The notes beneath the pieces are model-generated. The model made no database searches and was not told the DNA's origin. It was given only the letters and a program-made list of their open reading frames with translations. Below, one piece after another: positions 1 to 64,000 of a DNA stretch of 64,000 nucleotides. Made by a program: the position numbers and the translations under genes. The DNA lies in assembly GCA_032622095.1 (NCBI GenBank), contig CP136064.1, positions 262,425,863 through 262,489,862 of the forward strand, in the 5' to 3' direction. The stretch's first letter is position 1; each line of letters begins with the position of its first letter. This stretch comes from Siphonodentalium dalli (Eukaryota > Mollusca > Scaphopoda > Gadilida > Siphonodentaliidae).

Positions 1-111
1 GTTTATCAGTTTATCAATATCATTGAAAATGTCAGGGTCTGTGTGATGCTGTAAGATATTCGAATTATATGTAGAAATTAGTGGAACCTCGAGAAGCGAT
101 TTTAGATAGCG

Positions 112-230
112 ATAAATACAGAGGACTGAGAATGAGCTAAATACAGAGGACTGAGAATGGGCTAAATACAGAGGACTGAGAATGGGCTAAATACAGAGGA
201 CTGATAATGGGCTAAATACAGAGGACTGGA
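112..230. repeat. 25-bp tandem minisatellite, about 4.7 units
   Basis: The unit AAATACAGAGGACTGAG plus AATGGGCT recurs at exactly 25-bp spacing starting at 114, 139, 164, 189 and 214. Units differ by single bases (GAGCT or GGGCT, GAGAATG or GATAATG). There are no spacers between units, so this is a plain minisatellite and not a CRISPR array. Confidence 0.95.
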
Positions 231-231
231 T

Positions 232-1610
232 ACCAATTTATTATCATCCCGACAACCAATAAGGACTATAAGCTTTCTGTCATTCCAATTTCAGTTCAGC
301 CACGATATATTATATACCAATTAAAAAATACTTAAATGCAAACTGTCAGAAAAAGAATTATGTTATTTTTCTGCAATGTAAATAGTGAAGCAGACAATTG
401 TTATATGAGTTTTCTATTACACAAACGGTCCTTTTTAGAATTCCAGAGAAGACGCAAAATGCCACTTTAAATTCAAGATTAATCCAGCTTTAATTATACC
501 AAGGAATGCATTGTGACATCAATATATATGGTAATATGTTGAATTTCTGCATCCTGTTGTAAAATTACATGCATTCTTGTTGACACCCAATCTTATTCCC
601 CCACTATGAAAACGGATACATACAGCAGCATAATATGAGCTGGCTGGTATCCGGATACGTCACGAATAACCATAGCATTGCCGATGCTTTATATTAGTCT
701 CTTGACATATTATAGTACAGTTACCTTGCTATTTCCCTTTTCTTGTTAATTTCCGTTGAATTCAATTGCCACAAAATCACCCAGTATTAATACTCTTCGT
801 AGTGTCTTTAGTGTACGTGTTATGTATGTACATGTATGGTCTGTCACATTGTGGTATAAGTTCATATTTATATACAAATTATTTAATAAAGAAAGGAATT
901 TGTCAGTTTTATGGAAATATATTTGTGAACACCAGACTACCAATAATGTGATTAAATTATCAGTAATAACTCATGATTATAGATCATATCGTTATGAATT
1001 ATAATCGAAAAGTTTGACGACAAATTTCCAATAGCACACTTAATAGAATAACTACCCCGAAGCTTAATCAAAACAAGTAATTTCGTAAATATATTTAATT
1101 GTAGTGACAAAACAAATCTGTTATTGTCTAATGTTATGGTAATCGTTGATTTGGGGTAATGTTACACTACACTACACTACACGACATCAATGTTACTCAG
1201 GATACGTCCATACACTCGCAAATAGGCCAGGCATTATTTCGCATGCATCTCTGTACAGAAAGCTACAATGTGCCAGAATGCAAATGCTAAAATTCTATGT
1301 ATTTCCACTTGTAGCGATGCTATCGAATTTTGACGCTCAATATCATGAAATTATATCGCACAAATCAATAAGACAGATATTTTAGGGAAATGTGGTAGTA
1401 GCACCGTTAAATGTGGAACTGCAGAAAATGTACTTCTCCTATTGTTAGCTTTGGTCAATATGCATTTTATATGCATGTTGCCTTTCATATTATGGTACCA
1501 TGTGGTTTTATATGAAAAAATGCGTGCAAACAAATGTCGTGCACACTTGTCGGCGAATGAACGTACACTTAACGTAATACTAGATTTTTTCTGTATTTAA
1601 CATTTCGTAG
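232..1610. other. non-coding stretch, nothing recognised
   Basis: AT-rich DNA. The short open frames on both strands overlap one another and show no domain or splice context. A short run of ACTAC repeats lies near 1163-1183. Confidence 0.5.
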
Positions 1611-1720
1611 CTATGTTGGGGCCTCAGCCACAGCAAAAAAGATCAGCTGATAGGAATGTCAGCTCATTTAAGGCCGACAGGGACTCACTATTTGAGAAAT
1701 ACAGAGGAAACGTAAATTGA
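1611..1720 (+). CDS. possible C-terminal tail exon of an upstream gene
   Basis: An acceptor-like site (catttcgtag) ends at 1610. It is followed by a frame that opens ATG TTG GGG at 1613 and runs 35 codons to TGA at 1718. The peptide starts MLGPQPQQKRSADRN and is hydrophilic and basic, like a cytoplasmic tail. This would suit the last exon of a membrane protein whose upstream exons lie left of the window. A second open stretch ending in TAG follows near 1738-1818. I do not recognise the sequence, there is no donor-side evidence, and it may be chance. Confidence 0.22.
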
Positions 1721-3325
1721 TAGAACCATTGAAATAATGAACACTGATATGGGCCTTTGGCAAAATAATATCAATATAGATAATGTTTCTGAAGAAAATG
1801 AATCTGTATGTCCAAGTTAGCAGGTTAATTAAAGTTGCCTATATAGGAGGTAGACAAGTGCTAAGCCTACGGTGAACAAATTTGTATACTGATTAACAAC
1901 ATTTGTATTTATGCAGCGCATTTGTATCGAGTAAGTCTTCAATTAATATGAACTAAGTATGTTAAAATGCAATATTTATTTAAGAAGTGAGTGTTGTAGT
2001 AAATCGTCTTCTGTTGCCAGTTTTCAAGCAATGCTACGACTTACGGTTCTCTGTAATTTGATTATGTATAGTTTATGAATTATTGAACAGTGTACATATT
2101 TTCAGCATTATTTTATGTTGTCAAAAAGAAAGGGTGTCTCCTCAGATATCCATATACTAGGACACTGTATTCGAGGGTCAGTTATCAATTCGGTGTAGGT
2201 AACTAATCGGTATACAATTATCACACCAGGCGGTCAACTAATTGCATACCTGGGATATAGAGGGAACCATCTTGAGGGGTAAACTACCCTTTAAAAAATT
2301 ATTCCATTTCGAAATTTATAATGTTATATACCTTTTGGGAATCACTGGGAGAATAATAACGTTTTTTAGACAACACATTTACCCTTAAAATGGAGTGCAT
2401 TCAATGTTTGCAATACAATTACTGTATATACACATATGTCACATATTCAGGGGTGCGAGTAGTATGTGGGTATGGATGCTGAAGCTTTTTTATAAGTTTA
2501 ATTAGCGAGTATTATATTATTTTTGGTGATGTTAGTTGGGCTTACATGATGGATATTTCATCCGCATTGTTTTAAAAAAGGTCTCTCTGCCTTACATTGC
2601 TGTTTTCACCGTTTGTCAGTAATTTTACTTGGAAAATAAACGTGCGTTCGGAAAGGAACACACTCTTGCGTTTCCGGGGTTGTGGGTTCCCAATATTAAT
2701 TTAAAAAAATAGAAATTTGTATTCTAAATGTTTGTTCCGTACCTCCCCCTGGCATCAATTGTAAAACTACGGGTTCATGTAGTTCGACGTCATTTCAGTA
2801 AATGGTGTAACATGGACGTGCATCTCAAATCTACGTCAAGTTAGTTTGTCAGTTGAGTGTTCCCACATCGGCATCACGTGTATGATATAGTTATAGAAAA
2901 CAAGAATGGAATTTTGGCATATTTTTGACACCACTGATATCGATGTCAAGTCATCCAGTGTGCAAGCTGACATACATTTAACGTACCGACAAAATGATCA
3001 CATTGATATAACCAGGTACAATACACATGTAATAAATACAGTGTATGTAAAGCATAATGTATAAATATATCATATTCAGACTCGAGCCAACTTCGCTATC
3101 GCTAGCGATGAATGTTGGATTAATGTAATCTAATGAGCTATGCACGTTACCATATGGGCCCCTCGTTACAGTGCATTATTACACACTTAGCCGTGATTTA
3201 TAAGGATTTCTTGGTGAATTAAAAGTGATAATGTCACACCTGTGAATTATGTTACCGGTAAGAGCACGCGATTTTTGACAGTTCCGCCCTAAGCCGGAAC
3301 TATTTTCACTTTCTACGGCTCAAAC
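1721..3325. other. non-coding stretch
   Basis: No supportable gene. The sequence around 1785-1850 resembles 54234-54290 (shared TCTGAAGAAAAT, TATG-CCAA and AAGTTGCCTAT blocks), so this part belongs to a dispersed or duplicated segment. Confidence 0.4.
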
Positions 3326-3484
3326 ATGGTTGAAGTTGAACAGAATAGAACTGTCAACGATGATGCAGAAGCAGTTAATAAACCGGTAAAATTAAGAAGA
3401 ATCTTACCTATTATCGACTACGATGATCCGGACGATGTCATATTCCAGTCAAATGAACTATCAAAAATTCCATGTGAACAATAA
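3326..3484 (+). CDS. small 52-aa ORF, unknown function
   Basis: ATG at 3326 to TAA at 3482-3484. The peptide begins MVEVEQNRTVNDDAEAV and contains an acidic run (DYDDPDDV) just after a basic KLRRI patch. The composition is more protein-like than neighbouring AT-rich frames. No signal peptide, membrane segment or known domain is visible. It lies about 430 bp left of a foldback element, so it could be a relic carried by a mobile element. Coding status is uncertain. Confidence 0.2.
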   Translation: MVEVEQNRTVNDDAEAVNKPVKLRRILPIIDYDDPDDVIFQSNELSKIPCEQ

Positions 3485-3917
3485 ATTTATCCAGTTTTGA
3501 GCTGAATTGACACATGTTGCTCTTCAAGTGTTTGTTTATGTCGATGATTAAAATATCGTCACTTCGAAACTTAGTTTTCTACTTTTAGCACGATATCAAA
3601 CATTTCCTGTATGAACTAACATTATTTACACACACCATCAGAATCTTCACAATATACCATTCCAAGTGCCATGCTTGTTCGGTCAGAATAAACCGAATTT
3701 TGACAGAAAATATCCTGTAATTTCCGAAACTTTAAAAAATGAATCCCACCAAAGTGAATCAAAGTAATGAGGTCAATCGGTATCGTTACGTCAGAATTAT
3801 ATAAATTATGTGTCCATCCGCGTAACCACGCGCAACTGTACGTTGGGGTTAAAAATTGGAGAATCAGCTGATCTGTGCTTATTTTGTCACATCTTCTCTT
3901 TAGAATTAGCAACTTTT

Positions 3918-4098
3918 AGTGGTTGAAAGTGTGTAATAAACAGAATAATCAATTGGTTTCGATGATTACGTGGCATAATTCACACGGGTAGCAGCTCCGC
4001 TCACTCGGGTTTTACCAGGCCCGGCTCCCCTCGTGAATTATGTCACGTAATCATCAAAACCAATTGATTATTCTGTTTATTACACACTTTCAACCACT
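3918..4098. repeat. foldback element with about 72-bp inverted arms
   Basis: Arm 3918-3990 starts AGTGGTTGAAAGTGTGTAAT and its near-perfect reverse complement occupies 4027-4098. The loop of about 36 bp is GC-richer than its surroundings. It forms a long hairpin typical of foldback or MITE-like elements. No target duplication could be assigned. Confidence 0.85.
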
Positions 4099-5360
4099 CT
4101 CTATGTAGTATACTCATTTATTGGACAACTTTCGCACAATGAACCACAACTGATAATTTGTAACGTTTGTCGGGTATCGGTTTTATGGTATCGTCGGTTT
4201 ACCCAACTAGACGTTAAACTAATGATTATCTTTCAATCTGGGCTCGTTGCTGGAACTTAATATCCGACCTAGCTCTTACTCAACGACGGGATCAATCTTT
4301 ATGGCAAACAAATGGTGTAAAAGTTCATCATTTATATACTTTGTGTTGATAGAGTCAAATAATTATCAACAGCCATTGTTATTAGCATTGCAAATTATTA
4401 AATGTAGTTGGTGATAATGGACTTTTTTACTTTTTACATTAAACATAATTTATTTGTATGTTATTTTATTTGTGATAATGGACTACTGAAACGGCTATGC
4501 ACTGGGTTTGATTCCGCAATTTCTGGCTAACTATCTGCTACTAGTTAATCTATTTATGCATTCATGTATGTCTCCTCGGTTTTCTGGTTACCTCAGGTTT
4601 GGTTTAGCGGTTGATTTTCGATATAATTATATATTTGTCTCTATCCGTAAATTATCAATCCAACCCTCCAACCGTTGGTGACTGACGGGTTACGAGATCG
4701 GATTGCTTTTGATTTGATAAAAAAGCAACACCTTCCCATGATGCTTCACCAAACCAACCCCAAAACCAACCCCAAAACCAACCTCCTAAAATACCAACCC
4801 GAAATCCAAACCCTGTGCATAGATACCGTTGATGCGGCGCCTTACCAACGGCGCGCAAAGCAAACCGGAAGTCCGGTGCAATAAGCATAATGACACATTG
4901 GGTGAAATTATTGAAAATACGAGCGCGTTGTTGAATAATGACCGAAATAATGTGATCTACGGAGTGAAATGTAATAAATATGTGACAATACGACTTTAGA
5001 TTGAAGTTTGATGATTATAACTGTTTGATGAGTATTTTAAATGAAGTTTGTGACATGAAATGACGAAATGTTGATACAATATGTTGTAAGGTAGTGGCGT
5101 GTCTAGGTGCGAAGAATGAACTTTAATTAGAGTTAGAATTAATATTATTAATGACCTTTAGTAAAGGAAATAGGTTTAGGAAAATATGAATTGAAAACAT
5201 TAAACTCAACAAAGTTGCAGAGTAAGGTACTACGTCATTAGAATATGTGTTCGTTCTATCAAGTGTCCTGTTGTGAGATCCGTAGTTACGATTACAATTT
5301 CTAGAAGCTATTCATGCAATCATCGAGCCCACCACTGGGCACGACACGACAACAGCATAA
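4099..5360. other. non-coding, with short CCAAAAC repeats
   Basis: No gene is supported. Around 4749-4787 an 11-bp motif close to CCAAAACCAAC is repeated about three times. This low-complexity run creates apparent open frames on both strands that should not be read as genes. Confidence 0.5.
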
Positions 5361-5364
5361 TTAA

Positions 5365-5735
5365 CCCTTTACCCAACAGAACGACCCTGTGCCAATGCAT
5401 TCTCTTATATATGCGAGTCGACCATAGGTCGCCTCGCATATATAAGAGAATGCATTGGCTTAACACATTAAAAATTATAAAATTGTTAAAGAATGTAAGA
5501 AAAAATGGTAAAACGTGTTAACAAAAGTTTTGTTTTAGGCCAATGCATTCTCTTATATATGCGAGGCGACCTATGGTCGACTCGCATATATAAGAGAATG
5601 CATTGGCACAGGGCATAACTGTAACTATCACAATGTGGTCAAGGAGCCGGTTCCAATGATATCCATATTTGTATGGTTCTATTGAGACAGACCGAAGATA
5701 TTTTAGGCTGTTGAAGCTTTATTTGGCCGGTTTTG
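5365..5735 (+). mobile_element. piggyBac-type MITE, copy 1 (right end truncated)
   Basis: The left end is TTAA (5361-5364) followed by CCCTTTACCCAACA, the TTAA-target and CCC-start signature of piggyBac-superfamily elements. The body matches the reverse complement of the 14162-14552 copy, including two 67-bp palindromes. The right end reads GGCCGGTTTTG then TTAA and lacks the CCCTTTACCC inverted repeat, so it is truncated. The 1.26-kb duplicated segment begins directly after it. It encodes no transposase and is non-autonomous. Confidence 0.8.
5392..5606. repeat. nested palindromes inside the MITE
   Basis: Two 67-bp near-perfect palindromes (5392-5458 and 5540-5606) both begin CCAATGCATTCTCTTATATA. 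Their central bases (GTCGACCATAGGTCGCC versus its reverse complement) show that they are inverted relative to each other. The whole 215-bp block is therefore a palindrome of palindromes. The same block is present at about 14312-14525. Confidence 0.9.
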
Positions 5736-6376
5736 TTAATAGACAATAATGATGCAAACAGAACTCTGTCACCTTACTGTGAGTGGCAAAAGTTTGAAAA
5801 ACACTATTTTCTCACCAGCGGACTCCTTGACATAAATTCTGCGAAAATAGTGTTGGACTGTCCGAAACATTTACGTCTACTATTCGTTATTCTTATCAGT
5901 ATACATGTAATTCATTATAAGACTACTATAAGCTACATGTATTCGTTATTCGTATCGGTACTACATGTAGTTCATTATACGAACGGTGTCATATTTCATA
6001 ACATATACCACACTGTATAATATCAATATATCATAAACATTGATTTCATCCGGCCCATGCATTTGTGCCTATATAGTCACACTAAAGAGTTAAGTTTATA
6101 TGAATGCAGGTTAAGTGTATAATTAACTACCTCGATACTATAAGATACGCTAAATGGTAAAATGTATGTATGGCGTGGAAAGTCGCTTCTCTACACATTT
6201 CTTCCTGGTCTAACCATCGCACATTAACATAATCAAACCACAAATGTCGATCCTTCTGTATCATTGGCCAATATCGTCAATAATTACATGATATCCGTTT
6301 CCGGATACCACATGCAACTCTTATAGACTGACTGAACGTGCGCGCATACTTGTATTGCAATTGATTTGACGATAAG

Positions 6377-6449
6377 ATGGCAGGAGCTATTATCACATTA
6401 GTGTTAGCTAATTCGATCTTGTGCGGAGTGTGGATAAACGCCGACACAG
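6377..6449 (+). CDS. first exon with signal peptide, copy A
   Basis: ATG at 6377 opens 24 codons reading MAGAIITLVLANSILCGVW then INADT, a short hydrophobic segment with small residues near the end, as in a secretory signal peptide. The last base G6449 is followed by a donor, GTAACG at 6450, giving phase 1. All the extracellular-domain exons further right that start with two codon-completing bases (24752, 26290) would join it in frame. I infer an alternative or paralogous first exon of the lectin and LDLa receptor gene. An identical copy is at 9803. No downstream exon is attached within the duplicated segment itself. Confidence 0.55.
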
Positions 6450-6456
6450 GTAACGA

Positions 6457-6960
6457 CCCCCCCCCCCCCCCCGCCGGTACGAACCCTATAATCAGCTGAC
6501 CCCTACTCCATTCGGTACCAAGCCTAGTCAGTTGCCCCATCGGTACCAAGCTTATCGTCAGTTGCACCCCACCGCCGGTACCCAGCCTACAGTTTATATT
6601 CAGTCCCACCCCCCCCCCCAAATGGTACCAGGCCTATAGTCAACTGGCCCCGCCGGTACCATGCATGCAGTCAGTTGACCCATCGACGGTACCAAGCCAA
6701 TATTCAGCTGCCATACCCGCGCCGGTACCACGGTTACAGTAAATTGATCCCCCGCCGGCACAAAGCATATAGTCAACTGAAAACCAAGCTTCCAACGGCA
6801 CAAATCATAGACAACTGAACTGACCCCCCGGTCGGTACCAATGCTATAATCAATCTGCCCCCACCGGAACCAAGCATAGTCAGCTTCACCCCGTACCAAG
6901 CCTATAGTCAGATGACCCCCGCCGGTATCAAGCCTATAGTCAGCTGGTCCTGCTACAATG
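6457..6960. repeat. GC-rich degenerate minisatellite with GGTACC core, copy A
   Basis: A unit of roughly 30-38 bp near GCCGGTACCAAGCCTATAG plus TCAGTTGACCCC repeats about 15 times with heavy divergence. It is preceded by a 16-base C run that begins only seven bases after the signal-peptide exon. It is much more GC-rich than its surroundings. Long open frames on the minus strand here are repeat artefacts. Confidence 0.88.
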
Positions 6961-7174
6961 CCTCGACGCTGATTTAGGTCTATTCCCATCTAAGGACGCC
7001 CATGCGAAGTTGATACTGCGATTATCCCCATACCATGAAATGAACCTTTACCATCAATAGTAGCGACGTTGTGGTCGACGTTATCTGCTACCCACTGAGT
7101 AAAGGTACCTGGAAAATACTCCACTAGTGTACTCTCAAGACGTTCCACCTACATCACTGATTGCTTGTACCTGC

Positions 7175-8125
7175 TTACTTCGTCGTAAGTAGTTGAAACC
7201 CCCAATTTAGACAGTTCATCAACAAGCCACCTTGACCCGAACACGTGATCCATTTCAACCCCAATACCAAAAAGGGTAGTGTGATAACAGACCGGGACCT
7301 CGCATATTGCTCGATACTGTGACTAATGCTATTCTGCTTGATTTCAGATGGAACAAGTATCTCCAGAAACATTTGTAAATGGCGAGGAATCCATTTATTT
7401 CTGTCGTCAATATTCCCTATCTCTTCGCTGGTGGGGTAGGTTTTCTTATCATATGTCATTTCCCACAACTTTGCCCTAATCATCTTCGCGGCGGTCACAA
7501 CAACTCTGTCTGCCTCCTCCTCCATGTCATCTTTCTTATCCGCATACCACTTGTCATTTATCAGGTACTTGGCCATATCTTTGAAGCAAATGACGTTGCT
7601 ACGCCCTTCGACTTCAGCAAAACATATATACTCCCCATACCATTCTTCCGATTTCTGTTTAAGGCGTTTTATTGAATATGATTCTGACCCAATTGCTAGC
7701 TCTACCATTCGAGTATGTAACTCGGACAGAGTATACAGTTCTTACCCCCCCCCCCCAGACTCCAGCCATACACGCAACGAATCAAATGAGCGTTGCATTT
7801 CGACACTTGGTGTTCTGCCCTGTGGTTTTCTCTCAGATGGTTCCTCATTTATTTCTAACAAGATGCATGATATACGGCTTCTGCAGCAAGATCATTGCAA
7901 CTTAGAATGCGTTTCTGATCCTTCAATGCCCACGAATCCTCTCTTATTCGGCAATGTTCTAAAACTTTATCTCTAATAGGGAGAGTTGCTACTGTTCGCA
8001 CTTGCCTTCTACCGGGATGACGGGGATCTGGTGTATGGCACCCTTTCCACATAATCTTCTTTGAAATTAAATGGGTCTTGTTTAGACCTCATTTTCTTAG
8101 ATAGCGGACCGTATCCATACACACA
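7175..8125 (-). pseudogene. relic of a multicopy invertebrate hypothetical-protein family
   Basis: Reading the minus strand, a piece at about 8125-8055 contains KKMRSKQDPFNF, then 8052-7855 contains RTVATLPIRDKV and DLAAEAVYHASC. After a break at a C run (7746-7759), a 177-codon piece follows with YTLSELHTRMVELAIGS just upstream, then AKMIRAKLWEM, YPTSEEIGN and KWIPRHLQMFLEILVPSEIK. From memory, proteins with this motif order are highly amplified and uncharacterised in cnidarians, molluscs and other marine invertebrates, probably as passengers of mobile elements. At least two frame changes are needed, so this is a broken copy. The biochemical role is unknown. Confidence 0.6.
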
Positions 8126-9165
8126 GGATTGACACTGAAGGTTCTTTTCCTATTAGTGAAATCACACCTACAGTCTTTATGTACCAACTAGACCTTACCA
8201 ATGGGTGTGGTTATTTGTTGCCCTTTAAATATTCAGATAAATGGTTATATCCTCGCTTATCAGAGAAGTCAATCAAAGTCTCCAATCCTTTTGCCATAAG
8301 TTTTACCAATGGATTTTCCTTAGTTAAGTGTCCACATTACATTGACATATGCTATATGAAAGGATAAGACGCACAAGTCCTCTTGAAAGTTGCTGGTCCC
8401 TAGACACGGGGTTGGTTCTGCCATCGCCGAACACGTACCAAACCAAACCAATGAGACTAGTATGAGAACTAAAACAACACAACCAAGAAAAATGCAGTTT
8501 GAATGTACAATAAGCCTGCTGCGTATGTGTGGGCACCGTTAGGTTTCAACAGAAGGCGAAAAATAAACACAATGTCAAACAAAAACCTATCAAAATAACT
8601 ATATCAAGAAATTATTTGCCACTACACGCTTGAAGAAATAATCGCTACGTTTTATTTGATAGTTATATTACATTATTACATAAATCATTGAATTTATCGT
8701 CTTGGACCATTAAGGTGCGTTCAACATGAATCATTTCCCGATATAGAATGATAAATTCGAGACTGGCTCTTTGTAGTTAAGCTATTAAAGAGCGTTTAAT
8801 TAAACGGAATTTCATCATGATATAAGAAATACGTTTTCCATTGTCCATATTTATGTAAATATATTATCTGATGACCTTGCAATTATATAATCGTTCATTA
8901 TATATACATATATGTACTGAAAACAACTGTTATCTAGACCACTTAGCGCATATATAGAGTCGCGTAGTCACAATTACCTTCATAAATTACGTCAGACCAC
9001 TCCCCTATTCAGGGCGCTGTAGAAAATTTTCCCCAAAGCGGATTTTAGCGGATTTTGTATATGTTATACTCGAAGGTCTCCTCTTTCCAACGATACCAAA
9101 TTTAGCTTGTTAAGAATTTTTTCCGGGTAGGTCCTACAGTTCAGCTCCGACAGCCAGACTATAAG
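8126..9165. other. intergenic, nothing recognised
   Basis: Short frames only; no splice-bounded domain exon, palindrome or array was seen. Confidence 0.45.
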
Positions 9166-9802
9166 TAGACAATAATGATGCAAACAGAACTCTGTCACCT
9201 TACTGTGAGTGGCAAAAGTTTGAAAAACACTATTTTCTCACCAGCGGACTCCTTGACATAAATTCTGCGAAAATAGTGTTGGACTGTCCGAAACATTTAC
9301 GTCTACTATTCGTTATTCTTATCAGTATACATGTAATTCATTATAAGACTACTATAAGCTACATGTATTCGTTATTCGTATCGGTACTACATGCAGTTCA
9401 TTATACGAACGGTGTCATATTTCATAACATATACCACACTGTATAATATCAATATATCATAAACATTGATTTCATCCGGCCCATGCATTTGTGCCTATAT
9501 AGTCACACTAAAGAGTTAAGTTTATATGAATGCAGGTTAAGTGTATAATTAACTACCTCGATACTATAAGATACGCTAAATGGTAAAATGTATGTATGGC
9601 GTGGAAAGTCGCTTCTCTACACATTTCTTCCTGGTCTAACCATCGCACATTAACATAATCAAACCACAAATGTCGATCCTTCTGTATCATTGGCCAATAT
9701 CGTCAATAATTACATGATATCCGTTTCCGGATACCACATGCAACTCTTATAGACTGACTGAACGTGCGCGCATACTTGTATTGCAATTGATTTGACGATA
9801 AG

Positions 9803-9875
9803 ATGGCAGGAGCTATTATCACATTAGTGTTAGCTAATTCGATCTTGTGCGGAGTGTGGATAAACGCCGACACAG
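9803..9875 (+). CDS. first exon with signal peptide, copy B
   Basis: Identical to 6377-6449: ATG at 9803, 24 codons beginning MAGAIITLVL, last base G9875, then donor GTAACG at 9876 (phase 1). It carries the same upstream 640 bp as copy A, so any promoter there is duplicated with it. Either copy could feed the LDLa exon at 24752 or the lectin exon at 26290. No transcript evidence is available from sequence alone. Confidence 0.55.
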
Positions 9876-9882
9876 GTAACGA

Positions 9883-10380
9883 CCCCCCCCCCCCCGCCGG
9901 TACGAACCCTATAATCAGCTGACCCCTACTCCATTCGGTACCAAGCCTAGTCAGTTGCCCCATCGGTACCAAGCTTATCGTCAGTTGCACCCCACCGCCG
10001 GTACCCAGCCTACAGTTTATATTCAGTCCCACCCCCCCCAAATGGTACCAGGCCTATAGTCAACTGGCCCCGCCGGTACCATGCATGCAGTCAGTTGACC
10101 CATCGACGGTACCAAGCCAATATTCAGCTGCCATACCCGCGCCGGTACCACGGTTACAGTAAATTGATCCCCCGCCGGCACAAAGCATATAGTCAACTGA
10201 AAACCAAGCTTCCAACGGCACAAATCATAGACAACTGAACTGACCCCCCGGTCGGTACCAATGCTATAATCAATCTGCCCCCACCGGAACCAAGCATAGT
10301 CAGCTTCACCCCGTACCAAGCCTATAGTCAGATGACCCCCGCCGGTATCAAGCCTATAGTCAGCTGGTCCTGCTACAATG
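9883..10380. repeat. GC-rich GGTACC minisatellite, copy B
   Basis: Same array as 6457-6960. The leading C run is 13 bases instead of 16, and the internal C run is 8 instead of 11. Confidence 0.88.
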
Positions 10381-10554
10381 CCTCGACGCTGATTTAGGTC
10401 TATTCCCATCTAAGGACGCCCATGCGATTAGACCCGGCGACTTTTAAAGGGACTCAATGCGTTCGAGGAGGGTTCATGCGAAATAACATAAAATGTCTGT
10501 AAAAATAACTATCACCAAGTACACGAATAAATAGGTTGACTTTCTTTTATTTCA

Positions 10555-10717
10555 AATAATAACTCTCCAATAATGATAGTTCATATGTCAACACCAATGT
10601 TATGTGAACATTACCAGTACTGTTACCGTGGACTTACCAAATAATAACTCTCCAATAATAGTTCACATGTCAACACCAATGATATGTGATAATTACCAGT
10701 ACTGTTACCGTGGAATT
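10555..10717. repeat. tandem duplication of about 82 bp
   Basis: Two adjacent units share AATAATAACTCTCCAATAAT, GTCAACACCAATG and CCAGTACTGTTACCGTGGA in the same order, with a few substitutions and a small indel. Confidence 0.85.
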
Positions 10718-10990
10718 ACCGATAACAGTCCATTCGTATGGTAACATACCAAAGTGTAATCCAATCTTGGCGGTAACCACTGGAAAATGTCAAAGTATTG
10801 TACAATATTCTGAAATCATATTCAAACTAAAATATTGTCACTTAATAATTGGCTAGTTATGTTTGTTGACAAATAAAAATGGTTTGTTTACATAACAATG
10901 TGTTCAACAAGTGAAACCACTTAATTTTCGAATGCCCAGATCACATTATTCACAACATATTCCATATTATATAGCATTTGAAAGAATAAC

Positions 10991-10993
<3 letters not shown>

Positions 10994-11033
<40 letters not shown>
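10994..11033. repeat. (TA)n microsatellite
   Basis: Uninterrupted AT dinucleotides, about 40 bp. Confidence 0.97.
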
Positions 11034-11035
<2 letters not shown>

Positions 11036-11455
11036 CAATACGGAACAGCTGTGATATAATAGTGGCCACCCAGTGATAGGGATTATCAGATACACCCATG
11101 GCTTCCCCCGTTATTTACCCAAGAATGCATCATAATTCACAACTAAGAGATATAGTTATACGCCTTCCATTGAGAATAATGAACTTGTAGTAGAGACCAT
11201 ATCAAAATTAAGCACATAACACACGTCGGTCCCTTGACAAAAATAATATGTTCACATTTATTCGACCGGGTAAGTTGATTATACAATGTTTTGGACCTTC
11301 CCCTTTCAAATGGTATACCATGGAATAAGTTTTGTATATAATGTGATTCGGTGATTCGAAAATTAAGTGTGGCTTTAATTATTAACTATCTAATAATCCA
11401 TGTTCTTCCCGGTGGTAATGTTTTTACATACTTACATAGTTTTAAGCACATTTAG

Positions 11456-11640
11456 CCATTTCGCCATGTCGTCAATAACCAGTTTATATCGTTTCCGGAC
11501 AGTTATAACTGTGATAGTCTAAATGAACATGTCAGCATGCTTATTACAATTCATTTGAAGACAAGATTGTTGGGGGTTATGATAACACTTGTGTTCTTTG
11601 AATCGGTGGATACACAGTTAAGGAGATATTCTTAAACGCG
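11456..11640 (+). pseudogene. diverged third copy of the signal-peptide first exon
   Basis: The order GTCGTCAATAA, CGTTTCCGGA, TTACAATTCATTTGAAGACA, then GTTATGATAACACTTGTGTT parallels the region before and into the exons at 6377 and 9803. ATG at 11579 gives MITLVFFESVDTQ, which aligns with the AIITLVLANS segment. The donor region reads ACACAGTTAAGG where the intact copies read ACACAGGTAACG, so the phase-1 donor is lost or shifted. The frame stops 19 codons after the ATG. Probably a decayed paralogous first exon. Confidence 0.45.
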
Positions 11641-11758
11641 CGGGTACCTAATGTGGCGAATAATATATCATTAACGGTATATTCCATACATTTTTATTTT
11701 CGGCAGGGTTTTGGTTTTGTTTAGAATTTCCAATTGTAAATTTATGATTATTGTATTT

Positions 11759-11965
11759 AGTGAAAAGTATGTAGGTTTAGATCAAGTATCGAATATGGGA
11801 CCAAAATTGGAAATAAAAATGTTCCATGATAACCAGGGGATGTCTGTAAATAAACAATTAAATAAATATATTCCAAACAGAAGAATGGTGCATGTCTACA
11901 TATGTGTGGTTGGAGATAAGAAATTAACTTGTGATGCAAATGTTTCTGATCAAAATATTTATTAA
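11759..11965 (+). pseudogene. possible diverged lectin-domain C-half exon
   Basis: An open frame shows EKYVGLDQVSN after an acceptor-like TATTTAG (ends 11758), and later YICVVGDKKLTCDANVS. The lectin C-half exon at 38705 has SKYVGWDQGQP and later SVCGDEGPALCSNYN, so both ends of the module look alike. The middle lacks the expected cysteine and is longer. The reading frame stays open for about 69 codons. It may be an old paralogous exon belonging with the 11579 first exon; chance similarity is possible. Confidence 0.25.
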
Positions 11966-12411
11966 ATATTAATTAGGAGTCAGTCCAGGAGATATTGGTC
12001 GACCTCTGCACCCAGGACTTAATTTCACCCAAATAATCCTCTTCCTTAAGGTCTTCTCTAATTTATTTCGGTTGTTAACAAGAAAACAAATGGCCGCAGA
12101 GACTCCATCATGTCCATCATGGCAGCCAATTGTTTTTTATGCACCAGGTCTCTTTGATCGCCGTTATAGTAAAGATTGTATCATATGCGGTCGATTCGTT
12201 ATGCTAATATACAACCCTTACAAATTAGCCAAAGGTCCGATACCAACATCTAATATGGCGGCAAAGATGGCTGCCAAAATGTGAAAATTTGCTCCTTTTT
12301 ATTGGACATTTCACCACCATTCATTTGTCTCTATGGGAAAGGATGGGCATCCTGGCGTGATTTCATACATTTATCGTATAGAAGAGTCATTGAACACACG
12401 GGGACATATAG

Positions 12412-12567
12412 GTTATCACCACCATGTGTATTTCTGAGATCCGTATTCAAGTCGAGCTGCCTTCTCTGGGCAGTCTATCGATGAGTCCGCAGAACGAGTC
12501 GATAGATAGCCAAGAGAAGGCAGTGAGACTCGAATACGGATCTCGGAAACACAGTGTGATGATAACC
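12412..12567. repeat. foldback element, about 75-bp arms
   Basis: The left arm (ATCACCACCATGTGTATTTC, then GAGATCCGTATTCAAGTCGA) is the approximate reverse complement of the right arm ending GGATCTCGGAAACACAGTG. The centre near 12487-12500 holds GAGTC motifs. It is a hairpin-forming, non-coding element. Confidence 0.8.
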
Positions 12568-12569
12568 AA

Positions 12570-13950
12570 TTTACCTTACAATTCGTCCCATAAAAATGCA
12601 ATAAAACTCAATTTAAAACATGAACTATTTTATTACGCGCAACACACAACGTACACAATTCTCAGCACGCGACATTGTGATAAGTCAAATTCTGAGAAAT
12701 TCACGTCACTATTCAATTTCACTTTGGCTGGAATCCGATTCAATGATGAGGCGACGATCTTTTCGTTTCAAATGTTCGACATAATTGTCACTTTTAACAG
12801 GATAATTGTATTATTTTATGTGCAATCTCCTTGGATAGTGATAGTGTTGGCGAGAGATGACTGTCCATTCAGAGTTTTGGTGAATTTTGAACTTTAATTC
12901 CGACACTTCAACAATCGAGTTCTGGCTCACACTAAAATCACCCATTAAAATTAATTTAGAGGAAATGCAATAAATCACGGACTTTTCGTAAGTATTCTGT
13001 TTTATATCCTGTTTTAAAATTAATTTGATTTTCCCTTCTGTATTTTATCGAATAAAAAATGCGTTCAGTAGCTTTTGATCAAGACCGTACTGAATTACGG
13101 GGAATTCCCTACTTCGCTGAAATATAATTTGTTAAATTAGTCCGTATTCGTGCGCGCTGTAAACAATGTGTAACGTTCGTAACTTTTCGGATTCCAACAC
13201 ATTTTTGGATGACATATTTTAGTTTTTTCGGTCATGTCTCCACATTTTTTCCACTTTATTGAAATGAGTATTGATTATTTTACGTTCGTAGCGCACGATC
13301 ATATTATTTTATGACTTTTAATTGGTTACTTAGACGTTTTGTTTTGAAAGCCAGTTGCCGAAACGCACGTGAACTAGCTGTTGCCATCGACGATATCCGT
13401 GTTGCCATCCAGGATACAAGATCGGAAACCGCCTAGACCTTTTCGCGTGTATTTGAGGAAATATAGCTAACTTGTAAGATAAAATAATATACATTCCTTG
13501 CTGGATATTTGTATGTCATGTGGGGTGCCGAGGTCGACCAATATATCCTGCACTAATAAGATATTTGGATTATATCGCTTCGTTTTGTACGTTGCTTATA
13601 TGTTCACGTGGAGCTGCAGGACATTGTCAACTTGCCCCTCGCTGACGTATATACGGATGTGTGGTACCCTGACACGGTCTATAACCACCGCCCCACGAAC
13701 CAAACATAATTCCGAACTATATATAATACTACATACGGCGTCTGGTGAGACAATAATACTTTTTTACCACCCACATACTGCCATCATTGTGCGATTAAAA
13801 TACGAAATAAGCATGTACCTATTCCAAAATAACAAATAAATAGTAAAGTTGCACCTCGTTGCTGGGAGCGATAAAGTGGTCACATGGTGCAATCAGAACA
13901 ATCCGGTTCCGGTTCGGATTTATACCATCCTGATCGATAGCACATCAAAC
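12570..13950. other. intergenic, nothing recognised
   Basis: A 113-codon frame at 13498-13839 shows no domain, signal or splice context and is probably chance. Confidence 0.4.
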
Positions 13951-13954
13951 GCAA

Positions 13955-14660
13955 CTCTAGTCAAGTGGTCCTGCTAATGTGTGATGATGCGGTTGGGTTC
14001 TGCTGAATTGTGATGGTGCTGTTAGGGCAAACTGATGCTGTTAACAAAAAGTACCGTTATATGTTTTTAATTTGTTTTTTCGCGGTATTCCGATAATGTG
14101 AAACATTGAGGAACATTCATATTTTTGAAAAATATAATAAATGCCCCCACTGGTGTTTTAACCCTTTACCCAACAAACCGGCCAAAACCGGCCAAATAAA
14201 GCTTCAACAGCCTAAAATATCTTCGGTCTGTCTCAATAGAACCATACAAATATGGATACCATTGGAACCGGCTCCTTGACCACATTGTGATAGTTACAGT
14301 TATGCCCTGTGTCAATGCATTCTCTTATATATGCGAGTCGACCATAGGTCGCCTCGCATATATAAGAGAATGCATTGGCCTAAAAAAATCTTTTTTTAAC
14401 ACTTTTTACCATTTTTTCTTACATTCTTTAACAATTTTATAATTTTTAATGTGTTAAGCCAATGCATTCTCTTATATATGCGAGGCGACCTATGGTCGAC
14501 TCGCATATATAAGAGAATGCATTGGCACAGGGCCCTTCTGTTGGGTAAAGGGTTAATAACGACGTGTATAGCCATCTTGATTATAGTCGATTTTCAATAA
14601 CTAATACAACCAGTATTAAACATATTTCGCAATTGATAAAACTATTGATAAAACTGAACA
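13955..14660 (+). mobile_element. TIR MITE relic interrupted by a piggyBac-type MITE
   Basis: The sequence from CTAGTCAAGTGGTCCTGCTA through AGGGCAAACTGATGCTG and beyond matches the complete element at 58042-58550. The match resumes after the 14162-14552 insertion (GTATAGCCATCTTGATT, ACTAATACA, ATATTTCGCA). The right inverted repeat is missing. The other copy therefore serves as the empty site for the insertion. Confidence 0.8.
14162..14552 (-). mobile_element. piggyBac-type MITE, copy 2 (complete)
   Basis: Bounded by TTAA target duplications (14158-14161 and 14553-14556). The inverted termini are CCCTTTACCCAACA on the left and its reverse complement on the right. It contains two 67-bp palindromes in inverted order around an AT-rich spacer. 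It is in opposite orientation to the 5365-5735 copy. There is no transposase; it must have moved with enzyme supplied elsewhere. Confidence 0.92.
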
Positions 14661-16340
14661 AATACGTTTTTTCGTCACCTGGATATAGTTTCACTCAAAT
14701 AAAAACGTGCATGTAAAATAGGCGTGAATTACTCAGATAATCATATGGTAAATATTGTAATATGTAACCATATAATGACCTGCCGATAGTCAGCTCTTCC
14801 TGCCAAGAATTCGTTGTGGGTTGCTACATTCCATTGTGATCACGCGATATTATCTAGCATCTTATATAGAGCATGTGAAGCCACGTCCGGTGTTTTGATG
14901 ATGCTTCCGGCTTGCACTTGATTTCTACAACTTCGTTGCATTCCTTCATTCTGTTGAAAAGATGGGATGGGTGTCAACATTATTATTGGCAAATTGAATG
15001 CTGTGTATAGTATGGTCATGTGTCCTCGGTTTATATAAATTATTTTATACCTCAAAATGTACAATGTATATAGAGGATATCTATTGAGTCGCAATTATAT
15101 ACGAAATTTATGAACCGAGTGCACTAAGTTCGAGTCAAGCCGAGCTCTAGCGAAAAACGATCGCGAAACGGCTGGGGTTAAAACAAATTAATATTGAGTT
15201 CCATATCACAACCAAAGACGAAGTAAAGACACCTTTAAAAAATATAGTTCAATTTCAAATGTGTCTTTTCATAATTGTTCAACCACTCTTTATCTCCCGT
15301 GTTTATCTCACAACACAAATCGAATTTCATATTTATAATCTAATTGACATAATATTAATGTTCCAGCATTGACATCGATACATCATTGTGCTAAGCTCTT
15401 ACGCCTCTGCGCGCGCCGATAATACACATGTTTCTTACTAAACACATGAGGCCGGGTCTAGGGACTAATGATGTGATAAAACCTTATGGGAAGAGATAGA
15501 GCATCTTCAAGCTATATCCTGTTTATATATCTCCATTGGACCCTTAACTAATGCCAACGTTAGCCGTAGCTTTGACCTTTCATTAGTACTACTAATCAAC
15601 TGCCTTTTGAAACATTGCTGTATCCTCTTAGGTTCATGTTGGACGTAAATATTCATATTGGACGGATTTCGTTCTGAAATAAGCCCACCGTGAGCGTATA
15701 CCCGTTATTCCGCTGAATGGTGCGGGTCGCAGTGAAAACACCGTGAGCGTATGCCCGTTATTCCGCTGCATAGGTGCGGGCCGCAGCGAAGACACATTAT
15801 ACATAGCGTGAATTTGGATGGTTGTCGATGAAACAAGGTAGATTGAATGTCAAAATGGACGTATTTCGTATGGAAATCGTACCATATCAGACTGTTTTAA
15901 CACCTCCGTTTTTATTTCCATATTGAGGTTAAATAATGCCAATATGAGCACATTTTGCTCATTAAAATACGCCCATTGTGTACTTATTTTGATGAGAACA
16001 TTACTGTGTCATAAAGACGACTGTTTTTAGATTCTAACATTTATGCAACTTATTAAAGCATTGTTATGAAATACAGTCCACTGGACGAACGGAATATTTG
16101 TAGTCATTATTGTAACACTGTATACTTCGAGGCGGAGTGTTATTATATAATGTTGGTACAGAATATGCTCGATTATGAAATTCGCGCACATATTTCGTGA
16201 AGGATAGTTGGTATGTTGATTGGAATTGTGTACTGATTCAAAAAATAATAAAACCATTTCGGTACAATTTTTGTCTAGGACAACCCCTATTTTGACATGG
16301 ATTAAAATGATCTTATGAAGTTATTGTAACAAATCCATCC
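14661..16340. other. intergenic; small tandem duplication at 15689-15793
   Basis: Two roughly 52-bp units share CCGTGAGCGTAT, CCCGTTATTCCGCTG and GGTGCGGG-CGCAG. The remainder shows no supportable gene; the minus-strand frame at 14840-15094 has no recognisable feature. Confidence 0.6.
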
Positions 16341-16347
16341 AGTTTGA

Positions 16348-16500
16348 ACATCTATGCTGCACCGCGGATAACTGAATGTATTATAAAACCCAAGTTCGGT
16401 GTGATTTATACCACGAATGGACATCTATGCATCATCGGTGATAACAGAAAGTATCATAGAGCCCAGGTTCCGTGTGAATTTATGCCGAGACACCGACAAA
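16348..16500. repeat. diverged tandem duplication of about 75-80 bp
   Basis: Two units share ACATCTATGC, GATAAC, GTAT-ATA and CCCA-GTTC, followed by GTGTGA-TTTAT-CC. The open frame spanning both (16344-16634) is likely a by-product. Confidence 0.6.
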
Positions 16501-16649
16501 TAGCTGTTTGCAAACAAATATTGCTACTCGTTTGCGCGAATTTATATTGTTCGAGGGTTGGACAGTTCAAAGTACGTACCTGTTTCCAGGAGAAAGTTCT
16601 TATAGAAATATATTTTATCGTATACCATAAATAGAGGATCTACAACGAG

Positions 16650-16737
16650 TCCCCAGTTTATAGCGGAATTTACAAAAAGGCTCGGTCCAGACCTAATTTA
16701 CTGGACGAGTTTTGTAAATTCCGCTATAAATTGGGGA
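16650..16737. repeat. hairpin with 28-bp arms
   Basis: TCCCCAGTTTATAGCGGAAT at 16650 is mirrored by ATTCCGCTATAAATTGGGGA ending at 16737, with a loop of about 30 bp. Confidence 0.85.
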
Positions 16738-16739
16738 TG

Positions 16740-18340
16740 ATTTGTAAATGTTATTTATTACATGATCCAAAACCTCGACAAAGCATACTTAAATCAACAA
16801 ATGGGACGCATAACTAACATCGGCTTCTATAAGACATGCGATGACGTTTCACGTAACTATGCGTTGTTTGCCCGCGTAAAGAAATAGTCCCAGATAAATA
16901 AAGACTCTTTGGCGTATTTAATGGCGTATAATAATGACATAACTTTTCAAACTCTTCATTCATTATAATCTGTTGGACAAATATTGGAAACCATAGTATT
17001 TTGAATCGTAGCGTACGTAATTTAAACAGACGACAAACCGGATGTCAAAGGTCACCTGGCACTATTTCCTGTTATTAAACGAACGTATAATATCACAATT
17101 TATAGAATGGGTTTATTGAATGGAATAAGGGTAGGATCATGCAATAAATACGTGAAAAGCAACGTTCGGAGGTTATTTATAGGATTATATCGGAGAGCGT
17201 AACAAAGTTCTACTTACTTGCTCTTTCTCAAATTACAAGTACTAAAAAACACGTACAAATAATTAATTACGCTCATCTGCAGAGAATATTGTTGATGAAT
17301 TAAATTGATATAGTAATTGCTTGAATTCGGTCAGGCTCCAATTAAATGGGATAATACAAACTTTCATACCCCGACTTCATATGATCAGACAGACTAATTG
17401 AAGTAATAGATAAAATCTCATCAAAGAGACAAAGTAGGTCTCAGTTAGTTTACAGCATGCACGTGTAACAATGAAGTGTGTCCCATGTTAATTTTGTCCT
17501 GACATGGGAACAATAAAGAGAATATTGAATTTCATAATATAATGTATTGTTTTGGAGTTGATGCCAAAAATGTATAAATTCATAAAACAATTATTTCGCT
17601 CGTGGCAAGTCGCGCGCGAAAAAGAACATTTGTATCGGCCACCAATGAGACATTGCTTTAGGTGTCCGCTCAAAAACACGACTACATATCCTCTAAATAC
17701 AACTGAATGAGAGATTTTCTGTGTTCTGTGATCTAATTTTCTGAAGCATACTTCTGAAATTTAGAACTAAGTGACTTAAATATATAGCCCTGGGACTTAG
17801 ATATACGACGTGACATTACAATACACATAGAGCTGTGTCGTCTGCGATCTTGATTTGGTTGCAATGGCGGCATGATGTCATTTAATTCCGTCGCATTATT
17901 TTAGTTTATATTCACACTCCAAATAATGACCAGGTGCATGAATGTTAGTGGTTGGCGGCCCATTATACCTTTCGTTATTGAATTTGGAATTCAATAATCC
18001 GCTCAAATAAAGTGAATATAAATTATATCAAATCCAATGTTTGTTTCCTTCTTATTTGAATTTGAAGATCTATACAGAGAGAGCATTGCGTTATAATAAT
18101 AATACACAAGTGTTCACGTGTGTCTAACGTCATCGACTTACGAGGAATGACATGGCGCCGTAGATTTAAATGGGGAATGTGCCCTCAATCCGGCCAATTA
18201 TGGGACCATGTCCCTTTTTGACAACATAATATATGCAATAAATGAATGAGTTTAAGCCAGCTAATCCCCCTGCTTGTCGAAGTTTGTTGAGATGTGGAAG
18301 ATCTTCTTGTGATCACGCATCTCATAATTTATTTCAGCCT
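16740..18340. other. non-coding, nothing recognised
   Basis: No domain exon, array or palindrome noticed. Confidence 0.4.
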
Positions 18341-18662
18341 TCACTTGCGAGGAAATAGATACACTTTGTTCTTATAATTATTAATGATATTTCTCCAATG
18401 AAACTTTGCAGTTTGAAACCGTTGTTATGCAAACCTTTTCCAGTGTTTTGTTGACATCTGTATCTTATTGGACTGATTGGACTTTTGTCGATAGTTCTAC
18501 TCTAACAGTAATGTGTACATAGCAGTGGTTTTAATATGCGAAATATCGTTATTGGAGATTTATCAATAATGAAAATAACAAGGAAATCGAACCATTTTTG
18601 CATGTACTTGTTAATGGTAGTTGTTTTACAAACTTTGTACAATCTTATGCTATGTGATATGA
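18341..18662 (+). pseudogene. decayed copy of the LDLa-start plus signal-peptide first-exon unit
   Basis: TTTCAGCCTTCACTTGCGAG near 18335-18355 matches the acceptor and start of the LDLa exon at 24752 (TTTCAGCCTTCAATTGCGGG), then similarity ends. From about 18395 the sequence parallels 25095-25442: TTTGCAGTTTGAA, GGACTGATTGGACTTTT, ACTCTAACAGTAATG, CGTTATTGGAGA. ATG at 18569 gives MKITRKSNHFCMYLLMVVV, clearly related to MKIRRKLNQFCLYLLMLVV at 25361. Where the intact copy has the donor ATGGTAAG, this one has ATGCTATG, so the GT is lost. The frame then runs to a stop after 32 codons. Confidence 0.65.
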
Positions 18663-19040
18663 ACCAACTTCAAAGGCCTTGAGTCTATGGGTGTCGTACT
18701 CAACAGTGGAACACCTACTTGCGGTTGTACTACATGTCCCATAAAATAACTTGAATGATGAATCCTGAATCGGTGGCGAATTCCACCTGGAAGAACAAAG
18801 TCAAGTCAAAGTCAAAAGTTTATTCTAAAAAAAAACCAATAATGGTATACAGAGAATACAATAATTGGACAGCTGGGAAATCCAGCATGTCCGACGTATA
18901 GATGCATGTGCCGAAATGGTATCAACCTGCCATGTAAATAAATTTAGAATAAAGTTCAACCATTGGTATACATAAATCATGACAGGTACGTCAAAATAAT
19001 CAATGTCATATGAAGTAATTATAATAAGAGTGGAAATGCA

Positions 19041-22000
19041 TCAAATAATCGGGCGTTGTCCTTTAGGTGAGTGGGGTGAGTGGTTATCGTATGGATAATA
19101 TACATGTGCATCAGGTGGTTGGTGTAGATAATTTATTACTTTAATAACTTTGCATATTCTACGCATTACTCCTATGTTTCTGTTATTGGGGAGTTGGCTC
19201 ATTTTTGCTGTGGTAGGAAAAGTATAATAACATTTTGCTATATTCGAATATCTGGTTTCTTTCATAGATTCGCATTCTAACATAACATGAAATTCGTTCC
19301 CCAAAACATCACGTTTGCATAGTTTACATCTTTTCCCATTATATGAAGAACCCGCCCAATCGCCAGTCTCTACCGGAAGATGATGATTCCGTGTACGGAA
19401 ACGTATAAGTGTGATGATTTCAGTTTTTGTCAAGTAAGGTTCCGCCTTAAAATAAGGTTTTACCTGGCGATAAAATGCATATTTGTTGGACGAGTTTAGG
19501 GTTTGTGTCCATTCTTGGATATACAAATCTTGGAGTTGTTCTTTCGTGGTGGCTGAGAATAATTACAGAGATGTCACGTTATGGGACTCCCATGTGCCAC
19601 TCAAACCAGTTTCATTTAGTAAGTTATAAACGTAATTAACCCAATTAGATTTGTTATTCTCAAATGTATCATAGTTGAATCTACTGCACAGGGTCCAATA
19701 TAAAAGGTAAGCTATCTTGTTGCGGTCTCCGCTGATCAATTTCCCCCAGTAATTCAGAATTTGGTGCTTAATAACCAGCGTTACTGGGAAAATACCAAGC
19801 TCCCAATATATCAAAGCCGTTGGTGTGGACTTTTTCAGTCTCAATAGGTACTTCAGAAACCATAGTTCGAGTCGCTGTACGATTGCATTGTTTCCACATC
19901 CCCATACCTCTGATCCATAAGTGAGTATCGGTATAACTGTCTTCTGATATAGATCAAGTATAATGTTCAGTGAGAGATTCGTTGTGCGCATTTTAGATAT
20001 CAGGTTGAACATAGTCTTTTAGCATATTGGCATCTTAATTTCTTTTCTTCAACAAATGAACCATTTTTACTGAAGGTAACGCCTAGGTATTTGTAATGGT
20101 TAGTTCTCTCAATCGGCTTACCGTCCAATTGAAAAATGTCATCATCGGTTTTTCTTTTATATCCAAACACCAATACATTACTTCTCGTATTATTGATTTG
20201 TAATTCCCATGCTCGGCAGTAGTTCGGATAGTAATTTAGCATATCTTGGAGGCCACCAGATGTATACGACATCAGAACATTAATCATCGGCGTACAGAAG
20301 ACAGAATAATTTAAGATACTCTATAGATGGGTAGTTACCATTTTGAGTGACGTTTATACCATTAGTTTCACTTGAACTCAGGAACTGTTCCAGATCATTT
20401 GTGTATATAGAAAACAAGATTGGGGACAGGTTGACTCCGTGTCTAACACCATTATCACATGCAAATAATTCAGATTTAGCGTTATTAAACTTGACACACG
20501 ATTTAATGCCCTTATACATATTCATGATAACATCAAGTATTTTACCTCGAACACCTATATCGAAGAGTTTCTGCCATAAGCCTACCCACCATACTCGATC
20601 GAACGCGTTAGACAGGTCTATGAATGCACAGTATAGACTTTGCTTCCTTGATTTAACGATATCTATTAGACAATTCATAGAATATATGTGGTCGGTTGTC
20701 GAGTAGTTTTTTCTAAATCCTGCCTGATTTTCCGAAAGAAGGTTATTCTCCTCTAGACAGTTTTGTATGCGGTCGCTCAGAATAGAGTTAAACAGTTTTG
20801 CAATGCAGCTGACTAAGGTAATGGGTCGGTAGTTTTCTGGTTGTTTTGGGTTTTTAGATTTGAAGATCGGTTGAATTATGCCTACTCCCCATTCGTCAGA
20901 AACAATACCACTTCTGAGTATAATATTAAAATAGATTTGCAAGTGTTTCGATAAGGGGCCCGCGGCTAATTTTATATATTCATTTCTTATTTCATCGATA
21001 CCACTAGCTTGGCCAAACTTGAGTTTGCGGACGGCATTTACGATCTCTTCGAGCTCAATGTGTTTATCAAGTTGCGACAACTCTATAGAGGGTTGTTGGT
21101 AGACATCGTTTTCAGTATATGAATGAGAACTGTTCATATCTGCAAAATAGTCGTGACAATCATCGAGCGTAGGGGCGGATGATGCATTATTTCTTTGCTT
21201 GCCGCTCCCAATTATTTTCCAATACTCTTGTGAATTTGTATGTCAAATGTTCGATATTTTATTTTGGATCATTTCATTATAATTTAGCTTACTGGTCACC
21301 ATACTGGATTTGTAAGCATTTCTAGCTAAAGATAAACGTGACTTGTTTCGATCATTTCGATTTTGTTGATAACGCTTGAGTGCAATGCGGTAATTTTTTC
21401 GCGAATTTGTGCAGTCGCTCGAAAACCAAGGCTTATTTAGTCTCGAACGAGCAGATTTTCGTACCGATTCATATTTACGAGTACCCATGGCTGATGCGGC
21501 AGCTTCGTGATAAATTTCTTTAAACTGATCATTAATAGATGTGATATCATGTTGTGCTAAATCTGACTTACCTTCCAGGGTTTCTAATTGTTCCGCTAGT
21601 TGTGAAATTTTCAACCTATCGAGATTGCGTATATAGTCAATTTCTTTTTCTTTATTCCATTGCTTGACAACTGGGATTTGTTCATCGTGATCGCCGCAAG
21701 TTATGATATTATGATTCGAACTGCAAACACTAGTGTTGTACTCGTTCGAATCATCATTTCCAGCATCCAGACCAAATGATAATGCACAATGCACGTCACT
21801 AATCAAGTTATTAAAGTCATGTACCCGGAACTGTGCTATGTGTGTCATCATAGACTTACTGGTGATTAAATAATCAACGACACTCGCATTTTTACAAGTT
21901 AGACGACCGATGTCCTTATCGGAGCCTAATCGACCATTGCCAATTATTATTTCGGCTTGACGACAAAGGTCAATGAGCTTGTAGCCATAATTGTTAGAGC

Positions 22001-22535
22001 GTTTATCTTGCGAGCTGCGTTGTGGTATATCTATATTGGCTGTTGTGGTCCCGAATTCATTTTCATCACCGGGTATAAAGTCGATGAGCTTGGCAGTTCG
22101 GGCGTTGAAATCGCCAAGCATAAGGATGTTATCACTAAGCCCTTTCACTGTAGCAAGAGAAGTCATTATTTAGTCAAAACATGTGTTTGAGCTATATTTA
22201 GAACCTTCAGGCGGAGCATAAACATTGCCTTCGAACCAGTCATTATATAATGTTTTGATTTTAAACCAGACGATATATTCATTTCCACAATTTTGTGATT
22301 CCTCAAATTTGTTCAAGTTTTCCCGAACAAGTACACAAATACCACCAGATCTATATCTCATTATTGATTGTCGGTTTTTCACAATTAGAACATTAAAACC
22401 AGGGATATCTATACTGTCTAGATCATCTGTTTTCGTCTCCTGAGGGCAGATTATGTCAAATTTCGAGACAAAATCGACAAATTCAGGGTCATCCAACCGG
22501 TTCATAATGCCACAGACATTGAGGGAACATATGTT
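19041..22535 (-). pseudogene. LINE ORF2: endonuclease and reverse transcriptase, broken
   Basis: Reading downwards, the endonuclease starts near 22535 (RLNICSLNVCGIMNRLDDPE), with CPQETKTDD and YAPPEGSKYS. A frameshift near 22170-22190 follows, then LMLGDFNART, SVVDYLITS and the terminal SDVHC motif. A TGA near 21243 interrupts the linker. The reverse transcriptase runs 21137-20280 (YRPITLVSCIAKLF, AGFRKNYSTTDHI, AFIDLSNAFDRVWW, GVRHGVNLSPILF, LLYADD). The frame breaks directly after YADD, again near 20005 and near 19545. The C-terminal part has RFRTRNHHLPVETGDW and a C-x2-C, H, C zinc-like cluster. Family copies usually show Q and a polar residue in GVRQG-NLSP; H and V here suggest decay. 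Confidence 0.88.
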
Positions 22536-23054
22536 TAACCTTCCTGAAAACCTCTCATCCCCACACCCCTATATGCGTGTATTAGCGTCATATGGTGGTG
22601 GCGCACCGGCGGCATGGTCCCCGGAAACCCCATCCATACAGGGCGTGCCTGCAGTACTGATAACATGAGGGGGTGGGGAGGCCGGTGGCATTACATCCGT
22701 GTACCCTTGTAGCACACATAACAGGTGTGGATGTAACAGGTGGTGGGTGACTGGTGGCGTAGCCTCCAGTCGCCCCTGCCATACATGGTATGGGGTTGAG
22801 AGAACTTAGTCCACCCGATGCAGGGATTGTAACCGACTTCTTGCCTGTGGCCAGATCCATCGACATAGAGGGAGCAGCGCCGCCAACAAAATGCATATAA
22901 CCCGATGTCACGATCGAGGGCGTTGCGGGCCGTGAATACTCATACTCCATATCCACGGCTCGAACACCCACTACAGCGACGACAGATAGTGGTGTCGCCA
23001 CCGACATCCGGGAGCCTTGCGGTCCCCGGTCGTCGCTTGGCGCCACCCTACCCA

Positions 23055-24519
23055 TCACTGCTTGGCCCATGTGGTTGAACGGCGCAGGTCCCATCTGGGC
23101 TCCAGGAAAAGTGCCAGGGTGATAACATTTGGCAAATATGAGTTTGACATGGCAATCTCCCAACTCTGAAGCCCCCCGGACCCCACCCCGACCGGACCCC
23201 CAGTGGCATCACAAGCGTTGAACATGGCACACATGAGGTGTTCGCTAGTAGATGTCAGTGGTCGTCCCATCTGGGTGGGGGCAGGCGGCGCTTCAAAGCG
23301 AGGGAGGGTTGATGCCTTAAACATGTTCACAGGGAGTTTTTGTATGGTGCAGGTCTGCTTCTCAGGATACCAACGGTACAGAGGTGGCTCGTCTGGATAC
23401 GCCAGTTGACCGTTCACTATGAACTTATCACCAGAAACACGCGCGAAGTCATGCTTCCGATACTCTTGGATTTCCATAGGAAATTGTTCGAAGACCCTGT
23501 ATTGATTTGGCTGTTCCAGTTCTCTTATAGCCTTCCTAACAAGTTCCTTGTGTTTATAGTGCGAGAACCTGGCTATAAGCTGTATCGGCATGTTTCCGGC
23601 GTTCCGTCTATTCCCTAGCATATGCACGTTGCCAAATTCAATAGTCACACGTATGTTCAAAGTATCTGTTAGAAAGCCATTTAGAATGTCCTCAGTTGAC
23701 TTATCGCTGGTCTCCGTTTCCGCTATACCGGAGAAGATCAAGTTATATTTCATTGACCGTGTTTCGAGATCAATTACACGCTCATTTGACTTTATTTGGT
23801 TGCAGTGAAGCGTATCGAGTTCGTCTAACAGGGTTGAACCGCTTGGACATGAAATTGATCATTTGGCCCAAATCATTTTGTTTTCCTACACTGTCACAAA
23901 CGCCGCGTGAGTTGATATCAGTTTGTGCACGTATTTGCCTCATTTCAAGGTTAAGCGATCCAATGTGGTGTTCTACTGATTGTAATCGTGTTCCGAACGA
24001 TTTAACTTCGATGCGCATACTGTCCAGTGTATCAAATATCTTGTTCATTTGTTGGAGAATGTCAAGAATCTTATCGGATTGATTATCACTGCAGTCCGCT
24101 TGGGGGAATTCATCGAGCCGGGTGTTGGCACCGTTTCGTGTGGTTGTTATACATTTAGAGTTATTGTTCATAATTGCATTAGTGTTGATGGACCGATTTA
24201 CAAATAGTCTATGCTGATAGAATGTGTTGCTGCCTGGACCATAAATGTGGCTCACAGGGGGAGAGTCATTAAGTAATGCATGGGAGTTGCAAATAATTGA
24301 AGCGATCTCACCAATATTCGTCGGCGAATCGTCGATGATTTGCTCTTTCGGCGGTGGTGTTGTCAACTCGCAACTTGCTTTCCTCTTCAAAGGGTCGTTT
24401 TCAGATTCCATCTCCAACATATTCACAGCTCTGGTATCTTTGAATATCACAGCTCCTTTTAGGCGTGTAAAATTACTAATTTGTTCATTTAATTTCAAGA
24501 TGGATGTGGATTTTGACAA
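23055..24519 (-). pseudogene. LINE ORF1: coiled coil and RRM-like protein, broken
   Basis: The N-terminal piece (24519-23782) starts MSKSTSILKLNEQISNF and contains a heptad-like stretch (ILDILQQMNKIFDTLDS, then VEHHIGSLNLEMRQI), probably a trimerising coiled coil. A frame change at about 23760-23782 leads to the second piece, with NLIFSGIAETE, VHMLGNRRNAGN, PIQLIARFSHYKHKE and the FPMEIQEYRKHDF region. That order is typical of LINE ORF1 RRM-like domains. A further Gly/Pro/Met-rich region (23163-22588) in another frame likely encodes the ORF1 C-terminus. Confidence 0.75.
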
Positions 24520-24751
24520 TAAATCGAAGAGCGATCACTAGATGCGGCCGGTAGCCAAGTCGACGCATGCGCCACCCCGACACAACGGAAACTCTTTGAT
24601 TTCTATACGATAGCGCAGAGCCACCGCATCCACTTCTGGTTTGTTAACTTTTTAGTAACTTGCTTATTCAAGTTATCTATATTGTTTAAACAACATATTC
24701 ACTTGTTTAAAATTCATATATAACTGCAGTTTTTAAACAATTTCATTTCAG

Positions 24752-24868
24752 CCTTCAATTGCGGGGATGGAACATTCAAATGTTCAACCAACGACCAGTG
24801 CTACACAAATGCCACCAAATGTAACAATATCAGCGAATGTCGTGACGGAAGTGACGAGGAAGGATGCC
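24752..24868 (+). CDS. LDL-receptor class A (LDLa) domain exon
   Basis: The acceptor TTTCATTTCAG ends at 24751 and the donor GTATGT starts at 24869. The exon is phase 1 at both ends, as is usual for shuffled extracellular modules. It encodes one complete LDLa: six cysteines in order, beginning FNCGDGTFKCSTNDQCY and ending CRDGSDEEGC with the acidic calcium-cage residues intact. LDLa repeats bind basic ligands in extracellular receptors. An upstream first exon ending in G (6449, 9875) gives an Ala codon at the junction, and splicing to 26290 gives Gln. Because it precedes the 25361 first exon, it is used only in transcripts that start further left, or belongs to a separate gene. Confidence 0.85.
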
Positions 24869-25079
24869 GTATGTAATAGTTACTATTAACCCATTAACAA
24901 GAGAAATTTTGCAAAATTATGATCACTACTCAATATACTTTATTGCTCAATCGCTACTTGACATATGATATGACATGTAACACAGACGAATCAAACAAAA
25001 AATAAACATCAAAGAGGCTGTCTGTAAAAAAACACCACTGAGAAGAACATGAGAAACGTCGTTCATGTATTTATTACTG

Positions 25080-25360
25080 ATAGTTCTCCAATATCGAAAA
25101 TTTGCAGTTTGAACCCATCGTTATGTAAACAAAACCGTGTCAATAAACATCACTAATCATGTAGTAAGTTTAAATATTTTAATCTGATTAAGATTTTCAA
25201 AAAACAATTTATATACTTTGACCTTTTCCAATATTTTAATAAACTTTGGTATCTTATTGTTGGACTGATTGGACTTTTATCAGTAGTTCCACTCTAACAG
25301 TAATGTTTATATAACAATGGTTTTGAAACGCCAATTATCGTTATTGGAGAGTTACTAATA
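25080..25360 (+). promoter_or_regulatory. putative promoter of the 25361 first exon
   Basis: TTTATATAAC at 25306-25315 is a TATA-like box about 46 bp before the ATG, implying a very short 5' leader if used. The same block in the decayed unit at about 18500 reads GTGTACATAG, so the box is lost there while neighbouring blocks (ACTCTAACAGTAATG) are kept. This is inference; start sites cannot be read from sequence. Confidence 0.35.
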
Positions 25361-25442
25361 ATGAAAATAAGAAGGAAATTGAACCAGTTTTGCTTGTACT
25401 TATTGATGCTAGTTGTTGTACAGACTTGTATCACATTTAATG
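25361..25442 (+). CDS. exon 1: signal peptide of the lectin-WSC receptor
   Basis: ATG at 25361 and 27 codons: a basic start (MKIRRKLNQ) and a hydrophobic core (FCLYLLMLVVVQTC), a textbook secretory signal, then ITFN. G25442 is followed by a strong donor, GTAAGA (phase 1). It joins the exon at 26290 to make a Glu codon. The related unit at 18569 has the same N-terminus but no donor, so this copy is the functional one of the pair. The gene spans most of the rest of the window. Confidence 0.75.
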
Positions 25443-25792
25443 GTAAGAAATATGTTAGGTTCCCTGGGCTGACAATTTCCGCGGCAGATCTGAAACTTGC
25501 TCAAACTTGCCACTTATATAAAATCTGAAAATAAGGAGGTTTCACTCTCGAACGTTCACAAGCCTTCGGTTTTCTGTACCTTTTGAAACAGTTAGGGTAG
25601 TCAAATTACGGAGAGCAATCGAGTGCCAGACTTCATGGTTTTCAGAGTTTATGGCAGCAGTGCATGACTTAGTCCACTTGAGCACACGCAATTGCTAATT
25701 TTAACCAATTTTCTGTGTGCAATAGCTTTCTTGATTTTCACTCCCTGTACATTGGCGACATGTAACTATTTATCTACAATGCAATGGCTACC

Positions 25793-25893
<101 letters not shown>

Positions 25894-26289
25894 AGCCTAT
25901 ATTGCACTGGATAATTATGTATAATATTTTGTTTATACTATATTTTTGTTTCCCTTTTCGCGCATCTGCGTCGCATTCAGTGCACTGTTCGCGCTTTTTC
26001 TTACTATTATGATACGGTTGTCCTCGGCATAAAGCTATTTGTGTCCTTTGTTGTGATTTGTTGGACGGGGATGTGACTGGTCATAATTCACGTGTATCAC
26101 ATTTTAGATGAAAAAAAAAAAACATTCCAGGCAGATTTTGAAAATATTCATTTTGAAATATCGTTATGTTTTGGAAAAACTTGAGTTGAGGCCATAATTT
26201 GCTGAACGCGGTGAGCGCCGATGTTGTTATTTTGAACAAAATTGACGCACAAAACCGTTCTAAAACGAAATATAATCTTTTAAATACAG

Positions 26290-26475
26290 AACAAATCTTT
26301 CATGACACTAAAGTCGCATGGATTGCTGCCAACAGAACATGCCACGACAAAGGAGGAAGATTGGCCGCCTTTCACACTGAACACGAGGTGATGCTTGCGG
26401 CGCGGACACTGGCTGACGGAGAGTCCGTGTGGATCGGAGGACTCAAAAACGACACTGGCTGGGAATGGCGGAGTG
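26290..26475 (+). CDS. exon 2: N-half of C-type lectin domain 1
   Basis: The acceptor TTTTAAATACAG ends at 26289 and the donor GTGAGT begins at 26476, with phases 1-1. It encodes VAWIAANRTCHDKGGRLAAF (A-helix, first core cysteine, G-G-x-LA motif), then the VWIGGLKNDTGWEWRSG block, which is the WIGL core strand and the W-x-W-x-x-G that leads into the long loop. It is exactly the first half of a C-type lectin domain. Its best structural partner is the C-half exon at 38705, which has a compatible phase. The next exon in the genome, however, starts a WSC domain. No convincing alternative C-half lies between 26476 and 26991. Confidence 0.85.
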
Positions 26476-26991
26476 GTGAGTGTCCATCGTGCCATATGAG
26501 AAACTAGCTTCGGTTGTGCGCCTGCATGTGGGCTAAGTTAGCTAGTATTGTACCCTGACACATCTAATTACTCATTCTCTATAATAGAATTAGTCTAATG
26601 AACAAACTTATTACAATCGGATTGCCACACAAACGTGATATTTACTATCGCGCTCGGTATTATTGTTTTGTTCCCGCGAGAAATTACTCGTCATCAGCAC
26701 GTGGAGGAAATGGCAGTGCGGATGCGTGCGCATTCATTGTACCATGCGATTTTCGACATTAGCTTAATTTGCTTCATTCCTGCGAATAGCAGTCGAAGTT
26801 AGATATTATCCAATACTAATACATCTGATTGCTCATAATCTAATGAAACTAATGGACTTAAGTTTATTATAATCGTATTGCCACGCAGGTATGAGAGCGC
26901 CCGTCGCGTATTATTTTTAATATTATTGCGTTTATATGAATATATAGACAGTACCATGAAAACCAATGCGCTTATCCGTCTTTGTTTTCAG

Positions 26992-27125
26992 ACAAGAGCA
27001 AATTGTACGATCGAGTTGGCTGCTTTACCGAGAAGGTACTCAAACCACTTCCAGTCTACGATATGATGAACAGTTTTGGAAAATGCAAAAGTTATTGTAC
27101 TAATTATACTTACATGGGCATCAAG
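26992..27125 (+). CDS. exon 3: WSC domain 1, N-half
   Basis: The acceptor TTTGTTTTCAG ends at 26991 and the donor GTGAGT begins at 27126; phase 1 in and phase 0 out. It encodes DRVGCFTEKVLKPLPVYDMM then GKCKSYCTNYTYMGIK, the classic WSC start (Y/V-GCF, C-x3-C, Y-x-Y-GI). WSC domains are cysteine-rich, eight-cysteine modules thought to bind carbohydrate in yeast wall sensors, polycystin-1 and Kremen-type proteins. Continues in the 30384 exon. Confidence 0.83.
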
Positions 27126-28639
27126 GTGAGTGCACATACACACTGTCTTTGACAAATACATCACGTGTAGTTTTCTTAATCTTTTCAACCATGGACAGGG
27201 ATGTGGTGACATGACACTTGGGGGTCTGAGTGTCCCACTCAAACTTATTATGTAAGGTAATATGATGCCATGTAATTTTAGGACACATATAGCTCGGATT
27301 TATCCTTTATGTTGGTAAAGCAAAGCGATGATGTGAAGAACATTTACAGCTATTTACTTCACAGTTTCATTTCAAGTAGGGAGTTAACGACATCCAGCAG
27401 TTTAATTATGTTGGTAAAGATTTTTAGCACATGGGAAATTCATGTCTGCCATAACATCAGTTGGAAATATGACTCACTTTTGGATCGTTATCCCTTATTT
27501 GAAAGAACTATTCTTTCGGCCAATTTGACCCCATAGCTGGGTGGCCCGCCCCAAATACCCAATATAAACTTCGCCACCCTTCAACCCCACACAGTAGGGC
27601 CATACTGATAGTAGGACCTGTTATGGACCATTTCCGAGGATAGTTCGGATTTTTGACCCCATGGTTTGCCTGCCCCGATGGTGGGGCGAAAATGGCACCA
27701 AGCATTCTAGAATCGTTCGGATATCGGTAAAATTTGTCCCACGGCACCGGGGGGGGGGTGGTGAAGGGCGATGTTGTTTCTGGTGGATATGCGGGCATGC
27801 AAGCCACACTTGTCTTCAAATTTGCCGAATTCGGAACAGTTCTCGTAAATGGTCCATTGACCAGCCCACACCGCATGTGTCACCCTGGAACTACCACGCG
27901 CATATCTTTTTTACACTCTTTACAAATATAATATTATTTTATTAGAAAATCGGCTTTGATCATAAGATAAGGCATTTTCCTTGATTAAGTGAAAAGCATA
28001 TGAATTGTGGGAACGTCAAATTATATGTCTACCAACAATTCGCCGATGAGCAGAGTCCATGAAATTTAAAGTTCAGTAATGTCAAATTACATTGTTTTGT
28101 ATGGATGTTTGTATCTGATTTCAGTTGTCCGTATGTATTTTGAGTGCTCTTCATTTTACATTTATAGTACGGACATGTAGCAATAATTGTTAGTGTAATA
28201 TATTGTTTTCTAATCAAGAAGCGTGCTATATTATTACGACGATGATCCATATATTAAGCATGCGCGAAGTAGTGAGGACTGAATTATGTTTTGAAAGACT
28301 ATACTCCGATCTTGGTAACGCAGACAAGCGACCTTAATTCAAGACGTCTAATTCTTGATATTTCATAACGAATGTTCTCACAATATGTGTGTGTTTCATT
28401 CTGAAATATAGTACATAAATATATGATTAATGTGACATAAACTTTAAGAACTATACATACATTGGCACTACTTATAAGTCAACTTTCGATACTATATGAC
28501 ACGAACATTCCTTAAAATGTCACTGTCTAAAGACCAATACTATGTACAAAATAGCATTCTTTCACGAGTGAAGTTTATATATCTATGACAACCTATCTGA
28601 AGATCATGAGATGGAACTTGATTAAAAACAATGATAATT

Positions 28640-29945
28640 ATTTTCATCTAGAAAGCAAATACCCATACATGATATATTTGAGAATTGTCCTGCCGTGCAT
28701 GTTGGTCGATGAACAATTGGGTTGAGGTGAGTTAAAAACCATAATATATTTAACCTCTCAAACGTATAAAACAATCATTATTTTTGTCTTCTCTTAATTG
28801 CTTTTCATATGCTGTATTATATAGGTCAATTTAACATGTTTACTTACCTGCCAATCAGTGATCTTTTTCTTCGATTGTAATTTCTAGTGTATTAAGCAAT
28901 TTTTGTTTTTGTAAAGAAATACCGAGCCATTATGAAACTATTTTAAATTATATTTGTATTGGCTATCGCAAGACAACCAAAAGCGCTTTCTTGATTGAGT
29001 TGACGTTTCGCAACGTATTGCCAACTTTTCCTGATAACTCAACATGGATTTTCTCAAACATATCGGAAAGTTCATTTTGAAAGTTGGTACAAGCTATTAT
29101 TGTGACTCAATATTTCAGAAGCGTCCACTCGTTGGGAATTATAACCACATTTACTATACTGTTATACGTAAACACTATTTGAAATTTCGCTATTTTCCGG
29201 CACCAAGAACTTTTGTAAGATATAACTTTTTCAACAGTGCAGTTGATATATCCACGATTTCATTTCTGAAGGTCAAGAGAGGAGATTTAGTTGAATTAAA
29301 TATTCCTTGATTCAAGGTTTTTCAGAATTATTTTCATTTGGAGAGACAGATAATGTTCAAATCAAGCCTGTTGTTCAATATAACTGGTCTCAGATGAGTG
29401 TTAGGTCACATGTCAGTTTCCAAGTATCCAGCTGAATAGGTATATCTAATAATGTGGCTTATTTCCAGTTGATATCTTCCTGTTTGAGTGCAATAGGCTG
29501 CATACCAACAGTTGTTTTCATTGGGCTGAAATATTTGTGACTGCTTTTTTTTTTTTTTTTCATGTATATGTTGTATGATGTTATAGCATGCACTTAAAAC
29601 TTCAACCCAGTATTATGACACAAATAAAGCTTCCCTTGATAAAACCAAGACAATAAGCTATTTGGTGATTGGATTGCTATTTTAAATTATTAATTAGTTC
29701 AGCAGTTCTTTGTACATAAAGGGTCAATAATTTAAACATGCAAGTGTATGGAACTCGATTGTGTTTGTCTTCTTTTATATTTGCTCAGATTTTATATACA
29801 AAGATGAGGATAGGTAAAAGTCTATATTGTTCACCAGATAATCAATATAAATTCTTTGTTGAAGATATCATTCAATTTTGCCTTGATTTATGCAAAACGT
29901 TCGTCTGGTCCTTAACAGTTTTAAAAAATAAGTCCATATTAATTA
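28640..29945. repeat. ancient dispersed repeat, copy 1
   Basis: Shares an ordered series of blocks with 43480-44410: TTATTGTGAC-CAATATTT, CAATAAGCTATTTGGTGATT, TTGGGCTG-AAT, and AATTCTTTGTTGAA-ATCTC-like segments. The 28640-28790 part (GAACAATTGGG, CAACCTCTCAAA-GTAT) also recurs in the second copy but in a different order. It is non-coding, within the WSC1 intron. Either an old transposon or a duplicated intronic segment. Confidence 0.6.
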
Positions 29946-30383
29946 ATCATTAGTACATTTGACCATTCTATCTCAATAGTTTGTAACTAGATCTCAATGA
30001 AAGTATATATGTAGATATATTGATAAATTGATCCACTGTTTTATTATTATATCCATTAATGTGTTTTGTTTCGACTTATCAATCCTTGAAATTCCAACAC
30101 CGACTATTTGCCACATGGGGTGTGAACCAAGTCACTCCCATCTTATGTCTGTATTGCCAGAAATGTGGAAACTCCCTAATTGAATGCGATGTAAACTAAT
30201 ATACCCACAGTGTTTGAATTTCTATTGTAGATAGTGCCATAATAATGTATAGGGAAGTCCTTCGGTTGTTGTGAGCCGATGTCTCCAAAACTAATATTTT
30301 GTTCTCAATGGACGCATCTATGTGGGGTAATTTTTTCTGAGATTACAAGTCCTGCACATATAGTCCGCCTTTATGTTCAACAG

Positions 30384-30498
30384 GGTGGGCGAATAAAGTG
30401 TGTTTGTCCAGACGCACAACATATTAAACCGATGTTCCGAGGAACACGATGTGATGTTTCAGGCAACAAAGAATATTCGGTCTCATTGACTAAAAGTG
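30384..30498 (+). CDS. exon 4: WSC domain 1, C-half (short form)
   Basis: The acceptor TTATGTTCAACAG ends at 30383 and the donor GTGAGTATA begins at 30499; phase 0 in and phase 1 out, complementing exon 3. It encodes GGRIKCVCPDAQHIK, then RGTRCDVSGNKEYSV. The C-x-C pair and the terminal SGN-x2-YSVS resemble the end of a WSC domain, but the usual C-x3-C and CGG segment is shortened. WSC1 as joined has six cysteines rather than eight. Could alternatively be a diverged mutually exclusive partner of the 36976 exon, since both have 0-1 phases. Confidence 0.72.
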
Positions 30499-32214
30499 GT
30501 GAGTATATATTTCAACTTTACACCTATATCAGCTATTATCTAGATGAAACGTCCTTGATTAATATATATACATGCCACAATTCCTACGTTGAAATTGGAC
30601 GGTGAATGTAGGTCCAAGCGCCGTAAACAGCCCGACACGCACACTTAGTACGTGCGGGTTGTTTTATGGGTACCGTCAACGATCTAGGTACGACATAAGA
30701 CGGCTAGAAGAATACCTGTATAGCAGCTGAGTAATGTGGAAAGTAATATATACATTTAAGTTCCATTCCGCAGACTTCTTCAACACATTACTGTTGTCCA
30801 TATATGATTTCAAGCAAGTTGGCTTGTGTGTCAAATGGGTTTCAATAAATAATATTTTGCTGAATTTGTGTTTTACCGAAACCAATTTTTTATGAAAATA
30901 TTATTAGTGGTTATGGATGATTCACTGCTTCATATATACGTACTATTACTTTAATCCAATGATTATGTAAGTTTCTATAGAGACAATGCCTCTCAAATAA
31001 CTCTGGCTATTGAATATTGCTCAAGCAACAGTAAGCTTATGCTATCTTACTATTATTTTCATAAAAGCAGTCTGTTATATTCATACGAAAATCAGCGCCG
31101 TGTAAGCACTGTCATTGAAACAGGAAAAAGAAGATAGATAATGTGAAAGTTATTAGCTCTATGGAAATTTGGAGGAAGTTGAACGAGACACTGTGTGACA
31201 TAATTGCACTGGAATTCAGGCGTGTATCACATGACTCGAACACACATATATGCAGGTCGCAACGAGCCGCACAACCATGGTGCAGTTGGGTCGCTTCAGG
31301 TGACTGAGTTGTGGTCTATGCGAAGTGAGAGTATGACTAAATCATGTAAACGATAATTTGTTCACGTACACATGAAGCAATGAACACATCACATCGAGCA
31401 GTGCTTTCACACATTATGATATATCTACATGGGTGAAGTACAATATCTATATGGATTCATTCAGTCTGCAAACGGGTGACCCGATTAAGACGTCTATGCA
31501 CTAAAATATGTCGATTGGTCACCACTGGGTGGTGTATTGTGGTCTATCGCACTATGCACCTTGCCGACTGAACCCATCTTTTCTGTTGCAGACTATATGA
31601 TACATTGAAATGATGACTGCGGTCACACCAAAATCACGAACACACCCTTTGCACGCCGGTGGTGATTTGCCAATCTCGATAGGGGCCGCGTGATTATGTA
31701 TGTGAAGACTACCTTGTATGCACACGGACCCGTAGTTGCGAATTTAAGCTCAAACTGGGGATCTCATTAGAAAAGCAACACAGTCGACTCTTTGTTTATA
31801 TTATATCGAGGGATTCGCATAATATGGGCCCATTCTATATGGAATCTATCAACCGGGTATGCCAAGTTTTCGCTTTGAGCAGACGATTCCGAGGTTCAAA
31901 TCAAACGTCGTGAACAAGATCGACATATTCCATACGAAATTTTGAGCAAAGGTTAGATTAGCTGGTTATTGCTTGTTTAATGTATTGATGCGTGATAAAA
32001 CTCTTCACACGCATGCCTTCATTCATAAATTATCCTGGTTGAACTTTGTCCTGTATATGTATTGTTTTAGAATTATAATCAAAATATTGCACAACGCAGA
32101 GAGGACATAATTCAGCGTAGAGATAAGTTTATACCTAAAATTACCTCATTATGTTCAGCTATACCAGTCATTCTAGTGCGAATTTTAAAGGCGTGGTCCT
32201 CTACAAGTCTGATA

Positions 32215-32692
32215 TTTAAAATCACACAGTACGCAATTGTTATATCAGATGGTTCTGAATCTAGGCTCAGAGAGGCGTATTAAACGCTGGATGTCCTTGA
32301 TCAATTGTCGGGATTGCGTGTCAAACCAGAGAAATGTCAGACGTCCTGGATTTTCTTCATATGTTACTCTTCAAGGAATTCGCTTCAACACACGTTTGGA
32401 ACAATGAAGCAAAATTATGAATCAAAATTAGCACAGATGTTGACTCCTCTTGGCAACAATCATTAGAACACTTATTCTTCCAAAATTGACCCACTTTCTC
32501 ATCACTTCAATCACTTGCGCTCAGTATCTAAATATTGATTATGTTATATTGAAATCTTAAGCGTGACCGAATTAAACGCCGACAGTTATCCCAAAACCAC
32601 GAAACAGGTGGATTGAAAATGGTAGATATAGAACTGTTCAATAAGTCGATGAAAATAACATGGATACGACGATTATACTAAAATATGCAAAA
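32215..32692 (+). mobile_element. Tx1/L1-like LINE reverse-transcriptase fragment
   Basis: In shifting frames the + strand reads QYAIVISDGSESRLREAY, TLDVLDQLSGLRVKPEKCQ, MKQNYESKLAQML and TGGLKMVDIELFNKSMKITW then IRRLY. From memory this is the order seen after the YADD box in Tx1/L1-type LINEs. The aspartates of the active-site box are missing and there are several stops. A dead fragment ending about 125 bp before the WSC2 exon. Confidence 0.7.
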
Positions 32693-32817
32693 CGGTTATC
32701 ACTGGGTGAACTTCCGCTTGACAGTGACAACCTCTTTTTAACTTATGAACACGAATACCCGAACACATACGTTACTATAGAAACTAAATACAGTCATTTA
32801 CACTTTATAATCTGCAG

Positions 32818-32939
32818 AAAGAGGAAAAGACTCTTATCGAGGCTGTTACATCGTCGACGATGCAAATTTTACTATAGATGACAATTCCCTGCAAAAATGC
32901 CAGATGATGTGTGGGTCTTATCCCTTCATCGGTCTTCAG
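32818..32939 (+). CDS. exon 5: WSC domain 2, N-half
   Basis: The acceptor TTTATAATCTGCAG ends at 32817 and the donor GTAGGT begins at 32940; phase 1 in and phase 0 out. It encodes DSYRGCYIVDDANFTIDDNS then LQKCQMMCGSYPFIGLQ, a very typical WSC N-half with GCY, C-x3-C and the YPFIGLQ signature strand. Partner of the 36976 exon. A longer ATG frame nearby (32660-32881) is in another frame and is a shadow. Confidence 0.88.
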
Positions 32940-33149
32940 GTAGGTCACTTACCTTTTTAAATGTACCATATAACTGTGAATGTATTAATAGCGACCACCT
33001 CTCGTTTCGTACTCGGTATTCCGGGTGTTTTATAGGCGAACGCAGGATAAACCGGACAGTGACTGCACAATGCACCCGTTTCCAACGCAACTTTACAATT
33101 CAATAATTTTAGCTCATTTTGACGCAATACAAGCTTGAGCTTTTGCCAT

Positions 33150-33690
33150 GTATTTGTGTCCGCCGTCCGTGTACACGTTCTTGTGTCCGTGCGTCAGTCA
33201 ACACTTTCAATCGCCACACCCTGCAGGCCACATTCCTTATCCGATCATCGCCAAACTTCAAACTGATCTTCGGGGCGACCGCTACATGGGAGCCATCACA
33301 TATGTCCGAAATTCAATAATCGACGTGGCCGCCAGCGACCATTTTGAATTTCACATTCCAACTCAACGGCAAGCGCATATATATTGGAGAAATGTCTTAA
33401 ACATTTACGGGCATGTTTATGTTCACATCTAAATGGAAGCTCTCTGATTTGAACGATGTTCTATAAATCATGGCGACCGGCAGCCATCTTGGAATTCACT
33501 CTGTTTATGACTCTATTCGACGGCACACCCCATATATATGCCACATTCGTTATCCGATCGTAGCAAAACTACATATCTCCGGGGTGGCATCTAGACGGGA
33601 TCTGTTCAATTTCTTCCGAATATCGTTGGAAAATATGGCCGCCAGCAACCATCTTGGATTTAACATTTTAATCAATTGACACACTGCAGG
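33150..33690. repeat. dispersed repeat with internal subrepeats
   Basis: Contains TTATCCGATC-T-GC-AAACT twice (33237-33262 and 33548-33570) and TGGCCGCCAGC-ACCAT twice (33328-33345 and 33636-33653), plus a related GGCGACCGGCAGCCATCTTGG at 33473. This repeated pattern and the GTCCGTGCGTCA start are familiar from mobile-element-derived invertebrate repeats. Non-coding. Confidence 0.55.
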
Positions 33691-33699
33691 TCGCATTTC

Positions 33700-35560
33700 T
33701 TGGAAAACTATTTGAAAATAAGAACAGTTTCATATGTGCCCAATACAACCCCTTCACTAACACATTTTGACATTCCTTTTGCTTTGTCATTCCATTGACT
33801 GCTCATGCAGAACATTAACGCCTATTCAAAGTTAATGTAAAGTGTTATTATCGGTATATCCTGCTCAGTAAGACGAGTATTATCCAAACTTGCGCCGTAG
33901 ATATCGGGGCAAAACCATTTTATATTAAATTACTGAGGTCCCCAACTTCTCGCACGGGCTTGGAACATCCTTGTCGGTTGGTACCTCAATGGCATACGTG
34001 GTGGGAAATATGGTTTACTGAAAAATGGCTTCAAAGAGACTTATTTCAATAACTCTGTGTTGCTCATGGCATGAAACTTCTGAAAGGTGTCAATCCAAAT
34101 GAATGTGGTTAGACCGAATGGCCTGGGCATGCAGCGGGTATATTATGACCCGAAGATGACACGCATGTTATCGTGGACTCAATGTCACGTTTGGACCACA
34201 TTTACAGCCATTAACAACTTGTGTGAAGAATGGAACAATGGAGTGACTGCCCACTCTGCGTCAGTATTTTGCAACTTTTGAAAAGCACCCCTCTTCCATT
34301 CAATTCCTTCTCAGTCGGCCATATCACAACTCACAGGACGGTCCATCGCACAGGTTGTGTCTTAGATACCACTAAATATTTGCGTAAAGTTTCGTCAAAA
34401 TCGATCCAGTATCTCATAAAATATTACCAAATATATTAGGGGGGGCTTTCTTTGTTTGAGGTGTTTATATAACTGATCATATTTTGAACTCCCACCATTT
34501 AATTCGTTTAACTGTTTTCACGATATATTAAAACAAATCTTTCTTTATTTGGGTAATGTTATATCCTAAAATATTCAATATGATGCTCTTTCTCAAAATT
34601 AGTTGATTTCTCAGTAACGGCTTCGTCATTATTACAGTGTCAACAAAGAAATCAAAGATGATCATCAGTCTAATTATTTTTGAAGTCTGCCTAAATGTGC
34701 ATTCTCAGAAAACAATTATATTTGTTTTCTTCGAACATCGTCAGAATGCTTGTGAAGTGCCAAAAATGCGAGGTGATCCAGTTCACTTAGGAAGTACAAT
34801 ATTTCATTATTATGAAGTATTTACTGTCCGATTTTCACGGTTGATGGGTCAAACCATACATAATTATTTGTAAAATGCAATTTTTGCTATTGATTAATAT
34901 ATAATTTTAGCTGCGCATTGTAGTTGTATTTTTGGGAGTGGACATTATGCCAGGTTATGCAATCCCTGTCGTTGATAGCAGTATCGTAGCAACCAGTGAA
35001 GTACATATATAAATGGCCAATGCAGTCTATTAATTAGAAATTGTAAATATGTATGTAGGGTTCCAATTTACAACGGGTACTGGTGGATTGCTGATTGTGG
35101 TATTTACAATGTATATATGTGACAACCCACATATATATATGTAGGAGACGCAAACAAAAACTCAACAATTGAAACATGAAACCCCTATAATATCATTGAA
35201 AAATCCATTACACATTTTCTTATCTGTCACTGGTGGCTAAAAGATAATAGTCCAAGCGGTAATCACTTTCATTGTATACCTGCGCGCGTGATATTATAAC
35301 GGGAAACTGTGAATTACTATTGAAAACTGATTATTTGTTTTGATTAAAATTATATTATTGACAAATGTTACCAATAAATAACCCAATAGACGTCAAATAA
35401 AGACGAAACTAAAAGCGGCTATATTTCTTTGCGCGTGTAGCGTAGTACTGACGTATAGTGGTGAACCGTCTGAGCCAACACAAGACGTGTATACAGTTTG
35501 CGTGTTCCCGGCAGAGCTGATGTTAAAAAGGCATAAAGCTTTTTTTTATGTGATATACAA
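33700..35560. other. intronic, nothing firmly recognised
   Basis: Open frames at 34087-34281 and 34637-34873 show no domain or splice context. Confidence 0.4.
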
Positions 35561-35706
35561 GATCTTCAACTCATTATGTTGGGATATAAGATTTTATGAA
35601 ACTCGTTTGATAAAGTTGATTCGCAACTCGTCTACGACTCGTTATGAATCAAATTTATCAAACTCGTCTCATAAAATCTTATATCCCAACATAACTCGTT
35701 GGAGAT
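35561..35706. repeat. foldback with 62-bp arms
   Basis: GATCTTCAACTCATTATGTT and the following TGGGATATAAGATTTTATG-A arm (35561-35622) are mirrored by 35645-35706, ending GTTGGAGATC. The loop of about 22 bp contains ACTCGT repeats. Confidence 0.88.
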
Positions 35707-36975
35707 CCTCAATATATAACACGAACAGATGGTGGTGTTATGGTGTCAAATTAATGGCGCGTCTTTAAGCTATAACAGATACGATGCTCTGACTGAAAAA
35801 TCAAACACATGTTTAAACAATGTAAGAGATTGACTTTTAAAAAATCTTGTAAAAAAAATATTAATGAAAACCACAAAACGAACTTAAGGGTGGATATAGT
35901 TCTAAATTAATTAAAGACACATTTTGTACTTGTTCGGGTTGTGTGTAACTGACAAGTGAGTATTCAGGCGCTCTGCCAATTGGAGGAAATAGCATTCTAC
36001 TAAAATCACCGAAAATCTCAAGCAAATCGACCGTACCACACAATAGAAAACACAGGCCCCTGTGGAAAATTACTGCAAGTCGCAGACACGTCTAGTTTCT
36101 GGAATTCGTTTGATGAATAACGTTGCAAATATCGAGCACAACCACACCGGATGAAATAAAAGAGGTATCGGTGGCTTCCGAATGGCTTGTAGAAGATATG
36201 TGAGCATTTATAGGTTATGAAATCGCGTTTAATTACACGTTCGCGACAATTATTTGCTCGAAAATATTGATTTCATAACTAGGTAAAATGCCTCTCGGCG
36301 GATAGGGAGATTGACGAGCCGATTTTTTCTGTAGAACTCAGTAGATTCCGATATCAAATCTCGACTTCTCTTCGTTCGATTTCGCCGAGTTATATGTCAA
36401 ATGAAAGGGAATTTTATTGCCAATAAGATATTTTGGCTCCAATTACCGATTTCTAGAATTTGTAGGGTTTTGATTGTTGGTGTGGTTTTAGCCAATATCG
36501 ATCATTGGAACCTTTACACTGGTATTGTCTATATTGGTATTTTAGTAATTCCCCCCAGAGGCCTGTGATAGAAAACATCGTCCGAACTACTCTCAATTGT
36601 AAATATTTACAATTCGGGACGCAACTATCGCCGATAAACTGACGATTTCGCCGTCGAGACTCAATAAATTTAATTAATATATATGAAAGGTGGAGTAATA
36701 TTCGTTAAAATAACTGCCGGAGTGTTTCACATCACTTTAATATTTGTTCTTAGTCAGAGACCGTTGCCACCAGTATAGGCCATTCATCCGACCAGATATG
36801 ACAAAACAACAACCGATAGAAAGAACACAAATTCTAGTGACGTACACGTAGTACTCTATTCGGCATTCTCATACAAGTAATATATAGTTCATTTTGGGAT
36901 AGGTACATCTTCGTGATGTACAATGCTGTCCAATGGCAGCAAATGCGGGTAACCTATTACTTTGTCTGCATGCAG

Positions 36976-37111
36976 GGACAGTCGTGCTACTGCTATACGC
37001 ATTTCGATCTGAGACAAGAAGATGAACATGCCTGCAACATTCCTTGCCCCGGAGATCCTGGTCAAGCATGTGGTGGTAAAAACAACACACTGGCAATCTA
37101 CAGCCGAAACA
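36976..37111 (+). CDS. exon 6: WSC domain 2, C-half
   Basis: The acceptor TTTGTCTGCATGCAG ends at 36975 and the donor GTAAGT begins at 37112; phase 0 in and phase 1 out. It encodes GQSCYCYTHFDLRQ, then HACNIPCPGDPGQACGGKNN and TLAIYSRN. C-x-C, C-x3-C-PGDP-x3-CGG and a final IY strand are diagnostic for the WSC C-half. With exon 5 the domain has the full eight cysteines. The downstream phase allows joining to the lectin C-half at 38705. Confidence 0.9.
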
Positions 37112-37392
37112 GTAAGTAGATCGTTTATATTGGGCATTGTGAGATCCATGTTTGTAGGACCGACATGGTGTTGGAGCTCTCTTACCGTTTTTTTTTTGGA
37201 TTGATTTTTAATTTTTAATAACAAATGATATAACAACAAAATTATGAACAATTATATGATAAGTATATTACAGGAGAAGCATAACCATGGTTGGTCGTCC
37301 TCCTGCCGCCCCTGAATGATATATAAATATAAGGATGGCGGATGAATTCAAAGAAGATGTATTCACGGTACTCTAGATACAGCACCAATATA

Positions 37393-37500
37393 TTTTATTG
37401 TTGTCAGAAGATTCAATTTCAAGCCCAAATCAACCGCAGTTGGAAATTTCAGACGTCAATTATGTTGAGTGTTACGATGGTTCCGATATGTTGAGTTTCC
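37393..37500 (+). pseudogene. possible CUB-like exon relic
   Basis: After an acceptor-like TTATTGTTGTCAG (ends 37392), a phase-1 frame reads SDVNYVECYDGSDMLSF, resembling the D-x-V-x-V-Y-DGSD stretch of CUB domains. It hits a TAA near 37520 with no good donor before it. It is either a decayed exon or chance. Confidence 0.2.
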
Positions 37501-38704
37501 AACAAAATTCTAGGATAAAATAAGTGGATCTCATACCAAGATTATGACATGTTACTGGCTTGAGTCAAATTGTGGGGCTGATATGGACATCAGGTGGAAA
37601 TTGCCAGTCATAGGATAATTTTATGTTGAAAATTTTGAAATAACGAAGTTCGATGTATCAGTCAGAAGACGCCAACAGACGGGCGTGCATGTTTGGTCTA
37701 CAAGTGGGTCCGCATTTGACTCCCATAAAAAACACCTATCCACATCCCTAATCCGCCAGTCTGTGAAATATCATTCGGGATATAAAATGATATAGATAGA
37801 TATATATATTAGCGTAAATGCGCTTCTTTTCCGCACAAACGAGTGTCGTTGGTACATGTCCAAGACCAGTCAGGTCTAGGATCATACAGTATAGTAACTA
37901 TTACTGGTGGAAGAATATTCTTTTATCTGATATGCTTGAATATTTCAGCGTCGACTGTATTTACATTTTGTATAGCAAGACACATTGAAAATGGGGGGGG
38001 GGGTTGGAGTAATAGGTAATGTGCATCGTTCGGCACATATTACAATAAGTAAATGGATGGTAATGTGATTTGTTAATCTGGTCAAGTTGCTTTAGAGGCC
38101 AACAGTTTCCACGTGTATCGAAGTGATTTCCAGTTGAAATAAACCATATATCTGGGCAGTACCCCCTCCAGACATCAACCTGTCAACTGACGTCGATACA
38201 CAAACGTCCAACAAATAAACCATTGATATTCCAAGGAACACAACTAGGTTTGTTTCCCTCCGGTGTTTGGCACTCTGTGGCCATCATACTTACATATATT
38301 CCATGTCATAAACAACAGAAAAGGTACGACTTCATGGTAGCGGAAACATTGCGGTTGTTCTAAAGAAAATCCAATATGCAAACACGATTATTATATATGG
38401 TGCTCGGATTTTTGGTTATTTTTAAGTGATTGTCAGGGTCAGACATCACTGCTAACTTGTTCTCGGGATTTATATGCCCGATTTAGCCGGTGTTCATGAG
38501 TCAGATTATGTACACATTGTTCATAAGAATATATACTCCAGAGCAAAGTAGCATTTAAACCGAATCCGATTAAGAGAAATGGAATATTTCGATTGTGTAT
38601 TAAAAATGTGTCTCGAATTCATGGGCTGAACTGAAGTTGTCATCCCTCCCATTATCTAAACCGCTTGATTGCGTCTCAGCACATATTTTGTCTTGTCTTT
38701 ACAG

Positions 38705-38874
38705 GATCAAAATATGTTGGCTGGGATCAAGGACAGCCATTAGCAGCAGCCAACTGTGCATGTGTGTCTGCTTTTGATGACTATAACTCTATATATTGGA
38801 GGGCATCGGTATGTGGTGACGAAGGGCCAGCGTTGTGCTCTAACTATAATATTGATTACTCAGGAAATCCACAG
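38705..38874 (+). CDS. exon 7: C-half of C-type lectin domain 1
   Basis: The acceptor TGTCTTTACAG ends at 38704 and the donor GTAAAT begins at 38875; phase 1 in and phase 0 out. It encodes SKYVGWDQGQPLAAANCACV, then YWRASVCGDEGPALCSNYN. This is the W-x2-GQP loop, core cysteine, W and final C-x6-C of a C-type lectin domain. It follows directly on WEWRSG of the 26290 exon both in fold and phase. The GQP loop lacks an EPN or QPD motif, and YWRASVC replaces WND-x-C, so classical calcium-dependent sugar binding is unlikely. Confidence 0.87.
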
Positions 38875-38899
38875 GTAAATATAATTAGAAACTAATTAT

Positions 38900-40985
38900 C
38901 TAATTAATACTCTATATAACTGCGTCTTTGTGAACAATTTAAATCAACACAAAGACAAGCGAGATATGCCGCGTGTTTACAATATCCCGGGAAACGTCAA
39001 TAACTAATTCACGAACTGTTAAATCAACATATCCTCGAGAAATTACCCACATAATCGACCACTAATCAAGTGAAACAGATACACAACGCGATTATTTGAT
39101 TATGAAATAGGCAGATAAGGATTCATATCCGTTATTGCGTTTTATTTAGTGAAAACAGCGTACACCTGAAAAGTCGTGATTTTATTATGTATGTCATTGT
39201 TCGCACATAATCTGCTTAGAATCGCCGATAATTAGTCGATAATTATGAGTCGATAAATATGACTAACATTCTCTCATTTCAGCACATTATCGACTCAAAA
39301 TTAGGTCATTCTAAGTAGAATGTCTACCTAAACCAAGTTCAATTATAGGCAGATAATGTGCGGACTTTTGGGAGACCAGGCACATTAAATTGTATACTTC
39401 TTTACAAAACTTGCTGTATATCCAGGTCATCCACTACATTTGCAGATGACATCCCTCTCCTTTCTTTGACTTCTTGATATTTGTCGTTCTTATAGTCGTA
39501 GATGCAGTTTTTCCATATAAAGTATGGTCATTAGTAAGCAATTCCAAAAAAAAACATAGCTCAGTGCTTTACATAGAATGTTTTGGTGACATGTTATAGT
39601 ATGCAGCAGGTGTGGTTTCCTATACCACACACATTGGTTTGACTATTGTATGCTACATGAAAGCCTTGCTCGCCCGTGCGATTGGCTATCCCTGTGTGGC
39701 TAACATACAATGAGTGTACCACTGGAGGGAGATCGTTAATTCTTACTGGTATGATCACGCCCCTCTTTTGCAAATGATTTGTCATACATATCTATACTGT
39801 TACCTATATTACATATATGTGCATATAGATATCACTACTTGTAAATTATTATTATCAGAGGCATCATTTCGTGAGGTAATTATGATTATTTTCACTCTGT
39901 ACACAATGGTTCGTCAAAACAGTTGGCCAAATCATAATTTCGCGATAATTAGGTTGATCCGGGTATACAGAGCTGGGAAATCCAACATGTATAATGTAGA
40001 AAAATAATGGGATCTACTACTTTGCAACTCTAAAACCCAATAAATCATAAGAAACTGTTCGAGTGGTACAAATTAGTACAAATACCAAATATCATCGTCA
40101 AATGTTTTAAAAGATGATAGTTTTTGTGTTGTCCAGTGGGAGCGGGGTATATTGTATTGAAATTAACCATTATAGTTTGTGACGCTGGGGAGAACTTCAA
40201 GCGACATTCCCATTGTATTGACCGATTTAACATGCATATTATGCTTTATTCATTATTATACATTCCTTGTCGATTCAAGAATAGTAGGGTGTCTATTAAT
40301 TACATTTGGTTATCGTGTATGCATGCGTGTACTGTACTATGTAGTCTTATCATAACAAGTGCTTGTTTAAAATGTAGCCGCTGTTGTGTAGTGCCGAAAA
40401 CAGGAACCTTTTGTTTTAGGTAAGTGATGTGCATTCATTGGAAAATACACGTAGAACTTTGTGTATCTCGCGCCCGCGCAAAAAAGGCTTCATATTCTGG
40501 TCTTGTATGGTTATGGTATAACTGTCGGCAAATTTATTTATTTAATTTTATTTCTAATACCCACATATTTGGTACATACTCCGTTTGTCAAGAGCATTAA
40601 TACTTCACAGATACATTGTGCAACTGACAACTGAGTGTTATCTTGAACATTGTAGCATTCGAATGATATGGTCCGGGAATTCGAACTAGGCCTCTGAAAA
40701 CTGTTAGACAATATTTATAGGCATTCTAATTCCCCTAATCAATCCAAAAATCATAACGATTGGACGAATTTATATATTCATATATAGGAGCAAGTTCGGT
40801 AGATCATGGTTGTTGATGATGTCCATGAGAGGTGGCGCGTTGACTGATTTGTGTTGATATCTTCTGATGACAACGTCCGACATTTCTCTCCCGTTTTCTA
40901 AATTAAATGGCTCGTATTATCGATATAATTGGTGACGTCACAAAATAAAATGTTTGGCTTAAAGTACGCCATTTTGTCATTATTG
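38900..40985. other. intronic, small inverted repeats only
   Basis: Short self-complementary stretches with TCGATAATTATGAGTCGATAA near 39233-39256 and GCACATTATCGACTC beyond. No gene is supported. Confidence 0.4.
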
Positions 40986-40988
40986 GTA

Positions 40989-41033
40989 AATTTATTGTTG
41001 CTGTTTACCAAAAATGGACAAACTCTATCAGAG
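40989..41033 (+). pseudogene. ghost copy of the lectin-2 N-half exon start
   Basis: 45 bases (AATTTATTGTTGCTG through GGACAAACTCTATCAGAG) align without gaps to the beginning of the exon at 41446 (AATTTAGTGTTGATG through GGACGAGCTCTATCGGAG). No acceptor remains and similarity ends after it. It is a decayed partial duplicate 460 bp upstream of the live exon. Confidence 0.5.
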
Positions 41034-41445
41034 TTAGTTCTACAGCTCACACTTCTGCCATGCAGAGAAAAACTAGTTAGCTGAATCGTATGCTATGAGC
41101 TTAAAATTTTGCCATTATAGAGTTGATCTGATCAAGGTTTTTATAATAATCATAGGATATTACAATTTAGATCAAACTATTTTTCTTTCGAAAGAACCTT
41201 ATCTGCAAAAAACATGTGAAGATTTCGTTAGTGGAACAGGACAATTACCTTTTCCTCACAAAGCGTTGTTAAAGTTTGGAAACCGACTTCGTAGTTGAGA
41301 TCGAAGATTTGTCTCCGTTCATGGTATACGTGGGCTACTTGTGTGCACTGTAACAGTTCACCTACTCTCTTGTAACCGGGACAAAACGTTGCGATCTGTA
41401 TTCTGCATGTTGATGATGATTAACGACACGTGTATTTTGTTCTAG

Positions 41446-41626
41446 AATGAATTTAGTGTTGATGGAAAGCAAAACTGGACGAGCTCTATCGGAGTATGCT
41501 CAGATAAAGGTTCCGGTTGGATATTAGATGAATCTGGTATGGACTTGTCAACGAATTCAAGCGAGTTCTTTTCAGACTGTTATTGGATCGGCCTACATAG
41601 AGATTACAGCTATATATGGACTAATG
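41446..41626 (+). CDS. exon 8: N-half of C-type lectin domain 2
   Basis: The acceptor TTTTGTTCTAG ends at 41445 and the donor GTGAGA begins at 41627; phase 0 in and phase 1 out. It encodes KQNWTSSIGVCSDKGSGWIL, then FFSDCYWIGLHRDYSYIWTNG. The WIGL core and the W-T-NG end place the exon boundary at the same fold position as in lectin domain 1. It joins exon 7 without any linker exon, so the two lectin domains are adjacent. Confidence 0.83.
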
Positions 41627-41806
41627 GTGAGAATTATTTAAGACGTCACAATCCTATCCAAATTTAAACAAAAGTACCTTATTTGTCCTCAGACATCTCG
41701 TCCAAGAACACCGAAGTTAATATGATGAAAATGGGTATAAAGGCATTTATTATATTTCCGTCAACTTTTTATATAAAAATCCTATCCCCACTCCCAGAAG
41801 ACCAAT

Positions 41807-42895
41807 CGTGTTAATCCACTTTCAATGTGTTATGCTACTCTCAGCACTGCGTCATGTGATATATTTGCGTCATTTGTTATCTTTGTGCTCTAGTTTAACA
41901 GAAATGACTGCTGATGTTATAGCTTTAAACACACGTTAGGTCTAAATATTTATTACACGCTTGTTCCTAGAAATACATTGTTATTGCTGTTCCATATTTA
42001 CAAATCCGTATGGAACGTACGTTCCATACGCATCTCGTTGACGTAAAATGACGTACATGACGTTCGCCTCAACCATGAAACTGGAATTATTTAAATAAAA
42101 GAATCATCACACATGACAAACGCGCCCTGTATGAGCCTAAATAAACCTTCTAATCCTGTATTTTTAATGCACGGATTCTAGGACGCGAAGCGTGTAATAA
42201 ACACAGAACGACACGATGTGTAAATGGGTTTGTCGATACGGCACTCGTTCTGTCGCGGAAGGATAGAAATCGAGGCGCAAGCGCCTCTTGTTCTATCCTT
42301 CCGCGACAGCACTCGTGCCGTATCGACAAACCTATTTACACATCGTGTCGTTCTGTGTATGTATTTCATTATGGACTCGGTCGTGACAAACTGGTATCGA
42401 AAATATAATAAACGCAATCGTTGACTGTTCTGAGCAGCGTATCGTTTCTCCCCTCTCATGAGCGCCTCTTTAAAATTATATAGGAGAAAAACGGTACGCT
42501 ACTGAGAACAGTTAGCTATTGTCTATATACCACTATACTATACTACAGCCGACATAACGTAATACATAGATAATAGTTAACTGTTCTGAGTAGCGTACGG
42601 TTTTTTTGACATGCGGAGGATTATTTGTACGAGGTGATAGCCGAGTGAACATAATCCTGGCATCTCACGAGAGGAGAAAATCCGTACGATATTCAGAACT
42701 GTTGACTAATGTGTTTATTATATTTTCTACATCATTTTGTTACGACCCAAACCACAATGAAACACACGGTTAGATATAACACGTTCTTAAAGCCATTTCT
42801 GTTAAAATGACGCGCAAGAATACCGAATGACGCAGAAATTGACGTCATAACGCAGTGTTGAGAGTATGATAACATATTGAGATTAGGTTAACACG
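41807..42895. repeat. large nested foldback element
   Basis: The outer arms (GTGTTAATCCACTTTCAATG at 41808 and its diverged reverse complement ending 42894) enclose a middle arm pair (42361-42424 and 42708-42772, AAAATATAATAAACGC type). Within are two smaller hairpins with GACTGTTCTGAG-AGCGTA termini (about 42422-42517 and 42573-42708). A 156-bp near-perfect palindrome (42202-42357) lies in the left part, and a 24-bp perfect palindrome at 42007-42030 (CGTATGGAACGT centre). Likely several MITE or foldback insertions nested in one element. Non-coding. Confidence 0.75.
42202..42357. repeat. 156-bp near-perfect palindrome
   Basis: CACAGAACGACACGATGTGT at 42202 is mirrored through GAGGCGC-AA-GCGCCTC at the centre to ACACATCGTGTCGTTCTGTG at 42357, with few mismatches. 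Overlapping frames on both strands are palindrome artefacts. Confidence 0.92.
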
Positions 42896-43479
42896 TTCCG
42901 TCTTCTCGGTGTGGTGATATGATTTATATTTTGAGGTAAAAAGTTAATGAAAATATAATAAAACTTCATAACCTAGCAGTACAAAATCTATGAAAAACTC
43001 ATCAATATTTATCAAAAAGGCCCAGCGTGAGATAAACCACTCCTGAGGATTAACGTGTTACACCCCACCCCCTAACGAAATAAAAGAAAATCATAGTATG
43101 TACTATTGTATACACGCATGGCTGCCGAGATACCCCAACCTTGTTATGAATACACAAATATCCCGTTTATTCATATAGATAATTATTAATGATATATTAA
43201 TATCACCGCCATATGCTATATACAAATATATTCATACATATCATTGTGAATTGCACCGAATTCTGACACCTTTCTTCTCAATACGTATTGTCATACGATG
43301 AGATTATCTAATACATTGACCATATTGAATTCGATGTACTTTCGTGTGCTCCATAGCAAGGCCATTATTGGAAAAAATATAGACACTATTAGCCGAGAGT
43401 GTCCAATTGTCACCGCATATAGGGTTGTTGTTCTAACGTTACCACGAACATCCCATGTGCGAGCAGTTAAGGATCAAAC

Positions 43480-44410
43480 GCACGTGTTGCCAAAATTTCC
43501 TGATATTTCAAAATGTATTTTCTCAAAATTTGTTAGGAATATTTTCGTGAAATTTAGTAGAAGCGATTATTGTGACGCAATATTTAAAAGCCATTGACCA
43601 ATTGGATATTATAACCTCACTTACTTTACTTTTATGGCATGAACATTATTTAAAATTACACTTTTTTAAGGTACCAATGAATTCTGTAAAATATATATGT
43701 TTTCAAAAGTGCAGTTCATTTATCCATTGATCGTATCTCAAGACTTAAATTATTCCTTATTTGTGAAATTTGATGATGATTATTTTCAATAAGAAATGCA
43801 ATTACCCATAACTAATTGTCTATATTTGAGGATGTTCATGCCATGACTGTTGGTCAATGAACAATTGGGCTGAGATGAGTTGTGGGTCATGGGATCATAA
43901 CAAAGTTAAAACTTATCACCATATATGTTAACACTGTGGCTTAATTCCCGTTGTTTGCTCCCTGCTTGAGTGGACCACACGGCATATCAATATTTGTTTG
44001 CTTTGGGCTGGAATAGTTTTGACTGCTTTATTCTTCATTATAGTGTATAGGGTATGATGCTACATACGCAATTTGAAAGTCTAACTCAACATTATGATAC
44101 AAATGAAGCCTCCTCTCATAAAGCCAAGGCAATAAGCTATTTGGTGATTGGAGCTTTGAGTAAAATTATTAATTATTCTAGCAGTTCTTGGTATCGAAAT
44201 GGGGGGGGGGGGGGGTAAAATAAAATGTTCAACCTCTCAAATGTATTAAACACCATTGTTTTTGTTGTCTCTTACTAAGTGCTCAGATTCTACATACAAG
44301 GGGGTGATTATATGTGAAATTCAAGATTTATTGTCAGATAGATCCAGAGAAATTCTTTGTTGAATATCTCTTGCCATTTTTGGCTGGACCTATGCAAAAA
44401 GGGCGTCTCC
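43480..44410. repeat. ancient dispersed repeat, copy 2
   Basis: Collinear diverged match to about 28980-29945, including CAATAAGCTATTTGGTGATTGGA (quoted in part) and flanking blocks. It lies in the lectin-2 intron and includes a G run at 44202-44214. Confidence 0.6.
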
Positions 44411-44629
44411 CAATAAAACAACAATACCACGCGGGGTGAGTAGTTGGATCTCTGGACTAATATGGGTGTATTTGGTTTATATCATGTTTATTATTCTTGA
44501 TTTAGCTGTTACGACGTAGTTCTACTGTTTGAACAAACATTGTAACTATAAGTACCATTGCCATTTTTACATCAACAGTAGAACGTTATACCGCAATATG
44601 TGATATGTATATACACCATAACATAAGCA

Positions 44630-44905
44630 ATGATAAATCATAAAACAAAACAATTACTGTTTATCATTAATCGTTTCCACGCCTGCATACTATTCAACAA
44701 TGTTCTATACTTTTCATTCAAGGAAAAAATTGGCATTGACAACTTTGGCACTTCTCTCTGTGTCATAACCGGATTATGTTCCTATCTCTATCAAGATGGT
44801 CAATTTTTGACCACCACTAGCTATGACAATGACGCGCAGTGCATTCGCAGCAACCAAACATATCTAAATATTCTGTTGCATTGGTGTATGGAGAGTAGAT
44901 CTTAG
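44630..44905 (+). CDS. unrecognised 91-aa ORF in an intron
   Basis: A frame beginning MINHKTKQLLFIINRF and containing SLCVITGLCSYLYQDG and DAQCIRSNQTYLN-type stretches, five cysteines and one N-glycosylation motif. Cysteine spacing hints at an extracellular module but matches no domain I can name. No strong donor is seen. Probably chance or a relic. Confidence 0.15.
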   Translation: MINHKTKQLLFIINRFHACILFNNVLYFSFKEKIGIDNFGTSLCVITGLCSYLYQDGQFLTTTSYDNDAQCIRSNQTYLNILLHWCMESRS

Positions 44906-45545
44906 TTTGCACATATGGCATAAAACACATGTTGGTATTCGCTGATTAACATATTTAGAAATGAAACGTTTATTATGACTCCAACTCATGCATATGGTTC
45001 GTGGTACATAGTCGAGGTCTATGTCTGCCCGGCTGTCTGGAGTGGTCGAACATACCACATTGTAACTCGGGTGTTAATTAACTGAGTTCATTGTCCTTCG
45101 TCGTGGTGATATCGCAGCTTGACCCACATAACACGAGTTACGGCCCTTGTTATAACTTGGAACTTTGGCAATATTGCGTCCCATATGTCACTCAGATTGT
45201 GACTTGGGCATGGGCTAGCCAATTTTGCTGTACTTCGGTATGGTGATAGTACAGCCTGGGGAAAAGGATACCCACATACTATTACGGGGTTCGTACATTA
45301 ATTTTGACCGTATCGGCCCTCGTTTTACTTTAAAGTTTGTAAATATTGTGTCTGTACGAACATTTCAGCTTGTACATTTGGCATGGATCATCCGATTTGG
45401 TTGTGATTTGGTATGTGTATAGATCAGTTTAATGGGAAAGGATACCTGCTTAATGTGTGGTTCGTCCATTCATTTTACCAGAGTTGCGACACTGCTTTGA
45501 CTTTCACTCTGCACGGACAGTTGGCATTCGCACCCCAGTTGCAAT

Positions 45546-45661
45546 GGTCAGATTTGTAAATGTTATTTGGAATGCTAATAGACCAGGATTGATGGAATGA
45601 TGCTGGTCAGATTTGTAAATGTTATTTGGAATGCAATGCTAATAGACCAGGATTGATGGAA
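45546..45661. repeat. 57-bp tandem duplication
   Basis: GGTCAGATTTGTAAATGTTA, then TTTGGAATG-CTAATAGACC and AGGATTGATGGAAT, occurs twice in a row; the second unit has a 5-bp CAATG insertion. Confidence 0.93.
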
Positions 45662-46168
45662 TCCATGTGTGCGATTATTGTCCTTAATGAAAATAGGAAG
45701 ATTGTTCGTCTTTGCTTTACATTGAACATTGTTACTCAAGTACCAAGAGTTGAATTTGTATATCGTTAGAACAGTGTTAAGTAAAAATGGGGGAAGCACA
45801 CATATAAATATTAATTGGAACATAAAATGATAATTAACCGCACACATCGATTGAAAAGACGATACTCAATACGTAGCAGTTCCATGCGAATATATTAGTA
45901 TTCATGTTGTCAAGAAAGACAAGTGCAACGGCAGTTGTAACATATGCCTCATCGCTCAGCTTATAACGAGGGCAATACTAACTATGAATGAACAGTTTTG
46001 TTATTTTCGGAATCCAAGGTGGCCCATAACTTGGGGGAAATTAATGGGTTTTAAGTTTTTTTAATTGGAGGAAATTAATGGGTGTTATGTGTTCTGTCAT
46101 GTTTTGATTAATGCTTAAGATGGGAATGGTATATACTAATCACGATGATAATGTATTAAAACGTATTG

Positions 46169-46200
<32 letters not shown>

Positions 46201-46217
46201 CTATATATATATATATA

Positions 46218-46900
46218 CTAGAAGGTGACCCGACTTCGTCCGGGCTATTAAAAAACCAAATTTCAAGTCGATTGCTCCACCCGTTTCCTTGATCTGGTCT
46301 GCGCATGCGCGAAGCTGGCGTCGCACGTGCTCGGCGACCCGATAAAAGTCGTATCCGGGGCAAGATACATTCACATACCAAATTTCAAGTCGATAGCTAC
46401 ACCCGTTTCCGAGATATATAGCCCAATGTCATTTGCGGATACCTCGGCCGGTGATGAGTTAACGCGACACAGTCAAATGCATCGGCAGGGTGAGAGTTAA
46501 CGTAATCTAACTTTATGACCTCTGACGACGTCATAGAAATTACGCATTGATTTTATCCTGATAAAAGCATCGTACCACTTGTACCTAATAATTGAGGCAG
46601 ATAACTAAAACGGATACATACATATTATATATCGTTGGAAAGATGAAGCCACACAGATTCTAACCGTGCAAATTATATGACTGGCAATTTATTATTCGCG
46701 CTATATCGAATCGATTTGTGAGCACCGAACTGAAATATATTAGCGCAAAAACGGCGTAAAAATAGATTTGACCTCCGCACGTGAAAAGTTGACCTCGCAC
46801 GGACAAATAAATATGCCTATGTTCGTCTCCGGCCGAAAATACATCCAAATACCAAGTTTCATCGAAATTGGCTTAGTCGTTTTCGAGTCCATCGATTTCA

Positions 46901-46936
<36 letters not shown>

Positions 46937-46959
46937 GATCTTTCAAAATATATAATAGA
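46218..46959 (-). mobile_element. Helitron-like non-autonomous element, copy 1
   Basis: Read on the minus strand, it starts TCTATTATATATTTTGAAAG and ends with a GC hairpin (GCCCGGACGAAGTCGGG), seven bases, then CTAG, followed by T. A 5' TC, a 3' hairpin and CTRR before T are the Helitron signature. It carries a CA/GT tract near the 5' end and no Rep or helicase. The central part (about 46470-46620) differs from copies 2 and 3. Confidence 0.75.
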
Positions 46960-46973
46960 TATATATATATATA

Positions 46974-47649
46974 CTAGAAGGTGACCCGACTTCGTCCGGG
47001 CTATTCAAAAACCAAATTTCAAGTCGATTGCTCCACCCGTTTCCTAGATCTGGTCTGCGCATGCGCGAAGCTGGTGTCGCACGTGCTCGGCGACCCGATA
47101 AAATTCGTATCCGGGGCAAGATACATTCACATACCAAATTTCAAGTCGATAGCTACACCCGTTTTCGAGATATATAGTCCAATGTCATTTGCGGATACCT
47201 CGGCCGGTGATGAGTTAACGCGACATCGGCCTCTTAAGAGTTAACGCGAACACGTCACGATATGTTGATGGCGTAATATATTTTTTTTACGCAATGATTT
47301 TCGATGAGCGAAGCATGAACTTGTGTTCTTCCCGATAATTAAGGTAGAAACTTTAAACGTACACAGGCGTGTCATACATCATTGGAAAGGTGACACGCCA
47401 CAGATTCTAACCGTGCAAATTATATGACTGGCAATTTATTATTCGCGCTATATCGAATCGATTTGTGAGCACCGAACTGAAATATATTAGCGCAAAACGG
47501 CGTAAAAACAGATTTGACCTCGGCACGTGAAAAGTTGACCTCGGATCTGAAAATCAATATGCCAATGTTCGTCTCCGGCCGAAAATACATCCAAATACCA
47601 AGTTTCATCGAAATTGGCTTAGTCGTTTTCGAGTCCATCGATTTCAAAC

Positions 47650-47684
<35 letters not shown>

Positions 47685-47707
47685 GATCTTTCAAAATATA
47701 TAATAGA
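46974..47707 (-). mobile_element. Helitron-like non-autonomous element, copy 2
   Basis: Same termini as the first copy and separated from it only by a short AT run. Nearly identical to the third copy. Open frames containing Thr-His repeats are artefacts of the CA tract. Confidence 0.78.
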
Positions 47708-47713
47708 TATATA

Positions 47714-48386
47714 CTAGAAGGTGACCCGACTTCGTCCGGGCTATTCAAAAACCAAATTTCAAGTCGATTGCTCCACCCGTTTCCTAGATCTGGTCTGCGC
47801 ATGCGCGAAGCTGGTGTCGCACGTGCTCGGCGACCCGATAAAATTCGTATCCGGGGCAAGATACATTCACATACCAAATTTCAAGTCGATAGCTACACCC
47901 GTTTTCGAGATATATAGTCCAATGTCATTTGCGGATACCTCGGCCGGTGATGAGTTAACGCGACATCGGCCTCTTAAGAGTTAACGCGAACACGTCACGA
48001 TATGTTGATGGCGTAATATATTTTTTTTACGCAATGATTTTCGATGAGCGAAGCATGAACTTGTGTTCTTCCCGATAATTAAGGTAGAAACTTTAAACGT
48101 ACACAGGCGTGTCATACATCATTGGAAAGGTGACACGCCACAGATTCTAACCGTGCAAATTATATGACTGGCAATTTATTATTCGCGCTATATCGAATCG
48201 ATTTGTGAGCACCGAACTGAAATATATTAGCGCAAAACGGCGTAAAAACAGATTTGACCTCGGCACGTGAAAAGTTGACCTCGGATCTGAAAATCAATAT
48301 GCCTATGTTCGTCTCCGGCCGAAAATACATCCAAATACCAAGTTTCATCGAAATTGGCTTAGTCGTTTTCGAGTCCATCGATTTCA

Positions 48387-48422
<36 letters not shown>

Positions 48423-48445
48423 GATCTTTCAAAATATATAATAGA
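47714..48445 (-). mobile_element. Helitron-like non-autonomous element, copy 3
   Basis: Starts six bases after copy 2 and ends 134 bp before the lectin-2 C-half exon. Differences from copy 2 are a few bases (for example GCCAATG versus GCCTATG) and CA-tract length. The head-to-tail arrangement is what rolling-circle replication can leave. Confidence 0.78.
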
Positions 48446-48579
48446 TATCATGCTGATATTTCAACCATTCAGTATATATATGTATATATAGATGGTTACT
48501 ACAACTGTATAATGCTGTTCCCCCAACCGTGTCTGCTATTTATATATGTTGTTGTCATTCGCCCATTTTTACTGCACAG

Positions 48580-48732
48580 GACTACCGGTGACATTGCATG
48601 TAACAGAACAAACGTCCCTTGACGATGAAGCAAACTGTCTTATACTGCGAAGAAATTCAACTGGTGACTTTGGTATTCATGACGCACCATGCACTGAACA
48701 TCACACCTTTCTATGTGAACATCACATTAAAG
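48580..48732 (+). CDS. exon 9: C-half of C-type lectin domain 2
   Basis: The acceptor TTTTTACTGCACAG ends at 48579 and the donor GTGAGC begins at 48733; phases 1-1. It encodes LPVTLHVTEQTSLDDEANCL, then GDFGIHDAPCTEHHTFLCEH. The pattern DD-x2-NC, G-x-HD-x2-C, FLCE is the standard lectin-domain C-terminus. IHD stands where WND is expected and no EPN or QPD loop is present, so sugar binding of the classical kind is doubtful. Completes the domain begun at 41446, across a 7-kb intron packed with foldbacks and Helitron-like elements. Confidence 0.83.
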
Positions 48733-49625
48733 GTGAGCCTGCATTAGATGTCTATAACTTATTATTCTTGCTCCCAAAATGGTGGTTGAAAATTGTGATC
48801 AAGCACGACGTCTCTTCCACGCGATTTATATTCTACATGATTTATTCTCCACATGATTCATCTTCCATGCATGAGCTCTATGTAGCATACCGACAAACAA
48901 CTCTTCTATATGAAACAACTCGTTCCTAATGACATCAACATAAAACTTAAAGTACTTCGACCTTAACATGTTTACACCCACCGGTTATATGCATGTATCT
49001 AAGGGAAATACTCATCCAGCATGCCAACGTTTATGAAAAAATCCACCCACTTAGTACTACATCACTACAAGTGATGTGATCGCTCCCCACCCGTAATCGC
49101 CATCGATACACGTCGTGTTATTCTTGCGTGGGGGATAAAACCTTACTATAGCATATTCAAAAATGTGCTATGGGTGGCACATTGCCTACTGTTGCCAACT
49201 CATTGCTGAAGCTTTATGAGAGTGTAGTATGTCTTTTGGAAGAGGCAGTACTGTTGTTCCACAAGTTAAACTGATATAATTTGATGTGGAGTTCTGTATA
49301 TGTATGTTCTTTATCAGATTTATTATATGCTTCGAATTGAGAATGTTTATTGAACGTTCTTCATTCGTCTCTCGACTTCACACCAATTGTGGGAAATATG
49401 CTGCGGTGGTCATATAAATGATGTTATTCCAGTCCGTTTTAACACCTTCAAATTAAACAAAATACAACAATATGCGCTCACGCTTTAGTGTCATTTAATC
49501 ATGCAACTCATTGTATATGTGTCAAATCATCCATGTTATTCTCTGTCAATTATATTGTTGGTTGCACGAATCAGTGGTCATTATCTCCAAATCAGGCATA
49601 ACTCACAATTGTCTTTCTGTGTCAG

Positions 49626-49688
49626 GGAAACATAACACTAATGGTGGCCGTAGCGGAAACTATAAAACGACTACACACATTTTCAATG
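49626..49688 (+). CDS. possible stem exon a
   Basis: The acceptor TTTCTGTGTCAG ends at 49625. A phase-1 frame reads KHNTNGGRSGNYKTTTHIFN and then reaches a GT (GTCCCT) of weak donor quality at 49689, phase 1. It resembles the exons at 50462 and 51072 (H-x-T-x4-R-x2-Y-x-T-T). A threonine-rich, linker-like sequence suited to a membrane-proximal stalk. It may be a decayed duplicate because of the poor donor. Confidence 0.35.
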
Positions 49689-50461
49689 GTCCCTCTGTCA
49701 ATGTACTAAACTCATCCTGATCGGACCCCACTAACATAATACGTTAATGACTATAACAATGTAATGACAATTCACCTCTTCCGGGCCACAATTACATCAC
49801 AACATATTTCTTACACTACCGGAATTCAAGTCTAAACAGTGTGAATAAAACGGACATCACTCAAGGTTGAGTATATTATATGTATATAAAGGTATAACCT
49901 ATAAATCTTTTATTTCTGATGTGGGTGGTGAAATATTTTATTAAATGACTTTGGCTACGATGGAGGGTTCTATGTTTATTGTGCCCCTTGCTACGCTCCG
50001 GACGTTTCCGCGAGATGGGCTGACGTGTGGGTTATAAACATAGCACACAAAACAAGTCCTGCAAGGTTGTATGTATTGAGATGTGTCTTCAATCCATATG
50101 TATTATCTGATACCCCGTAAACTATATATAACTTGTCAGGAAGAGATACACTATCTTTAAACACTAACTCTAGTTATAGTTCCACCAAATGTAGCAAAGC
50201 AGTCGGTATTAATTGCCATGTACATGCGAAGAAGCCATTTGGATTATTAAACTTTTGGCTATGTCACTCAATCCCAGCACACAATGCTTTAAATTGTTTG
50301 TCGATATTGCATTATTGTAATACTATTTATGGTCTAAATAACACATCTATCATCTTTTATTCTCGGTTACCGATAGTGTTGATTTCATACATCATGAAAT
50401 AAAAATATATTCACTACCTCCCCACAATCAAGCATAAATCATGATTGTTTTTATTACACAG

Positions 50462-50509
50462 GAAATCACAGTACTCACGACAACCACAGCAGAGTATATG
50501 AAACGAAAA
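50462..50509 (+). CDS. possible stem exon b
   Basis: The acceptor TTTTTATTACACAG ends at 50461 and a GTGTTG donor candidate lies at 50510; phases 1-1. It encodes NHSTHDNHSRVYETK, closely related to TDSTHDDRNEYQTTT of the 51072 exon (STHD shared). The donor is weak, so use is uncertain. Confidence 0.4.
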
Positions 50510-50786
50510 GTGTTGATTGCATAAATCATTGGTCAAAAATACTCATAGCTGGACAATATACTAAACTGATTATAATACTGAAACAACGTTGATGTTCTAA
50601 CGTAATATTTTGTGTGTTAAAGTTTGAAAATGGCCGAATATTTATACTGAAGCCGAAAATTTGACACTTGTTAAGCAGCTGAAAGCAGTGTCTTATCTGA
50701 TTAACCGCATTACACATTGAAGCGATAATTAGGTCACGTGTTATAACTGAGACAATGGGAGAGACTGTATCAATATATTACGTCAA

Positions 50787-50941
50787 CGTAGAACCGCCAC
50801 CTCCTCTTCTGTTACTGACTTGTTTAAACAAGGTATTGAGTTTGAACAATAACTGTTAAATATATGTTAGTAAACACAAATAAACACAAGTTAGCTAATT
50901 TGTTTTAGAAAGTTAGTAAAAGAGGAGGTGGCGGTTCTACG
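50787..50941. mobile_element. 155-bp MITE-like element with about 32-bp inverted ends
   Basis: CGTAGAACCGCCACCTCCTC at 50787 is mirrored by GAGGAGGTGGCGGTTCTACG ending at 50941, with an AT-rich centre. The inverted ends extend imperfectly to about 32 bp. It sits between stem exons b and c. The class is not determined because target duplication is unclear. Confidence 0.8.
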
Positions 50942-51071
50942 CTGCTGTACTATATAATGTGAATTTTAACATATATAGAAAACACTTTGATTGAGAAGAC
51001 AGAAACAACTAATATAACAAAATATCCATTATCCCCAACCAGGCATATATATTGATTTTCGTTATTCACAG

Positions 51072-51140
51072 GAACAGACAGCACTCACGATGACCGCAAC
51101 GAATATCAGACCACAACATCCGCTTTGCCAGGGTCATACG
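51072..51140 (+). CDS. stem exon c (best supported)
   Basis: The acceptor TTCGTTATTCACAG ends at 51071 and a strong donor, GTAAGT, begins at 51141; phases 1-1. It encodes TDSTHDDRNEYQTTTSALPG then SY. Ser/Thr-rich and charged, with no cysteine, consistent with a glycosylated stalk between lectin domain 2 and the membrane. It joins in frame to the transmembrane exon at 61792. Confidence 0.68.
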
Positions 51141-51176
51141 GTAAGTTTAGCAAAAAGAAATATGTAACCACTCAGA

Positions 51177-51303
51177 ACAGTGTTAGTCAAAGTGGCCGGA
51201 TTCGTGATATCCAGTTTAAACATCCGAGTTTAAACCTGGATTAAATTTACATTGAGGGTCCAACCGAACAGGGTCTACGGGAGCGTTGGTGGTCATTCAG
51301 TAG
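51177..51303 (+). repeat. 127-bp direct repeat, copy 1
   Basis: Nearly identical to 51747-51873: CAGTGTTAGTCAAAG, then CATCCGAGTTTAAACCTGGA, CATTGAGGGTCCAACCGAAC and GTTGGTGGTCATTCAGTAG. It begins 36 bp after the stem exon c donor. Confidence 0.9.
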
Positions 51304-51746
51304 AAGATGAAATACATTTCCTTATGGAATGAAATGCATATTCACAACTACGAAGATAACTTCTCGAATCAATGGTTAACCATAATCCGAATTTTCCACG
51401 CAATAACGTCAACGATCAATTTACTACTATATTGACAAATGACTGTCCCATTCTAACACGAATAATATGTAAACTGATCCGTCGCTTCTTCGATACTCGT
51501 GCTGAGCAAATAACAGTTAGGAAACCATAAATAAGATACATGATCCAGAGATTCCTTGTACATCTTAGCATATTATGTAATTTTTTTCTTGTATACTCTA
51601 TTATCACATGTTTTGTATATACCATTATCCATTGTTTTAACAAACTGTCCTCGTGTGGATGTTTTTTTTGCCAATAAATCATTATCTATCTATCATGTAT
51701 AATGTAATAATAACAATTTTAGATTTCATATTTTTTCCATCAGGAT

Positions 51747-51873
51747 ACAGTGTTAGTCAAAGGTGCCGGATTCATGATATCCAGTTTAAACATCCGAGTT
51801 TAAACCTGGATTAAATTTACATTGAGGGTCCAACCGAACTGGGTCTACGGGGGCGTTGGTGGTCATTCAGTAG
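51747..51873 (+). repeat. 127-bp direct repeat, copy 2
   Basis: Same sequence as the 51177 copy with about five substitutions, in the same orientation. The pair encloses 443 bp and may be a pair of SINE-like insertions or a solo duplication. Confidence 0.9.
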
Positions 51874-52924
51874 CTGCATGATTGGGCGAAGTTAGCATGT
51901 AATCAAACTACCATTTTACCAGGCGGACCACAAGCAGGCCGATATAATGGTTATGGCACTCCCCAATAAACACGGACAAGCGCATGCTTAAGAGCTCTTT
52001 CCATCAATGTATCACATTATTATAATCAATAAATTTGAAAAATGATCAAGGAAATATGGGTTGATACAAAAATCGGACTTGGCACTGTAAGGGTTAATAA
52101 CAACAGTCGTGTGTGAATTAATAAACTGTGAGTGAGATGATAATACCAGGCCACCACTCAAACTCACACCTTATCATGTCACTCAGAATTATGTACAACT
52201 GCACCCATGTAAACCGCATTCAAGAAAAGACTGATTCGACATATCCGGTCTAGCTCTCCAAGGCTGGGTTAGCTGTACCGTCGAATGATATGGTTTAGGT
52301 GCCGGTAAAACTCAATTATATATGAGCGTTTCTCACTTATACATTTCCAATAAAAATAGGCTCGTTGTCGTAATTATCGAATCTCGCTGTGGAGAGACCG
52401 CGACGGTTCTTATAAAGCGGGCATTTTTCAATAAAAGTGGCCTATTTCTGTCGATCACCATTATTTTTAGAAAAGTGCATTAATGATCACATATTTTTAA
52501 TTCGAGATATAAAATGGAATGTGGTCAACTTGTTACAGACCGTAGAGAATCCGCTTCTTGGTATCTCTACACCCAGAGGCTCGTAATATGGCAAAAATGG
52601 CCAATTATGCCAGTCTCATTTCCGAAATCCCCCCAAAAAGAGACACTTTCGTATAACACATGACCATTAGATACCACTTTATTACACAACTTGCATCATA
52701 TGTAACATGCCTGATCATAAATTCACATTGTATGCGAAATGTATACCAAGTCAAGTGACAAAATTTAGCTCACAAAACTGTCCCACGATTGGTGGCCCCT
52801 ACCAAGAGAGAAACACATAATACAACTGTTTTGGCATTGGCGAATAAGGAAGTGAAAGTTGGTTTCCCATACTACTCATCAATGCATATGGCTAAACAAA
52901 TGTCGTCTGCTGGTCGTAGTCCGT

Positions 52925-53100
52925 GGGCCAAACAAGATATTTTTCGAGTTGGCTGCACCCCCCTCCAACAAAGGTTTCTAGATATCAAATTAAAGGTCAT
53001 CATATGGCGCATCAGATTTTGCTTGTTGCCAGTTTCAGAACGTGTCCCACAATAGATTTTTCAGGGAAGACAACTCTTACCCCTAAAATAAAATGAATAT
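52925..53100 (+). repeat. dispersed repeat, inverted partner at 57175-57345
   Basis: TTGGCTGCACCCCCCTCCAA, CAAAGGTTTCTAGATATCAA and GATTTTGCTTGTTGCC occur here; their reverse complements occur in the same relative order around 57220-57320. An unclassified mobile-element fragment. Confidence 0.75.
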
Positions 53101-53741
53101 TTTCTTGAGTACAAGTGTCAAGAGCATAAACAATTTGTAGTTTATATTAATAAGATAAGATCGTAAAATGATACGAAACTAGACCAATTTATGACCAATT
53201 TATGATAAATATTTTGTAATCGCGAAAAATCACTTGGATTATGAAAATAATTGTCACATATAAATGGCTATCACTTGTGAACCAAATGGGATGTTAATCG
53301 GCAACATGGCTCAAAAATTGCCCCAATGGCATATCAAAACGAATTTAGTAATGGAATGCCAATAATATTGCTGTAAAAATGTAATATGAGCGTAAACTTA
53401 ACCCCACCGCCTAAAATATAACTTTTGCAGAAAAACGTATTATGTATTTTACACTTAGAATACTGCATGTCAAGTTGGCTTTAGAAGCATAAACTGAAAC
53501 AGTGTACAGAGTGATGAAGGGAATTATAAATAACGGTGTCTAAACGTGATCTAAGATCAAAATTAGAAGAAAAAATGTGAAAAATGAGAATTTTTACTAA
53601 TTTCTGTAAAATTTACAACATTGGTATAACCTCACGAGAACACTGGTCTAGAATTAGTAAGTTCATAAAACTTTATACGATCATCTTTCTGGCAACTATT
53701 TCGTATATTTTTCAATTTTTACTTTGAATTTTTATGGAAAG

Positions 53742-53743
<2 letters not shown>

Positions 53744-53790
<47 letters not shown>
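53744..53790. repeat. (TA)n microsatellite
   Basis: About 47 bp of AT dinucleotides. Confidence 0.97.
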
Positions 53791-53792
<2 letters not shown>

Positions 53793-53799
53793 CAACTGA

Positions 53800-56700
53800 A
53801 CACATATGGCTACAAAGGCTTGTGAGTGAGACTTACCTTATACAGAACGATGTTTTCTTATTTGTGCCGCGCATGCCGGGACAGTGCTCACAACTCACAA
53901 TAGATACGGCATTACATGCACTCCATATTTGACAATAAGTTTAGGATGGCATCCAAATCGGCCAACAAAATCGAAGTATCTCACACTTTCCATCACAAAC
54001 GTGACTGAGTTCGTTATCTGGGGACAAGGGACTTGTTAATGACGAGTTCACTGGTAACCCTTCTTTTGTTTCAATTAATTTAAGCTAATGAGTAATTGGT
54101 TGTCTTAAGGACTATAGATAATCATTTATTGGGGAATGCTTGATACAAGTCAATGTATAGAAAGATTAAAACAATCATCACTAAACATGTGCCTTTTGGA
54201 CCAGTTTAGATAAGTAATATAATTTTATATAATTTTTCTGAAGAAAATTTAAATTGTATGCCCAAATTACCAGCCTCCAATTTCAAGTTGCCTATCTCTG
54301 ATGTAAACATGTGTTCAGGTGTAGTATTTTATATTAAAAAAAATATTTGTTATACAGAGGATATTTTGTCAAAGGAATGACTTTTGTAGTATATAATATT
54401 GTGTTGCCAACAGTTTTCAGGACATGCTTCTACTTCCTGTTCTATAATTTGAGTATCTATAGTCCTTAAATGTTCTCTCACTCTACTCATCATATGAGTC
54501 GTCAAAATTAATACTATTTCGGTTATTGTAGACATTCCCGCAAACACCGTTACATGGTTAGTTTGCGCTGAAACAAGATCATGTGTTAGATTCACATAAC
54601 TCTTTGCGAACCAACGCCCAGTAGTCAGTCCATCAGGAGAAGTATAATCTGTCTGGTTTGTAGGACTCAATCAAAGTGCGACCAGCCATGGCTGTCATGG
54701 CATGGTACACCAGGCTTGGGAGTTAGTATGATATGCCAATCACTGATATAGTTCGCACGAAGATGTGTTGATGTGATTTCTTAAGGAGTCTGTGGCTGCT
54801 GGGGGTAGATGTGTTCCAGTGTTCGGTTATACACTGTAAGAACGTGTGCATTAATTTGTCGAATAGATGAAATTATGGCCCACCATAATATAGCCCACAT
54901 GCAGACTCTTGGTAGGATATTCTTGGTAGATTCATTTTATTGGTATTTGTGAATGTCGCAGCCTGTCAACGCGTGAATTGGAGGCAATGATTCACACACC
55001 TCATTGGACAATACTGTCCGCTATGTCGTTCACGGAAAAGGCACATGACCTATTTTTGGATTTAGTATGAAGCACTATTCTAGCTCATATTCATTGAGAA
55101 ACATAACATTCTTGTATTTCGACATGTACCTCAGTGGAATAAAACAATAACTAGCTTCCGACCGAGTCGTGGTGCATTGGCTGCATGTAACAGTACCTGT
55201 ATCCGCTTCCTCGTGGTACTATACTAGCACGAGAGCAGGATCTAACTGTAAGCGCACGTCGCCATTCGGGGACCATATCACGTAACATTCCACCCCATGG
55301 CAAACATAATAATTCAGTGTTTTTGAAACACATGTAGATCATGCACTCAACCATTCGCGAAAAAAAAATAGAATCCTGCCAAGGAGTCTTTGTTATCACC
55401 ACCTGATCAATATTTGGCATTGTCTGGAACTGTGTCATGGACACATGGCGTGTGAAGCATTACCTGAATACCAGGATTGTATTCTCGGGTTGCATGAAAA
55501 GGGTAGCATAATGACTTATTCTGAAAAAGAATTGCAATGTATCATATTATGCAACATCTTCAACAATCTACTAATATCGATGATGACCTACTTACATCCT
55601 GTCAAGAATTTTGTATGTGCTTTATGTGACAAGCCGACATGTATTCTAGTCCACGAATTGCGATAAATGTTCTCCTGTTGTTAAACAAGAATAACAAAAA
55701 TACAGACTTCTTAAGCAACACTTTTGTCGTGCTAACTATCAGGCAATTACTTGACACAATAACTCAACCCATTCTAGAATGACACGTCCTTATAACCCTA
55801 TGCAATTTGGGTGTGTGGCATATATAACCATAGCCCTATCTATAGTGGACGAGATACATGTTTATGGTATATGATAACAACACTAGGCAGAGTGACACGA
55901 GGTGTCCCTAAAGTATGTCCCTTTACCTATATGCCCGTTTGAGTTTCTTGTAAATAATGTTACCCCCTACGCAGAGAGGGAATTGTCAGCACCCAGATGC
56001 ACATGCATAAAAACTAATCTATAACCAATGATGAAGCAAGATTCGGGAATATTCATTATCGGCCAGTCCACTCTCATTGTCCCTGTCACGCCCGTCGGGT
56101 TCATAGCATAGATCAACACCATGCTACTATTATAATTTTCGGATTGTTAACAAACCCAAATTATTTCAGGTGACCAAGAATATATGCCCACAAGCTGGGC
56201 AGAAACATAACAGCTAAACAGAGTCAAATATTTTCCTAAAATCCTGAAGTACTGCACCTTTTGACATGCAGTGTATCGGATCGCCCCGGGTAGCCCGGTC
56301 CATCTCCCAGCGCTAACATATAATCAAGCCATGGGAGTTCTGCTTGTCTCCCTCAATGTTGAAAATAGGTCTGGCTAAAATGACCCCGCAACAGAAGTAC
56401 TGTATATAAAGCATAGTTACAGTGCATGATATATATGGGTGCATGGGATTATATGGGTTTGGTTTTCCTTGAGGGCCATCGCATGGAGGGATCCCGAAGC
56501 CCTACGCGTCACCAACGCATTGATGACACTTCATCCCTATCCAAATGCAGTTATAGAACTATTGCGATTTGCAATTTACTACAATGATTCATGCGAATTG
56601 TTATTTAGCCGCCAACATGTCAGGATGTGCTGGTATATGAAATGTGAGGATATCTGCATGGAATAACCGAAGTTGTGCCAATTTTAACTTAACTGGCTAC

Positions 56701-57170
56701 ACTGAGGATGAGCATATTTATAGGGCCTTTTTGTCAATCAATTATTCATCACAATAAATGAGTCGGTACAATATATAAGAGATCTTTAGTTTGTTGAGGA
56801 GCACCAGTGAATGTCCACAGTTTATGCCCACAGCGCATTTTCACATAAATATAATTATCAGTCCATCATACAAATTGTTCTGCTATGTCTTTGGGGCAAT
56901 TTTTGATTTATGTTGCGCGCCAATAGCCCATGTGTTTCACAAGTTATAGACAATTGTATGTGACACTATTTTTCAAAATTCAAGTAATTTTTCGCAATTT
57001 CAAAATATTTATCGCAATTTTTTCGAACTAACTTATACATTGGTCCAGTATTGTATCTCATGTTGTTTTATGGTGATCTGTAATTAATATAAACAATGTC
57101 TTATTCACTTTATAACCGCAGTCATATTTGTATACGCTGACACTTGTACTCGATGAAATTTTTATTTTAT
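53800..57170. other. intronic stretch without a supported exon
   Basis: The minus-strand frame 54350-54670 (106 codons, including ENCW and a hydrophobic VFAGMSTITEIVLIL stretch) is unrecognised and may be a relic. The block at 54234-54290 resembles 1785-1850. No splice-bounded domain was found. Confidence 0.4.
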
Positions 57171-57174
57171 AAAG

Positions 57175-57345
57175 GGGTATGAGTTTTCTCCCCTGAAAAA
57201 ATATATTTTGGGACACACTCTGAAGCGGGCAACAAGCAAAATCGGATGCGCCATATAATGACCTTTAATTTGATATATAAAAACCTTTGTTGGAGGGGGT
57301 GCAGCCAACTTCTAAACTAGAGGCTTTATGAGAATTGGCCCACGG
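57175..57345 (-). repeat. dispersed repeat, inverted copy
   Basis: Reverse complement of 52925-53100 with moderate divergence; the two could form a long-range inverted pair about 4.2 kb apart. Confidence 0.75.
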
Positions 57346-58041
57346 ACTATCGGTGCAGTATTATTGATCAAAGAGGTGAGTACATTGGGAGTGTGTCACT
57401 ACACTGTTACCCATAGATACAGGTATGTGTGTGTATTATTACACACATGTTTCTCTTCTTAGTTTTGTTCAATGTGATCCCATGAGGCAACATATACAAT
57501 TTGTTTCATTCCAATGGACTACCAGGGCGAATCCTCTTTATAAACACGAAACGTCCATACTGTTACCGTCCCTTGAAATAGTAACAGTAGTGAACATTTT
57601 GGTAACAGCAGGGCCAAATTCAAAAATAGATATCAATAAGTATATAGTTTGCATGTCATAATTATTTTGATATCACCCTGCTCTGGTTCGTGGCTTATTA
57701 CATAAATAATTTCATATATTTTACCCGCCATGTATGTCTCATTCACATAATGCTGGACGTGGTAACAGGAGGGACATTGCGGTAACAGCAGTGACAGTCC
57801 ATTACACAATTGTTATGTTGGCAATCATTGGCATATATTTGAATTTCCTTTCATAACGCCTTCCATTTCTGTCTTCCACACACTCATTTTGATATTGAAT
57901 TTATTCTGTTATACTTGATTGAGATCCAGTAAATGAAAGTATGTGTGCTCATTCGCAATGATCAAAACGTTTGTACATACAATCACATAGGGAACATTCC
58001 CAAGCCCAACAAAAACCCGTGTAAGCTGTCAAATATATATA

Positions 58042-58550
58042 CACCCCTGGTCAAGTGGTCCTGCTAATATGCTATGATGGTGGTGATCCTGCTGAATTGC
58101 TATGATGCGGGTAGGGCAAACTGATGCCCTTGAGAATTAGTACCGTTGTTTTTTTCTAAAGTTGTCATTTTTACGGTTGTTTGACTAATCCGACCGATTT
58201 GAGAAAAAACCAGTGTGTGTGTATGAAACATTCAAGAACATATATAATTTATAAAATATAATAACGCCCGAGCTGGTGTTTCTAAAATGACGTGAATAGC
58301 CCATCTTGATTTTAGTCAATTTAAAACAACTAATACATTTAGTATTAACAATATTTCGCAGTAAATATATTTTTGAATGTTTGATACGCAGAATGGCTTT
58401 TCCTGCCATGTTCAGATTATCGGAACACCGTGAAAATATAAATTAAATAAATATAGCGGTACTTTTTGTTAACAGCATCAGTTTGCCCTAACATCATAGC
58501 AATTCAGCATGACCTTCATAGAACATTAGCAGACCACTTGACCAGGGGTG
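58042..58550. mobile_element. 509-bp MITE with about 90-bp terminal inverted repeats
   Basis: The left end CACCCCTGGTCAAGTGGTCC is mirrored by GACCACTTGACCAGGGGTG at the right end. Similarity of the arms continues through GCTGAATTGCTATGATG and AGGGCAAACTGATG. The second copy at 13955-14660 is interrupted and lacks its right end. The terminal bases start CA, but the target duplication is unclear, so the superfamily is open. Confidence 0.85.
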
Positions 58551-59271
58551 ATACAGGTTTCTGCTTTGAGCAATTCTCATCAGTATTTAATTCCTTTTTC
58601 TTTTCAGTTTATTATGGCCCTTTCAGCAGCAGAAAACAACTTCATCGTTGATTTCTGAAAGAGTCTTATTTATCCAATTACTATTTTGCATATTGGTGTA
58701 TGATCAATCTGTCGGCGCAACCTCGAAATATGAGCTGGTGATAGATTTTGGTTGACAAACTTCTAATTTCAAGCACCCACGAAATTGAATAATGATTGCG
58801 GTTATGCCCAAGGTACATGTATGTGAAGTCATTTAATTGTGAGGTACTATATTCTAAATCCAAGCAAAGTATCTTCATCATTCCACGGCGATACAGGGTT
58901 TACTATAGTCAGTATTTAACATACCAATATATCAACATACCAGTTGTAAAGGTAAACTACCACCGCACATGAACACCTGCCACACCGTGTGGAAAATTAT
59001 ATAGTCAATTTGTGCTTGAAGTCAGAAGTTATTCAATCTAAACTTCCAGTAACCAAACCACAATATCTATTAAAGCCAATTACAGTGGAATATCAAACAA
59101 AACGTATTTTGTTCAAGATGCAACTGTACAATGAGTCGGATGAAGGTCATTTCAATCAAATTTTGCGCAAGGCGTCGATGAACAAAGTGCGAAAATGTAT
59201 TATTGTATTATCATGGTCAACACTTTATTTAAACACAATGTTCATGTGTGTCTTGCTTATTGTCACTCTGT

Positions 59272-59808
59272 TTAGCGGCGTTTTGGAAAAGCTCCGAGCA
59301 CCCGTTATCTACCCTCAGTCACAAAAAACGGCACTGTGGAGTTAATCGCGTTGATAGTTAAACAGCGTTCGTATCCGCAGTGTCGTTGATAAAGAGCGTA
59401 TGCGTGTAATGTGATTCTTACGTCTGTGTCCGGGCGTGAGCGTATGTATCCAGACATGAGCGTGTTGTGTGATTCTTACGTATTTAGGGCTTCCTAGGAA
59501 CGGGGGAGATTTTCATCGGGTCAGTTTTTCCGCCCGATGTGATCTTCACCTTGAAACGGGTACCCACAAATGATATATATGTGTGTGTGTCCTTTATAGA
59601 CTCGAAGTCGATTGAGCTCAAACTTGCTACCTACGGGAAGTGTCATGGACGGGTTAAATTGTGACCCCGACCTGACCTTGACCCTGAAAATGATCAATTC
59701 AAGGTCAAATCGGTTCCTTGAAAAAAAACAAATTCAAAAACATAATTCAAAAAATTAAAAATTGTCATGTTTCTGACGATTGCCGCCAGTGGCGGGCTAA
59801 CTTGCTAG
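59272..59808 (+). mobile_element. Helitron-like element, family 2, 5'-truncated
   Basis: The 3' end is a perfect hairpin (CCGCC-AGT-GGCGG), GCTAACTTG, then CTAG at 59805-59808. The body matches 59960-60544: AAGCTCCGAGCA, CGTGTTGTGTGATTCTTACG, GGGGAGATTTTCATCGGGTC. The next element starts at the following base. Confidence 0.72.
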
Positions 59809-60544
59809 TCTACTATATATTCTGAGAACTACGTATATAAATATATATATGTGTATATATATATGTGTGTATATACTTTATAGAATCGAAAACGGCTGCA
59901 CTGATCGAGACCAAACTTCCCATCTAAGGGTAAAAACAACGGGAATGGTCGTCGCGGCGTTTTTGGGGAAGCTCCGAGCAACCGTTCTGCACACTCAGTC
60001 ATAAAAACGGCACTGTGGGTTTAATCGCGGTTATAGTTAAAGAGCGTTCGTATCCGCAGTCGTTGATAAAGAGCGTATGCGTGTAATGTGATTCTTACGT
60101 CTGTGTCCGGGCGTGAGCGTATGTATCCCGACATGAGCGTGTTGTGTGATTCTTACGTACTTAGGGCTTCCAAGGAACGGGGGAGATTTTCATCGGGTCA
60201 GTTTTTCCGCCCGATGTGATCTTCACCTTGAAACGGGTACCCATACATGATATATATGGGTGTGTCATTTATAGACTCGAACCGATTGAGCTAAAACTTG
60301 CTACCTACGGGAAGTGACACGGGCGGGTTAAATTGTGACCCCGACCTGACCTTGACCATGAAAATGATCAATTCAAGGTCAAATCGGGTCAAATTGAAAA
60401 ACAAAATATTAAATTAAAAAATTAATTAAAACAATTAATTAAATAAGCCAGTAAATTAAAAAGGCACAATTGACTCATTGAAAAACAAAAAATTAAATTA
60501 AAAAAATTAATTAAAAAATTTATAGTGGTGGGCTAACCTGCTAG
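59809..60544 (+). mobile_element. Helitron-like element, family 2, complete
   Basis: Begins TCTACTATATATTCTGAG directly after the CTAG of the preceding copy and ends GGTGGGCTAACCTG then CTAG, followed by T. The terminal hairpin is eroded here. It contains GT-rich and AATTAAAT low-complexity tracts and no protein-coding frame. Confidence 0.72.
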
Positions 60545-61791
60545 TATATCATATAAAAATAACTCCACCATTATAGTCTGACAAGACTTTATAATTGTAA
60601 ATATGCTATACTTACGCTAATGTCCTTCCTGTTACCGGAGACCAACTGAGGCATGTATTTTATAAATTTCATCAATTGTACCTATATTTTACTAACAGAA
60701 CGTTAGCATTTAGTTATCCTATGCCGGGTCGCATACTATATTGTGTTCTTGGTAACATTTTTATGTGTGTGTCCTTCCTGTTACTACCAGCCCCCCCCGT
60801 TACCAAATGATATCCTAAAATGCACCAGACTCTCAGTTAATTCAGTTTGTTTCCAGTTGTGGTACGCATTTTGTCCAGTTGGATCTCGTTCACTTATAGA
60901 AAATGACATTCTGTTTTATTGTTAGAAATAATATTTCGACCAGTATGTGCATAATACAGCTGTCCCTTCTGTTATGTCAAGTGTCTCTCATGTTACTGGC
61001 TTGTCCCATCTGTTACCGTCGGGTTTTGTATGTATTATCGTGATTAATTTGAATTGGATTCCCTCATCCCGATAGAATTGTGGAGTATTTATCTTGCCCT
61101 TCGGAAAAATATATGGCAATAATTAAATAGAAATGCACATCATTCTAGGTCGAGAAAACTCTATCCCTGGATATCGGAAATGTATGCATATCACGTATAC
61201 ATTATCATTACTCGCTATTCTCTTCATAGTTTGATGTTTATTTTTGCAAATTCTGATGACCACACAATGCAAATGTTGCGCATTATTATTTTCCACCTCT
61301 ATATCACACAAAATCATATTTATATTGAAAAATAACGGTAGCAGTAGGGACACTAGGTGCGGGTGCATTGGACCTGATCCGGACAGGATATAGGGGTGAG
61401 TAAGGTTGCACTTTACTTTCATCCGTTCTACTGGATACCCCGCAACCACCAACGCGGGTAAAATATGTTCTCTCTCAGAAAAATACTTTTTTGATTCTTG
61501 AAATCAGCCACATAAAAAAATGCCCATTAGGCAAGTATTATTATTTCTCTCGACGATATGTAGACACTACAAGTAAAGGAATCCAGCCAGAGTGTCCATT
61601 AAGTTTCTCAGATTCACTCACACGACTAACCGCTTATCAACTTAAATTGCATAAAATTCAAGATAGAGATAGTCCCCAGCATCGAAAATAATAGACTGGC
61701 AGTACAGTACAGATCAAAATTAAACTTAAAACCACTCAGAACACACGTTGGCCCCTCAAACGTGGTCTAAATCATCTTATTATATTTACAG

Positions 61792-61906
61792 GCACGAGTA
61801 CAATTGGGACAAATAGTTCTAAGGACGGTAGTGCTGACACTACTGTCATTATTGTCGGTATCGTAGTTGGCCTCCTATTGGTAGCAGCTATTTGTTCAGC
61901 GTGCAT
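61792..61906 (+). CDS. transmembrane exon of the lectin-WSC receptor
   Basis: The acceptor TTATATTTACAG ends at 61791 and a strong donor, GTAAGT, begins at 61907; phase 1 in and phase 2 out. It encodes a short Ser/Thr-rich stalk (TSTIGTNSSKDGSADTT), then the hydrophobic segment VIIVGIVVGLLLVAAICSA then CM. That makes a single-pass type I anchor, outside at the N-terminus. The phase matches stem exon c (Gly codon at the junction). The cytoplasmic exons should follow to the right but I cannot identify them. Confidence 0.8.
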
Positions 61907-62171
61907 GTAAGTACCCGAGTTATCACATCGTAAAACGAAGGTATTTATCGCAAATGGTCACCAATACATATACGGTAGAAATCTGGTGATTTCGCCAATC
62001 CACAGGTCATTTTAAACATTTTTATATAGCCTTATATAGAAGCTGGCTCAAGTCGTATTACAGTGTGTGCTGTTCCAACACATTTCTGTGTCAGGTCATA
62101 GCTCAATATAAGGTCTAAGACTAAATCATTCCAATTACCAAAGTGGCTCCAAATTTCATATATATTCAAAA

Positions 62172-62642
62172 GTGGGCAAGCATCATGTTTTGTTGTCACA
62201 TTTGTTTTTAATCAACACAATGTTTTTATGTATCGGCCTTTTGTCAATGATATCCACAGTTTGTAATACATGTAGGTCTATATGTGATCTTAACACTTTC
62301 TATACTAAACACACATTGGTGAGTGGTTATCCTTTTGGAAATGTCCTAATAATAAATTCAACAAACGACCACAGGTTGTTTTTAACTTATTATCTGAACA
62401 TTTCCCTCAATAAACAGGACTACGACTGCAACTGTATTATTTGGCGTCTGTTTATAACACCGAACATCCCCCAAATGAATAATACAACCTTTGCAATGTA
62501 TAACTGTATAACTGAATGGGATAATCCATTTATTATAGAAAGGGTTTATTGTTCATTAGTATCCACTTTTATTTTGCGACTTAAATACCATTCTGACAAA
62601 AAAGTTGCACTGTGTTGGTTTGTAATTCGCTTTGGCACGTAA
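62172..62642 (+). CDS. 156-aa ORF, possibly secreted and CUB-like
   Basis: Intact frame of 156 codons. An internal Met at 62220 would give MFLCIGLLSMISTVC, a plausible signal peptide. Further on, HRLFLTYYLNISLNKQDYDC and FILRLKYHSDKKVAL recall the L-x-L-x-F and x-F-x-SD strands of CUB domains, though the similarity is weak. It has cysteines and several N-glycosylation motifs (NST, NIS, NNT). It cannot be the exon following 61906 in phase 2 if the acceptor at 62263 is used. It may be a separate small gene, an exon of a neighbour, or chance. Confidence 0.3.
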   Translation: MGKHHVLLSHLFLINTMFLCIGLLSMISTVCNTCRSICDLNTFYTKHTLVSGYPFGNVLIINSTNDHRLFLTYYLNISLNKQDYDCNCIIWRLFITPNIPQMNNTTFAMYNCITEWDNPFIIERVYCSLVSTFILRLKYHSDKKVALCWFVIRFGT

Positions 62643-62989
62643 CATCTTCTGTATGAATGGTGTCATTTTTTGGGGTCTCAAAAGTTCCAGGTTCCCTCTC
62701 TGCATGGTATGAGCTACTTGATCAATGTGTAAGAAATTGTGATTAATGGTTTGTTTGGTACGATATGTAGACGCTTTTGTCAACAATTGATGTTAACACG
62801 AAACTTGACGAACTTGGCCAATATAATACTTTCGGCCCTATAATTATATGCAAAATTTAAGTGGAAAATGGTATCCATGCAACCCATGTAAGAGTTGATT
62901 GTTTTTAACAATAATGTACATTAAAGTTTAGTGAGTGTGGCATAACTAAAACACAAACTACATACAGGTCGAAAACAAAATACAGGTAG

Positions 62990-64000
62990 CTCAACGTTTT
63001 TCTTGGGGACACAATAATGGTAAATCCCGGGTATAAATTAACGGCAAAATAACACTCCTGAGATATATTATTGGGCAAATATAATGTTACACAATACACG
63101 AGCTATCGATCCTTCTGGGGATCTTTATCAAGTGAAGTGAATATATTGGGCGTTGTCCGTGGCGTCGGTTGTAACTGGATAGAAATCCGGCGTCTCTGTT
63201 GAACCCTATCTTGATCATATACCGGACAGACAGGTGGTACGTTAGTCGAGAGAGTTCGGATTCACCGACAACAGATTAGGGATCCCATCACAAGGATGAT
63301 CCCTCTAAGTGAGAATATTGATATATGTGGCAGCGGGATTTTCAAAATCTTCCCATTTTATAAGATGGCAAGTGACAATTGTTCGGAAAGTCTGGCCAAG
63401 GAGGATTATTTCCGTCGCAAATTCCGGACAAAACTCAACAATTCTTAACTCTAACGTCAGGCAATTATCCACCATGTTGCCATATGGCGTCATAATACTA
63501 CTCACGTCATTCCTTGACAATTGCCATGAAAGGCCTCGGAATAAAGGACATATATTTAATACATTTGTAAGTCTAGAGGCCTTTCGTGCTTAGTATCATT
63601 GCACTCTTCGGTAGACTGTTATTGTCGTACGTAATAGACGCAAGGGAGATAACTCTCCCATGCACTTCCGGCTATTACGTCATTAGTCAGCATTTAGTTT
63701 TGCTTTGAATAGGATTTTGAAGAAATCTTCCAGAATCTTGCGATGTATTTTGCTCTTGTACATCTTGCAGAACGGGAAGACATGGAAACTCTTTCTGCCA
63801 CAATCGTCCAGATGGGCACTCAATGGAATCTTCCTGTATTCTGGCTGCTTAATATGCTGTCGGTGGATTCGCATTAGCTCAACCACACTATTTCCAGTTT
63901 CCCCAATATAGCTTTCTCCGCATCCATCACACATTATACAGTATATCAGATTTACTGTCTTGCACGTCATATCGGCATTGGTGTATATCTTCATACCGTT
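62990..64000 (-). mobile_element. Penelope-like element, 3' part, cut by the window edge
   Basis: The minus strand carries a GIY-YIG domain (63683-63994) followed by a 3' region ending near 62990. Around 63095-63135 the minus strand reads AAGATCCCCAGAAGGATCGA then TAGCTCGTG, a segment I recall as usual in Penelope-like 3' ends. The reverse transcriptase should lie beyond position 64000. Confidence 0.7.
63683..64000 (-). CDS. GIY-YIG endonuclease domain of a Penelope-like element (partial)
   Basis: Open to the window edge on the minus strand and ending in a stop at 63683. It encodes NLIYCIMCDGCGESYIGETG, then RIHRQHIKQPEYRKIPLSAH and the KIHRKILEDFFKILFKAKLN tail. The IYCIMC and SYIGET pair is the GIY-YIG-type catalytic signature of Penelope-like elements, with a C-x2-C zinc-finger-like pair between the two motifs. 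R, H and E catalytic positions appear present. The domain nicks the target DNA for reverse transcription. Confidence 0.85.
   Translation of the reverse strand, partial: NGMKIYTNADMTCKTVNLIYCIMCDGCGESYIGETGNSVVELMRIHRQHIKQPEYRKIPLSAHLDDCGRKSFHVFPFCKMYKSKIHRKILEDFFKILFKAKLNAD

Follow-up and report, generated by a model that had tools for sequence, protein, structure and literature searches.

Can an entire domain be lodged inside the fold of another domain while the reading frame of the host gene stays intact? This question is raised by a 64,000-nucleotide stretch of DNA (the window), which looks like animal DNA with large introns, as judged from its exon structure. Two plus-strand exons of the window each resemble half of a C-type lectin domain (CTLD), and four exons with WSC-like character lie between them. 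Nine plus-strand exons, all flanked by AG/GT and compatible in phase, can be strung together in a single frame in the order LDL-A, C1N, W1a, W1b, W2a, W2b, C1C, C2N, and C2C (Table 1). On balance, the sequence points to one gene encoding a predicted single-pass surface receptor composed of LDL-A, CTLD 1, CTLD 2, a stalk, and a transmembrane segment. It also points to a frame-neutral phase 1-1 WSC cassette in the loop intron of CTLD 1, most likely spliced in for at least some transcripts. This overall reading is held as somewhat probable.

Table 1. Exons assigned to the candidate receptor gene, with window coordinates, phases (in-out), and supporting features.
Exon	Position	Strand	Phase	Features
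LDL-A, LDL receptor class A exon	24752..24868	+	1-1	raw-frame match to Pfam Ldl_recept_a, 24.5 bits (cut-off 24.1)
C1N, N-half of CTLD 1	26290..26475	+	1-1	ends W-E-W-R-S-G; matches positions 2-59 of the 107-position Lectin_C profile with 29.0 bits
W1a, first half of WSC 1	26992..27125	+	1-0	joined to W2b, a 45.3-bit WSC match starting at profile position 2
W1b, probable divergent second half of WSC 1	30384..30498	+	0-1	C-x-C near start; weakest exon
W2a, first half of WSC 2	32818..32939	+	1-0	no Pfam match alone
W2b, second half of WSC 2	36976..37111	+	0-1	by itself 25.8 bits for WSC (profile 47-82 of 82), slightly under the cut-off of 27.8
C1C, C-half of CTLD 1	38705..38874	+	1-0	from the long loop onward; adds 13.5 bits to C1N
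C2N, N-half of CTLD 2	41446..41626	+	0-1	no Pfam match alone
C2C, C-half of CTLD 2	48580..48732	+	1-1	no Pfam match alone
Probable Ser/Thr-rich stalk exon	51072..51140	+	1-1	splice-bounded candidate only
Probable transmembrane exon	61792..61906	+	1-2	hydrophobic VIIVGIVVGLLLVAAICSA between splice sites; span judged by eye

Two lectin domains and a shared intron position

As judged from profile matches, C1N joined straight to C1C is one uninterrupted C-type lectin domain. The direct join matched the Pfam family Lectin_C with 42.5 bits over positions 2-106 of a 107-position profile (cut-off 22.6), compared with 29.0 bits for C1N alone. In its raw frame, C1N scored 23.5 bits, just over that cut-off, and C1C by itself matched nothing in Pfam or PDB. 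In a PDB sequence search, the joined domain aligned across the junction to the CTLDs of DEC-205, the PLA2 receptor, and the mannose receptor. The whole-sequence E-values went down to 7.3e-17, a figure that sums many CTLDs, and the best single-domain i-Evalue printed was a modest 0.00024. The joined domain contains WIGG at residue 47, with a glycine in fourth place, and cysteines at residues 17, 79, 81, 98, and 106, some of which presumably pair.

A local CTLD profile was built from eight CTLD stretches taken from the PDB alignments of the joined domain. With this profile, and with C1N itself set aside, none of the other phase-1 candidates, 934 exons bounded by splice sites on the two strands, completed C1N as well as C1C did. 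The joined pair scored 39.7 bits, and none of 1000 shuffles of C1C reached the real exon. A preliminary description of the region had placed the lectin half-exons at 26290-26475 and 38705-38874 and had proposed that they form one CTLD split at W-x-W-x-x-G. Both exons were confirmed by their AG/GT borders and their phases of 1-1 and 1-0, and the joined score, the ranking of C1C, and the shuffles bear out the split domain. Another lectin half between 26475 and 38705, which that description had named beforehand as evidence against the pairing, was not found: none of the 41 phase-1-in and 29 phase-1-out candidates in this gap fitted the CTLD C-half or N-half patterns used, of which the C-half pattern would find C1C but miss a Trp-less C-half such as C2C. 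The evidence for this absence is thus good, though incomplete. As a side observation on the ranking, C1N itself comes first among its own 934 candidate completions because it adds a second N-half.

Where does the interrupting intron lie? Phase-1 introns follow W-E-W-R-S-G in CTLD 1 and I-W-T-N-G in CTLD 2, of pattern W-x-W-x-x-G in the former and x-W-x-x-G in the latter. Both sites lie at about the start of the long loop. CTLD 2 (41446-48732) thus has a loop intron of phase 1 in a place equivalent to that of CTLD 1, a feature absent from the preliminary description. The two halves of CTLD 2 together matched Lectin_C with 25.3 bits in Pfam, and the joined domain matched KLRG1 (E 9.3e-06) and CD69 in PDB. 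In the available part of one published account, the WIGL motif is assigned to strand beta 2 and the long loop is described as the variable part of the CTLD, the part that provides ligand specificity (PMC7618208). This agrees with a long loop starting about at the two introns. The same general intron position is found in the genes for Fugu AFPL, sea raven antifreeze protein, and salmon serum lectin, in which a CTLD intron downstream of WIGL has been described; the available text of that report mentions no domain exons inside it (PMC514892).

The loop intron of CTLD 2 is 6953 nt long. No Pfam match in it exceeded the cut-off, and a search with strict splice thresholds yielded no candidate exon of matching phase; three of the nine gene exons (LDL-A, C1N, and W2b) would themselves fail these thresholds. 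In terms of sequence position, the WSC cassette occupies the shared intron site in CTLD 1, and no counterpart was found at the site in CTLD 2. Neither CTLD contains an EPN/QPD-type or WND motif. The usual calcium-dependent sugar binding is therefore unlikely for both, and the loop may tolerate an insert.

The WSC cassette

WSC domains count as putative carbohydrate-binding modules, and eight is their usual number of cysteines. The four cassette exons measure 134, 115, 122, and 136 nt, a total of 507 nt that is divisible by 3, with phase 1 in and phase 1 out. The symmetric in-frame cassette proposed in the preliminary description thus holds. W2a joined to W2b matched WSC with 44.5 bits (E 1.9e-11, cut-off 27.8) and contains eight cysteines; it also gave weak PDB matches to Kremen-1 (E 0.012).

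The first WSC domain is a different matter. Its first half, W1a, had no Pfam match by itself. W1a resembles W2a, none of 500 shuffles scoring as high in pairwise alignment, and joined to W2b within the CTLD context it was part of a 41.8-bit WSC match. Its second half is the weak one. W1b is one of four phase-0-to-1 candidates in the interval between W1a and W2a; none of the other three has C-x-C close to the start. Across both strands of the window, C-x-C...C near the start occurs in 6 of the 122 candidates with phase 0 to 1. These fall at four sites, namely W1b, W2b, inside C1C, and 38341. The tandem with the real W1b scored 55.4 bits, compared with 45.9-49.4 bits for nine shuffles of W1b, so that the real exon beat all nine. 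Pfam counted a second WSC stretch in the tandem, yet it did so with shuffled W1b as well. W1a joined to W1b had no WSC match in Pfam, and W2a joined to W1b stayed under the WSC cut-off of 27.8 with 21.3 bits. W1b and W2b showed no pairwise similarity (450 of 500 shuffles as high), and W1b alone gave a sub-threshold Pfam match to an EGF family (E 0.095). WSC1 has six cysteines and WSC2 eight; the corresponding counts for their second halves are three in W1b and five in W2b. By its sequence, WSC1 is degenerate. Neither the WSC tandem nor WSC1 matched NCBIfam, and a scan of a viral contig collection gave no match to W1a joined to W2b. The earlier claim that the four exons encode two WSC domains was therefore upheld in part: the exons, their borders and phases, and WSC2 stand, whereas WSC1 is weak, with no WSC match for its joined halves and six cysteines instead of eight.

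Two further stretches that resemble parts of WSC domains were rejected. A third, decayed WSC first half at ~37404-37517, with a good-looking acceptor and a YVECYDGSD start, had no Pfam match and showed no similarity to W1a or W2a over shuffles (430 and 244 of 500 as high, respectively). An alternative second half of WSC1 at 38341-38437, with a C-x-C start and weaker splice scores, had no Pfam match with W1a and sits after WSC2.

A dispersed repeat has copies within the cassette introns, which marks the region as being in flux. A similarity of ~930 bp links 29013-29906 to 43482-44408. A partial copy lies at 28352-28813 and an opposite-strand fragment at 26119-26187, and the ends of the two long copies share a 31-base inverted match. 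The similarity initially raised the idea that one CTLD intron was copied from the other, but given these features a dispersed repeat is more likely, and it was rejected as a sign of CTLD duplication.

Is the cassette part of the lectin transcript?

The cassette exons are open, retain WSC cysteines, and have normal splice sites, and for these reasons at least some transcripts most likely join them to the exons on either side. When the cassette is included, the local CTLD profile matched the two flanks consecutively, with 22.8 bits for positions 2-64 and a weak 6.4 bits for positions 61-105, and Pfam reported only the lectin N-half (26.3 bits, profile 2-67). One alternative is that the lectin gene never takes up the cassette in splicing, the WSC exons being remnants of a gene that was shuffled or duplicated or a small gene nested in the intron, and that 26475 always joins 38705. 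The better score of the direct join, with 42.5 bits across the entire domain compared with 26.3 bits for just the N-half when the cassette is in, fits such an arrangement, as does the eroded look of WSC1 with its six of eight cysteines. It is nevertheless improbable. WSC2 is intact at 44.5 bits and has good splice sites, and the cassette lies on the strand of its host with phases that fit the host intron. Furthermore, the plus-strand frames between the WSC exons gave only sub-threshold Pfam matches, none of which indicates a separate gene.

A second alternative would reduce the cassette to a single WSC domain, in which W1a and W2a are mutually exclusive first halves spliced to a shared W2b and W1b is no exon. 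The phases permit it: W1a spliced straight to W2b (phase 0-0) is an in-frame outcome absent from the preliminary description, and its WSC score of 45.3 bits is about equal to the 44.5 bits of W2a with W2b. The failure of W1a with W1b to match WSC and the 21.3 bits of W2a with W1b, under the cut-off, point the same way. However, a fit of W1a to W2b is also expected of duplicate WSC domains, and W1b beats nine of nine shuffles in place, with good splice sites and the expected C-x-C. This arrangement is accordingly regarded as quite unlikely.

Could the cassette have been put in the CTLD 1 intron by a misjoin, that is, by an assembly or haplotype artefact? The window is not free of duplication: 5737-7007 and 9162-10427 are near-identical to each other (99.4%), and a threefold repeat lies at 46.2-48.4 kb, but all of these fall outside 26290-38874. 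What this interval was found to share with the rest of the window is a diverged repeat of ~68-82% identity, depending on the setting, and it has one short inverted repeat within. A misjoin would also be an unlikely source of four ordered, phase-matched exons, and an artefact of this kind is very improbable here. Least credible of all is that the two halves are no pair, C1N belonging with a different C-half such as C2C and C1C with a different N-half: the phases of C1N and C2C are compatible, and their join reaches 48.4 bits in Pfam compared with 42.5 for C1N with C1C, but the local profile favours C1C (39.7 bits vs 29.2 for C2C; 0 vs 29 of 1000 shuffles), and C1C would be left partnerless, as C2N with C1C had no Pfam match and no N-half was found before C1C with the patterns used.

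The candidate receptor, its relatives, and a probable route for the insertion

The predicted receptor is framed by the LDL-A exon and the stalk and transmembrane candidates; the transmembrane exon had no Pfam match. Pfam scans of raw frames covered plus-strand positions 9000-18703, 24001-56504, and 60001-63302. These scans missed C1C, C2N, and C2C, so that their silence elsewhere is weak evidence.

Several known proteins share parts of this architecture. Kremen-1 is a weak PDB match of WSC2. In Kremen, the WSC domain adjoins kringle and CUB domains and is not inside another domain. The mannose receptor family (DEC-205/LY75, PLA2 receptor, and MRC1) provides the best PDB matches of the joined CTLD 1 and likewise has tandem CTLDs; the candidate would resemble it as a predicted type I membrane protein. 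Members of this family also contain ricin-type and FN2 domains, neither of which was detected by Pfam in the scanned plus-strand parts. Unlike that family, the gene described here has only two CTLDs that were found, an LDL-A exon, and a WSC cassette in a loop intron, and its CTLD 2 is closest in PDB to KLRG1. PKD1 has an LDL-A module as well, and its WSC domain and CTLD follow one another in linear order. In the available text, human PKD1 is a single membrane protein whose WSC and C-type lectin domains are listed separately (PMC1934368). The candidate receptor is like the Polycystin-1/sea urchin REJ family in pairing WSC with a CTLD but differs from it in that the two halves of one CTLD flank the WSC exons. 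No PKD, REJ, GPS, or PLAT domain was detected by Pfam in the plus-strand stretches 9000-18703, 24001-56504, and 60001-63302, although the gene may extend beyond the window and short exons can escape such scans. A WSC domain inside a CTLD was not reported in the titles and abstract openings that searches of the open-access literature brought up.

How might the cassette have come to lie in the loop intron? A symmetric phase-1 module probably reached the loop intron of CTLD 1 by shuffling and then doubled there. Because such a module lies in a phase-1 intron, splicing it in would keep the frame. The CTLD loop would then bear a single WSC domain or a pair of them, the pair amounting to ~169 residues. 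This would bring a putative glycan-binding WSC module to the face with which the CTLD binds ligands, on a domain devoid of the usual calcium and sugar residues. The linkers of the cassette are short at both ends, which could hamper folding. Taken furthest, the arrangement might amount to a composite lectin, with a tandem WSC in the long loop of a CTLD devoid of calcium-site motifs. In such a lectin, splicing (cassette in or out, and perhaps W1a or W2a before W2b) would switch the ligand-binding face among a bare CTLD, one WSC domain, and two WSC domains, all in frame. This fuller proposal is tentative and, at present, rather doubtful.

Exon shuffling is a known process; what is unusual here is a target inside a domain. 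A WSC insertion by way of the loop intron would show exon shuffling inside a domain and not between domains. In other words, a domain added through this intron would be a direct, frame-safe route by which a lectin acquires a new binding module.

Diverged repeat around the lectin domains

The introns around both C-type lectin domains, CTLD 1 and CTLD 2, are sites of a diverged repeat with a unit of ~930 bp, whose two long copies share 68% identity. The repeat looks like a non-autonomous DNA transposon, and there is a hint of terminal inverted repeats.

Repeats and ORFs (ORF rows judged by eye)
Feature	Coordinates	Strand
Diverged repeat, copies and fragments	28352-28813; 29013-29906; 43482-44408; 26119-26187	
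Threefold direct repeat	46189-48448	
Inverted repeat	35553-35715	
Near-identical pair	5737-7007; 9162-10427	
Broken long ORFs	19044-22568	-
GIY-YIG-like ORFs	63215-63445	+
	63686-64000	-
Ser/Thr-rich ORFs	~49630-49700; ~50440-50510; 51072-51140	

Other repeats

The CTLD 2 loop intron carries a threefold direct repeat (unit ~750 bp, 88-93% identity) whose ORFs contain CA/TG-type runs. An inverted repeat with 80-nt arms, 81% complementary and separated by a 3-nt spacer, lies in the intron between the two halves of WSC 2 (W2a and W2b). Elsewhere, two segments of ~1.27 kb each, spaced 3.4 kb apart, are 99.4% identical, and represent either a recent duplication or an assembly duplicate.

Retroelement-like and stalk-like ORFs

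By eye, the broken long ORFs look like a LINE-type retrotransposon, and the GIY-YIG-like ORFs resemble that part of a Penelope-like element. Three short Ser/Thr-rich ORFs, which appear alike by eye, are possibly duplicated stalk exons; the last of them is also a splice-bounded candidate exon.
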